Of a DNA stretch of 64,000 nt, positions 1 through 64,000 are shown in pieces. The notes under the pieces were generated by a model. That model saw nothing but the letters and a program-made list of their open reading frames with translations. It was not told the DNA's origin and made no database searches. Every line of letters begins with the position of its first letter. The first letter of the stretch is position 1. The DNA is taken from contig MU129013.1 in NCBI GenBank assembly GCA_014904985.1, positions 124,001 through 188,000 of the forward strand, given 5' to 3'. Source of the stretch: Hydnum rufescens UP504 (lineage: Eukaryota; Basidiomycota; Agaricomycetes; Cantharellales; Hydnaceae). The translations under genes and the position numbers were made by a program.

Positions 1-739
1 CAAATAATTTCCATAGACCTTCGAGCTGACAGCACCTAGCACGCGGTCCTCGGCCTGCATCAGCGCAGTCCCGTTAACTGTCTTGAGCCTCTTGTCTGTG
101 GTTCCCGCCGCGTCCGTTTCTTTGACGTCACCGTTTTCTTGCTTTTCTTGTTCCCCTTGACTTCCGAAAGCCGAGATAAATTGTGCGAAATCGCCTTACT
201 TGTCTTCCACTGCAGTTCCCGCATTTCGTAATTCCACCGATACCCACCAAACTTGCGGAGCCAACTAGGGCTAATCACCTGCGGCCAGTCGAGCATTGTA
301 CTCATCCGCAGCTCTAGATCTACGATCGAAGGACTCCAGGTGGGTCAGACGTAAGAGACCCGCTGCGCGTGAATCATCCAATTTCCAGAATCTGTGGTCT
401 CCAAAGGACGAGCGTACCGAGATTAAGCATTGGTAGGACCCAGGCATAAGTCAGGAGAGAGAAATTGGCTGTAGTATCTGGATAGTTGAAGCGTCATCGA
501 GCGTCCCCTGGGGAGGTGGGGGGTCTCATGGTGAAAGGGACGCGTAGATACCTGGGACTGGAAAGAGGAAGTGTTAGTGAGGAACGATATTAAATGATGC
601 GCGTACCAATGGCCTTGTCGTAAGTCAAGGGGTGCCTCGCCCCTTCGCGCCTCTTTGAGAGCATCCTATGGTGTTTCCGTCGGGGTATACGATATTTGCC
701 GATGATCTTTAGGAGTTTCTGGTGGGGGTATTGGCCATA
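1..739 (-). pseudogene. ABC transporter copy A, internally deleted remnant
   Basis: Remnant of a YOR1-type (ABCC) multidrug exporter, the leftmost of three same-strand copies. Bases 1 to about 190 match the linker after the first nucleotide-binding domain of copy C (16545-16738). From about 190 the sequence jumps to the region matching 19213-19800, the N-terminal part, so the first membrane domain and the first ATP-binding domain are missing. The start ATG would be at 737-739, by alignment with copies B and C. Many one-base differences break the frame. The gene continues off the left edge, so the second half cannot be judged. It cannot encode a working transporter as seen. Confidence 0.85.
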
Positions 740-3293
740 TCGATGGAGCAGAGGAAGTTTGCAAGCACAAATAATATTAATAACACAGACATGGACGAAT
801 GCATTACCCGGTGGCAGGAGAAGAAAACCAAGTGAAAACGGTTATTGTCAGAAAAGTGGCACGGTCGTCCTGACGGGGGGGGTCGTCGATTCGCTGAACT
901 GAAATCCTATCCTGGTGACCAGTATTTGAAGATAGGACGGAGCCTGACAGTTTCTTGGAAAAAAAAGATGAATATAGATCCATTACATACCATAATCCAT
1001 GTGCCATGGGTCTACAAACCTAGTTCCTGTCACACCTTGAACTAAGGCCACACTATTGGAAGTAGTCGGGAATGCGCTTGTTTAAGCGGTATTATGTAAT
1101 CAAGAACAAGATTGGTCCAATCGCAAACCAAGGCTTGATTCCAATACGGGGAGACCCAATTCCAAGAGAACAGAGAAGGGGAATTTGCGGGTCTCAATCC
1201 CAAAAGGGGAAATCCCTGGCAAAACAGTGAAAGAAAAAAGGGAAGCAGCAGGTGTTATGTAAGAATATCCCGGACCACAGGGAAACAAAAGGGGGGCAAA
1301 GACAGGGAATAAATGGTAATAACGGCAACCAGGGTGAACGGATTTCTCGATTCGATGGGGTTTTACGGATTACAGTTGCAGGCTCTGAAATGCACTGCTC
1401 ATTTCTGGCCTCGTCGGGGGAACATCAATTGATGGACTTGACGACATAAAATCACCACTGAAAGTTTTGAAGGAGAGAATCAGCTTTCTATGCCGCATAG
1501 GTGCACGGCAATCTTACTGTAGCTGTGCTGTTGGACAATGTTGGCCAATTAACCGGGTCGGCAACAGTGCATCCCAACTCTTTAAACCGGGTGTCCATGT
1601 GAAATATGTTTCATTAGTCGCTTAATTCCTAGTTTCGGGCTTAAACGCACGCCCGAAACGGGGCTTAGAGGAAGAGAGAGAAAATCTGGTTTATATACGG
1701 TAGGCAGAGGTTGCCGAGACCGGCCCCACCACCAGCCTGCTAAGCGAAAGCCCTGTTCCAAGGGTAAAGTGGTTGTCCAAAGGGTGTTGTTTCCAATGAA
1801 GAAAAGCAGGGCAGGACGGTTTGGTTGTGATGTTCAAATAGTGGCCTGCATTCAGCATCCAGTAAAGTTGCAAGTGAAGCAATGGCTTTGATAATAGAAG
1901 GGGTTGAAGAGATAGTGAGAAGTAAAGGGGGGGTGGGAGGCAAGGGTCAAGCCCACACCCACTGGCTTCCTACACCACGAACGGGTGCTAGAGTTGGTGG
2001 CGTTGAGTCGAAATCGGCAACTCCATCGGTGTTTTGCTTCCGGCTCGCAACGCCAGTAAGTGTTGCCTAATGCCCCCAGTGTATCGCGTAGAAGTTGATT
2101 TTTTTCAACGTCGGCAACTCTACAAGCTAGCCTGCCAAGACTCGTAAAGACGGAACAGAAGAAGCTGGCCCGTCCCTCTTCCCGATTGCCCATCCCGTCG
2201 GGACTGCAATCAGTGCCCTTACGCACTTCGGAAATCTCCAACACACGCAAGGCAAAAGACGGTTTCCGATAGAACGGAACAGAAATGGATCGCTGGGGTT
2301 GCCCCAAAGGTAGAAATAATGAATCAAAGGCATCGTGAACGAGAACATCGGCGAATGGCCGTGGCACTGCGAGTTAACGTGAAGTTTCCAAGAAGAACTA
2401 CGGACGCACAAAAAGCTCTGTCGACTCCGTAAAAAAGAACCTTCGCTTAGCTGCGTCCTTGCCGCCCATTCGGCAATCGCTCTTTGCATCGTCGACTTGC
2501 CATTCAGTCAGTCTGGTGCCATATACAAGGCAACTCCATCGCCTTGGGGGTCCAACCTATGCATGATCTCCAAGTATTTGAAAGACGAGTGCCTTCAGTC
2601 ATGAACAGTAGACAGAAGTTATAAGCCCACCAGATTTGGCCAGGAAGGAGAGAGACAACTATTAAAGGTGCGGGATTTGTTCACGGACCCAGTTGCAAGT
2701 CGAAACGTGCAATTGAGGGATAGATGGGGTGAAACGAACAAGAAAAAACAGCAGAATGCCTTGAGATTCTCCGCGAAAGTTTACGCAAATCGGTTTTCAT
2801 CCAAAGCAGAGGACATTCTGGAATTCACATTGATCGATACTAGTCGATGAAATGCTAGCTGGTGAAAAAGCCCAATTGGGGGATCAAGAACAGGCGTGTT
2901 ATTTATTGGAAATAATGGGGGTAACATATAGGAACGTATGATGGCAACGGGCACAGCCTTCGTCGATCAGTGAAGTTCGGAACTGGGGATTGAGGCTCCT
3001 CTGACAATTTTTGTTGAAGCTCAGCCATCATCCCAGAAACTATACCCCGCAAATCCGGGACATTGCAAACCATACGGTATTAGGGGCAAACCCCAAACTA
3101 CATCCAATGAAAACTAAGGTGCAGCCGGAATAGCAGATCATTAAGGAAAGAATGTTGTCCAGCTCCTGGATCCTGGGCGTCCTCATGCCATGAACGATGT
3201 ATTGGACGAATGCGGTTTTCCAAAAAAAAAAAGAACGAAAAAAGACGGGCAGCAGAATGTCCAAGGGGGACAATGGTTCTCGTTCATCTTCAT
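740..3293. other. Spacer between ABC copies A and B
   Basis: The part from about 755 to 1440 is a diverged duplicate of 6365-7010, the matching flank of copy B, so the duplicated unit included upstream DNA. From 1440 to 2990 I see only weak open frames, the longest on the minus strand at 1852-2367, with no recognised domain. The 2990-3290 part resembles the 3' flank of copy C (about 13100-13430). No gene is supported here. Confidence 0.6.
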
Positions 3294-6200
3294 GTATTTC
3301 GTTCTCTAATCCCTCAGTATGCCGTGAATCGCCCACGTGATGCCTGATCCGTCAACACATGCCTCCTGAAGATCGAATCAGTTCGACTAAAGGCGCTTGC
3401 GGAGTATCAACTCCGCTATCTGGCCTTTATCCATCAACAAATTTCGATCCTACCCATAATAGTCCTTCAGTGAAAACAAACCTAATTAGCTCAAAAAATG
3501 AAGAAAACTAGAAACCCACGGATAACTTAATTCGTGCCAATGCAAGAGAAGCCGTCCTTGTGCGAAAATTCGCTCGCGATCCGTGGTTTTGAATGTTTTT
3601 GGTCAGTTCATGAATCCACGGAGCTGGACAGGAGCGGCACACCGATATATCCATAAGCATACAACGCGCATACACAAAAGGTGGGTGTCGAAGGGGGAAC
3701 TCGGCGACGAACTTAACCCCGTTGGCCTCATTCCAGCAAAAGAACCAACCTGAACTGTCCTTTAAAAGAGCTCGTGCCAACTAACGAGCGAACGCTGACC
3801 AACGGAGAGGGTTTCCCCCCTTCATCCTCCAAACGGTTGAGTCCCCAATGTGAACCGGTGGCTGTAAGAACTTCCGATTGTGGAACGTATGAATGAAGGT
3901 GATGTAGGCGAAGAAGGCCCATCGATGTTTTCCTGTGTCTGCCCCGTCTCCTTTACGAAACGTCATCAACAGAGCTGTCGCTTTTAATGCATCCCCATAA
4001 TCGCGCATCGTCATAACCCAAATGGATCCGAGATTATACGAAGAAGTGTCAGAGAAAAGGTAGGTCCTGTGGTATAACTAAGGTGTGTATGGTTTTCACA
4101 AAACAACCGTGTCAGAGCTGTTAATGAAATCACCAACATCATCGTGTAGGCCCGTCAACAAGTTAGAAAACGCGAAGCCACACACCTGACCACGGGGAAT
4201 TTCCAAGTTTAGATTCTTCAGTTTGAATACTTGGCCCTCGTCCACGGTTTCCCTTTAACTGGCGAGGTTCTGTCACCCGGGGCACCCACCACTGCATGGA
4301 GTCTCTTCGCTTCTTTCCATTCTTCGCGTTTCTGCGCGCCCATTTTCCGTTCCTCCGAGAAACTGGAGACTTCGGGGGAGGGGCGCCATCCCATGTAAAA
4401 CTGGCATTGCGCAGACTGATGGCTACAGGAAGAGCGGGGTCGATCACGTGCGTTTCGCCAAGGAGCTCGGCGGTGAAGACGTCGGTGAGACGGTCAATTG
4501 CATTTGCCGCGTCCGCTATCGCACCCAGAGCGATGGCTGTATGCCACGAGATCAGTTTAAAGGGTCCTCATTGTTTGGCGGGGAAGACAAAGGAATTGAG
4601 AAAATACTACATACGTGAAAGCAGGAGGGGTAACCGGAGGAGCTGGAATAGGGCAAGAGAGGCGAAGATCACATCCGGCTTGAGGTTATGCTGCAGAAAA
4701 GGACAATTGATTGGGAGGTTGAGCTGTCCAAGACACGCGAGAGACCACACACCCCCGTAACAGAATACACTATGAAAGCGACGACAGCGCTTAAGATAGG
4801 CAACGAAAAGGCGAGCGAACTGTTCAAAGACCGGACGACCAGAAGCATGCGGATATACTGTAGCTCCTTCGTTCGATACTCACCAATCCGCTTGAGGAAG
4901 GGAATCTAGATGATCCAATATGGCACTCGAGGGCTGGCTAGGCAAAGAAAGGAAAAGAGAGTCGGACGTACTTCCCAAGCGAAGAATTTTATGATACGCA
5001 TTCCACCCAGTAATTCTTGAAGAAGCTTGGCTCGTTTATCCGTCCATACCATGCTCTTCTGCCGAAGCTTCCTGAGTTGACCCATGACCTTGGCCATTGC
5101 TGGCGTTATGAGGATGAACACGGCAAATCCCGCTGAAGCTGATACACCCAAATTGAGGAGCAATAGGATGAGGCACACTATCATCTGGATAGGCGCTGTC
5201 CAAGCGAAATGAAAGAAGCCGCAACAGAAGTCAATGCGAGAAACATCTGTAGTATTTAAGTTCATGGCATAAGTTATGAAATGCAAGTGGCAGTGCAAAG
5301 ATTCTCACCGGTAGAAATATGGTTCACTATCTTCCCATCTGGAAGCAGTGATCGTGCTCGAGCCGTGAATCGGAGAGAGCGTCTATATATCGCAGTGATG
5401 AGACCAGCACGAAGAAGAACACCAGCTCCGAGAGAACGGTGGAAAGCATGCTGAAGGCCCTGAGAGGCGATGATCTGCAATAAGAATAGGGCAATTGCTA
5501 GACCGACACCTCTTCCAACGGAAGGGGTTGGTGCTGTGGGATGTAACTTTCGAATTTCGTAACATTCACTAACGTATTTAATGATCGCCTACCTATGGTG
5601 TAAGGGTCAAGCAAGCGGGGGGACGGTAGTATTAGGAGGCACCTTTATGACCAAAGGACTGGCGATCTGTGCCATGTCGGCGATGATTTTGAGGAGGCCT
5701 GATCCACTGGAGGGTCGGGCAGGTTGTCGGAACAAAAAAAACAAGCACTTACCGCCAGACCAGAAAGACCACTTTACCGCATCATTCATCGCAAACGCCA
5801 GGCTAGGTTTCTTCTTCCCGTCTTGCTGTCTCCACTGACGTTCTCGCGTTTCGTAATTTCCACCGATACCCCACCAAACCTTGCGGAGCCAACTAGGGCT
5901 AATGTCACCTGCCGGCCAGTCGAGCATTGTACTCATCCGCAGCTTTAGATCTACGGTCGAAGGACTCCAGGATGCGGTCAGCGTAGAGACCCGCTGCGCG
6001 TGAATCATCCAATTTCCAGAGATCTGTGGTCTCCAAAGGACGAGCGTACCCGAGATTAAGTATTGGTAGGATCCAGGCATAAGTCAGGAGAGAGAAAAAT
6101 TAGCTGTAGTATCTGGGATAATTGAAGCGTCATCGAGGGTCCCCTGGGGAGGTGGGGGGTTCTTCATGGTGAAGGGGACGCGTAGATACCTGGTGGACTG

Positions 6201-6348
6201 GAAATGAGGAATGCTGGTGAGGAACGACATTAAATGAATGCGCGTACCATGGTGCGTTGTCGTAAGCCAAGGGGGGTGCTTGCTCCTTCGCGTCAGGGTA
6301 CGACAGTTGCGACGATCTTGTAGGAGTTCTGGGGAGGCTGCTGGCCAT
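3294..6348 (-). pseudogene. ABC transporter copy B, half-gene fusion pseudogene
   Basis: Second YOR1-like copy. It starts with ATG at 6346-6348 and keeps the N-terminus, the first membrane domain (4906-5298, same helix pattern and [17 protein letters not shown] loop as copy C) and the stretch before the first ATPase domain (4163-4447). At about 4115-4130 it jumps straight into the second ATPase domain. The part matching copy C 14235-17482 (first ATPase domain, second membrane domain, second Walker A) is gone. The breakpoints share the four bases CAGA. The remaining second ATPase part (3508-4014) has several frameshifts, and the stop codon of copy C is not conserved. It is a clear pseudogene. 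Confidence 0.88.
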
Positions 6349-7107
6349 ATCAATGGAGGAGACGCACAATAATATTAATATATGGACATGGACGATGCAT
6401 TAACCGGTGGGGGGAAAAAAGCATCAACCAGGTGAAACAGCCATTGTCAGGACAGTGGCACATTCGTCTTGCCCGCCGATTTGCCGGATCCAAATCCTGG
6501 CGACTGTACCTTGAAGCTAAGATGTCTCTTGCAAAATATAGGACCCATTACAGTAACCATTGTGACAATGCCCACTATCACTATCATGGGTCTGACAAAC
6601 CTTTGAAGCTAAGGGTCAATTATTGGATGGGGAGGGAAAAACGGACAAAACGTACCGTAATAGTATTAGTAGTTGGGAATTGTGGCGTATTATGTAATCA
6701 ACGCGAGATTGTCAAATCCCAATGCACCTTAATTGCGGCTTGATTACACACGGGGAGCCAATACCAATGAGAACAGACAGAAATTTTCAGGTGTCAATTC
6801 AAAGGGGAAATCCCACAAATACGTGAAAGAAAAAAAATGGAGCAACAGGTTGTTATGTCAGAAATATTCGCATGGACACGATAAGGGGAACGAGGGTGCA
6901 GACAAGGGATAAAGGGTATGATGGCAGCCAGGGTGACGGATTTCTCGGGTCGATGCGGATCGCGGGTTGTAGGTACTAGGTAGGACGTGTTGGAAGGAAC
7001 GAAACCGGCAATGGCCGGGTGCGTCGGAGACAAGCGCGACCCCCTATCTTACGGACACCAATCTACATCTCGTATCTCGCAGTTACGTTTCACCGGCGAC
7101 CTCGGCA
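6349..7107. other. 5' flank of ABC copy B, duplicated spacer
   Basis: Non-coding DNA upstream of copy B, homologous to the flank of copy A (755-1440) and more weakly to the flank of copy C (19800-19960). It contains a conserved AT-rich start (AATAATATTAATAT) that may belong to the ancestral promoter. The copia element interrupts it at 7112. No gene seen. Confidence 0.55.
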
Positions 7108-7112
7108 ATGCT
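7108..7112. repeat. Target-site duplication ATGCT, left side
   Basis: The five bases ATGCT directly precede the left LTR and recur exactly at 12111-12115 after the right LTR. A perfect 5 bp duplication is standard for copia integrase and indicates a recent, unrearranged insertion. Confidence 0.9.
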
Positions 7113-7506
7113 TAGTGAGAGTTATGGTATTCGCATGAGAACAACTCCCCCTGATTACTAAGCGGGTGAGGATGAATTCGGTGGATCGGCGAGACTCGAG
7201 TTGCCCAGATGAATTAAGCAGGTGGTGGGAAGAACACACACAGAGAAGTCCTTGAGATTTATGGGGCTCAAGCCCGTCCTTTATACTATTTACATGAGGC
7301 ACAGAAACACATAAGATGGGGTAAAATATGGGGTAAGAATGAAGTAAAAAAAAAAGTCCAATGATGGCGGCAAGGAAAAGATCGCCGGTGAAACCTATCT
7401 ACAAGATCCTAGATAATCGAGGTCGGTGCTGTTTGCATAGCCCCCTAGGGGTCGCGCTTGTCTCCGACGTTGTATCCGGTCGCTTCCGTATCCGGTTGCT
7501 CCAACA
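7113..7506 (-). repeat. 3' LTR of the copia element (394 bp)
   Basis: In element orientation it begins TGTTGGAG and ends CTCACTA, so the ends are TG...TA rather than the usual TG...CA. The duplication flanks and the primer-binding site both place the boundary there. Compared with the 5' LTR it has a 16 bp insertion that creates a near-duplicate of a 14 bp motif, three more A in a homopolymer, two one-base indels and eight substitutions, all at CpG sites. Confidence 0.93.
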
Positions 7507-7515
7507 CTCCCCCTC
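7507..7515 (-). promoter_or_regulatory. Polypurine tract of the copia element
   Basis: Reads GAGGGGGAG on the minus strand, directly before the 3' LTR start TGTTGG. It is the plus-strand DNA primer site. The TGA stop of pol overlaps it, which is typical of compact copia elements. Confidence 0.88.
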
Positions 7516-10507
7516 AAGCGCGATATAACCCAAGTCCAGTTGTGTGATAGTCCAGTTTCGCAGCCCCGAGGGCTTTCGTTAAAATGTCGGCCGTCATAGT
7601 CTCTGTGGGACAATATACCAGGTTGAAAATACCGTCTTTAATTGTCTTGCAGATAAAATGAAAATGGATGTCGATATGCTTCGTCTGGGCGTGATAATTA
7701 TCGCCCATCGCGAGTTTCAATGCAGCTTGATTGTCACAGTACAGGGTTGTGGCCTTGAGTTGAGTGTGAAACAACTTGGAAATGAGGCTCCACAGCCAGA
7801 TGCCTTCTTTGGCAGCCTGCATCGCAGCGACATATTCTGCCTCGGCTGTTGATAGTGTAATTAGCTCCTGTTTTCGGGAGCTCCAGGAGACCGTTCCTCC
7901 GTCAATCAGGTAAGCATACCCTGTAATCGTGCGGTGATGTTCCTGTGTCGCTCCGTCTGCATCCGTATACCCGAGTAAGTCGTGACTTTTCAATCCGTAC
8001 GTTAGGCTGATATCTTTCGTGCCTGATAGGTACCATATAGCTCGCTTTGCCGTTTCCCAATGCGTAGGTCCCGGCTGGTCAAGAAATCGCGATAGTGTCA
8101 ATACCGCAAAGGTAATGTCTGGCCTCGTGGCCACAGACGTGTACATGAGGCTTCCTATGGCCTCGCAATATGGGGTCTTCTTCATCCATTCAATTTCTTC
8201 AGGATTCATCATGGGATCCTCTTTTGTGAGTGTGGCCCCGGGTTCCATTGGCATATTTATGAATTTTGAGTTGCCCAAAGAGAACCGGGCTACAATTGAA
8301 TCAATGTACGACTTTTGCGATAATTGGATTGTTCGTAATTCATGGTCCCGTTCGATTTTAATGCCGAGTAGCCAATGAAGTGGCCCTAAGTCGGTAATCG
8401 GGTATTTGTCATTAATCTTCCGCTTGTATTCATCAAGTAATGCCCTCAACGGGCCCGTAAATGTGCAATCGTCCACATGGATTGTGAGAATGAGCTCCTC
8501 CCCATTCACTTGGGTATGGAACACACCCGGATCGGTGTGGCTAGCCCTGAAACCGAGATCATTAAGGGCGCGCGAGAGGGAATCATACCAGCATCGCCTG
8601 GCCTGTTTGAGACCATATAGGGTCTTCCGTAGTCGTAGAATCGTGTCTTTTTTCTGGGGTTTATACTCAGGGGGGAAATGCATATAGATTTCTTTGTTTT
8701 TGTCAAGTTCACCATTGAGGTATGTGCCATTGAAATCGAAAGAGTCGATATCCCAATCATTTCGTGCAGCGAGTGCAATAATCGTTCGAAAACTTGCAAG
8801 TTGCGTGATGGGGGAATACATTTTGTAGTAGTCAACTCCAAAGATTTGAGTAAAACCACGGGCAACTAGACGTGCCTTGTATTTTAGAATGGTGCCATCG
8901 GCTTTCTGTTTGATTTTGAAGACGAGTTTACAATCGACAATGTTTTTGTCAGGTGGTCTTGGGACTTCTTCCCAAGTTCCAGCGTCTTCGACGGTCTTGA
9001 GCTCGATATCTATAGCTTGTTTCCATTGTGGCCAATCTGTTCGTGACTTGGCCTCTTCCAGAGATTTCGGATCACCGTCAATATCTTGAATCGTCGCAAA
9101 AGCTGCATCGTTAAATTCTATATGATAGATGGCATCATTTACAAGAGATGCTGAATTCTTGCTGATATTATCACCGCTCCCCCTGACGCTGGGGATCTGA
9201 GAGTCAGATTTGTGTGTGTATCCATGAACTGTCCCTTCGCCCTGTGCGAGGCGTTGCACATATTGAGACGGTTTGGGGACATGTGTGGAGCGTCGTTCAG
9301 GTTCAGCAGGTGTGGTCTGTTTTGGCATAGGAGGGGGTTTGGCGGGGGTAGATGGCCTAGAATTTAGGGTTTTGTCGTCGTCTGAGTCTTCAGGATCTGG
9401 AGAGTTGTTGTTGGTCGGCAGGGGATTTATCCGCGGCCTTGAGCTCGTAACTGGGGGATCGACAGAAATGTCAATTGTCGAGGTAGTGAATTTTATGTTA
9501 CGTTCAACAGAAATTTTGTTCCTTCCCTTCCAGTAAACCCTATGAGCATGTGGGCTATCGTTATCATAGCCCACCCAGAAGGCCTCATTCGTGCGTTCAT
9601 TGAGTTTTGATCCGGAGTCGTTATGAACCCAGACTCGTTGGCCCCAAATAGGGATATTCGCAAGGTTCGGCTTTTCCTTCATAAGCCATTCGAGTGGCAT
9701 CATGTGGCCTAAGACACGCGTAGAGGTACGGTTTTTGAGCCAGATGGCCCAATTCACAGCCTCGCCCCAGAGATTTTTCAACAATTGGGATTGATGTAAC
9801 ATAGCGCGAGTTCGTTCGAGAATCCGCCGATTCAGTGATTCGGCAACTCCGTTGTGCTGGGGAGTATCATGGGTGGTTAATCGGCGCTCTGTGCCCTGAT
9901 CCCCTAGAAACTTCATGAATGCATGACTTGTGTATTCGCCTCCGCGGTCAGATCGAAGCCGTTTAATTTGGACTCCGTGCTGCGTCTTTGCCCAAGCTGT
10001 GAAATATTTGTAGGCATTGAGTGCCTCATCCTTCGTACGTAATAGTCGAAGTTTTGTATATCTCGTGGCGTCATCTGTAAATGTGATGTAATATGAGCGC
10101 CCGCCTAAGGAATTTAGGGGTGATGGCCCCCAAACGTCTGTATGAATTTCCTCGCTGAATGAGGAGGCAAGCGGGGCTGTCCACTCTTTCTTGATGGCCT
10201 TCCATGTGGCCTTGGCATACTCGCAGGAGTCGCAGGAAAAATCCTTGATGTCATCAATTAGGTCGATGCCCTCGATAACGTTGTTTTTGATAAGCATGCA
10301 TATTGTATTGACAGAAATATGGGCCAATTGTCTGTGAAGATCTGAGAGCTTCACCATCTCGTGTGCAATTGTAGCTGCCGAATTAGCGTGTTCGACTTTG
10401 TATAAGCCATTATTGCCACCAGAGATGCATCCAATAAGGACACCTTTTGGGTTTTTGATTTTGCACAAGTTTCCGTCGAATAGGACTTTGTGACCCGCTT
10501 TTGTAAT
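7514..10507 (-). CDS. Copia pol: integrase, reverse transcriptase, RNase H
   Basis: One open frame of nearly 1000 codons follows the TGA at the protease/integrase border. In order: an integrase zinc-binding HHCC region (HRQLAH ... CDSCEYAK), the integrase core with HTDVWGP, SDRGGEY and the acidic HNGVAESLNRR motif, a low-complexity linker, a reverse transcriptase with YGLKQARR and the catalytic HVDD box, and RNase H with YTDADGA, STAEAEY, YCDNQAA and the TKHIDI tail. All catalytic acids I can check are present. Domain order and motifs place it in Ty1/copia (Pseudoviridae-type) elements. The product would be cut by the element protease. Confidence 0.95.
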   Translation of the reverse strand: MTKAGHKVLFDGNLCKIKNPKGVLIGCISGGNNGLYKVEHANSAATIAHEMVKLSDLHRQLAHISVNTICMLIKNNVIEGIDLIDDIKDFSCDSCEYAKATWKAIKKEWTAPLASSFSEEIHTDVWGPSPLNSLGGRSYYITFTDDATRYTKLRLLRTKDEALNAYKYFTAWAKTQHGVQIKRLRSDRGGEYTSHAFMKFLGDQGTERRLTTHDTPQHNGVAESLNRRILERTRAMLHQSQLLKNLWGEAVNWAIWLKNRTSTRVLGHMMPLEWLMKEKPNLANIPIWGQRVWVHNDSGSKLNERTNEAFWVGYDNDSPHAHRVYWKGRNKISVERNIKFTTSTIDISVDPPVTSSRPRINPLPTNNNSPDPEDSDDDKTLNSRPSTPAKPPPMPKQTTPAEPERRSTHVPKPSQYVQRLAQGEGTVHGYTHKSDSQIPSVRGSGDNISKNSASLVNDAIYHIEFNDAAFATIQDIDGDPKSLEEAKSRTDWPQWKQAIDIELKTVEDAGTWEEVPRPPDKNIVDCKLVFKIKQKADGTILKYKARLVARGFTQIFGVDYYKMYSPITQLASFRTIIALAARNDWDIDSFDFNGTYLNGELDKNKEIYMHFPPEYKPQKKDTILRLRKTLYGLKQARRCWYDSLSRALNDLGFRASHTDPGVFHTQVNGEELILTIHVDDCTFTGPLRALLDEYKRKINDKYPITDLGPLHWLLGIKIERDHELRTIQLSQKSYIDSIVARFSLGNSKFINMPMEPGATLTKEDPMMNPEEIEWMKKTPYCEAIGSLMYTSVATRPDITFAVLTLSRFLDQPGPTHWETAKRAIWYLSGTKDISLTYGLKSHDLLGYTDADGATQEHHRTITGYAYLIDGGTVSWSSRKQELITLSTAEAEYVAAMQAAKEGIWLWSLISKLFHTQLKATTLYCDNQAALKLAMGDNYHAQTKHIDIHFHFICKTIKDGIFNLVYCPTETMTADILTKALGAAKLDYHTTGLGLYRA

Positions 10508-11660
10508 TCAGTTTATCGAAATGACTGTTAATCCGAGTTCTGGAGCATGGAGGGCATCGCGCAAGATGACTGGGGTGAATTTCCTGTCATTCAGCACTTG
10601 AATCTTTAAGTCGCCGGCACCAATAGCATAAAATATACGTTTGTCGGCAGCAGTAATTGGGCGAGGGTCGATGGAATGGTAATTAATGAATTGCTCCTTA
10701 TACGGAGACATGTGTCGGGTGGCCCCTGAATCGTATATTTTGGCATAAGCAGGGGATTTCGTCTGTTCGTTCATTGTTGCCACGATATCTGGCTGTGGCC
10801 CGACGGCCTCAATTGTTGCCCATGCCTCAATGTCGGCATGTGCAGCTGCTGAGGTGCTTTCCTTAGTACCCGTCCTAGAGTTCGGCAATCCGTGGGGTCC
10901 CTGGCCTTCCTTTCCTCCCCCTTTCGCCCAACAGTCCACTTTGAAGTGTCCCTTTCGGTGGCAATTGAAGCACTCAACATCCTTCTTGCTCTTCCTTTGC
11001 CCATTGGCATGGAAAGCCTCGTTGTTATTCGATTTGGACTTCCCTTCTTCAGGGTTCGCCAGTCATACTCGTCTGTCACGAGGCGGATTACTAGAGTCGG
11101 CGTAATAGACTTGCCACTGAGATCCACGGCGGCCATAATCGAATTTATCGTATTATCATATGAGTCGGGGAGTGATCCCAATAGAATGTTTCCGTATTCT
11201 TCGTCCAGAATAGTGGCGCCCATGGCTGCCAACTGCTCTTTAAGATTGGACAATTTGTCGAAGTGCGCATGGACATCGTCATCTGCGCTGCAGCGAGTAT
11301 TCTGTAATCGCTTTCGTAAGTCGACCAAAATTAACTTCGACCGTCCTTCATATAAAGCCTGGAGCTGATCCCAGACCTCCTTGGCTTTTAGTCCAGCCTT
11401 AATCTGGCTGAACACTGTATCGGGGACCGAGCCGGCCACAAGTTGCTTAACCATGGCCTCATCCTTCTTCCATCGAGCCTCCGGCATAATTCCATCAACC
11501 GTACCGGCAGCTGCTATAGTCTGACGTAATCGACGTCACTCATAAGGTGCTCAAGGAGCCCTTTCGCATCGAGGGCCCACATAATCCGGTCGCGGTATGT
11601 GACCCAGTTCATACCGTCTGCTGCCAATTTCGTAACCCGAATCTTGAATTTGTCGCTCAT
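10508..11660 (-). pseudogene. Copia gag and protease, frame-broken
   Basis: The start ATG is at 11658-11660 and opens with MSDKFKIR followed by a gag segment of the UBN2/copia type (WVTYRDRIMWALDAKG). The frame breaks near 11510-11520 (one base lost) and resumes at the MPEARW stretch. It breaks again near 11050, before the zinc knuckle ECFNCHRKGHFKVDC, whose C-X2-C-X4-H-X4-C spacing is intact. The protease carries the catalytic DSGA in YDSGATRHMS. An in-frame TGA lies at the protease/integrase border (about 10508-10512), where related elements usually read through with arginine; CGA to TGA is a CpG change. Both shifts are single bases. Confidence 0.85.
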
Positions 11661-11722
11661 AGTGATCTTTTCTAGTGATGGAAAAAATAGGGGGTAAATG
11701 TGTTTCTTTAAGAGAGCAGCGA

Positions 11723-11735
11723 TGGGCCCATAACC
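11723..11735 (-). promoter_or_regulatory. Primer-binding site, half-tRNA type (initiator Met)
   Basis: On the minus strand GGTTATGGGCCCA follows the 5' LTR without a gap. This is complementary to the anticodon arm of initiator methionine tRNA (GGGCCCATAACC with CAT anticodon), not to its 3' CCA end. Drosophila copia primes with the same internal tRNA region, so the element probably uses a cleaved half tRNA as primer. Confidence 0.85.
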
Positions 11736-12110
11736 TAGTGAGAGTTATGGTATTCACACGAGAACAACTCCCCCTGATTACTAAGCAGGTGAGGATGAAT
11801 TCGGTGATCGGCAAGACTCGAGTTGCCCAGATGAATTAAGCAGGTGGCGGGAAGAACACACACAGAGAAGTCCTTGAGATTTATGTGGGCTCAAGCCTGT
11901 CCTTTATACTATTTACATGAGGCACAGAAACACATAAGATGGGGTAAAATATGGGGTAAGAATGAAGTAAAAAAAGTCCAATGATGGCGGCAAGGAAAAG
12001 ATCGCCAGTGAAACCTATCTACAAGATCCTAGATAATCGAGGTCGGTGCTGTTTGCATAGCCCCCTAGGGGTCGCGCTTGTCTCCGACGTCGTATCCGGT
12101 CGCTCCAACA
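11736..12110 (-). repeat. 5' LTR of the copia element (375 bp)
   Basis: Partner of the 7113-7506 LTR with the same termini. It ends on the plus strand with CTCCAACA at 12110 and is followed by the second ATGCT target copy. It lacks the 16 bp insertion of the other LTR. Confidence 0.94.
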
Positions 12111-12115
12111 ATGCT
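12111..12115. repeat. Target-site duplication ATGCT, right side
   Basis: Matches 7108-7112 exactly. It restores the uninterrupted spacer sequence when the element is removed. Confidence 0.9.
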
Positions 12116-13428
12116 GTGCAATAATTAACTACCAAATCCTGCTGCTGCCGCGCCAGTACGAGTGCGTGACAGCAATTACACTCCACATAGAGCGGGAAAT
12201 GGAGAAACTGCGTCATTTGATGTGTAGTGTGCAATTTTGCTTTTAGAGTTTTAAAATATGTAGAATTACTGTCTGGGCATGGGTGAAAACCAGATTATTG
12301 GAGGAGTTTTGAAAATGTAAAACCAACGTCGCACGTTGCATACGTCCAAAATCACTGTTCCTAATAAGAAAATTCATCCATTTCGGAGTGTAAGCGCTAT
12401 CCTTGCGAGGGTTCCTGTGCTTCGTTTGCTCCAGCAGTGAAATCAACTCTTGACATCTTCTTGATTTCACTGCCTCTGATTTACTGCATATTCAAACGAA
12501 AAGTCATATATAAATTGATTTCTTCATCCTCCTAACAAATTTGGCATGCAGAGACAAATCACCAGAAACAGCATGCTTGCATGTGACAGACATAGAAAAC
12601 ACCTCGCACGGTAAGGATTAGAACCGGATGAGTTTTTTAGGAAGGTTGCAAGCGGGAGAGGGGGTGTACAATGAGCAAGTTCAACTGGGCCACGGGGATT
12701 TGGGTACAATTGGCATGACGTTATTCGGTCCTCCGGTGTGCAGGGGTTGGCCGATAGGAAGAAAGGGGGTGAAGACGTAACTAAGAAGTAAGGGAGGTTC
12801 GAAGCCGTGCTTCATACACGTGGGTCCCAACCTCGGGCGTTGGGTCCCCCAATTCCTGTTCCCATCCCCACGCTGTCCATCCTAATCCCTGAATACCGAG
12901 GATACGCCCACTATCCACTGAAGCGGCTCGAAGATTTGGAATGCAATAGCCGAACTGGTCACCTCTCCACAGCTGATTCCGGTGATAATCTTCTGCATGA
13001 AAAGGGATGCTGAGATCACTGCGCAATGGCTGGAATCTCGTGACCCCCAATCCTTGCGAAACCCAAGATTTCCAGGGTATTTTTAGAGAAATCTGCCCTG
13101 CCAGAAAATTAACGACGAATGCGCGGATCCTGGGACGTCTCATCAACTCATTCATATAGATTCCTCGCCACTTTGTGGAACCCCCACCAATCAACATAAA
13201 TCTTTTACAGTATTGGAGCCACGACCCTAAACTACATCTACATGAAGACTACAGACTAAAAAGGCGTAGCACTACAGGTAATACAGACCAATTAAGAGTA
13301 TGTGTCCAGCTCCAAGGGCGTCTCATGCCATGACATGTATGGGGCGAATGCGGTTCCCAGAAAAAAAGAAAAAAAGAATGGCCAGCAGAAGAGGTGCAAG
13401 GGAGGGGGGCATGGTTCGTCGTTCATCT
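12116..13428. other. Spacer between copia and ABC copy C
   Basis: No gene seen. The part near 13110-13428 resembles 3050-3330 behind copy B, including a purine-rich run and a shared stretch around GCGAATGCGGTT, so the duplicated unit included the 3' flank of the ABC gene. The rest has no recognisable content. Confidence 0.55.
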
Positions 13429-16400
13429 TCATTTACGTCGTTCTCTATCCTTCAATGCCGCTTGAATATCACTGAACGTGATACCTGATCGGTCGCACAT
13501 GCTCCTGAAGATCGAATCATTTCGAGTAAAGAGCGCTTGCGGGGTGTCCAACTCCGCTATCTGGCCTTTATCCATCACACAAATTCGATCGTACCCAATA
13601 ATAGTCCTTAGGTAGAAACAAAGGCTAATTAGCTTCAAGAATAGAACAAAACTAGGAGAACTCCACGAAACTTTATTCGATGCGCAATGCAGAGCAGTGT
13701 CTTGTGCGAAAATTCGCTCGCAATCGTGTTTTGAATGTTTTGGTCGGTCTCATAATCCACCGAAGCTGCATAAAAGCGACACATGATATCCATAAGTGCA
13801 CCACGCACATAAACAAAAGGCAGGGATCGAAGGGGGAACTCGATGACGACTTACCCGTGGCCTCATCCAGCAAGACCACCTGACTATCCTTAACAAGAGC
13901 TCGTGCCAAACTAACGAGCGAACGCTGACCGACGGATAGGTTTCCCCCTTCATCCTCAACAGGTGAGTCCAATGTGAACCGGTGGCCATAATGAATTCCC
14001 GATTGTGGAGCGTATGATGAAGGTGATGTAGGCGAAGAAGGACCGTCAATTATTTCCTGCTTCTGCTCGTCTTTACCAACGTCGTCAACCAGAGCCGATC
14101 GCTTCAGTGCATCCCATAATCGTGCATCGTCATAAATCCCAAATGGATCGAGATTACTACGAAGAGTTCCAGAGAATAAGGTAGGGTCCTGTGGTATAAC
14201 TAGGGTGTGGTTTTCGCAAACAATCGCGTCAGAAGCACAATCAAGAGGCCGAATAGACTCTAAATGCTCACTTGCGATCTTGCTCCTCAGATCCGTCAAT
14301 CCTAGTGTGGATACATCGATCCCGTCCAACGTGATAGACCCAGAGTTGAGCTCCACCAATCGGTATAAAGCCACCAGGATACTAACGCAAAAAGAGAGGT
14401 TGTGAGAATTCTAGTAGCACATGCACGGGCCGATCTTGGGCGCACGCACCTTGACTTCCCAGCCCCAGTCCTACGATCAAAGATCGCACATATCAGTATA
14501 TGATCTGACCCTCTGAAAGTCACCGCGCTTACCGCCCCACGATACCGATATGTTCACCTTCGCTAACATGCAAAGAAAGCCCCTTCAATACAAGGGGTAA
14601 CCCGGGTCGGTAACTCCTAAAAAGGGTCAAAACACTCTCGTGATTAAAATCGCCTCATAAGAAATAGGGATGATAAATGGAAATAGAACGCGTACAGGCT
14701 TATATCATTGAGTTCGAGATCCCCGCGGCTTGGCCAGTGAGGAGGTGGCTTCTTGTCATCAACGCGATGAGGAGCTTCCTGTTCGAGGTTGTGGGAGTAA
14801 TGATGGACTCGCTCGACCGCACTGCGCAAACAGCGTAAATCACAGAGCATGAATAAGGAAAATCAGCAACCGAGCGAAAGTGGTCACCGCGCACTTCATA
14901 TCATTCTCGACTTCGGCTACCTGCCTGATCATCCAACCGAAACTCTATCCGGAGGTGTCGTCAGCGACGCAGACTCCAAGGAAACAAACCAACAATCACG
15001 AACCTGTTGCACTGATAAGATATAGGAAAGGGCCACACCCGTTTGAGAAGGAGAAATCGAAAATGGGGAGGCAACAGCCAGAATTGCTACGGCGAATGAG
15101 AGTATCGCCCCTAGAAAATCGAGATGCACGCCGAGCCAGCGTTGGTTCGTGATCGTCAACCAATAAGCACTATTATGATCGCGTATCCCAATGAGTCCGA
15201 CAGCGGTCATTAAAAAAGAGCCAAAATATACCGATTCTCGTGGTCCATGTATTGCTCATTTTCTCGAGTGAACCGAGTGGTTTCACCGTAGGCTCGAATA
15301 GTGCCTAGACCAGATAACGATTCTGAAAAGTGGGAATACAGCGAGGACCGCAAAATTGCATCCAAGCGCTGGATTTCAAAATGAACGAGTCAACCCTGGG
15401 ACAAGAATTAAAGACGCCCAAGGAGGAACACACCTTGAGCTCTCGTGCACTGCTTCGATAAAACACACCGATATTGAAGTATAGCAGGATCACGATGCCG
15501 ACCGGAATTAGGAACCTTGAAAGAAACAGAAATCAGCCACAAACATTTCGACAGTTTGTAACGTAGTATTACCAAGGGAGGAGAATAGAAATGAGGATGA
15601 CCGCCCCGATTATCTGCGACAAGGTTGTTGTCATCATTCGAAGAGCCTCGCCAAGCGTGTCTGAAAGAAGGGGCCACACAATCGGAACGAATCATCAAGG
15701 CATATTAGTGAGGGGAAACATACTGTCAAGAGTATCCACATCTATCGAATTATAATCAGTACCGGGAAAAAGAAGTTTTTTTAGACGAGCCGCATGCATC
15801 GCACCTTTGGAAAAGCGATTCATGATGCGACCTAGAGGCTACAGGTATGAAGAAAAAAGGTAAACATGCAAAATCATGAAGTAGAAATAATCTCACAGTC
15901 GTCCTGGACAAGAAATTACACGTCAGCGAGATGTAATGGATTCGATCTGACAAGGGAGATCTGCTTCACTCGAAGAAGGACATGGGAGCATGGATCACGC
16001 GTTGTATGGAATCCTGAACATTTGGCGTCGGTGCTTGATGCTTATTATCTAGTACAAAACTTGAACTGACCTTGTGCATCTTTACACTAGCAAAGAAAGT
16101 CATGACAGCAAAAGCGGAGCCTAGCAAAAACAGGCTGAGGGCCTGTCCGATCCCGAGACCTACAAACGACTGCAGTTGAGGATCTATCGTCTATAGACAG
16201 GCAGTAGCCATTACCAGCGTAAACACCATGTAAAACCCTGTGATAGAGGCCATTTTCTAGGGATGGACAGCGTCAATTCCATCACCTATAATCAGGTCCT
16301 CAATGCCTACCTCTCTTGCCAATATACCAACCTGATTCATTTCAAAGTGTGAAAATTAAATAGGTCGTTGCTGGCGGAATGTCCATTACTCACCAATAAG

Positions 16401-19400
16401 AGCCCATCACCTGCAAAGCTTGTACCAACACGACCACTACAAGTAGGATCGGGCCCAGGATATGACCATGGGCAGCACTACACAGGGATTCATACGTGAA
16501 GTAACGGGAATATTCCCGCAAAAAGACAAAACTGCCCACCTCAGATAGTTTCCATAGACCTTCGAGCTGACAGCACCCAGCGCGCGTTCTTCGGCCTGCA
16601 TCAGTGCAGTCCCGGTAACTGACTTACGCTTCTTGTCTGTGGCCCCCACCGCGTCCGTTTCTGTAACGTTCTCGTCTTCGTGCTTTTCTTGTTCCCCTTG
16701 ACTTCCGAAAGCTGAGATGAATTGTGCGAAATCGCCATTATTCTTGACAAGCTCCTCATATGTTCCCCGCTCAACGATACGCCCGTCAAGCATGGTGATG
16801 ATATAATCGGTTTGTGGCACTGAATATATGCGCATTAATGCGCTTCAGAGAACGTACGCGTCTGAGCGGTATAAAAGAACAGCGCTTACGGAAATGAAGC
16901 GCATGCGTCACTAAAACCCGGGTCTTCCCAGCCAACGCACCCTGCACAGCGTGCTCAAAGACATGTTTCCCAACATGAGCATCCAGCGCACTGAACGGGT
17001 CGTCCAAGCACACAATGTCCGAGGCAAAATACAGCGCCCGTGCAACGTTGATTCGCTGCTTCTGACCTCCTGATAAACTGATTCCCTTCTCCCCTACGAT
17101 CGTTTGGTCCCGTGAGGGAGCATGTCTAAATCGGCATTGAGCGAGGCATCGTAAATCACTTTCCAGTATTTTTCTTCGTCGAATTCACGTCCAAAAAGGA
17201 TATTATCTCGGACCGAACAGCTCTAGGGGAGAGTCCAGTGGATGAGGGTGCATGATATGTAAGGTCAATCCGGTCTCACCTGTATCCACGCAGACTGTGC
17301 GGCATATGAAACAGAACCACCAAATATTACTTCTCCCTCGGTACGTCGCATCTCTCCAAGAATTCCCTTGATTTCCCAGAACAAAGAAATATTCGGGACG
17401 GCGTTCTCTGGATCAGGGGACAACGACGAGACACACCTGGAGTAGGGAGCTTTTCCCTGAACCAACGGGCCGACTATGGCGCAGAGCTGTTATTGAAATC
17501 ATCAACATCATCGCATAGGCCCGTCAACAAGTCAGAATACGTGGAGAAGCCACACACCTGACCGCGGGGAATTTCCAAGTTTAGATTCTTCAGTTTAAAT
17601 ACTTGGCCCTCGTCCTCGGCTTTGTCTTTAACTTGCGGGGTTCTGTCACCCGAAGCACCCACTACTGCATGGAGTCTCTTCGCTTCTTTCCTTTCTTCGC
17701 GTTTCTGCGCACCTGTCTTCTTCTTTTCCCCGAGGAACCGGTGGCTTCCGGAGGAGGTGCATCCCACGTAAAACTTGCATTGCGCAGACTGATGGCTACA
17801 GGAAGAGCGGGGTCGATTGGGCGCGTTTCGTCAAGGAGCTCGGCGGTGAAGACGTCAGTGAGACGGCCAACTGCATTTGCCGCATCGGCTATTGAACCCA
17901 GAGCGAGAGCTGTATACCGCGATTTCAGTACGAAAAGATCAGTTCAAAGGGTCCCCATTGTTTGCTGGGGAAGGAAAAGAAATGAGGACATATTACATAC
18001 GTAAAAGCAGGAGTGGCAACCGGAGGAGCTGGAATAGGGAAAGAGAGGCGAAGATCACATCCGGCCTTAGGCTGTGCTATAAAAAAGATACTTAATTGGG
18101 ATGTTGAGCTGTCCAAGGCACACGAGGGACTACACACCCCCATAACAGAATACACTATGAAAGCGACCACAGCACTTAGGACGGGCAACGAAAAGGCGAT
18201 CGCATTGGTCAAAGCCCGGACGACCAGAAGCATGCGGATATACTGTAGCTCCTTTGTTCGATACTCACCAATCCGCTTAAGGAAGGGAATCTAGATCATC
18301 CAATATGGCGCTGTTGAGCTGGCCAGGTAAAGGAAGGAAAAGAGAGTCGGACGTACTTCCCAAGCGAAGAATTTTATCACACGCATTCCACCCAGTAATT
18401 CTTGAAGAAGCTTGGCACGTTTATCCGTCCATACCATACTCTTCTCCCGAAGCCTCATGAACTGGCCCATGGCTTTCGCCAATGCCGGCGTTATGACGAT
18501 GAACAGGGCAAATCCTGCAAGAGCTGATACGCCCAAATTGAGGAGCAATAGGATGAGGCATACTACCATTTGGATAGGCGCTGTCCAAGCGAAATGAAAG
18601 AAGCCACAACAGAAGTCAATGCGAGAAACGTCTATTCCAGTTCATGCGCGGACGAGTCATGATATGCAGGTGGCAGTGCAAGTGAAAGATTCCCACCTGT
18701 AGAAATATGGTTCACTATCTTCCCATTTGGAAGCAGTGATCGCGCTCGAGCCGTGAACCGGAGAGAGCGCCTGTATATCGCGGTGATGAGGCCAGCACGA
18801 AGAAGAACACCAGTTCCGAGAGAACGATGGAATGCATGCTGAAGGCACTGAAGAGGCAATGATCTGCATTAAGAATAGGGTAATTGCTAGGCCGACGCCT
18901 CTTCCGACGGAAGGGGTTGGTGCTGTGGGGTGTAGCTTGCGAATCTCGTAAAATTCAGTGACGTATTTAATGATCGCCTACCCAAGGTGCAAGGGTCAAG
19001 CAAGCAGGGGGACTGCGGCGCTAGGGGACGTACCTTTATGACCAAGGGCGTGGTGATCTGTGCCATATCAGAAATGATTTTGAGGAGGCCTGATCCACTA
19101 GACGGTCAGCTAGGTTGTACGGAATAACAAAAATCGAGCACCTACCGCCAGACCAGAAAAACCACTTTACCGCATCATTCATTGCAAAAGCCAGGCTAGG
19201 TTTCTTCTTCCCGTCTTGCTGTCTCCACTGACGTTCCCGCGCTTCGTAATTTCCACCGATACCCCACCAAATCTTACGGGGCCAACTAGGACTAATGTCA
19301 CCTGCGGCCAGTCGGGCATTGTACTCATCCGCAGCTTAGATCTACGATCGAAGGACTCCAGGATGCGGTCAGCGTAGAGACCCGCTGCGCGTGAATCATC

Positions 19401-19782
19401 CAATTTCCAGAGATCTGTGGTCTCCAAAGGACGAGCGTACCCGAGGTTAAGCATTGGGAGGACCCAAGCATAAGTTAGGAGAGAGAAAAAATTGGCTGTA
19501 GTATCTGGGATAATTGAAGCTTCATCGAGGGTCCCCTGGGGAGGTGGGGGGTTCTTCATGGTGAAGGGGACGCGTAGATACCTGGTGGACTGGAAATGAG
19601 GAATGCTGGTGAGGAACGACATTGAACGGATACGTGTACCATGGCGCCTTGTCGTAAGCCAAGGGAAGTTGTTGCTCCTTCGCGGCGCCTTCTTCCGCCC
19701 CTTTAAGATCGTCCTCGGGCTTGCCGTCAGGGTACGATATCTGCGACGATTTTGAAGGAGTTCCGGAGAGGGTACCGGCCAT
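13429..19782 (-). CDS. YOR1-type ABC transporter, copy C (nearly complete, apparent frameshifts)
   Basis: ABCC-type plasma-membrane exporter of drugs or oxyanions, two membrane domains each followed by an ATPase domain. The start ATG at 19782 is favoured because a 47 bp intron (GTATCT...CCCCAG) then joins FPVHQ to [16 protein letters not shown]. First membrane domain about 18291-18569; first ATPase domain 16786-17640 with [17 protein letters not shown] Walker B; second membrane domain about 14640-16300; second ATPase domain 13429-14570 with GRTGAGKSS split by two introns and signature [16 protein letters not shown]. Stop at 13429. Three one-base losses break it: near 19336 (copy B keeps AAA), at 17467-17469 inside the first Walker A, and at 17109-17111 before the first LSGGQ. 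All are homopolymer contractions, so it is either a fresh pseudogene or intact with read errors. Confidence 0.85.
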
Positions 19783-20520
19783 ATCGACGGAGTAGAGTCA
19801 GCTTTCAAGGAATAATATTAATATATAAGACATATCCTTAAGCGGCGGCAGCAATGCAAGTGAAATCGGCATTAATAGTGTCAGTGGAGTAGCACAGCCG
19901 TCTTAGTCACGTGAACATCGGCGCCGGATCCTAATCCTACCGCCGGTGGGTGGCAATGCTGCATAAACCTACGCGAGCAACAGGGCCTTCACACTGCTTG
20001 CAAATAGGACTCGGTCACAGGTGTACGACATGATAATGGTCTGAGTACGTGTCATAGTCTAATAAACCTGTCCTGTACTTTGAAGCTAAGGTCAACACTG
20101 TTCGGATCCACAGACAGTTCTTCTCAACAGCCCTTACTGAGCAGGGTTCTGAACTCTCAATATCTCTCCATCAACATTTCCTTTGAGTGTATAACTACTA
20201 AAGCCACACTGCCTGTTCCCTTTAATGGTATTGATGCGCTACAAAAACAGCACGTTCCTATCATGTGGTGTAATTTATGACATATTCAATCTTCTGACTA
20301 GGAGGATTTTCTGAGGTCGTCTCGCCGTTCCCAACCAGTAGAGCAAGAAGCATGTATCTAACCCTGATTCTGAGGACAACGAGACTCAGAAGCAAGTGGG
20401 CAGGAGCAGATTCACGAGATAACGGTATGTCAGAAAATAACAGAGGAGGCTGGAAGGAGTAACAGCGATAACGCACCTAGCACGTGACACCATTATTCAT
20501 TTAAGTTGACTTCCCGTGTA
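19783..20520. other. Upstream region of ABC copy C
   Basis: Intergenic, between the divergent ABC copy C and PRI1. The first 150 bases are related to the upstream flanks of copies A and B (AATAATATTAATAT block). No gene is supported. A small inverted-repeat element occupies the right part. Confidence 0.5.
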
Positions 20521-20826
20521 CTGCAGCCGTCTTAAGTCAAACCTGCGGCTGTATGACGTGACACTCAAGCAAGTTAACACAACAATGGGGGGTCGGATTG
20601 GGTGACACCTAGAAATGTAACAATATGTGACCCCGTGGGTCGGAAAGGACCAGGACGTTTCTAGGTTGAATCTGGTGGAAATTCCCTCCCCACCCGCCCC
20701 CCCTGGTCATCATCTGACACCCTAATATTGTTAACAACAACCCAAATGTGACGTTATTGTTAGCTTTGGTAACACTCGGAGCCTGGGTGTGACGTGACAG
20801 GTTTGTTAGACTTAAGACGGCTACAG
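20521..20826. mobile_element. MITE with inverted ends and TA target duplication
   Basis: Left end CTGCAGCCGTCTTAAGTC and right end, read in reverse complement, CTGTAGCCGTCTTAAGTC. The similarity continues weakly inward (AACCTG, then ACGTGACAC against ACGTCACAC and TTAACA/TAACAAT tracts). The dinucleotide TA flanks both sides (20519-20520 and 20827-20828). A 306 bp length, no coding capacity and TA flanks fit a non-autonomous Tc1/mariner-like element. Confidence 0.78.
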
Positions 20827-21029
20827 TACCATAGTCAGTATATCTCGGGGTCCACGGTTGTGAGCTACGGCGAGTAAAATGGTTTGAGGGGAGAGAAAAA
20901 TAAGCCCCACCATGTGTTGAGTGGTCACCGCGGACGTAATCATTTTCAAGTTAGATTACGTCAGCCCACTCCGGATGCAAACGCGCCGCACCCGTCTCTT
21001 TTTGTGTCCACTTCCATATCACTAGCGTC

Positions 21030-22603
21030 ATGCCGTCCGTAGAACCCCAGATGACTTTAGCCTACTATAGGCGCCTTTTCCCTTGGAAGTCTCTGTACCA
21101 CTGGCTCAACCACCAGATCCCCCCAACGCGTCTTTGGACTCATCGCGAGTTCGCCTTTACCCTCCAAGGCGACGCGTATCTCCGCTGGAACTCCTTCAAG
21201 GACGCGGACGACCTTAAGCGCGAAGTGTGTCGCCTCAATCCTTCCCGATTCGAAGTTGGCGCCATCTACAGCGGACGAGTAAGTCTCGCTCAGACGCACT
21301 TAGTCCCCGCTGAGCATCGTAAATTTAGCCCAGGGACAAGAAGACAATACGTCCAAATCTTTTTGTGCCAAATCTCCGCGAACTCGTTTTTGACATCGAC
21401 ATGGACGAATATAACGAAGTCCGCACATGCTGTTCTGGCAAACAGGTCTGTAAGCGTTGCTGGGGATTTATCGCCTCGGCAGTAGATGTTCTAGACCAAG
21501 TCCTGCGTGGTATGTGGATTCTCACAGTCTCTGATTTCCAGAGATTGCATCGCTCATTCTCCACAGAACAATTCGGATACACTCATATCCTATGGGTGTA
21601 TTCCGGAAGACGAGGGATACATTGCTGGGTCTCTGATCAGGCCGCCCTCGCACTCTCCAATGAATCTCGCTGGGCGCTCGTAGAGTATCTCGAGCTTGTA
21701 AGAGGTGGCGCCCAATCAGAAAAACGCGTCCATACGCGTTACAAGAACGGACTTGGAGCGATGCACCCGATGCTTTCTGAGGCTCTAAGTACGCTCCAGG
21801 GAGGTTTCTCTGATCTGGTGTTAGAAGACCAAGATTGCTTTCGCTCTACCGAAGGATGGAACAAGCTACTCAGACTCTTACCCCAAGACGACGGTGCGTA
21901 TTAACCATCACATACACTGGAACGTGGTTCATGTCATAATCCCCTAGATATTATCGCCACATTACGAGAAAAATGGGAGGAGCAGGATTCTATAGGTGAA
22001 CCATCGTCATCAATAGATAAATGGGAAGATATGCGCCGGGAAATTAAAAAGATCTCAAAGGACAGCACACGGAAGGTGCGCACCAGTCTGCTTGGCATAG
22101 AAGAGTGGACCACCAGGAATTAACCCATACGCCAGAAATTCCTAAGTATCGCGGTTGAAGAGATCGTGCTTCAGTATACGTATCCCCGAATCGATTCCAA
22201 TGTGTCCAAGACACGAAACCATCTTCTCAAGTCACCATTTTGTCTTCATCCGAGCACCGGTAATGCATCATTTTAAATCCTTAGACTCTTTGCTGCTCAC
22301 CGTATAATTAGGCAACGTATGTGTGCCGGTGGATCCTGCACGTATACATGAGTTCGATCCCACGAACGTCCCTAATATCGAGCAATTGCTGCGGGAGTTA
22401 GACCAGCTCATTAAAGAAGACGGAACGGAACATCATTCTGGTATATTTTCCTCCGCCCAGGCACCACCGCTTTTGATACTTACGAGATTGTTCAAGATTG
22501 GGAACGAACATCACTTGCGCCATATGTCCGACTGATGGACCAACACGTGGCGGGATTGATGAAGGAAGTTCGGACTGCGAACCGAGGTCTGTACCATTCA
22601 TAA
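21030..22603 (+). CDS. PRI1: DNA primase small (catalytic) subunit
   Basis: Makes RNA primers for DNA polymerase alpha at replication origins and lagging strands. The N-terminus [12 protein letters not shown] ... [17 protein letters not shown] is diagnostic. The metal-binding acids are in [11 protein letters not shown], zinc-site cysteines in [12 protein letters not shown], and the nucleotide-binding loop is [19 protein letters not shown] introns can be placed at 21279-21328, 21510-21566, 21894-21947, about 22075-22134 and about 22263-22316. The C-terminal exon has the conserved YTYPRID, KSPFC and PVDP boxes and ends in a stop at 22601-22603. One apparent one-base loss near 22467 breaks the last exon before EIVQDWE. 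Length fits the roughly 420-residue family. Confidence 0.93.
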
Positions 22604-22828
22604 TTCGCGACTACGTTTGCTCATGTATCGCTCCACTCTCTTACCTCAGCGGCGGCGCTGAAAGGCACCGACTTCTGACAGAAAGCCACTATCTTGTGAA
22701 ACACTGCATGTGCCCTTGATTTCCTGTACACTGGTTATGCCACATGTAATGTTCTTGGTACGAAATCATCATCATATCTCAATGCAGTAAGGTATCATGT
22801 ATCCTTGTTTTCTCGTGTTGTTAAACTA

Positions 22829-25800
22829 TCACCCACGCGTTGAAAGGATTCTGTCGACGTCTGTCCCATCGTCCAAACCAGCGTCTTCGGCTGTGCGCTT
22901 ACGGACACGTTCGCTGATTTCTGGTGAAGTGGTAAGGGGACGAAAGGCTTGGGACATACTAGGAATCTCATTAGGGTCTATTGGCGCACCGGCCGCCGCC
23001 TCTGCAAGACCATGCAGTGCCGAGCTCCTGTCCGGAGTGGATAGCTTGACGGATCCAGCGGGTAGTGGTGCCAAACCCCCGAAATGGGAATTGGACCTTG
23101 GACCTCCTCGCTCTCCTCCTGCTCTTCCACCTCTTCGATCGCGACGCCGCTATTCGATTCCAAGCTCGGAAGGACGGCACGGGGTGATGGTGTGGCTCGA
23201 GCAGGGGAAACCCGACCAAGTAGATTATCCTCCGACCTCTGCACTTCCCATTGCGCCACAGCAGAAGACATGGAGGCGGTAGCGGCCAGAGCCGCCTTGC
23301 GCGCTGACCGCGTTCGAGGCCGTGGTGCTGCAGTACGCGGCGAAGGCGCTTCAACAGTCTCGCCCTCGGGTACCAAATTCCCAGATACTGTTGCGGAGGC
23401 TGCTGATTTTCTGCCCTTCCTCCGGATGATCTTTGGGTGCGTAGTAGGGACGAGGATGGGAACTGACGGGACAGGGACGGGAACTGACTGCCCGGTAGTT
23501 GTTTCCGTATCGACGGGAGACGCGGTGGGGGCTTTCGTACTCGAAGTTCCTTCTTCGAGAGAAGGTTCTCCCCCTCCGTCCTCCGCGGGTGTTATCTTGG
23601 TAAACCTAGGCTTCGGTTTTGGTCTCGGTCGGTTCTTCTTATCTTCGGAGTGCGGGGTTTGTTCCAAAGAGGGGGCTCCATAGGCCCACCTTCCGCATTT
23701 TCAGCAGACGATCCATTTGCTTTCATCGTTACTTTACTCTTCTTACCCGATTTGGACGGGGTCTTCTTTTTGCGCTTGGTTCTGGGTGGGGCAGCCGAAG
23801 GTCCGGGAGACGATGGCTGATGGCTAGAGATATTTTCGGGCGGGTCTCCCTCACCTCCCCCACTATCCGAAGCGGTGCCGGCGTCTTCGTCGGCTGATAC
23901 CTTCCGCTCCCGGCGCCTCCGTTTCTCCAGGCCCGCCGATTTCGCCGATTTCGTGGTCCCATTGGCTTCAAAGATTGCCCATCGCTTGAAACACTATGAG
24001 GGTAGACAGTCATCAGATCCTAACAGACGTAATTCCTGAAATAACAACGAACCTGTTGTTCTAACCGAGTTCCAACATACTTCGCAATGTCTGACCAATC
24101 CTTCAAACCCTTCACATTCACAGCCTCACGTAGCCGCTCGTCCTCCTAAGAAGAATGTTAAATTAACAATCTAGAAGCAAGAGAAGCCCGGTACGCACTT
24201 CTGGTTTCCAGCGGCCTTTACTGGCGGCATTGAGAACAGCCACGCTTCGACAATACCTCTCGCGACATTGAGGTCCTGTCCTACCCTTAACGAGCTCTTT
24301 CACCTTCGTCCACGATGTACCATAAAGAGCCACTGCCTGCTTCAACAAAGCATCTTCCTCGGGGGTCCAGCTCCCTCGTTTAATGGCGGGATTCAGGCTA
24401 GCCCGATAGCGGGTGGCACATTGAGCCGGTGTGCGATTCGTTGATAAAGTAACGGCGACTGAGAAATCGTTGCAGACCGATTAGTTTAGAAGAATCGCGG
24501 GAATAAGATTGAACCAAGGAGCGAAATGAAAGAAGAGGTGAAAGGAAACGCGCACCTGCTCTCCAATTCCGATTTCCATGTTCTGAAATGGCCTTATGGA
24601 GCTCAGCATCTTCCTGCGCAGTCCACGGATTCTTGTCCTTGTCGGCCTTCGCGAAATCCTCGAGATACAAATATCGACTCAAACACTGGGCCGGGGTACG
24701 AGTGTTCTAAGGGGGAATCAGGACAAAAATTAGCACCGACGAACACCACAAACGAGGCGCGCGCAACGTACACCCAGGCTGCTGGCGACGTCGACCCAAT
24801 CCACCTCCCCCTGACTTACATTCCTGCCACCCACGAGAGTTTCCAGCCTCTCATCATCATCGACGTCCCACTCGGAAGTTTTGACCAGAGAAGGTTGATC
24901 CGATCCAACCCACTGAGTCTTGCAGTCCTGAGCCGAACGAGGGCAAAATGCGATTGCGAGGCGGTATTCACCTAATCCATGACAAATTCATAGGTGACCA
25001 CGGTTACACACTGAATTAAAGCAGGAGGGGCGGATAGATCATACGGACCTGATCGGCAATGCGATGCCAATCAACACCTTCATGTTGTGATTCGTAAAAT
25101 GAGTCGGTTGTTTGCGGACTTCTTCCAGGGGGTCCGAAACTCCCCTAAGAACCGTAGTTAAGGACGACCCTAATAGAACGCGAATGCGAACTCACGATGT
25201 CGCCAACTCGAACGCATATAGGCGCATATTTTCGCTTCGTAAAGCAGCCGCCAAGGCGGTCCGTTCTTTAGAATTGACTGTGAAATGGTTCATTAGGGAA
25301 ATCCGGAAATACTTTCATCTGTTATATACGCAACATACGTACAGGTGTGGGGAGTTGTAAGACTTACGTATCGTTTATACCTCGCCGCATCTTCCAAGAA
25401 CGGCGAATCCTAAGGGACATGAGCTGGGCCAACAGAATTAATTTAATTAAGATCTCTCACCTCAAGACATATTTGCTTTTTGGAAAGAAGGGGTCGTACA
25501 GCGGATCCCCCAGGGGCGACAAAGATGGCCCAATCCTCGGGGACATCCACACTCAATTCGTCCACGTCTTCATCAACGCCACGATCGACCTGAGCAAAAA
25601 GCTTATCGGCTCTAGCGAGTTCAGCCTTGAGAAGGGTAGATCGGGCCTGCAGAGCCTGTTGGTGGGCTTTATTGGCGCTAATAGCGTTTTGCACCGCGGT
25701 TAATTTATCAATAGGCTGCTGTACAGAGGTACGATTTTCAGTCCCGTTCGCGGATGCGGATATAGATTCGGCGATCTCGGGAATGGAATCTTGGGGGGTG

Positions 25801-25989
25801 GTTTCGCTAGCGGATTGGGCTTGTATAAACGCGTCTTTCTCTTTGAGTAATCGTTCTAGCTCCTCTGGGGGAAACATGAGCACAAGGCACCAGAGCCATG
25901 AAGAGGATATTCATACGTATACGCGCCTCGAGATCTGTTATTTTCTCACGTACTGGATCCTGCGTGAGCGCAACCTCCTCGCTTGCCAT
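22829..25989 (-). CDS. SNAPC4-like multi-repeat Myb protein
   Basis: Putative largest DNA-binding subunit of the snRNA-activating complex, which recruits Pol II and Pol III to snRNA promoters. It starts MASEEVALTQ (ATG at 25989) and has an N-terminal coiled-coil region (25443-25883). Next comes an ENMRLYAFEL segment, then a half repeat and at least four Myb repeats: DWHRIADQ (about 25060) with CKTQWVGSDQPSL (about 24920), then QCLSRYLYLEDF, NPWTAQEDAELHKAI, GSWTPEEDALLKQAV with GPQCRERYCRSV, and EDERLREAV...DWSDIAKYV. The pattern of a half repeat followed by four repeats is that of SNAPC4. The C-terminal third is Ser/Pro/Lys-rich and low complexity; its exon joints near 23080 are uncertain. 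BAS1-like Myb factors are the main alternative. Confidence 0.83.
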
Positions 25990-26370
25990 TGTGGCAGTGC
26001 GCACTTCGGCACTTCCCGTGTCCCATTCGCCCATTTCGAGGCAAGAATAATGCATCCGTAGTCCGAACTACAAGGGGTGGTCGCGCAGCTAAAGATAACC
26101 AAGCAAGAGGATCTCGCAATGTGTGCGCAGGCCTTACATCTTGCATCGCTGTGGGACTCCTGCGCTCAAGTATCGGAGGCCCATATATCAATTATATCAA
26201 TTATATTACAAGCGCCCGCGCAAGAATCGTAACGAGGGGGTCGAGAGCGATCCACTCTTCTATATTAGGATTAGGTCTGACGCTGGAATGTCTGGAACCA
26301 GACACTAGTACAAGTGCATTGCCACCAGAATCATAATAACTGCTCGTGTCGTGTGAAAACCATAAAGAGC
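25990..26370. other. Intergenic between SNAPC4-like and SQS1
   Basis: About 380 bp between the SNAPC4-like start and the SQS1 stop, both on the minus strand. It should hold the SNAPC4-like promoter. No gene seen. A short AT-rich direct repeat (TATATCAATTATATCAATTATAT) lies near 26185-26210. Confidence 0.5.
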
Positions 26371-29300
26371 TTACGTTCTTCCAGAGGAGCCGAGGCCACG
26401 TTTCGAGTTCTTTATGACGATCCTTAGGGGATCCGCTAACCCACCTGTGACACCAATGTGTTCGCCCTCGCTCCAGCTACAAGCACAGCAAGGTGTGAGC
26501 ATGGATGAGCTCTCTCTTTCACCAAAAATGAATGAAAAAGAGCATACCCCATTTGCCGCAAGAGTCTGAATCCTACATTTGACTCTCCAATCTTCGCAGC
26601 CTTACTGCCCACGACATCTCCATCTCGATGACGCACGGGGCCTTGAGGCCTGGAAAAGGGAGTGCCGAGCCCGAAGCCTTTCCCCTCCAGAAGCCAGCTG
26701 ATCTTCCTTTCGTCCACGCTAACCCCGGACTTCGTTGTTCGAATGAGAGTGGTATACCGCGCACTACCCCACCCTTTCGACTGGCTCTTCAATTTGAAGC
26801 AACTTGCAATGGAATGCACGCGGGCTCGGCTCGGCTTGTCCATTGGCGGCAGCACCATGGTCTTGGAGCTTCCAAGATCGGCAAGAAAGACTCTGATTTG
26901 AGACACCAGCGATCGCAAGTCGACGATTGGCGTAGTTTCTCCCTCAGCAGGCTGTGGTTCTTCAGAGATTCGCTTCCCAAGTTTGTTCTTTTTCTTGCCG
27001 GACTTTCGTGAAGGCAATAGGTCCATGCTAGCGAGCATGCGCTCTTTTGCTCGATCCTTTTTATACTTTGCCTTCTTCTCTTGATCTTTTCGCCACTGAT
27101 CTTTGAGTTCAGGAGGGACATAGGCCCCCTCTTTCTTCTTCTTCTTGCCTTTCCCTAAATATATCATCCCAAGGGCTCATTCAGAAATGGAGGACGCCCT
27201 CAAGATGTTGGGGACACGCACCCTGCGCAACGTCATTGTTCCGATTGTGAATATCTTCCACGGCGTCGAGATCTCCGTTCTGGATCGCCTTGAACACTTG
27301 TTTGCGCTTCTTTTTACTCCGCCCACTTAAAAGCTCTGCATCAGAATCCACAACGTCCTAGATTTTAACGTGTAAATTGCATCAGTCCAAAGTGTTTCCC
27401 CCACGAAATAAACGGGCGGGCACAAACCTGCATTACAGCAATCACTGCATCATCCCTATCAGCCCAAGTGGGCTGAGTGCCGAAGTTGTCGTCATCACCA
27501 TCATCCGACGTATCATCCATGCTGTCCGAATCAGTGAGCCGCGATAGTGCGCGTGCGACCGACGATCGGACCTTGGTAAGTCGTGTGCGGAAGCTGAGAT
27601 CGATATCAGAAGAATCAGAACTCGACTCATTGTCCCCCTCGCTGTCTGCAGCATCGCCGACGTCAGTGTCTTCACCCACCATGCGCCTCTCCTCAGCGTC
27701 TATTACGGCGTCACCATGTACACGAAGCTCCACGGCGGAATCTTCATCCCCACTGCTCCCGCGCTCCAGATCTCCTCATCTTCCCGTTGGATCCGTGCAC
27801 GATCTTCGAGGTCATCGATAGTAACCGTCTCGGGGGCCAATAGCCCCTTTACCAATCGAGCATATGACGCGTTGTCGAGACCGGAGTCAAGGTCCATGTC
27901 AATGTCCATATCATGATCATCAGGGTTTCCCGAAGGTTCTGCAGAAATTCCTTCATGGTGTTTCGGCGCATCCGTCTTATGATGACCGGGAGGACCACTG
28001 GAACCCCATTCGATATCCGAATCCCCCACGCGTGGAATACCGCCCGCGAGACGCTTCGCTTTAAGAGATTTCCGTTTCCGTAGTATCCGTTTCGTAGTAT
28101 CCGTTTCCGTAGTATCCGTTTTTGTCTCTTCTTCTCTTTTCGATCGAGGAGGTCCAAGTGCGATGCTTGTCCAGCAGTCGGGGGCAGAGAGATTGCCGAA
28201 AGCTGAACATCGGCGAAGGAGATAGTGGGACGAATGGAGGCTATATGATCGGGGGAGAACGTTACCGGTTGACTGACCAGGGACTTCGATGGGAGTGAGG
28301 TTGGATTAGAGGATGTTGGAGGGACGAATACTACTACATCCTCATCGCCGCCTTCGTCATCAATCGGTGCAGCGATATCGCGAGGCTCGGGGGCATGGGT
28401 CAGGGGAACATCACCAAGAATAAGCCCTGATCTGATCTTGGGATATTTGACTTTTGTTGGGCGCATGAAGCCATGATGGCCCTCTGTGTCTATTACGAAC
28501 GAGGGTTGGGGGTCTGGTTTGGTCTTCTTTTTCTTTTTCTTCTGCTTCGTGTTGGGAATTGGCATATCAGACATGAGTGTCGTGGATTCGTCGGCATGTG
28601 GTAGCTGTCCAGGGAGGTCACCCATCGTGTCGCGGACGAAAGAGGGCTCTTCGAAGGCTTGGGGATCAGTGTTCTGAGGTAGAGGGCCGTCGATAGCTGT
28701 CGCCGCCACATCTTCGCGTTGCTGCTTCACGGGGAGATTGCCTGTCGTGTCGATGAAGAAAGGCAAACGCAAAGGCCCTGAAGCCACCCTTTCCACGTGC
28801 ACAGGGGGAATATCTGGTATGCGTTTCAAAGTCGTCCCACCGGCACCCGAACGACCCGAACTTTTTGTAGGAAGACCACCTGTCACATCAATGACATACG
28901 GTAGAGTTTTCGCCGACGGTGCGATCGACCGGGTAAGTGAAACGACAGGCGCAAGCGGTGTAGTTCCCACGTGGCGACCCGCTTCTACAGGGAGAGTACC
29001 CATGGTATTGACGACAGACGAAAGAGCTTGAAGGGCAGCGCCCGCAGATCGACCGATTCGCCCATGGTATCGACAGCAAACGAAAGAGCTTGAAGGGCAG
29101 CACCCACAGATTCGACCGATTCGAGAGGCTTGAAATTGGAAACCGGTCGAGAAGGGAGTGATACCGCCAGCTGCGCCATTGCAGACGATTCCACTTGGTT
29201 TTGGAATGTATCTGCAGCGAGGACTGCAGGCTCGCTTATACGATCGCGCATGAACACGCTCTTCAGCGCGCCCATGCCGCTTGAGATGAAGAGGATGAAA

Positions 29301-30174
29301 TACGAATGGTTGATGGTATCGAAACCGTCCCAATCGCAGAGGATTCCAGAAGGTCAGCTTCTGTGAAGCCCCAAGATAACACGGGTAAATTCGAAGAAAC
29401 GTCGAAGTCGAAAGGACAGCGTAGTATCGACGAAACGCGGCTGTAGAGGACGTGGGGGATGGTCGCCATTTCGGCCCAAAGGGAGATTGCTTGATACATT
29501 TTCCGAGTCAGATGGAGAGGTGTTCGCGCGAGCGAATGCCTGTTCTACTTTTCCCGCTGTTGGGGTATCATCCAATTCTTTTCAATGAAGATTGGGCGTT
29601 AAGGGTGGCAAAGAATTACATTGGATCCCATTATTCACCTGCATCGACTATCTCTGGACGAAAAATCTCGTTTTCGTCTTGGAACAAGACAGTTGACGAG
29701 CGGACGAACTTGATTGGTCTCAAAAGGGGTCGATCACGTAGATCGATGGGAGTAGGGTATTCTCGTCTATTAGGGGTATTCTCAGAAATGCCACCTCTAG
29801 CAGGAGGTGTTGGGAGAACCAAGACCGCGCGGAGTCTTATTTGCTTGACCACGAGAGGGATAGCCAAAGAAACACCATTGAATTGAGGTGTCTGACCACG
29901 CCCCTTCCTCCTATTGGGGTATTTTCTAGCATCCCTGGTAACCCCAGTGTACGAGTAAGCGCTATTAAACGCGAGTCATTGAGATCTGGATCCACGAATC
30001 AACCAGACGCGCAAGAAACTTGCCTTGCACTTCCCGCTCGATATCATCACGATCAGTTCCCATATTCCAGCCACGACCACGACCACGACCACGACCACGG
30101 CCTCGGCCTCCACGACCTCCACGACTACCATCACCACCTGGATGTGAAGGCTGACCTCTAGATCCTAGAGCCAT
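26371..30174 (-). CDS. SQS1: SQS1-like R3H and G-patch splicing protein
   Basis: SQS1/PFA1 proteins activate the DEAH helicase Prp43 through a C-terminal G-patch in splicing and ribosome assembly. The N-terminus (start 30174) is glycine/arginine-rich, the middle is long, acidic and disordered, then come a lysine-rich stretch (27000-27167), the R3H domain (RVHSIASCFKL...WGSARYTTLIRT, about 26740-26860) and the G-patch (VGFRLLRQMG to HIGVTGGLADPL, 26400-26590). The end KRGLGSSGRT with TAA at 26371 matches the conserved tail of the family. At least one intron splits the G-patch. The middle carries a repeated short motif and several DNA-level tandem repeats, listed separately. Exon borders in the central part are not all resolved. 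Confidence 0.88.
28071..28122. repeat. 15 bp tandem repeat in SQS1
   Basis: Unit TCCGTTTCCGTAGTA occurs about 3.5 times; the second unit is one base short (14 bp), which shifts the reading frame inside a coding exon. It encodes Thr/Asp/Glu-rich repeats in one frame and Lys/Arg-rich ones in another. Confidence 0.8.
28999..29123. repeat. 62-63 bp tandem duplication in SQS1
   Basis: Two adjacent copies (28999-29060 and 29061-29123) start CCCATGGTAT and end GACCGATTCG, about 85-90% alike. Each encodes one copy of the VDT/NTMG motif array described in the findings. The 62/63 length difference changes frame between units. Confidence 0.85.
30071..30120. repeat. Six-base repeat encoding Arg-Gly run
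   Basis: CCACGA repeated, grading into CCTCGG and CCACGACCT variants, in the first exon of SQS1. On the coding strand it gives alternating Gly and Arg (an RGG/RG region), a usual RNA-binding and methylation segment that is prone to length change. Confidence 0.85.
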
Positions 30175-32777
30175 TGTTTTTCTTTGACTCTATGAACGGC
30201 CACCTTTCTCGAGTACTGCGATAGCGTGGAGACTAGCAAATATGAATTTGACAGACGATGAGCAGGCGATTAGGTAAGCCGAAATCGAGGTGAACGGAAG
30301 AACCCGATGTGTGAGAAACGCTGTGTCATTTCTGGCTTGGAATTGTGGGCTCCTAGATCTCGAAACATTGATGGTATTGGCAAGGTATCATCGAGTTAGC
30401 ATCCCGTCTCCCACAGGCCGCATCCTGGATTATTTGAATCTTCCCGATTCTTGGTCGAATTTCTCAGGCTGTCTGTCGCGGCATGGCCTGATGAAAGATG
30501 CACACCACGAGCTTCCGCTGATCGTCCCTAATCGGGTACATGGACTGGATCTTTTTCTGGACAGTTTGGATACGCAGCCATGGGTTGACAGGACCATGCT
30601 GTACGACTGCTATACGCTATGATCATGAAGCCGATTATTACAGTGGATTCGCCCCTTGGGTTTTCTATTTCTTATTACCGTGCTGCTCAGGAAGATGAAT
30701 CTGGCGCAATACCTTCCCTTGATCTACTATGCGGGTACTAGGTTGTGACTGTAATGTGGTCCGGGTCAACGCCTCGGTTGGAGCGGGTGACTAGTGATGC
30801 AACTGGAGCCATGCTAGTCGAATCTCCCATGGTGTGATTGGCCATGTGAATTCGGATGAGCTGCGTCCTCGCCGGCATCTCTAAATTCCAGAGCGGGAGC
30901 AGATCTTACCGTATATCCGAACCGCCCTAGCAGGTTCTGCGGCTGCAAAACCCGTAGGATTGATCGGGCTCAATTCGTATGTACTGACATTACTCGCTTC
31001 CAAGTGCATCCGACTGGAAGAGAAGTCGATCTCTCGGCTGATCCCTGCTCTCCCTTACACGGATTGAATATGGCTATCTCCCTACCCCCCCCACAATCGA
31101 GGGTCCTAATGTCGGGGGTGTAAAGTCGACACATTTTTTCTAGCGCGTGGTCGATGAGCGCAGCCGGTTATTTCGGATCAATTGGGAACCCCGACATTTG
31201 CCGCGCCCTGGCACGCCTCGAGTCCGCTGACAACCCTCGTGATGTACATATCATGGCTTCTTCACTTGCTCTTCGGGCGTCAAAAAATAATCATGTGATT
31301 ATGTACGGTGGGTGCCATCCCGCCTTCCGATCCTCCTCAAGAGTGAGTGAGCTGACGCCACAACCCCTGTTCCTGACCGGAACCATTGACTTATTTTCCC
31401 CAGTAAAGGCAAAGGATATATGCGCACTAGCTAATCAACCGTGTTTATTGAAATGGTTCCGGCACAGAAGGCCGGTGACTCAAGCGATGGCGAAGTGTTG
31501 TGAAGCTCAATGGAAGTCAACAGACACAAGGTGGCCGAATCAGTCCCCCCTGGCTTTTCCATCTCGTACAAGTCCTTCTACAGGTTGTGAGCGCAATCCG
31601 AATTAAAACCTTCTCACTACTGTACCCGAGTGGGATATTTTCCTACGTATACATGCATGTATGCATGAGCGCGCGGCAATAAATTAAACCCTCGCAGTGA
31701 TGATCGTTAGCATCCACTCCAACTCCACGGCACATCTGGTCAAGACGAGGGAGCTGGTGGATGCGCAATGTCACTGGCAACTCCAATGACTTCGGGGCGC
31801 GATTTTTGCCGCTCCACTGGCAGCCAAGTCGTCCAAAAATGTGTAAACAGTAGCAAGCATACTCTACTTGGATAGAAAAAGCCATGACATGACGCAATTG
31901 TGGCGTTGGGCATTACAGATTGTGAAGGACGAGAACGAGTCGCCAAACGTCCGATCGGGCCGAGTCATTGAAATCAGGGCTGCGATGGCCGAGTCGAGCG
32001 TCCACGACGGGCATTGGTGATTCCCAAGTTGAGTGGGAACAGCCAGATATTACGTTGCCCTAACCTTCCGCCTCTGTGAGAGAGCCTCGAGTACTAGCGG
32101 AGTTCCGATAGTCTCGCGCTATAGTACTAATGCTATCATCTGACATTAATAATAATAACCAAGTTCCAGCCCCAGCCAAAACCACTCAATGGCCCACCAT
32201 CGGCATACACGTCACGTCACGTAGCGTCCTCGACATCTAGGCTGGCACCCGATACATATGGACGCTTCAGCGTCGGCATCAACGCCGAGGAAAAAGTGAC
32301 AAGGCATCTTCCGAAGAGTCACGCAGGGCTGCGGTTATTCAGTAGGGTCTAGACAAACACGTTTAGCGACGTAGACAACGCCGAGAGCATAGGCTGTACA
32401 TAGGTTTTGAGAATGAGGGGATACTTGCTGGGGCCACCGGCGCGCATAAACGAAAAGAAAAGAGGTCAGAGAAGAAAGAAATAGATCGGGGAGACGTCCG
32501 ACGGGGTTGGAAATAGAGAGGCACACACCTGCTTACGAGTACAAGTCGTGGACTCGCACCACTCACCAACCAGGTACCACACCCAGTGATTACACCAGTT
32601 GCCTCTTGCTGCCTCGCCTGCTGGGAGGAACTCGATTGCTATTTCTAGCTCATGGACCCCCAAATTCATCGCCTCAAACCAGGCCAATACAACGAGGTTG
32701 CCCATAATAGCAGATCGGATAGCAAGTTCACTCGTCATCTACATAACTCCTCTCTTCCCATCTCCCTCACCCTCCCA
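30175..32777. other. Intergenic, no supported gene
   Basis: Open frames at 30290-30622 and 31154-31606 (plus strand) and several short minus frames show no recognisable domain. A short plus-strand start (ATG at 30242, MNLTDDEQAIR followed by GTAAGC) sits 68 bp from the SQS1 start and could be the first exon of a divergent gene, but I cannot find convincing following exons. Confidence 0.4.
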
Positions 32778-34228
32778 ATGTCTATCCTCTCTGCTCCCTC
32801 CTCCCCTGCAAAGCCCACCACGACCACGACTCCGACTAGACCATCCACTTCCTCAGGCAACCGCCTCCCAAGTTGTTCAGAACGCATGTTACGTGCTACT
32901 CTCGGTTGGTCCCATCCCTCGGCTCACCACTGACTCCCTTCACCTAATCTGATGCCTCCTCAAGCCCGTGATAGATCTGCTCCATGTTCTGACCCAGGAA
33001 TACCCTGCAGTCTCCCTTCTCAAACCTCCCCTAGTCTCAAAAGCGACGAAAATTCTGACCCATTCACGCACAACCACCGCACTGGGCTCCCGCCTCTGGA
33101 ACCATGGCCTCCCACACTGTCCGTGGTCCCAGTGGCCGGTCGCAGTCCACTTCAGCTGCTAAAGACCCCAATCCCAGTCCTCCGCGCCTCCAGCATATAC
33201 TTCTACAATAAGCCGCATACATACCTCGCCTAGTGTTTCACCACCGACTAGACCTCGTGTGAGCATCCCTCACCGTTCGCCTTCCAGCCTTCACCAACAT
33301 CGCCGAGGAAGCCTTAGTCTCGGTGGCGGTGCGACCGACAACGTCGCACATTTTGTCACTCGACCTTCAAGTCCTTCCCCACTCTCCCGCCGTCCCCAGT
33401 CGCCTATGGGTCTGCACTCTCCTCTCCCATCACCTCCCTCTCACTCCCCTCTCTTGCGGACTGGACAAGACACCCTAGCCGAGTCACGCTCGATATCCAT
33501 GTCTCACTCGCCTCCCAATTCTACTTCCGCTTCTAGTGTCTCAGGCCCTGGGTCTAAGCGACGTAGTCTGGTCGTGGTGAGCGCCGAAGACCATCGACAC
33601 TATCAGCATCAACAACAACTTCTCCGCCACCATCTCGAAACAGCCCTGGGAGATTGTACGTGTGACAACGTTGCTATTGATGGGAAACCTGCATCGACCC
33701 CTGCAACAAGTCTCTCAAACAAGCACGATGCAAATGCATGGCTACTACCCACAACATCCTGTTTCTCCTCTTTCCCCGTCGGCTGACTGGGACCACCGCC
33801 ATCGAGTTCTGCATCAAGATCAGAGACAACACCCCCTAATACCTGCATCATTGTCCGCATCTTCCTCCGCGTCCTCGTCTTCTGTTTCCCTTCCCATGCA
33901 TTTCAACCCTTCTCGTACAGCCAACCCTTACTCGCCCCATCCTTCGCCGCAAGCCGGAAGCCCATTCACTCCCCCAAAGTCACCGCGTCAGCTCCAAACT
34001 AATAGCCCTCTTCCTCCAACGCAACACATACCGACTCCTCCACCAAGTCCTCAATTCGATGCCGAAACTGCCTCAGCTCTCCTTCGTTCGCGTCAAGGAT
34101 ATGTCTCCTTCGCCGATATCAAAGGTCTCTGTGAGCCTACGATGCATATCGACGATGATGACCATGACGACGGTGGGGATGTCGACGCTCGAGGCAAAAC
34201 CTGGTGGGGTCTTCTTTGGAGGACTTGA
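32778..34228 (+). CDS. Uncharacterised Ser/Pro-rich protein with helical N-terminal part
   Basis: I do not recognise the family. The likely start is MSILSAPSSPAK at 32778, after a pyrimidine-rich leader. A second frame then carries a coherent helical stretch (ATASQVVQNACYVLL, then VIDLLHVLTQEYPAVSLL) up to about 33160, before a long Ser/Pro/His-rich disordered region. The end, YVSFADIKGLCEP, is followed by an acidic Asp/His run and a stop at 34228. The frame changes at least three times (near 32860, 32945 and 33640), which I cannot place as clean introns, so the exon model is uncertain. Phospho-regulated scaffold or transcription-related roles are possible but not shown. Confidence 0.5.
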
Positions 34229-37200
34229 TCCATCCGCCAATACCTCCTTCTCCCCGACGCCTCTCGCTTCGACGCGAAAGTGGGACCGCAGAAGTGTATT
34301 CAAATAAAACCAGCCTCCGGATTTTATCTGTTGTTCCACCAGGTGTCAATCTATGGTGTTGTCCTTCCTATATTTGGATGAAGAAAAATGGGCAGAAATG
34401 CTCCGTTTTTGCTGGACCTTTTGGTGTCGTGTGCTCTCCTGTTGTTTCTCTCCTGACCCCATTGTTCTTTTCTCCCTTGGTGTTTGCTTCGCATCTGACC
34501 TATGCCCTATGCCTTATGCTTTCACTCTCATTTTCATTTTCCCCTCCATCAACCCACTACAACATTACACATACATAGTTACTCGTCTGCTTAGGGCAGG
34601 CGAGACGCCTAGGTGAACTCTGGGTCCCTGTTAATCCATATTAAACTTACACCCATGCCGCCATGCACTATTTCTCCCTTCCCCTTTAGTATCATTACAC
34701 ATACAGTCTACCCTTTTTATTATCCCAAACGCAAGGTTGCCTCCCTTTCTTTTTTCGCGTTATTTCTTTCCCTCTCACACTTTGTAATCGTTACGACCAA
34801 AGGAATATCGATCCTGACACTATCGGATTATTGGAGCTCCCCGACTCATAAAGAAAAAGACGGTAAAATTATTTACGTAACTGTAGGTACGGCGGTCGTC
34901 GTGAGATGCTATCGTAACGGTGGAGCTGTATTACTATATCACGAATAACTGATAAATCGGTACACACACTCACACTCGTTTATTACCAGTTGCGTCACAT
35001 CGCAAGCGACGCGCGATCGACTGCACTGATTTACTATCTGGGCGTCTGGACGACGACCGCCCGTCGTATCCGTCTCCGTCTAGTCGAGGATCAAATATTA
35101 TTCGCGACAAAATAATTGCATACTACGATAAACAATCGTCTCCAGCAGGCAGGCGATGATAATGATAACTATGAAGCGAGCGCTGGGCTCCTCCTCCGAC
35201 TGGTTTAGAAAACTACAACCGCCCTAGGCACCAGCGGAGGATGTGTACATATGCATTTACAGTATACCAGCGACATACATAACATAAAGCATTACGTGCC
35301 GATCATAGGCCTAGGGCGATTAATTCCACTACTAAAGCAGCTACAGGACCCTTGTCCAGATCACCGCTAGCCGGCTGTACGTGTTCGAATACTTACGCTT
35401 CTTCACAGTGGAGCCTCCCAGCGAGCGCACGTACAGGGAGCACATCAGACAATAGCCCTGATCCACGGACGCTTTTGCTCCCCCTGCTCCCCCCCCCCTT
35501 TCCCCCGCCTCTACTTGACCAATGAGGAATTCAGAAACATTTGGGCAAAGCACTAATTATAAATGAAATTCCAACTTTGCCGCTCCCTTCACTAGTACTA
35601 TCCCTATATCCATTCAACAAAGCCACTTGCCATCGGTATTTGCAAGTAGTACAGTCGTACCCTCACCACGTTCCCATCTTCCATTTTCACGTACCGTAGA
35701 TCCGGTTGATTACACAGAAAATATAGCACATCCTTGAACAATGCAAAACTTCGCTTCGCTTCACATGGACTTCTTGGTTGTGGCACACTCCCGGACATGC
35801 ACGCATATAGTACCCCCCTAACGTTAACCCCATCGATTTCAGAATGTGTACTGCGGTTGGAACACACACCCCATCATAGATGCATCGACATTTATGCATA
35901 TGCGCATATTGGTCTTCTCACACGCGTACGCACGGGGCTTGCTTTCAATCCCTGACAATTGTACACACATATTTATTGTAATGCCGGTGATGTATTACTG
36001 TATATTGGAATTCGTCCTGCTCAGGTCGCCTGCCCCCCTCTTATTATAGTTCCTACACTTTTACAGCCGCATTTCACCTACTAAACCACTAATTCAGCGA
36101 GAGGCCTGAGCCCCGACGTCCACCGACACACACACCCACCCTCCCCTTTAACGCGCTGCGCCCTCAATTCATTGATAAGTAAAACTGCGCAATCGCGAAA
36201 AGACCACCAGGACCGGGCGCATTTCATTATAATTAGGCAGAATAAACTCGCGCCACGCACCTCCGCGGGCGGCCCACCAATTTTTTTCTACAGTTCCTTC
36301 CACCGCCCCTTTTTTACGGTACAGTACAGTACAGGGCTTTTGGTATGCCGCAGGTTCTTCTCCTTCTTCTTCTTCTTCTTCTTCTTCCTCTTCATGATTG
36401 ATATTTGTTTATATGCGTGGCCGGGGGTCCATGTTCTTCACTCGAAGAGGATCAATGTAATTGACTAGTTCCCCTAGATCTAGATCCATAAGGCCATGCA
36501 CGTCCACATGTTTTGCGATGGGCCGGATTATATTTCCACACCAGGAACGATTTCCCAGTCATCCCGAAAAGGGGAGGGGGCTGGTCCTTTATTAAAATGG
36601 GCAGTGCAGTACAGCCAGATATGTCCAGCTGCCTCGCAAAAGGCATGGATCCTGACTTTACAAAAATTTGATATCAGTTCCTAGCGGCCCTTTCAGGGGA
36701 TCATTGGAGCCTCAGCTCTCGTGAATCTGCCACATGTTCCAACAAATATGTCTTTCTGCTCTGTTATTTGCATTTGCAAATGGGGTTTCAAGAGCTCCCG
36801 AGGAAGCCAACGACGAATGATCACCGTAAAAAAAGCCATCCGTCCCTTCTCGGAAAACGATCTCGATGAGCTCGCGCTCGGGAGAAAACGGTCCTGAGAC
36901 CTTCGATTCCCCCCTGATATGGCAACACCCCCTCAAGAACATCACATGTATATGAGAAATTATGCCATTCAAGTACTAGTATGACCGGCGCCTAAATCAG
37001 GGATTCAGGGGATTGAAGGGAAGGCGGCTCTGACAAAAAAAAACTAAGAGGCGATCCCTCGGACTCGGAATTAATTCGAGGGTACCTACTTTTCGAGAGA
37101 TCGGTTTTTTTTTCGATCAATATTAATTTGCCGCCCTAACGCCTCAGAACCCCACCTCCGATCCGTGGAATCCACGCCGCTATAAAACCACACACTCTAA

Positions 37201-39088
37201 ACTGTACCTGCCTGTTCGTAATGGCAGGCGATCCTGGTCTCGATACTTCATGAGCCAGAAACGAGGGGGAAACAACAGTACTCATTGGTAGTCCATGCCG
37301 CCGAGAGGGGCCCCTGTATTCACTTCACCGGCGGTTCCGCCATCAAGTCATAGATAGTTCCAGTTCTCTTGTTATGGGGAGAGGAAGAAGCTGAAGTGAC
37401 AGTGCCGAAGAGCCCCTTCGCCTCGAGAAGCAGTGATATCCGATTGTTTCTTTTCATGCAAAGGTCTCCCACACAATCTCCACAGCCATTAGCCTATCCC
37501 GATATATCGATAGCGAGATAGATAGATGCACATACCGGAAGACACACGATCTGCCACCCAATTAACAACACGTTATGCCCTTCAAAGCGTATCTGAACTC
37601 TCATTATGCCTGTCACAAGCTAGGCACACAGGCATCCCTATCCCATCCCATCCCCACCGCCACCCACTGTCGAAGCCCGAGTGTTCTCTCTCCCCTCAGC
37701 CTGCCCCCCCGTCGGTCTTCAGTTCGGATTCATAACCGACACGCATGAAATTCTATTACGCCAGCCGAGCGAGCCACCACCACTTGGGGAACAATTTCAG
37801 CAAGTAGAGCGGAACAACCCACACAGCCTATACCCACGCCACAACCGCACTCGCCCTCTCGATGGAGGCTCTCGGGCGGTCCGGGCCCGGGACCTTCAGC
37901 ACTCACCACGTTCGAAAACAACCCCGCACCTCGCAAAAATGGCGAACCCGAGCGAGCGGGCGAAGCAATCGACCAATCGGCGCGCGGTCCAGATCCACTT
38001 TGTCGTGATCAGCGGTATGTCGTCACATATCACATGGCTATCTGCGGATATAGGGCAGGGCCACCCTTGCCCTTGGCACCCCCAAGGAAATTGAATGTTA
38101 AACACACACCAAGGTCAGTACAATGAAGGGCGGGCATTCTATGAGACTGGTCAGACCCGTTATCCAGAAAAAGAGGGGTTGGTTTAGTACGTCTGCGTAT
38201 AGCTACTGACGCGTGGATCACTCCAGAGATCGTGTTAGAAGGACAACTAGTAACGATGTAAGAGAAGAACACGATACCAATAGTCTCATCATTGAAGGGG
38301 GGTTGGGGGTGATTTCCCCGCGTCAAGGAACTCACAAGGGGGTCCAGCATTCCAAAGAGTCCAAGAGAGTGACCGAAGGGGTGATGTATTCACAGCAGGG
38401 ATGTATCGAGAGGCAACTTCCTCAATGCTCCGTACCATGTTTGATTTCGTGGTCATTTGCACCACTTATTTGAAGAGACGGGAGATTATCAGACCGTGTC
38501 TCAACGTGCGCGTATTCAGCTCAATCAACTGTACTCCTCGCATTCGAATTCCATGCCGTCGACATCAGAGAGGGCTTGAGGTATCGCGATAGACAAAGTC
38601 CTAGAGATCCATCTGCGGTTCCCAGTTTAAAGAGAAGGTAAAACAAGAGTGTAGCAGTACTCCAGCTTGATGCTGTCATGTTCAAGGCTTAAGCAGTAGA
38701 CAGGTACAAGCGCCCGGCAGTCCCCGCTATTCAGTCAACTGGACCATCTCATCCCCTAACATCCAATATCACACACTGAGAAGGCTGGTAAATAGAGGAA
38801 GGGGTGGCAAAAGGACCAAGGTCGGAATAAAGGAGAATTCCCCCCCGAATGGGATCCATTATATGTACATACAGTGCTGTCGTCTTTCGTGAAAAGCGTG
38901 AATAGGGGCTAGATGGACAGAAGAATGGGGGACAATTCATTAGAAACCCAAAGAGTGCAGAAAGAACGAGAGAGACCGGAAGGGAAACCAGATCGGAAAA
39001 AGGGAAGGCGGAAGAGGACAGTAGTGAAACGCGACACCAATCGGATCACACCGTCTTAAATGATCACCACACCACGCCGGCTCTTCGT
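34229..39088. other. Gene-poor 4.9 kb stretch
   Basis: Only short unsupported frames on both strands. It contains pyrimidine-rich tracts, a C run at about 35490-35500, a TTC microsatellite, CACACA runs near 36125, and a TATA-like CTATAAAACC near 37182. The TATA-like site might mark a promoter, but no convincing coding exon follows. No tRNA or rRNA signature seen. Confidence 0.45.
36353..36394. repeat. TTC microsatellite
   Basis: About 13 near-perfect TTC units in the gene-poor region. It follows GTACAGTACAGTACAGG, a short CAGTA repeat, by some 30 bases. Confidence 0.85.
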
Positions 39089-39922
39089 TTATGACCACTC
39101 AGAGCTCGACCTGGGCGGCGGAAAATTGGTGTGTTTAAGAATTTCTCGGGATCTCTTGGGAAGATCATACGTACCAAGCTGGGTCTTGCATAAACGCACA
39201 CAAGACTTTGCTTCCAGTCTAAACGACATCCGCACCGAACGAGCACAGTACGGAGCACAGAGAGAATCAGGGAACTCTGCGAGTTCACTGGAAGGATAGG
39301 CGCTGTACGAACCTGCAGAAGCGGGTGACCAGCTACAATGCTCAAGAACCTCTCCAGGCCTTCTCGTCGGGTCTCGATCACTTCGTCACTGAACCGGTTG
39401 GTAAACACTTTCCCCGGGAGAGGGGGAATGTTGACACGGGTAGATTCACGCTCTAGGATGTCCCGGAATGCTTCAAAGTCGCTGTACCGCCGCCGAACCG
39501 AGGAATGGCGAAGCTTGAAGGCTGGGATGTTTGTCTAATAGCCCGAAGACCTGGGAATTAGGACTACTTCTGAGAGGACTCGTACGGCGCAGGGGGCAGG
39601 CACCTTGCACATGATCTCGTAGTCAGTGTACATCTTGCGACCATATCCTATCGGGAAGTGGATGATTAGAAACCAGGCAGGGGTGCAACATATGAAGTTC
39701 CAAGCAAACCATGCGTTTGAGGATTGCGCACTTCTATCTCAAGGAAGCTCTCGGGGACACTATACATTTCTTCAATCTGTCCGATTTCGTCGTATTTAGC
39801 TTCAGGATAGCACAGACTACGGTGCACAATATAGAACTCACAGTCTGAGCTCTTCCAGACAGCCTGTTTGATTCATCGAACGTACTCCTTGCGAATGGTG
39901 ATGGTGACGTTGCAGTCGACAT
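39089..39922 (-). CDS. SNX3: Sorting nexin SNX3/Grd19-like, PX domain
   Basis: Small PX-domain protein that binds PI3P on endosomes and works with retromer to recycle membrane proteins. Start [18 protein letters not shown] at 39922. Exons then give [11 protein letters not shown], the membrane-binding core with [14 protein letters not shown] (about 39470-39500) and [26 protein letters not shown] (39350-39420), then [12 protein letters not shown] and a last exon ending at a TAA at 39089. The RRYSDF basic/aromatic patch that binds the lipid is present. Introns are short with GT/AG ends. Size (about 160 residues) fits the family. The last exon is short, so the exact C-terminus is less certain. 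Confidence 0.9.
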
Positions 39923-40659
39923 GCTTACTGTGGTAAGTTTGGGAGTTCTCGGGTTTAACCGAACCCCCTAATTTTTAACCACGTAAAAGCAGAACGTGTC
40001 GGCGCAGTTCTGCTCAGACCATACTGACGAGCATGGGTTCCGTATCTGGCCCTTAAGCTGCGGATTTCGTACCGTGGGTCCTGTACACGCACTCTGTCTC
40101 ACTGATTCGTACTGTATTCTTCTACTGGATGCAAAGCTTTGGCAAATAAATACTTGCAGCCTGATGGAATATGTACTGTTCGTTGGTCCTAGTATGGGAA
40201 GAAAGTACAAAGAGTTTCCCCTTTGGGATCAGTCCTTAGTGCTGGGGGATATTCCTGTGGTTTGTTGGCCAAAGAGGATGCATCCTGTGCTTGGTATAAA
40301 TCTATTCTTGGCGGTTGGGAATCTAACCAGCACTGGGATACGGTGCAAGTATTGTCGAGTATCAGACCTCGTTCAAGGGGAGATTCCATGGATGCGACGC
40401 AATGGTTGAACGATAGAGCCAGACATACAACCCGAACATGTTCACTAGCAGACAGAGATCATTCAGAGTCATTTCCGAGGTCCTTGATCTACTGGATTAT
40501 TGAAAATGTCGCCAGTCCCGGCCAGCAAGTCCACGAATTCTTCTAGGAAAACTGCGAGAGCTAAGGGGATACTACATTCTTCTCTTATGTAAGCAATTGT
40601 ATTCATTGGTGTCCATTTTGCTTTAGTTTTTCGCGTTCGAGCTTGTATTCCGCCTCGTC
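39923..40659. other. Intergenic with a weak open frame
   Basis: A 137-codon plus-strand frame (39996-40409) has no known domain and ordinary cysteine/tryptophan-rich composition expected of non-coding reading. I see no splice pattern. Likely promoter DNA of SNX3 (minus) and of the next plus-strand gene. Confidence 0.4.
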
Positions 40660-41192
40660 ATGCAACCGATTCGATCTCTCTCCAGAACTCTAGCCCGACG
40701 GGACTTTTGCCATTGACTTTGTATCCCCGACGCGCACCCCAATCTAATCTCCACCATCCGCCGAAAACCCCCTGGTTCGTTGATCCCAACGAGGAGATTT
40801 GGGATTTTCGCAACGACGATGGTTCAGACACGACGACGTCAATACTCCCATCATCATCATATGCAGTAGCCCCCGCAGACGCGCCCCACCATCTCCACAT
40901 CTTGCATCGCCACCTAGTCTCCCTCCCCTTGCTTGAACCCTCTACTGTCCAGATCACGCGTCCCTCTTCTGAGCCCTCGTACGACGCTCCTCCTCCCCTG
41001 CCATATCGGAAGCCCCAGGGAAAACGACGGCGTGGTGGGACGCCGGACGCCGGTGAGGGCGTGGGTGACCCGCCTCCCTTATGGAGCTGGGTGGTCCTCG
41101 CCCAGGTGAAGCGCGGCGCCGAGGGCAAAGGGGCTATCGACACTGTCATCCAGAGCTCGCGCAATCTTGTCTGTACCCTCCGTCGTACTTAA
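40660..41192 (+). CDS. Small unknown protein, probable mitochondrial precursor
   Basis: The start MQPIRSLSRTLARR at 40660 is basic, rich in Arg and Ser and without acids, as expected of a mitochondrial presequence. After one missing base in a GGG run (40700-40702) the frame continues PLTLYPRRAPQSNLHHPPKTPWFVDP. It ends with a conserved-looking block PPLWSWVVLAQVKRG ... GAIDTVIQSSRNLV and a stop at 41192. I do not recognise the family. Without the one-base shift the reading stops after 18 codons, so either there is a read error or the gene is dead. About 177 residues. Confidence 0.55.
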
Positions 41193-41617
41193 AACTTCTC
41201 CCTAGCATAACTAATCGACTAGCCGCTTCAATCATGGGTTTGTTTATCTTAGCTTGCACCCACATATCCACACTTGGCGCTACGTCGGAAGTTGGCATTG
41301 GGACATACAACTAGCGACGGATGGGGATTTCTCGACGCCGGGGACTTTGCCTTGCATGTTCTAACATACGATGCGCGAAGGAAGTGGTTCTCAACTCGAT
41401 GACTATCACGCCTGACGAGAATGCACTTCAACCGAGTATGGCATGATCATCTTAGTCCCCGTTCACACCAAAGCAAAGAGCTCTCGAGCAGCACCATGAG
41501 GGACTGAGAAGGTGTCTGAACCACCATACATAGCTCATTCAATCACAGAGCATGCCAGGCCATAGTAGCGACGTGTATTAACATTATGCCAGTCAAATCC
41601 AAAAGGGCTATAAAATA
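41193..41617. other. Convergent intergenic region
   Basis: Lies between the stops of the small unknown gene (plus) and SPF45 (minus). No gene or RNA seen. Confidence 0.5.
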
Positions 41618-43820
41618 TCACCCATCAAGGGGCCCATCCAATAAATGTTGGGCAAAGATGGCCTCAGGGAAGTACCGTGCACGAACAGTACGTCCCCCAA
41701 AAAATCGGCCATCCAGTTCTCGCACGGTCTTCCACGCCCCCACAGGCCCAGCAAATTGGACGAAAATACGCACGGCTTCGTCATGGTTGACTGGAATGGG
41801 ATTGACGACATGCACAAACACACGATTGACCACGCCGTGCTTGCTACATTCATCGCCTGACCAACACCAAGTGAGCTTCGCGACACCTGGGCGGGATAAA
41901 TAGAGCAAGGACACACCAATCTCATCTCTCAGATCCTCAGTCGTCCGCGTCCTCGAGTCCCACCATATTCGAGAGTATAACGATGGTGCTCGGTTCTCCA
42001 TACCTCGCTCGATCCTCTTTGGTTCTTTCATCTTCGTGTTTATTAATAATCTTGGCCACCTTGCCCCCTCCTATACCTATTCCACCAGCAGGGACGGCGG
42101 CATTTCCGCTCTGGGTTCCCTTCGGGACATGCCCCTTTTTCACGCTGAGGGGTCTCGACCATCCCAGAGGCATCGACACCCAACCCTTGACCTGCTTTAT
42201 GGCCCCACTTAGCCATTCAGTCGCGCGGCGAAACCATGTGGATCCGGCCTAACGGAAGAAAGGAAGGCATGCTCAGGATACATGTTAAGGACGATGAGAA
42301 ATAATCATTGGACGTACTTGTCGTCGCTGGCTGGGGCTGGGAGCGGTTCAGTGCCGCCCGGAGTACTACCTGATGCTTCGGCTTGTTGTACCATCTGACC
42401 GAGACGAGCTGCAATAGCGGCTGCTGCTTCGCGCTTTTGCTTAATCTGGGCCTCCACGTCGGCGGGTAGAGAAGGTGGTGCAGTTGGGGGGTTGAAAGAC
42501 GGAGCGGGGACATCAGGGATAGTGGTAGGGGGAGGTAATGGCGGCGAAGGCTCTCGCTCAATAACAGGGCGGACTGCAGCCGTACTCATTGCAAGCCTGC
42601 GGAGATATGCTTCTTCTCCAGAACTGAGCGCAGGCGGGGGAATATGAGGGGGCGGGGATTCTCAGGGAATGGAGCAGGTCTGGTCGACATCGCTGCACGT
42701 CGCAGATATGCTGCCTCACCATCATCCAAGGGTACTGGAGGTGGAGGATATGAATCTTCATAGATGGGTTCCGGTTCCCTAGTACGCCAAGATTGCTGCC
42801 CAGGTAGCTCGTCGTATCGACCTGTAGGATGGGTGTTGGCGTGAAATGAAAGTCCCTACCCTCATCGAAGAGACGCACGTACCGGTCTTTTTTGGTCGCG
42901 CAGGATAGCGGTCTTCGTCGTCGTCGCTGTAGTCATCGCTACTGCCGGAATAACTCCTGCTGCGGCGGGACCTCTTCCGGTCGTCGAGACGGCGCTGTCC
43001 CTCTCGAGCGCGTATCCGCTCCTCTCGTTGCTTCTCCTTGTACACTTTGTATTCGTTATAGTCGTTGGGCCTTAAAGGATCATACTGTTCGTCTGGATCC
43101 CATGCGGGAGTGGAAGTGTTGTTATTTTTAGACTATGGCGGGCGAGGGATGAATGCAATCGTAAGCGATCGAACGCATTTGCGAGGTGAGCGAAGTCGAA
43201 AGGAAAGTTTAGTGATAGGGGATGATGATGATGATGAGCAACAACCTTCTTTCCTCTCCCGGATCTTTTCTTCGCGGTAGCGGCTTTGAAGCCATTGACG
43301 TCCACATCGAGAACCATTGAAGGGGGTTTAACCTTTTTTCCCCAGCCGGGGGCACCTGGGCCAGCTGACTCTTCGGGTTGTGCCACAGCAGCGTTTGCAT
43401 TGAGGGACGGAGGGGCATATATGACCGCTGCAGCAGAGACAGAAGAAGACGATGGTCCAGAGGTAAACGCAGCAGGAGCCGTTGTCGTTAAAGTGGTGAA
43501 TGCGCCAGCAGGAAGTCGAGGAGCACTCGGTTTAGGCTTGTTGAGGGGGGCTCTGCGGGTGGGAGCAAAGGCGAGAGAGGCCGACCAGCCTTACCAGAGA
43601 CAGTAGGTTCAGTAGGGGGGCGGGTTTTTGATATCATTCCGATAGCGCAAACCTGGGGTGACTTTACTCTCTTCTTCTTTGGATTCTTTCTCCTTGACTT
43701 GCGGGTTTTCGGCGGCGGCGGCACGGGGGCAGCCTCGATGATTGGAGCAGGGGGGATGCCCGTCGAGGACAGATTTATGCCCCCATAAAGACCTCCAGCT
43801 TTACGCCCAGGAGCAGACAT
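41618..43820 (-). CDS. SPF45/RBM17-like splicing factor
   Basis: Alternative-splicing factor that binds U2AF-family ligand motifs through a U2AF-homology domain. Start [15 protein letters not shown] at 43820. It continues through Pro-rich and RS/acidic regions ([20 protein letters not shown], about 42920) to a G-patch at about 42120-42235 ([18 protein letters not shown]). A linker with [19 protein letters not shown] precedes the C-terminal RRM ([40 protein letters not shown]). GRFFGGR sits where the UHM R-X-F motif should be. The frame breaks once between G-patch and linker, at an A5/G4 run near 42131-42140, where one extra base explains the shift. Stop 41618. Confidence 0.9.
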
Positions 43821-43902
43821 CAGGTTCACGAGCCAGAAGAGAAACTGTGACGGCGGTAAGGACTAAACGCCGTCTCAACTCCGAAGTCATCCTCAATGTA
43901 AT

Positions 43903-44510
43903 TCACAAATATCCCATTTCTTCATCCAAGATAGTTTGAAAGCGAGAGCCATCATAACGAGGGAATGGGGTCATAGACTCTACCTCGAGCGAGCGAATAG
44001 CCTCGACAAGGTCCCTATGGGTGTGACGAAATAAGGCACAAGAATGGTCGAGAGGTTTCTCAAGGGCTCTCACTCTAATCGAGCGGACGAGAGGTGACCG
44101 AGCCTGGCGAGCTCGCTGGCGAGTTCGTCTGATGGTCGTCCATTAGGGAGTTATTGGGTATGACGATGAGTGGTTTTGCGGCTCTCAAAACGTCCAATAT
44201 TGTCCCAGCCCCTGTAGGCGACGAGCGAGTGAGATAAGAATCGGCGTACAACTGGGAACTGACCTGCGTGACTAATGACGAGAGCAGCGTTCTCGACATC
44301 TTCCAACAGCGAAGGCTTGAAGGTAAATGCTGAGATGTGAATGCCTTCCTCAACCCATTCCTTTGCAGGCTGAGTCCAGTGACTGTTCCCATACTGGACA
44401 ATGAGACGTGTATAACCCCTCTCCCTGAAAGCATGTAGACAGTCCATCGTAAGTACAACGTCAACGAGGGCGTCGAAACGAGTCGATCCCACAGTGACAA
44501 GAGCTGCCAT
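43903..44510 (-). CDS. ALG13: ALG13-like UDP-GlcNAc transferase catalytic subunit
   Basis: With membrane-bound Alg14 it adds the second GlcNAc to dolichol-PP-GlcNAc on the cytosolic face of the ER, the second step of N-glycan assembly. Start [16 protein letters not shown] at 44510 (glycosyltransferase-28 C-terminal fold). LIVQYGNS and VISHAG...[20 protein letters not shown] form the UDP-GlcNAc site; an intron splits SHAG from GAGTI at about 44225-44265. The tail [20 protein letters not shown] ends at a TGA at 43903. Length about 180 residues, like yeast Alg13. It lies 82 bp behind the SPF45 start on the same strand. Confidence 0.92.
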
Positions 44511-44978
44511 CACGTGAACTCATTCCTCAATCCCTGTCCTTCCCATGCCCTCATTGGACTCTTCCAATTCTACTTCTCCGGAAACCTCGCCCTTCATGCA
44601 TGTCCTTGAATCCCCTAGCTAGAAATATCCAATGAGCATGAAGTATATATGCCGGTTCATTCGGCGGGTCGTCACAGCCACAGGCTGTGGGGATGGTAAT
44701 GGCATGATTACTGTGTGGCCTCGAAAATGGGGGAGAACTTGTTTTTCCATCCTCGTCGCTATGTGGTGCTCACAGATAACAAAGGACGAGGGGACAGGTC
44801 TATTCAACTTGAAGGAGGATCGAGCTGAAGTGCGTCCGTGCTCAAAGCGCATATTTGATTCTACGAGTCCCTTATCTCTCGTTCGCTACGTGAAACTGAC
44901 CTGACCGTATTCGCAGGGCCGCGACTCTTTCTTCCTCAGCAATAGAACGTAATCTGGGACTCCTAAACACAATCAGGC
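44511..44978. other. Intergenic between ALG13 and GST
   Basis: A 90-codon plus frame at 44632-44904 has no known domain. No gene supported. The start side of ALG13 holds a CACGTGA E-box at about 44511. The right end runs into a mitochondrial rRNA-like segment. Confidence 0.45.
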
Positions 44979-45028
44979 TTAACTATAAGGATCCTAAGGT
45001 AGCAAAATTCATTGTCCGCTAAATACGG
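44979..45028 (+). other. Mitochondrial LSU rRNA fragment (NUMT), I-CeuI-like site
   Basis: About 50 bases beginning TTAACTATAAGGATCCTAAG and going on through GGTAGCAAAATTCATTGTCC to CTAAATACGG. They match the universally conserved bacterial/mitochondrial 23S-type rRNA segment around the peptidyl-transferase region, not the nuclear 25S version, which reads differently at the CTCTTAAGGTAGCC position. AT-richness and the AAAATTC and TAAATACGG variants suit a fungal mitochondrial gene. A nuclear insertion of mitochondrial DNA is the simplest reading. The left limit is unclear. Confidence 0.72.
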
Positions 45029-46158
45029 GAGACGAACACATTGTCAAGGGAGTCCATATGTTGACTGAATGCCCTTAGTTCGCGTAAGAATAGCTTCCAC
45101 CCTTTTCTATTCCCTATCCAAGTCGGTGTTGTCAGAAACCTCATACACTGGTTAGATGTAAGACGCGCTCTTTTGAAGGCGGGGCTGATCGGAAAGGAAC
45201 ACAGGTCAATGACTGGAAAATGGAAAGAAAAGAGATGGAAGCCGACGTACAGTTGGTGGATCATTTCGACGTAGGCTTTGAGGTGCCTTTTGGTATCAAC
45301 CAACTGGGGAAGAAGCTGTATTGAGAGTTCCAGGGGAAATATCATCATAAAGTCAGCGCTCGTCGGATTGCTTCCTCCAGCGAAATACGTCTTCTCGGGG
45401 AGCTTGGAGAGGTGCTCCTCGATCTGGGGACGTTACGGTGATGTCTTGTCAGGCGAATGCGGTACTCCGCTCAACTGACAGTGAGGAAAATTTTACCATG
45501 TCAAGCGAACCTTCGATAGAAGGGTCTGCGGCCGCAGCAGAGAGCGTATTAGTGATGTAGCGGATCAATGGACGAAGCAGCCAGGGTCCTAGTTCTGGAG
45601 CGCGGTTCATGATGTACTTGAATGTGAAGGGTACCATCAAAGAGCCTTCAGAAAAGTGTGTGTCTGTTGATTCTCTGAGACCAGAAACGATGTCATATAC
45701 TGCAAGAGCACGCCCACGGATGCATACAATAGGTGTTGACAACGGCCGTCGATTTGCTTGTTTGTAATTTTCCAGTACTATCATACTTCTTGATGATATA
45801 CTCTGAGTATTGAGTGGAGTCGTATGCGTGCCAGAACAAGGGAAGCGATGACCGGTTTACCCACCAACAATGGCACCCGATTCGGCGAGGACGACATTTC
45901 CATCTGTTATCACGGGGGATTTCCCCATGGGGTGCACTGCACGGAGCTCGGGAGGCGCTTCTCCTGAGGGCAGACGAGGATATGCCTTGATAGTATACGG
46001 TATTTCGAGCTCTTCCTGCATATTTGAAGAGTGTGTTGTATGTCTGGGGATCAGTATCGGGTGTGTTGGAGACTCACGAGTAGCCAGAGAATACGCTGAG
46101 AGCGAGAATTGCCGAGGTGATGGAGAACAAGAGCTTCAGATTGCACGTTAGACGCCAT
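45019..46158 (-). CDS. Glutathione S-transferase, Gtt1-like
   Basis: Conjugates glutathione to electrophiles; likely cytosolic or ER-associated. Exon 1 starts at 46158 (MASNVQSEALVLHHLGNSRS, then RILWLL). The next exon, EELEIPYTIKAYPR, continues to PPELRAVHPMGKSPVITDG with the glutathione-site ESGAIV. Later exons give YIIKKYDS, EGSLMVPFTFKYIM, and the C-terminal helical domain IEEHLSKLPEKTYFAGGSNP...SADFMMIFPLE, then HQL joined to PAFKRA. Introns have GT/AG ends. The thioredoxin-fold N-terminal and all-helical C-terminal domain are both present. The C-terminus after PAFKRA is unusual, about 45 residues longer than expected, and its TAG lies in the mitochondrial rRNA-like segment; the true end may be earlier. 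Confidence 0.85.
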
Positions 46159-46461
46159 TCGAACGGTCACCTTGTGAATGATTTAAAGTTTTGATCAATT
46201 TTCCCTCCACCTTTTATAAAATAAGTGTGAGATAATGAAGCATAGGTGAACGGGGCGGGGGTGCCAGTGAATTGATTAGGGCATGAAAATATGTCAAAAA
46301 CAGGCGCGCAGGACTTCGGTGTTGTGACTAGTTGCTTCATGTATGCACTGCCACAAGTCGATTATGTCATCACCCTTTTTTTTTAATCTGCAAAGACAAA
46401 GACGCGGACCGCCTTAGAGGAAATTCGATGGTGGCTTGGACGTCTTGGACGTCTTGAGCGC
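46159..46461. other. Upstream of GST, no gene seen
   Basis: Promoter side of the GST gene and 3' side of the weak minus-strand frame. Contains a T run near 46377-46384 and a tandem GGACGTCTT near 46438-46456. Confidence 0.45.
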
Positions 46462-46764
46462 TTACGCGAGCGGAGCAAAACGGGTACTGGCAGAATAATT
46501 TGAGCATAATACATTTCCCTTAACGGTTCGGGTTGTGAAGACGGAAGACTTTCTGCTAAACTCTAGCGCCGCATCTAATGGCAGTGGGGAGGGAGGCTCC
46601 ACCGTGGATTTTCCCGCGATACTACAGAACCGGTGCGCCGCGGGAAAATCGATACCACCGGCGGCATAGATGTCGAATGCGAACGAATTGCCTGCAAGCG
46701 CCTGCTGCAAGCGTCCGGTTGGTTCTCTGCCGTCCGCAACGACCTTGACCATCAAGTGGATCAT
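46462..46764 (-). CDS. Possible small protein, unrecognised
   Basis: One 100-codon frame (MIHLMVKVVADGREPTG start) diverges from MET3. The segment GNSFAFDIYAAGGIDFPAAH looks protein-like, but I recognise no family and see no introns. It might be extended upstream by another frame to 46810. It is listed because it fills an otherwise empty 700 bp; it may be noise. Confidence 0.3.
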   Translation of the reverse strand: MIHLMVKVVADGREPTGRLQQALAGNSFAFDIYAAGGIDFPAAHRFCSIAGKSTVEPPSPLPLDAALEFSRKSSVFTTRTVKGNVLCSNYSASTRFAPLA

Positions 46765-46814
46765 TTTTTCCTCGTTTTGTTTGGTTTCCTGCTCTTTGCC
46801 GGGAGGCCACTCCC

Positions 46815-46822
46815 CACGTGAC
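46815..46822 (-). promoter_or_regulatory. Cbf1-type E-box upstream of MET3
   Basis: CACGTGAC, i.e. GTCACGTG on the minus strand, fits the RTCACRTG consensus of the Cbf1 helix-loop-helix factor that drives sulfur-assimilation genes in yeasts. It ends 68 bp before the MET3 ATG. A second GTCACGTG lies in a MET3 intron near 48232. Confidence 0.5.
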
Positions 46823-46836
46823 CGTCCTATGAATAA

Positions 46837-49340
<2,504 letters not shown>

Positions 49341-49423
49341 CTTTGAAACTAAACCAGAATGTTGTCGTAGAACTAGAAATACAGTGTTTTTGTCTTGACG
49401 ATGCCCAATTGTGTTTCCTCATG

Positions 49424-51079
49424 TCAAAAGAGATTATCGTTTGAAAGTAGTGGTATCACCATCACGGGATCATCCCTCCCTTCCACAGGATCTCCCAAAG
49501 CTCTCCAACACGCGCTGCACAAGAGACCAGCGCTCTGGCCAATACGCGGGTCAGACACGACAGCAACTTCTGGAGGTAGACGGCAGCATATTTGACATAT
49601 CGACAGACGAACAGGGGATTGATGGATCATCAGCGGATACCCTGACCGTGGATCGCTGGCATGGGCTAATCTATCCACAGCGGCGGGGTAGAACATGAGG
49701 TCAGCAGGTGTGTGAGGGGAGTGGAGAGAAGGAATAGTACCGGATCTGCTCGAAGACGATAAGATGGTCGCATTCACCCTGGTGCACTAGCCAATAGGGT
49801 TGATGCAAACGTAACTCGAGATCGGAAAGTTTGGTATCGTGCATCAGTGTGCCCTTTTGGATCGGTCGGGAGGTTTTCTTGTTGTAAAAGTCTTTCAGCT
49901 TACTGGGTATCCGAATTGTTGTTAGCTGTTAGCATCAAGCAGCAATGAGAAAAACAACAAAAAAACGAAAGCATACTCGGCATAATCTGGCCGTGACAAT
50001 CCATCTCCATGCGCCACACCTTCGACACAAATAACAGCACCTTTGGGTTCGTCATCATACGAGGTATTTGCATCGTAGCCGATCAGGGTATGGCCATCAG
50101 GACCATAGATCTCATTCGGGAGATGCTTCCTTTGACATGGAATACAGTCATATATATCGCCAAGGGTTTGTGTAGACAGTATAAGATGTTGGGTGAAACG
50201 CCGGAAACCATTCGAATGAGTGCCGGATCGTGCGTAGTTCGTAAATGCAATAACGGCAACTTGCTGCGAGGCAATATCGATGACGAATCACTTTCTGAAG
50301 AAACGGGACTTGGTTTCTATTTGGCGGTCCTGATCAGGGCCTAAGTCAAGAGATAAGCTACTGTTAACTCACAAGCGAGAGAAGACTATTTTCATCGTCT
50401 GTTTTGTGGGAGTGCGAATAGAATGCGGCTTCGGCAGGAATGCTGAGGAATGATTCAGCAGAGACACAATCGAGGCCACAATGTATACACGACACTCACG
50501 TCCAGCATTTTAAATTTATACAGGACATAAGCTCGCGGAGCTTGTCTATCTCATCATCTACGAGATTTTGGTATGTGATTCCAGTGCAAATCTTAAGAGG
50601 TCGCTCGCATTTGATACCTTGCTCAGGTTCGATCGAAGAATCTACAGAAACTAGACCGTTGATTTTTGGTACTCTTGTCTTTGCATTCCTTTTTCGCTTG
50701 CGGGGATGAGTGATCTCTGCCAACTTCCCCTCATCCAGTGGGTCGTTATAAGTGCGTAGGAAATCGAGGAGCTTCGGATTCCGCAAAATATCGAGGGCAG
50801 TATTTCCAAAACCTTCGAGGCTAAGCAATAGTTAGCTAGTCCAGCTATGCACAAGCAGAATTGTGCATCCAAAGCGTACCTACATTCCTCTTGGATAGCT
50901 TCTTTGGCTTCTTCAGAAAGCGTACGGTAATTCTCCTCGCCTTGAGACGCAGATCCCGTCATCCGGACCAGCACATCTATTTCCGCTTGCAATATTCGCA
51001 CATGCTCGAGAAAGCCGGAGGTCCGGACCAGCTGCGACGGTGGCCCGAACGTCGAGTTCTCCTCCCAACGCTCATCCAT
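49424..51079 (-). CDS. SNAPC3-like snRNA-activating complex subunit
   Basis: Start at MDERWEENSTFGPPSQ (51079). An N-terminal helical part (FLEHVRILQAEIDVL) and GFGNTALDILRNPKLLDFLR lead into the conserved core: LILSTQTLGDIYDCIPC, a GAVICVEGVAHGDGLSRPDYAE box, then KLKDFYNKKTSRPI and LVHQGECDHLIVFEQIR. After an intron (GTACTA...GGATAG) the C-terminal zinc ribbon follows: CQICCRLPPEV ... LLCSACWRALG, and the stop at 49424. The order (Y-D-C-I-P-C, GDGLS-DYAE, HQG-C-H, then two CxxC pairs) is that of SNAPC3/SRD2, the DNA-contacting subunit of SNAPc. Fungal versions are poorly studied. Exons in the middle are short and partly inferred. Confidence 0.85.
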
Positions 51080-51098
51080 CTTCGGCAAAGGGCGAAGT

Positions 51099-51130
51099 CA
51101 CGTCACGTGGGGGCGTCATTCATTGACGTG
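51099..51130. promoter_or_regulatory. CRE/UPRE-like cluster in ERO1-SNAPC3 promoter
   Basis: Within the 104 bp between the two divergent starts are TGACGTG at 51124-51130, the same motif reversed at 51099-51105, and a CACGTG at 51104-51109. TGACGTG and CACGTG cores are bound by the bZIP factors of the unfolded-protein response (Hac1/XBP1 type). ERO1 is a classic target. Binding is inferred, not shown. Confidence 0.5.
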
Positions 51131-51183
51131 TCCTCCCCCCTCGACCGTCACTTGGAACGATGCTGCTCTCGGCCCGAATACAA

Positions 51184-53407
51184 ATGCTTCCCCCACTAAT
51201 TATCTCGCTCATTTTCTCATCGGTCAACGCTGATAGCTTTCTCTCTGGTCGCGAAGGCACCAAAGGCCGCATACAGGATGTCCTCGAGCATCCCACAGTC
51301 AAGCAACCAGCGACTTGCACTAAAGTACCGCTGGCTTCCACTGGCCCCCATTATAATATACTGAGCACCATGAAATCTCGCTAGATCAGGCTCACAGGGC
51401 CAATAGAGACTACACTGTGTGATTACGAAACAGTGGAAAGCGTGAATGAGGATCTTTACTCTCAGCTGGACACTCTCGTCCGCACCCCTTTTTTCAAATA
51501 CTTCAAGGTATGCCTGCCTGCTTCATCTTCTGTCCCTAGGCTAAGCATGCTTTCGACAGGTTGATTTATATCGAGACTGTCCATTCTGGCAGGATAATGG
51601 GTTCTGCATGCACCGGGAATGCGGGGTCACGTCGGTGGACGAGGTTTGAAGCAGTGAGATCTACCCAACTAGATAAAGCTTACATTCTTACTCCGACAGA
51701 GCCAAGTTCCAGAGCAGTGGCGGGCCGCGGCGCTTAGTCAAGTGCGGAGTAAGACCGATGGCCACATTGTAAGCATTATCGTGGGCTATACCATTCTCTC
51801 TACTGACATTGATGCATTAGACTCAACCGGGGTGTTACCATCGAGACGCAGACTTTTGCTTTCTTGATGATGAAGAAGGTTTGTCGGTCGCGCACATTTT
51901 CCCCCTTTCAAATGGCGGATTATCTTATGGAGATCAGAGGGGGAATTTGTAGACCTGACAGAGAACCCGGAAGGGTTTACGGGGTACGCTGGACCGTCAG
52001 CCCATCGAGTTTGGAACTCAATCTACGAGGAGAATTGCTTCGGCGTATCTGAAGCCTCAATAGCGGCAATCGCGAGATCGCGGTACGACCAGTCTCCCAC
52101 TACCGCATTACAGTTAGAGGCTCAATCGTCGGATGATTGTGTCGAGAAGCGGGTCTATTACAAAATAATATCAGGTAAGCGCTCCTCGAGCCTCGATAAG
52201 GCGGCCACTAAAGGCCACGAATTATCCTAGGGCTTCATGCTTCAATATCCACTCATATCTGTCACCTGGATTTGAATCGGACTACCGGACAGTGGGTCAG
52301 TATCTTTATTGGTATAGCAAATTCGACATTGACATGTATCAATCTCCCGAGTAGGGCCCTAATTTGCAATGCTTTGCCAGTCGTGTCGCCTCGCATCCCG
52401 AGAGATTAAAATACATTTATTTCAATACCGTGCTTCTTCTCCGAGCGGTGTCTCGTGTGGGCCATACCTTTCGATGTACAACCTTGATAACGAAGAGGAG
52501 ACGAAGACCAACAGCTTATTAAAGGGCGTCCTTGATATCGCCAATGATGCAGGAGCTTTCGATGAGACTGCCCTGTTCCGCGGTGACGACGCAAAGGTTG
52601 GTCGATTCAGACCATTAGTTGTATGTGGTCACTGTCTAACACTGAGCCCAGGTATTAAAAGAGGAATTCAAGAACCACTTTCGCAATGTATCGAGGATCA
52701 TGGATTGTGTTGGGTGTGACAAATGCCGACTCTGGGGAAAGGTACAGGTGACTGGCCTAGCTGCTGCTCTCAAGATTCTGTTTGAGATGGACGAAAAGGC
52801 CCTCGAGTGCGTCTTCGCGTCCCAAACGCATTCAGGAAATCACGTACTGAATGTCTACCATACAGCCCCCGATTAAATCAGAACCTACTGACGCGATCCG
52901 AAGTCGTCGCTTTATTGAACACACTCCATCGGTTTAGCGAAAGCTTGCATGTAACCGAAGAATTCAAACGTATGTGGAGCGAAAGTCATGATACCGCTGC
53001 GATAGTCGCCGCGGTGGAATCGCCGACAAGCTCTACGATCGTAAGATATCTATTTTTGTGCTGCCCAGAAAACACCCGTTGATATCTGCTGCAGCGACCA
53101 CCATCTCCGCGGTCGTCGGCATCCCCACGAAGCCAGCCTGGTTCTGAGCGAGGCGTCAGTCCACTTCAAGAATGGGGACGCCGAATATTCGATGTCTGCC
53201 AGCGAACACCATTGGCTGTTTCGATGTTCTGATGAGACAGCTGTCGTCCTTTCTCCAAAGGGTGTTGCACGCCCTGCGGAGAGTGGCCGCGCTCTCCGGG
53301 AAAGATCAAGGGCCTGGCAGAGGCGAATTCTAGGCTGTGCACGCCTTCTTGCATTTCTCCTCCCTGACCCCAGTTCTCTCGGACCGCATGGACTTGATCT
53401 GAACTGA
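51184..53407 (+). CDS. ERO1: ERO1-like ER oxidoreductin
   Basis: FAD-linked thiol oxidase that re-oxidises PDI in the ER lumen. The signal peptide [16 protein letters not shown] begins at 51184; an in-frame ATG at 51160 is also possible. Exons give [35 protein letters not shown] (outer shuttle C-x4-C with CGVTSVDE), [21 protein letters not shown], the FAD/helical region to 52594, and the active-site [12 protein letters not shown] with the CxxCxxC disulfide. An intron at about 52806-52866 leads to [11 protein letters not shown]. If the last GT/AG intron (about 53041-53068) is used, the frame stays open to a stop at 53407, adding a basic tail of about 113 codons; otherwise it ends at 53082. No frame breaks in the core. 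Confidence 0.93.
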
Positions 53408-53915
53408 CGCTGTCATTTATTTGCATATACCCGACCACCCCTTGTGGACTATAATAAAACGAGAAGCGATTTTTGGAATTGGTGTCCCATTTGCTATGCT
53501 TTGCAATCATGCTTCACCGAGGTCGGAATAATAACAAATCTTCTGCAAATCGTCACTCCGGTTTTCGGTTCTGCTCCCCCACCCTGGTGGTGGAATTCCA
53601 TAGGGCCGGCCCCTCTTAAGCCCCCCATTTATTATTGTAGCCATTTCAAACGCTTAAACGTTCCTCTGTTAATGCTGTGGTACAGTGGTGTACAGTAAAT
53701 TATGCGAATGAGCTAAGATGTGTCCCCAGAATGAAAGCAATAATTCACAAAAAAACAAAAAAAAAGAAAGAGAAGAAAATTCCTGCAAAAGCCCCAGGGA
53801 ATGAATCACCATATCGTGAACCCAGGAGGCCACACGTCCTGGCGCAAAAGGTCTGACCACTCGTCGTCCAACTCCAGGAGTCCTTGTGCCAGGGTCGTGC
53901 TCACATCAACTCTCC
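53408..53915. other. Convergent intergenic region
   Basis: Between the ERO1 3' end and the stop of the membrane protein. A-rich run at 53750-53768. No gene seen. Confidence 0.5.
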
Positions 53916-55612
53916 CTAATCGTGCAAATACAGCACTATCCAAATAATTCCACGATACGGATCCCCACGCTGATCATCCACGTCGCCATTGTCAACATAC
54001 ACGGTTCGAGTGCGTCCTTTTCCCGACGGGTCGGCCACAGTCGATTGATCCACGCGGGCATCGGACTGAATTGCGGACAAGTTAAACGTCCCTGCAAATA
54101 AAGACACGAGATACATAACGCCTCGTGAATACAATTGGAGTCGGGGCTCACCTTGAAACGCAGGAGGTAGATGCACTACTATTGGTGCGAGTTCCGTTTC
54201 AGCCTCGACAAAAAGGGCAACAGGTGGGGAGGAGGATGGGTAAGCGACAACCATTCCCAGAGGGGCATATGTCGTCCGTGCGGCGATGTGGACTGGGAAG
54301 GGTATTGTGGTGTGGTGACCGTGAGTGTCAAGGTTTACGATCTTAACGATGGTATCGATGGGCCTGGAGCTCACACAATGAACAAAGTATGAGATGCGGG
54401 ATAATCCTAGTGCACTTACGCGTGGTCTGCTTCTAGGTTCACAGTTATAGGATTACCTCGATTGACCAACGTTATGTTGACACTAACATCAGACGACCGA
54501 GATGTTACGGACAGGGACTCCGAAACACGCAAGTTTCCTCGGAGGGGTGCATCGATGTCGAGCTCGAATTTTTTGACTTCATCCTGAATGCGGCAGGTCG
54601 GATAAGGTCAGCGAAAATGTGGAAAGGAAAGGCGAGACTTGCCATTCGCATGGTGAGGTGAGATACTGGGCCACCTAACGAAAGGGAACCTATTCGCAAT
54701 GGGTATGTCTGATTTGGAGCACCTTTGTGATCCGGTGGATTTGGGGTTCCTAATGATTGGGAGAATTGCGGGAGGTGGGTGCATAGAGAGGCTAGAGAAA
54801 CATTATGCGGTATCACAACGTGGATGAGGACGTCCAGGGGGGACTCGGGCGGGTATCGGGGCGAACATCTGACCATCCGGTTAGGGATTTTTCTGATCCG
54901 TCGATTCGAGGGACTCACATTGTAAATTCCAAGTCCATAATTTCCCGGTCCTGGTCTAGACATCATGCACACTTCCAAATGCTGATCGCCAGAGAGGATT
55001 TGGCCGCGGACTTCGACATCAACGACGATATGTTTGGCATCGGGTCCTGTCCGCACGTGCAGTGCTCCTGTGATAGAAGGGGGTATACACGAGTTCAAAA
55101 ACATATCTGTAATATTTGCAGGGAAGTGATATTGTAGACGAGACGGGAAGGACGTTCCGGAGTCCCAAGAGTTGCAGGACAATGGCGTGCCGTCCTCGAT
55201 TGTCGAGCTCACTGGGCTGAATGTTGGAGGCATAGGCGGCTCATCCCAGAACTTAAAACGGAGAATGCGAGTGTCGTATGCAGTGGACTTTCTCCAAGGT
55301 TTCTGTGATACCGGGTTAAGTAAAGTTTGGTTACCAGTCAATGAGACGCGATCACCGTACCAACGCAAGGAGAGTCGTGAGTCCTGCGGTGTAGAGCACA
55401 AAACCAACGAATATTAGGATCCATTTCCGCCGTCGTTTCCCCTTGCGTTTGTTGACCTTCTCTACGTGGGTGGTCTCCGAAGCTGTGTCGGAATCAGCCT
55501 GCCGATGGTGCGGAAGATATGGAGGAGGGATGTCTAGGCGCGACGGGCCATTAGAGGGGCCAGTCTCTGTGCTACTCGCCTTGGAGACGGGCAGACTGTC
55601 GAGGATGATCAT
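53916..55612 (-). CDS. Single-pass (type II) membrane protein, unknown function
   Basis: Start MIILDSLPVSKASSTE at 55612. An 80-residue cytosolic part, Ser/Pro-rich with PPPYLPHH, ends in a basic KRKGKRRRKW stop. One hydrophobic helix follows, ILIFVGFVLYTAGLTTLL, and then a large beta-rich domain outside, with WYGDRVSLTGNQTLL, FWDEPPMPPTFSPV and LHVRTGPDAKHIVVDVEVRG, ending GIIWIVLYLHD. The exterior has several Asn-X-Ser/Thr sites. I do not recognise a named domain; many basidiomycetes have similar proteins at the cell surface. Frames at 54400-54640 need two introns with GT/AG ends I only partly placed. No enzyme motif seen. Confidence 0.65.
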
Positions 55613-56195
55613 GACATGAAAGTGACAACTGAGGCACCAGAATTATTCACGGGTGCAAATTTACATAACCCAGGGCAGTGCAGCGCCAAACAAGAAATGG
55701 TCTAACGATTCATTCCTTTCTTCAACTCGTGGCTTGGGTGTGGGAGCTTTCCGATGCGAACGCGTAAGCACGGGCCTGATTGAATGTTCTGGATACGTGG
55801 CAATTCGGACGCGAGCTGGTCGCCCAATTTTACGACTTGGACAGTCATAGTGCCCATGGGACGATCATCTCTAAGAGTTCCGAAAGTGATGCCAGGACAG
55901 GGCGGACAGGTCGCCTCTTGAACACCTCTAAAACTCGGCATGCCCCTTTTTTGATATCACATGTCTTGCTTGGCATCCAAGAGCACTTCATGTTCAGAAT
56001 GCCTTCTTTTTGATCCCCTGCTGGGCTTGAAACTACGGTCTCCCACACCAAGTGAAGGCGCTGCAAGTTATTTTGATGCCATCACGTCACAGTCGAATTA
56101 CGGAATAGGGAGGGGTGGAAGATAGACTCATTGCTTTCTAGGTACCATACATGATGATAAGAGATGGTCATTAAATGCGTTGAAGGTAATCGAAT
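55613..56195. other. Intergenic between membrane protein and SSE1
   Basis: Short frames (55702-55941 minus, 55780-56013 plus) overlap each other and have no known domain. No gene supported. Confidence 0.45.
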
Positions 56196-58823
56196 CTAAT
56201 CCACATCCATCTCAGAAGGTTCAGTGGGATTTTCGGCCGGAGTCTCCGTGCCTGTGCCACTAGGCGTTCCCGTGCCGTTCGTCGGGGGAGGTGGGGGAGG
56301 TGGGGTATCGACCTTTGGCTTGGGTTTAAGCTTGCTGAAAATCGGAGTCGCGAAAAAGATGAGCTCCTGACGCTTCTTCTCTACCTCTTCTTCAGTCAAA
56401 ACAGGATTAACGTTCAGTGGCCGCTCGGCTTGGCGGGCCACCTGGTCGTCTAGCCATTTTTGCACGTTCGCAGCTTTCTCGATGACGCTATCTTTGTCCT
56501 TCTGATCTATATGATCCCATCGCTCATCAATGGATGTAGCCTGTGATAGGAAAGTATTGATCGTCTCTCGCAGTTTGCTGATGACTCGTGGGCGAACATC
56601 GGCTTCATTGAACCGTAATGCAATAGGGTTTCCAAGAGCAAGCAGAGTGTCGAGGCGGGCAACGTAGGCGGATTTAGTAGCGTCCTCGCCCTCCTCGGAG
56701 TATAGCCAATTCTCCGCTTCATTGAGCGCCGCCATGAGCTTCTCCTTCTCGGCAGACTGGACAAAATTGGCATATCGACCATCGAGCTTGGATCTCATGT
56801 CGTAGACATATTCTTCCAAGGCATTTTTGCGATCCTGGGTGTAAATCAGGGTCACTATTGCACTATCCGGAAAGACGCAGAGAGCCTTACCTCGGTGTCC
56901 GTGACGAGTTTGTCGCCAGCATGCATGTTATTCTCGACCTCACGCAGCTCTGCCAGAACAGCTGAATCCGAAGCAAGAGTGCTGGTGACGACGGCGAGAT
57001 TCCGCTTCGTCACCTTGCGCTTCTTCGCCTCTTCGCCCTCGGCCGGAGGAGCGAGGTCCTCTTCAACCTCATCTTGTGCGTACGCGCCCTCAAAGGATAC
57101 TAGACCATTGGCGTTGAGTCTTGTCTTGACTTTGACCGTGACAAGTTCCCCCGTTGGAGATGGGTCCTTGACAGTGACTTTTCCAATCCAGGGGTTAATC
57201 TGCCCAGGAAGAAGGCTGGGATCGGCATAAACGGCTTCAAGATCGAAGGTAGAGTTACGGGAGAAGGTGAGGATCTTGGTGGAAGGTGTGTGGTTGCCCC
57301 GGGGGAAAACAGTAAGCTCCACGTCACCATCTGTATCGCCAATATTGCGTTCCCATTGCACGCGCACGGGGTACGTTGCGATGTCGGTTATAGCAAATTC
57401 CTTGAGCTTGAACGCTGGAGAAAGCTGGGCGCAGGAGAACGTCGCACCCCGCGCCACAGCTTCATCCGCATTGAGGGTGGTAGAGAGTGGCTTCCCGCCG
57501 AAGAATTGTTTGATGCGTTCCCTGATAGCAGGGACACGCGATCCACCGCCAACGAGCTCCACCGAGTGGATCTCATCGATCGTCAGATTGGCTTCCCTCA
57601 GAGCCTCCTCCAAAGGAGGTACAGTCCGGTTAAGAACATCCGCAATCAGCGCCTCGAATTCCTCGCGATTGAGCTTAGAAGAAGCATCGACATCGTTCAT
57701 GATGGATTCAACGGAGAGGGGAGCTTCGAAGTTGGCCGAGAGGACCTTTTTAAGCCGTTCGCATTGGGCGGTAAGGCGGAAGACTGCCTTGGGATTCGAG
57801 AGCACATCAATATTATACTTAGCTTTGAATTGATTCGCAAAGTGTTTGACGAGGGCGAAATCCAAATCACGGCCACCAAAGTGACGATCGTACGCGGTGC
57901 TCCTGATGACAAGTTGGCCTTTGTTATACGCGACAACTGCGACTGTGTAGTTTGAATGGCCAACATCAACGAAAACGACATTGCGGGCTGGTGCGTCCAA
58001 CTCTGGAAGGTCACTTTTCGTGATGCCGTATCCAAAAGCGGTGGCGGTGGAGTCATTGATGATGCGGAGGGGATTTAATCCCGCGATTAGGGCCGCGTCT
58101 ATAACGGCCCTTCGCTGTACTTCAGTGAACCAGCCTGGCACGGCGATCACAACGTCCGATACAGGCGATTTCAACTCCCCCGAAGCAATATCTCGAAGTT
58201 TGCTAAAGTACATCGCGGCAAGCTGATTTGCGCTGAATTGTGCAGGTTCCCCGAGATAGTTAACCTACACGAGGATCGACGAAGAAAATCAGGAGGGACC
58301 ATTCGCGCACAGCTCGACAACTATAAAGACACACCTGAATACCGACGAAACCATTAACATCTATAAGCTTCGCATTGATAAATTTGCTTTCGATATCCGC
58401 GATTTCTGGATCAGAAACTCGGCGCCCCACGAGGCGCTTCAGAGATCCAATCGTATTCTTATAGTTCGACGTCTCCAAAGTCTTCCCAGCTTCACCGATT
58501 GCCCGCTGTTTGTGTCCAAAGGATACTAGAGATCTACAGGACCACGCGATGTCAGCGAAACACGTAGTGGAGAGAAAGAAGAAAGTCCGCACGGCGTCGC
58601 TCGATTGGAAGATTCGTTCAGAATAATGTCGATCCCCTTCTTCCGGGCCACACCAATCTGAGGGAGGCGATATGGAGGGGCAGGGAGTTCAAATAAACAA
58701 GTACCAGCCAAGATAGAACACGATAGCACGCGCGTCACTTAATGTCGACATCCAAATGCAGAATACGGCCTGTCTTACCTTGGATGCCAGGTTGCCCCAG
58801 TCAATTCCCACTACTGAAGCCAT
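56196..58823 (-). CDS. SSE1: Hsp110-type chaperone (Hsp70 nucleotide-exchange factor)
   Basis: Start MASVVGIDWGNLASK at 58823, the first intron right after. The N-terminal nucleotide-binding domain shows ILNESSNRATP, SDVVIAVPGWFTEVQRRAV, LRIINDSTATAFGYG, HFGGRDLDFALVKHF and VELVGGGSRVPAI. From about 57400 a beta-sandwich with ATYPVRVQWERN and VFPRGNHTPSTKIL is followed by an acidic loop (EEDLAPPAEGEEAKKRK) typical of Hsp110, and a helical lid to LNVNPVLTEEEVEKKRQE. The Pro-rich tail PPPPPPPTNG ends EMDVD at 56196. Cytosolic; exchanges ADP on Hsp70. The long open exons (56196-56855, 56855-58213) have no breaks. About 780 residues, as expected. Confidence 0.95.
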
Positions 58824-59258
58824 GTTTTGATGTCAGGGGATCCTTCTGGGAAGATGGGCACTTTTCCTGCTGGTTGAGATGCTTTTTTAATGACTTAACG
58901 GAAGTTGCCGTCTTATGGCATCGAAATCTCTAGAATCGTCTCGACGTTGTACAGCCCTGAACTATACAGGAAGTTTTGGGACGCTTGAGACCTGCCTCTC
59001 ATCGTCGGTATTCCTGAACACTGGTGCAGGTATAGGACCTCCTGGTCGTAGGAGGAGCAGCCACACCGTGGATGAAGGTTCTGCACCCAGTTTATGGAGA
59101 CGGTGGATTCCCGCTGTAATCCAGAGTCCGACTTCCAGCGCCTGGTATTATCTCACTAATGGAGCGTCACATCTCCATCTTCTCTGCATCCAGTCTGACT
59201 CGGCCTCCTATAGCTAGCCATCGACTCCCAAAGGAAAACATAGCTTTGAGTTTATACG
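58824..59258. other. SSE1 upstream region
   Basis: Contains an unsupported 100-codon plus frame (58915-59217). I looked for heat-shock elements; the best, TTCTGGGAAG near 58832, has three rather than two bases between half-sites. Confidence 0.4.
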
Positions 59259-60282
59259 CACTCTATTCCTACCAGGCTTAATTATGAGGTACCCCTCATA
59301 ATTTGGGACCAAGCTTCACATATCTCTTGCATCAACATATCTCTTGTAGTAGCATATCTCTTATAGTTGTCAAAAGAAAAAAAGAGGGGAATTATGTACA
59401 AAAATTAATCCAAAAATGCATACATACTCAAGTCTTGTCCAAAAGTCTCCTGTATGTACAGAAGATTAGCACAATCTTCTTTATCAACCTGCATGTGCTC
59501 CCTCATGGATGAGTAAAGGCTGTCACCCATGCATGCCAGCTTGTACTCTTGCCTTAGGTGGCTGTTGTGAGCCTATGGTGCTGGTTTTGAGCCTGCCATT
59601 GTTAGTATGAGAGGATTGGATCAATCTTGTTTTTATTACATAATCCACATGATGTATATAGCTTGGGAATTCCTGATCTCCTATCAAGTTTTTCTTTTGC
59701 CAACAGGCTATGGGCCCCAATTAAGCTCTGTGATACCTGGAGATTAACCCACAGTGAAGTGGTGTTTCTGTCTCCCTGGCTCTAATGTCCCAATGCTGCA
59801 TGCACCACCCTCCTTGTGTCCATGAATCCCACCATGTGTGTGGATTCATCACATGACCAAACCCAAACTCATATTCAACTCTATGACACTGTATCTGAAA
59901 GTATAGCCTATTGACTTGAAGCTGTAACCTGCAACCATGGCCCCTGTGACTAACCTGCAACTGAAACTGAAACCATACCTGTGCCCTGAAAAAGTTACCT
60001 GACTGTACACTTAGTTCACTGCCAGGAATGCAAGGGTGGGCACCACTCAGAAGAAAGCACTGCCAGAGAGTCAGAAAGACTTAACCTCATGTCAGCCTCA
60101 TGTTTTCCAGCATTTTCCAGCTTTGATTCAAGTTGCACACCAAGAACCCTCCAGATCCTATTTATTGTGGGGCCAGAGGCTCCAAGGACAGATTAGATGT
60201 ATATATATATTGGACTGACACAGTTTACATCAGTTTACATGGCTACTTCTATCAATATTGAGTCTTCTGAGCCAATTTGGCT
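59259..60282. repeat. CpG-free 1 kb segment, probable decayed repeat
   Basis: I scanned each line: after the CG at 59257-59258 the next is at 60283-60284, so 1024 bases have none, although the surrounding DNA is CpG-rich. TG and CA are abundant. It begins near a perfect 9 bp stem hairpin (59281-59302) and has three copies of an 18 bp unit around CATATCTCTT (about 59315-59365), plus a 10 bp direct repeat CAGTTTACAT twice (60221-60240). No coding frame is supported. It looks like an old methylated transposon or insertion, but its family is unknown. Confidence 0.75.
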
Positions 60283-60408
60283 CCGAAGAAGCCAGTTTGG
60301 TTCTGAGGAAGCAAATATGCCAGTTCCCACGGGGTGGCCATTTTTCTCACTGGGGCCCATGGAAGCAAATTGCTCGAAAGCACTGTTACAAATAAGTTCC
60401 CACGGGGT
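60268..60408. repeat. Palindrome and GTTCCCACGGGGT direct repeats
   Basis: GAGCCAATTTGGCTC (60268-60282) is a perfect inverted repeat. GTTCCCACGGGGT occurs at 60323-60335 and 60396-60408, with similar flanks (GGCCAT / AACCAT). The set lies directly between the CpG-free block and the phosphotransferase gene and may be one end of the element. Confidence 0.6.
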
Positions 60409-60485
60409 AACCATGTTTGGTCCGAGGGACTTTGCGCTATAAACAAAAAGCGGAAGTGTAAATAAGACCTCGCAAGCTCGGTCAA

Positions 60486-62394
60486 TCACATCAATAAAGT
60501 TGATGAATACTGTCCATCTCTCCAAGGAAATTGACCCCCATAGGCTTCCACGTCCCAGCGCTTCTCCAACTCCCGACATCGTGCCTGGGTGGCTGCATAA
60601 TCCTCTGGATTTGTCTGAAGCTCTTGCTCGACACTTTGTCGTGCTGCTAGGTACCGTTGAAGAATCTCGTGATCACGCATGTATTCTTGAAGCGTGTGGT
60701 CGGCGAGCTCGATGGGGCAACGGGTCCCTGGGTACAGGTCTGGCCATAAGATTTGCAGAGCGACGAGGGTCTGTCGCACCATAACAAGGGAATGGGCCCA
60801 AGAACGGCCAGCGGCATCCAGTAACGTACTAACGTATTCAACTTGGGGCCGAAGGGAGATCTCTTGTCGCAGAGGATACCGCTTGCTGATGAGCAGCTTG
60901 TAGTACTTATGCATATCCGCCCGTGCCTTATCCCACTTCACAACAAGTTTTTCGTCTTCTGGCAGCGATTCGTATCCATCTGGAAGAGGTACGGGACGTG
61001 GACCAGAAGTAAGGGAAACGACCCCTTCACTATATACCAGGGCATGAGGAACCTCGGACAGCAGGGTCGCAGGACCAGCCCAGGCATGTTGCCAGTCAAT
61101 AAGCCCGGTGACATTCATTGGCGACGGTGAGGCCTGAACCATGATATTGGATAGAGAGAGATCGGGGTGCCATAGTATTGGACAGTGCAATGAATCATCC
61201 GGAATAAGGTGAGGATCCTGGAAGGCACGAATGGCATGGTCGAGCCATTCGATGTGAACAGCTGGTGAGTGGGACGTGCAGAACGGGTCCCGATAAGCTC
61301 GGGGTTTAGCATGAGCACGGATCCATTGCTGTTCACATCTAGCGACTGCGACCGCATAACTCGCGGCCGTCTTCCCTGTTTCAAGGGTCAGGAATGACCT
61401 CCCCAAAATCACTGGTTCACGTACAAGGCCCACGATCAATGTCGAGATCCCCACGTTCTCCACGCCAAAATACTGGCTGTACACTAGGGCCAATTCGGAA
61501 CCGATCCTCCCCTTCCCTGGTTTCCGAGTCATCTGAGTAGAGTTTCTCGTTTTGGAGATCGGGACTGACATCGTGTTTGTAATAGAGACTTCCAAAGGAG
61601 GCAAAGCGAGCTTTAAAAAAACGATCCTCAAGGAAGAGAATGTCCCGGACCATTGGGACCATCTCGCGGGCGTCAGGGTGAGTAAACCATCGGTCGGCTA
61701 GCGAGACACCCGGCATCTTCTCCATGACAATAAATGCCGATCCCACAGGGGTGCTGTTGGCTTTCGAAGCCCACGACAACACACGAGGAGCGGGGATTTT
61801 GAGCACAGTACGGATAAAGTCCATCGTGGCAACTTCGCTTGCGGTAACCAAATGTATGGGGTCAATAATACGAAAAGGTATCCGGACCACAGCCTCAGAG
61901 TCGTTGTCGAATGTAAGCAAGAAAGCTTTATTGTAGGTGCCTGCAGCGACGTCGGAAAATTTGACATTTGAATGCAAGCCTTGGTTCACATCTGGATAAG
62001 TGCGCACCTTCGCCAAGTTTAGTGAAGCTTGTACATGATTGGGCTCCAACCGCCTTACATGCGATAGTCTTCATAGCTTCCACGTTGAACCTGACATAAC
62101 GCGTCGCAAGTTCTAAGTGGCAGAGCACATGTGGGAGCTTGGCATTACTGGCCCATCGGAAGTAAATGGATACGAACGTTCTTTCTCGTTAAATAACCAG
62201 CGTCCAGAAGTATAACGGAAATATGATTCGTGGTCCTCTGCAAGGCCTAAGTAATATCTGCAGTAAGTAACACTACCTAGACGTGTATAAACGGCAAGCA
62301 TGCCATGGCCACCGAAATGTGAGATGCGGGCAGACAGTCCTGGGGGTGCAAGAGCACGCCAGCGAGTGAGAGTGGCACGATAGCAAGAGCGCAT
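60486..62394 (-). CDS. AIM9-like mitochondrial phosphotransferase (APH fold)
   Basis: Start MRSCYRATLTRWRALAPPG (62394) is a basic, acid-free mitochondrial presequence. Then YFRYTSGRWLFNEKE, an exon RYVRFNVEAMKTIACKAVG, the glycine-loop region KLGEGTYNKAFLLTFDN, VVRIPF, VATMDFIRTVLKIPAPRVL, and the catalytic HPDLSLSNIMV (HxD....N) with the metal-binding VTGLIDWQHAW. The tail extends to TLLM at 60486. Four or more introns with GT/AG ends restore one frame, e.g. 61380-61425 between DIDRGPW and KTAASYA. The family (aminoglycoside/choline-kinase-like) is strongly expanded in basidiomycetes; the substrate is unknown. I find no frame breaks. Confidence 0.88.
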
Positions 62395-62882
62395 AAGACC
62401 AGTAACTGATGCAGCTGAATATCTGGCAAATGTCAGGATCCACTAGGACAACTATATTGTGGTACTCTGGACGGCTATCCCCACTTGAATTACTTCCAGT
62501 GTTAGATAATCTCTCGCCTGTGGTCACGGTTAGGTGGGTTGAAGGATCCAGGTTGAATGGCCTGGAGCCTTGGAGCGCGAGAGAGGTAGGCTACACGACT
62601 GAAAGACCCTACATCAGGCACATTGTTCATTAGACCAACCGTAACAGCAAAAGGGGCGGTGGGTGGGTGCAAAATTTAAATTCAAACTGACGAAGAAGAT
62701 CGATAGGCGAGAGCTTCGGTCGAGCGGAATCGAGTACGGTTGAGGACACGTGACTCTATCACTCGATTTATGTAATTACGTAATCCCTTGTTGGTTATAT
62801 TTTGACCTTCATTTATGGTCGGGCTATTCAAAAATTGGGAATAGTCTGAGGGGAGGCTTGCTAAGGGGTTATTTCGAAAGAG
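62395..62882. other. Divergent promoter region
   Basis: Between the AIM9-like gene (minus) and the truncated gene (plus). Contains CACGTGAC near 62743 and AT-rich DNA. No gene seen. Confidence 0.45.
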
Positions 62883-63412
62883 ATGAGTGCATCACCTACT
62901 AATGGATCCAGTGACATGAAGGCATTGGACCCAACCAAAAAAAAGCCTTATAGTGCCTTGCGGTGAGTTGCAATGACTTGCGGCGATTGATGACAACTTC
63001 GAATGGTTTCCCTTTAGGTTCAGACCCATAAATGGAAGGCAAATTCTCTCACTACTCTCGAGAGTTTCCCCTGTGTTCGATAGTCCTCGGGCTTTAGCAA
63101 GGTTATCGTACCCAAGCTCCCCACAACTAAGACAGGTTAACGTCTTTTCCCGACCAACTTTACAAACAACGAGAAACTATTCGGCTTCAGAATCGATGCC
63201 GGCGGCACATTCAAGGCGCCTATGGGACTAGGAAGCGCACCGTGAAGACTCAGGAAAATAAGGATGCCGCTAATATTGCTCCTAGGAAGGCTGCTCAGAA
63301 GGACTCACACACCGCCACCTTGCAGTTGTCCTGGTCCCAATCGACGATGATGGCAAGGTTGCGGATGGATTCGGAGATGACGAATTTCTTGATAGTATTC
63401 CAGATACAAATG
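62883..63412 (+). pseudogene. Truncated spliced gene of unknown family, two introns
   Basis: Not seen as one frame; it appears only after splicing. Exon 1 (62883-62962) reads MSASPTNGSSDMKALDP and ends with two bases of a codon. Intron 62963-63017 (GTGAGT...TTTAG), exon 2 RFRPINGRQILSLLSRV to SPQLRQ, intron 63136-63190 (GTTAAC...TTCAG), exon 3 NRCRRHIQG...GTRKRTVKTQENKDAANIAP. After one missing base near 63328 the frame continues VLVPIDDDGKVADGFGDD EFLDSIPDT. Coding sense stops at 63412, where phosphotransferase pseudogene sequence begins. The acidic end and basic middle look protein-like, but I do not know the family. Confidence 0.6.
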
Positions 63413-64000
63413 AACTCCCGACATCGTGCTTGGGTCGCTTCGTAGTCCTCCGGGGCAACCCAACCCCTCAGGATTTGACCCAAGTTCTTGCTCGACGCTT
63501 TGCCGAACTGCCAGGTAGCATTGAAGAATCTCGTGATCACGCATGTATTCTTGAAGTATATGGTCGTCCAGCTCAATGGGGCAACGGGTCCCCGGGTACA
63601 AGTCTAGTCATAAGGGTTTCAGAGTGACGAGGCTCTGTCGCACCATAACAACCAGCAGCGTACTAACGTATTCGACTTGGGACCGAAGGGTGATCTCTTG
63701 TCGAAAAGGATACCGCTTGCTGATGAGGAGGTTGTAGTACTTGTGCATGTCAGCTCGCGCCTTATCCCATTTCACGACAAGTTTTTCGTCTTCTGGCAGC
63801 GATTCGTACCCATCTGGAAGAGGCACGGGACGTGGACCAGAAGTAAGGGCAACGACTCCTTCGCCATTATGCCGGGGCGTGGGGAATCTCCGAAAGCAGC
63901 GTCGCGGGACCAGCCCAGGCATGTTGCCAGTCAATAAATCCAGTGACATTCATTGGCGACGGTGTAGGCTGGACCATGATATTGGACAGGGAGAGGTCGG
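63413..64000 (-). pseudogene. Decayed second copy of the AIM9-like gene
   Basis: From 63413 to the right edge the sequence is about 85-90% identical to 60560-61165 of the intact gene. It keeps SGPRPVPLPDGYESLPEDE, KARADMHKYY and PGTRCPIELDDH but has a stop and a frameshift at 63608-63650. There, some 30 bases present in the intact gene (near 60785-60815) are missing. The last 20 or so codons are replaced by the end of the truncated plus-strand gene. Continues off the right edge. Confidence 0.85.

What the first reader, a model, noticed from the sequence alone, without database searches (positions are those of the whole stretch)
7113..12110. All LTR-LTR substitutions are CpG transitions
Aligning the 394 and 375 bp LTRs by eye, I find eight substitutions, and every one is CG against TG or CA. 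Five CpGs are kept in the left and three in the right LTR. The base before the mutated C is G, A, C or T with no bias, which argues against the TCG-type RIP reported in some rusts and smuts. A ninth CpG change separates the two halves of a small duplication in the left LTR. The other differences are indels. So the element is very young, and its mutations so far come almost entirely from CpG decay, as expected of methylated cytosine deamination. Usual LTR-divergence dating would overestimate its age.
Basis: seen in the sequence. Interest (0 to 1): 0.75.

Follow-up and report, generated by a model that had tools for sequence, protein, structure and literature searches.

The report
Fungal retrotransposon decaying at CpG sites
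A young copia-type jumping gene in a mushroom-class fungus differs between its two ends by base changes only at CpG sites, the expected scar of DNA methylation on transposons, and its relatives show the same pattern while duplicated genes beside it do not.

Summary
Software alignment of the LTRs (7113-7506, 11736-12110; 5-bp TSD ATGCT) gives exactly eight substitutions before the tail repeat, each CG against TG or CA, five CpGs kept left and three right. Family copies show CG as the old state. One detail is backwards: the tandem unit at the LTR end is the family norm (40 of 43 rows); the right LTR lost a unit.

It is not special to this element. Nine LTR pairs carry 139 CpG decays and 10 non-CpG substitutions, about 200-fold per base (bootstrap 131-472). 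Eight of 11 further subfamily pairs that aligned well give about 125-fold. Gene duplicates in the window give 1-2 fold. Decays show no same-strand clustering and no NCG preference; decay per LTR runs from 3% to near saturation. This fits gradual, methylation-linked decay better than homology-triggered RIP bursts.

The genome encodes exons matching DNMT1 with RFD, DNMT5, an SRA protein and a TDG/Mug glycosylase. Methylation was not measured. CpG-biased transposon decay is already reported in basidiomycetes, so this is a new member of a known kind; the size of the ratio is the interesting part.

The parts
7108..7112 (.). target site duplication ATGCT, left
7113..7506 (-). left LTR, the 3' LTR of an element that runs on the minus strand; 394 bp
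7472..7502 (.). two tandem units (16 and 15 bp) at the LTR end, kept in the left LTR and in 40 of 43 aligned rows; one unit is missing in the right LTR
7507..7515 (-). polypurine tract GAGGGGGAG beside the 3' LTR (read by eye)
7514..10507 (-). pol open frame, 997 aa: GAG-pre-integrase, integrase core, SH3-like, RVT_2 reverse transcriptase
10508..10510 (-). in-frame TGA between two pieces of one frame
10508..11062 (-). open frame upstream of the TGA with a Pol beta-barrel (protease) domain
10771..11535 (-). gag open frame, copia-type Retrotran_gag_2
11723..11735 (-). primer-binding site GGTTATGGGCCCA beside the 5' LTR (read by eye; likeness to the copia half-tRNA primer site is recalled)
11736..12110 (-). 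right LTR, the 5' LTR of the element; 375 bp
12111..12115 (.). target site duplication ATGCT, right
4113..6292 (.). control: ABC-transporter-like duplicate, partner at 17482-19684, 88% identical, no CpG excess
60602..61165 (.). control: duplicate of an APH-like gene (Pfam match just under its cut-off), partner at 63466-64000, no CpG excess

Best explanation
A young Ty1/copia-type LTR retrotransposon, inserted with identical LTRs, sits in a fungal genome where CpGs of this element family lose their C to T far faster than anything else changes. Most likely steps: TE chromatin is marked; CpGs are kept methylated by DNMT1-RFD and DNMT5; 5-methylcytosine deaminates to T on either strand; the T:G mismatch escapes repair; each CpG then ends as TG or CA and stops there. 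Shown: the CpG specificity, direction, both-strand symmetry, spread over the family, its absence from gene duplicates, and the presence of matching exons for the enzymes. Inferred: that the CpGs are methylated and that deamination is the chemical step.
For: Eight of eight substitutions are CpG to TpG/CpA. 139 CpG decays against 10 non-CpG in nine LTR pairs; hazard ratio per base about 202, bootstrap 131-472. Eight further pairs about 125. In 41 aligned LTR rows the 27 CpG dyads read CG 595, TG 242, CA 234, TA 1: once one C is lost the dyad stops decaying, as expected of a symmetric CpG mark. TG and CA are equal (71 of 139 TG). NCG context flat in pair events: ACG 12/78, CCG 17/122, GCG 27/184, TCG 33/204, P 0.95. 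Gene duplicates of the same window: ratio 1.9, 1.8, 1.0, pooled 1.5; a fourth duplicated stretch 1.1. DNMT1-type catalytic exons with RFD on C75, DNMT5-like exons on C50, SRA exons on C21.
Against: No methylation data. The ratio is far above the roughly tenfold usual for methylated CpG in mammals (recalled, not from a call). A TDG/Mug-like glycosylase exon is present, so missing T:G repair is not an obvious reason. Adjacent decays alternate strand slightly more than shuffles (54 same of 121, lower-tail P 0.027), unexplained. Across the whole family (not only pair events) NCG contexts differ (ACG 0.32 to GCG 0.16, P 8e-7), though those counts share ancestry. The other repeats tested give lower ratios: 17 and 62, with one short pair without any non-CpG change.
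Confidence: 0.8

Rival explanations
1. An enzyme-driven CpG mutator aimed at transposons: methylation or its writers provoke C to T change at CpG actively, as Dim2 does at CpA in Zymoseptoria during mitosis, rather than slow passive deamination.
For: Ratio near 200 in nine pairs. A Dim2-dependent mitotic mutator is described in passages of PMC8016269.
Against: No enzyme was found that is specific to it. A passive process can also reach a high ratio in an organism with very few replication errors per year (inference). Decay is graded from 3% to near saturation, with no burst visible.
Confidence: 0.25
2. Classical homology-triggered RIP with a CpG preference.
For: C to T change in repeats; a RIP-like label is used for CpG bias in other basidiomycetes (passages of PMC4014442, PMC6980582).
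Against: A 2.2-kb, 88% identical direct duplicate 13 kb apart in the same window has no CpG excess. No runs of one strand. CpA is not touched: TA appears in 1 of 1084 dyad cells. Only two PF00145 places were found and neither was tested as a RID.
Confidence: 0.07
3. The LTRs were never identical: template switching or gene conversion with other family members brought in CpG variants that pre-existed.
For: At 7263/7264 the left LTR lacks a T as do C522, both C103 LTRs and both C317 LTRs, while the right LTR has it.
Against: Both LTRs share the clade marker A at alignment column 122 with C522 and C103_R only, and a CG at columns 100/101 found in no other row. No non-CpG substitution separates them, though copies differ at many such columns. 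TSD intact.
Confidence: 0.05
4. Base-calling artefact at methylated CpG in a long-read assembly.
For: The assembly has at least one indel-ridden duplicate stretch (L009:433-820), so it carries read errors.
Against: The same k-mer reads CG in one LTR and CA or TG in the other, and subfamilies share fixed TG or CA states, which errors tied to a sequence context would not give.
Confidence: 0.03

Closest known systems
CpG-signature transposon decay in basidiomycetes with a Masc2-type DNMT1 (PMC4352252, passages seen)
   Same: C to T at CpG only, in transposons, in a genome with DNMT1-RFD and without a detected RID
   Different: There the signature was found in 10-40% of TE copies of Microbotryum, Puccinia and Melampsora by comparison with consensus or GC-richest copies; here it is measured within LTR pairs, with non-CpG change as clock and gene duplicates as control
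CpG hypermutation in Tricholoma matsutake (PMC6980582, passages seen)
   Same: Agaricomycete, CpG bias, DNMT1-type genes, no rid/dim2
   Different: There labelled RIP with mechanism left open; here homology-triggered RIP is disfavoured
CpG-biased SNPs in Rhizoctonia solani AG8 (PMC4014442, passages seen)
   Same: CpG to TpG bias in an Agaricomycete
   Different: There genes and repeats were hit alike and CpG was about 40% of C to T changes; here gene duplicates are spared and about 93% of substitution events are CpG
Dim2-dependent mitotic RIP-like mutator of Zymoseptoria tritici (PMC8016269, passages seen)
   Same: mutator tied to a DNA methyltransferase and to repeats
   Different: CpA target, ascomycete

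Membership tests
Ty1/copia LTR retrotransposon | LTRs flanked by a 5-bp target site duplication | tested here: met
   ATGCT both sides
Ty1/copia LTR retrotransposon | integrase before reverse transcriptase, copia-type gag and RVT_2 | tested here: met
   Pfam PF14223, PF22936, PF13976, PF00665, PF25597, PF07727 in that order
Ty1/copia LTR retrotransposon | primer-binding site and polypurine tract beside the LTRs | tested here: met
   read by eye; tRNA match not computed
RIP (Neurospora type) | C to T with CpA preference | tested here: not met
   CpG only; TA in 1 of 1084 dyad cells
RIP (Neurospora type) | any long enough duplication is hit | tested here: not met
   gene duplicates 4113-6292/17482-19684 and two others: ratio 1.0-1.9; whether they were duplicated while such a process was active cannot be told
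RIP (Neurospora type) | RID/Masc1 methyltransferase | tested here: inconclusive
   PF00145 found two places, one DNMT1-like and one DNMT5-like; no RID-specific search was run
5mC deamination decay | CpG to TpG/CpA, both strands, dyad stops after one hit | tested here: met
5mC deamination decay | target CpGs are methylated | not testable with these tools
   no methylation data
TCG-type hypermutation of Microbotryum | T before the mutated CpG | tested here: not met
   TCG 33 of 204, other contexts 0.14-0.15, P 0.95

The most novel reading that the evidence does not exclude
An active, transposon-aimed CpG mutator in an Agaricomycete-like fungus: a process tied to DNMT1-RFD or DNMT5 that turns transposon CpGs to TpG/CpA about 200 times faster than other bases change, without needing homology, without strand runs, and sparing duplicated genes.
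Probability: 0.22. Interest if true: 0.75.

Novelty: new member of a known kind. Interest (0 to 1): 0.42.

Why it matters
LTR-based dating in this genome is inflated about 15-fold if CpGs are kept in, so transposition bursts would be placed far too early. LTR pairs against neighbouring gene duplicates give a cheap test of whether a fungus mutates transposon CpGs by chromatin targeting or by homology. The ratio near 200 asks whether passive deamination is enough, which mutation-accumulation lines could settle.

Tried and rejected
Rejected: RIP-like strand runs. The focal LTRs look strand-biased (left TTT, right AAATA), but over 18 LTR lineages 54 of 121 neighbouring decays share a strand against 63.2 in shuffles, and over-dispersion between lineages is P 0.14.

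Rejected: private decays in the internal region as a strand test: only 12 private events over 11 copies, too few.

Rejected as counted differences: mismatches at the edge of the 16-bp indel. Rows dropped: C180_L (left part is not LTR) and C126_0 (indel-ridden duplicate) from the dyad table; these and C150 from the per-copy and family context table; 3 of 11 subfamily pairs (C272, C201, C180) because the alignment had 250 columns or fewer. Copies are a lower bound: 40 of 192 candidates were scored. Of the nine pairs, C91, C103 and C461 have no matching TSD (C103_L and C461_L are truncated); the six with TSD give the same ratio, 200. Two of the eight subfamily pairs (C37, C309) are near saturation, so the 125 is rough.

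Led nowhere: naming the host. The best named relatives of its Hsp110-like protein are Agaricomycetes at 59-65%; order left open. Horns et al. 2012 is not held, so I know it only through citations.

Full report
What was claimed and what is there. The window lies in an unnamed 63.19-Mb genome of 539 contigs. At 7113-12110 sits a copia-type LTR retrotransposon on the minus strand: copia gag, protease-like, integrase and RVT_2 domains, TSD ATGCT on both sides. A MAFFT alignment of the two LTRs gives eight substitutions before the tail repeat, each CG against TG or CA, and 0 of 325 non-CpG columns changed. The chance of eight of eight falling on CpG bases is about 3e-8.

Direction. I aligned 43 LTR rows from the same genome. 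Using 41 rows, 27 CpG dyads carry CG in at least four rows; summed, they read CG 595, TG 242, CA 234, TA 1, other 12. At each of the eight focal sites CG is a common family state, so the changes are CpG losses, five in the right and three in the left LTR. Four further dyads are decayed alike in both LTRs, so the source copy was already decaying before it jumped.

The duplication. The tandem unit at the LTR end is present in 40 of 43 rows. The right LTR, solo LTR C92 (TSD CAACC) and the truncated C150 lack it.

How general. In nine LTR pairs, six of them with matching TSDs, I counted 139 decay events at 172 CpG dyads against 10 non-CpG substitutions in 2964 columns. With a simple correction for double hits this is 0.34 per CpG base against 0.0017 per other base, a ratio of 202 (bootstrap over pairs 131-472); the six TSD pairs alone give 200. 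Eight of 11 pairs from more distant subfamilies give about 125, with 25 non-CpG changes in 2723 columns; C139 has ten changes, all CpG, and C18, the youngest, has one CpG change and one transversion.

Where it does not happen. Three gene-like duplicates in the same window, among them ABC-transporter parts, have 427 non-CpG changes in 3201 columns and ratios of 1.9, 1.8 and 1.0, pooled 1.5; a fourth duplicated stretch gives 1.1. The window's CpG observed/expected is 0.94. Three other repeats on held loci, not identified, lean to CpG more weakly: 17, 62, and one short pair without any non-CpG change. So the process follows repeat chromatin of some kind and not duplication as such. The controls are older than the LTR pairs and partly coding, which weakens the contrast but can hardly account for a hundredfold.

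How it acts. TG and CA are equally common (71 of 139 TG), neighbours on one LTR do not share a strand more than by chance (54 of 121, expected 63.2; the lower tail is P 0.027, a slight excess of alternation I cannot explain), and NCG contexts are flat in pair events (P 0.95). Over the whole family ACG looks higher and GCG lower, but those counts share ancestry. Decay per LTR runs from 0.03 to the upper bound of the estimate between pairs, and the non-CpG counts go with it as a clock would predict (chi-square 5.9 over nine pairs, only ten events). This speaks for many single events over time.

Machinery. Exons of a DNMT1-type enzyme and an RFD lie about 3 kb apart on C75. An exon on C50 matches the solved chain 7r76, labelled Rad8, E 7e-43, which I recall as Cryptococcus DNMT5, next to a PF00145 exon. 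SRA exons lie on C21 and a Mug/TDG-like exon on C45, with one stop in the scanned frame that may be an intron. No search specific to RID or MBD4 was run.

What is known. Passages of PMC4352252 tie CpG-only signatures in basidiomycete transposons to Masc2-type DNMT1; PMC6980582 reports CpG hypermutation in an Agaricomycete; PMC4014442 reports it in Rhizoctonia, genes included; PMC9674265 measures high CpG methylation in repeats of Marasmius oreades; PMC13297926 reviews DNMT1-RFD and DNMT5 as the basidiomycete pair. Two searches for LTR dating corrected for CpG in fungi listed no paper whose title or abstract start showed it; I read none of those papers.

Verdict. New here are the size of the ratio, the spared gene duplicates and the absence of strand runs.

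Noticed in passing
L009:433-820 (C126:11832-12219): Repeats the C126:16249-16638 LTR with the same CpG states and the same right flank but many one-base indels: probable assembly or raw-read artefact.
   Followed up: partly
window 7263/7264 and 11887: The left LTR lacks a T as do C522, C103 and C317; the right LTR has it like the rest. Reversal, conversion or read error; unexplained.
   Followed up: partly
window 7346-7355: A run of 10 (left) and 7 (right) where most other copies have 4 or 5.
   Followed up: no
LTR alignment columns 100/101 (focal GATCGGC): Only the two focal LTRs keep CG; 22 rows have TG and 16 CA.
   Followed up: partly
window 11723-11735: Primer-binding site resembles the anticodon-region (half-tRNA) site of Drosophila copia; the likeness is recalled.
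   Followed up: no
L040 and L047 (C461, C283): The same truncated LTR with the same flank on two contigs: duplicate or allele.
   Followed up: no
window 1-6300 and 13280-19823: Cluster of ABC-transporter-like duplicates around the element.
   Followed up: partly
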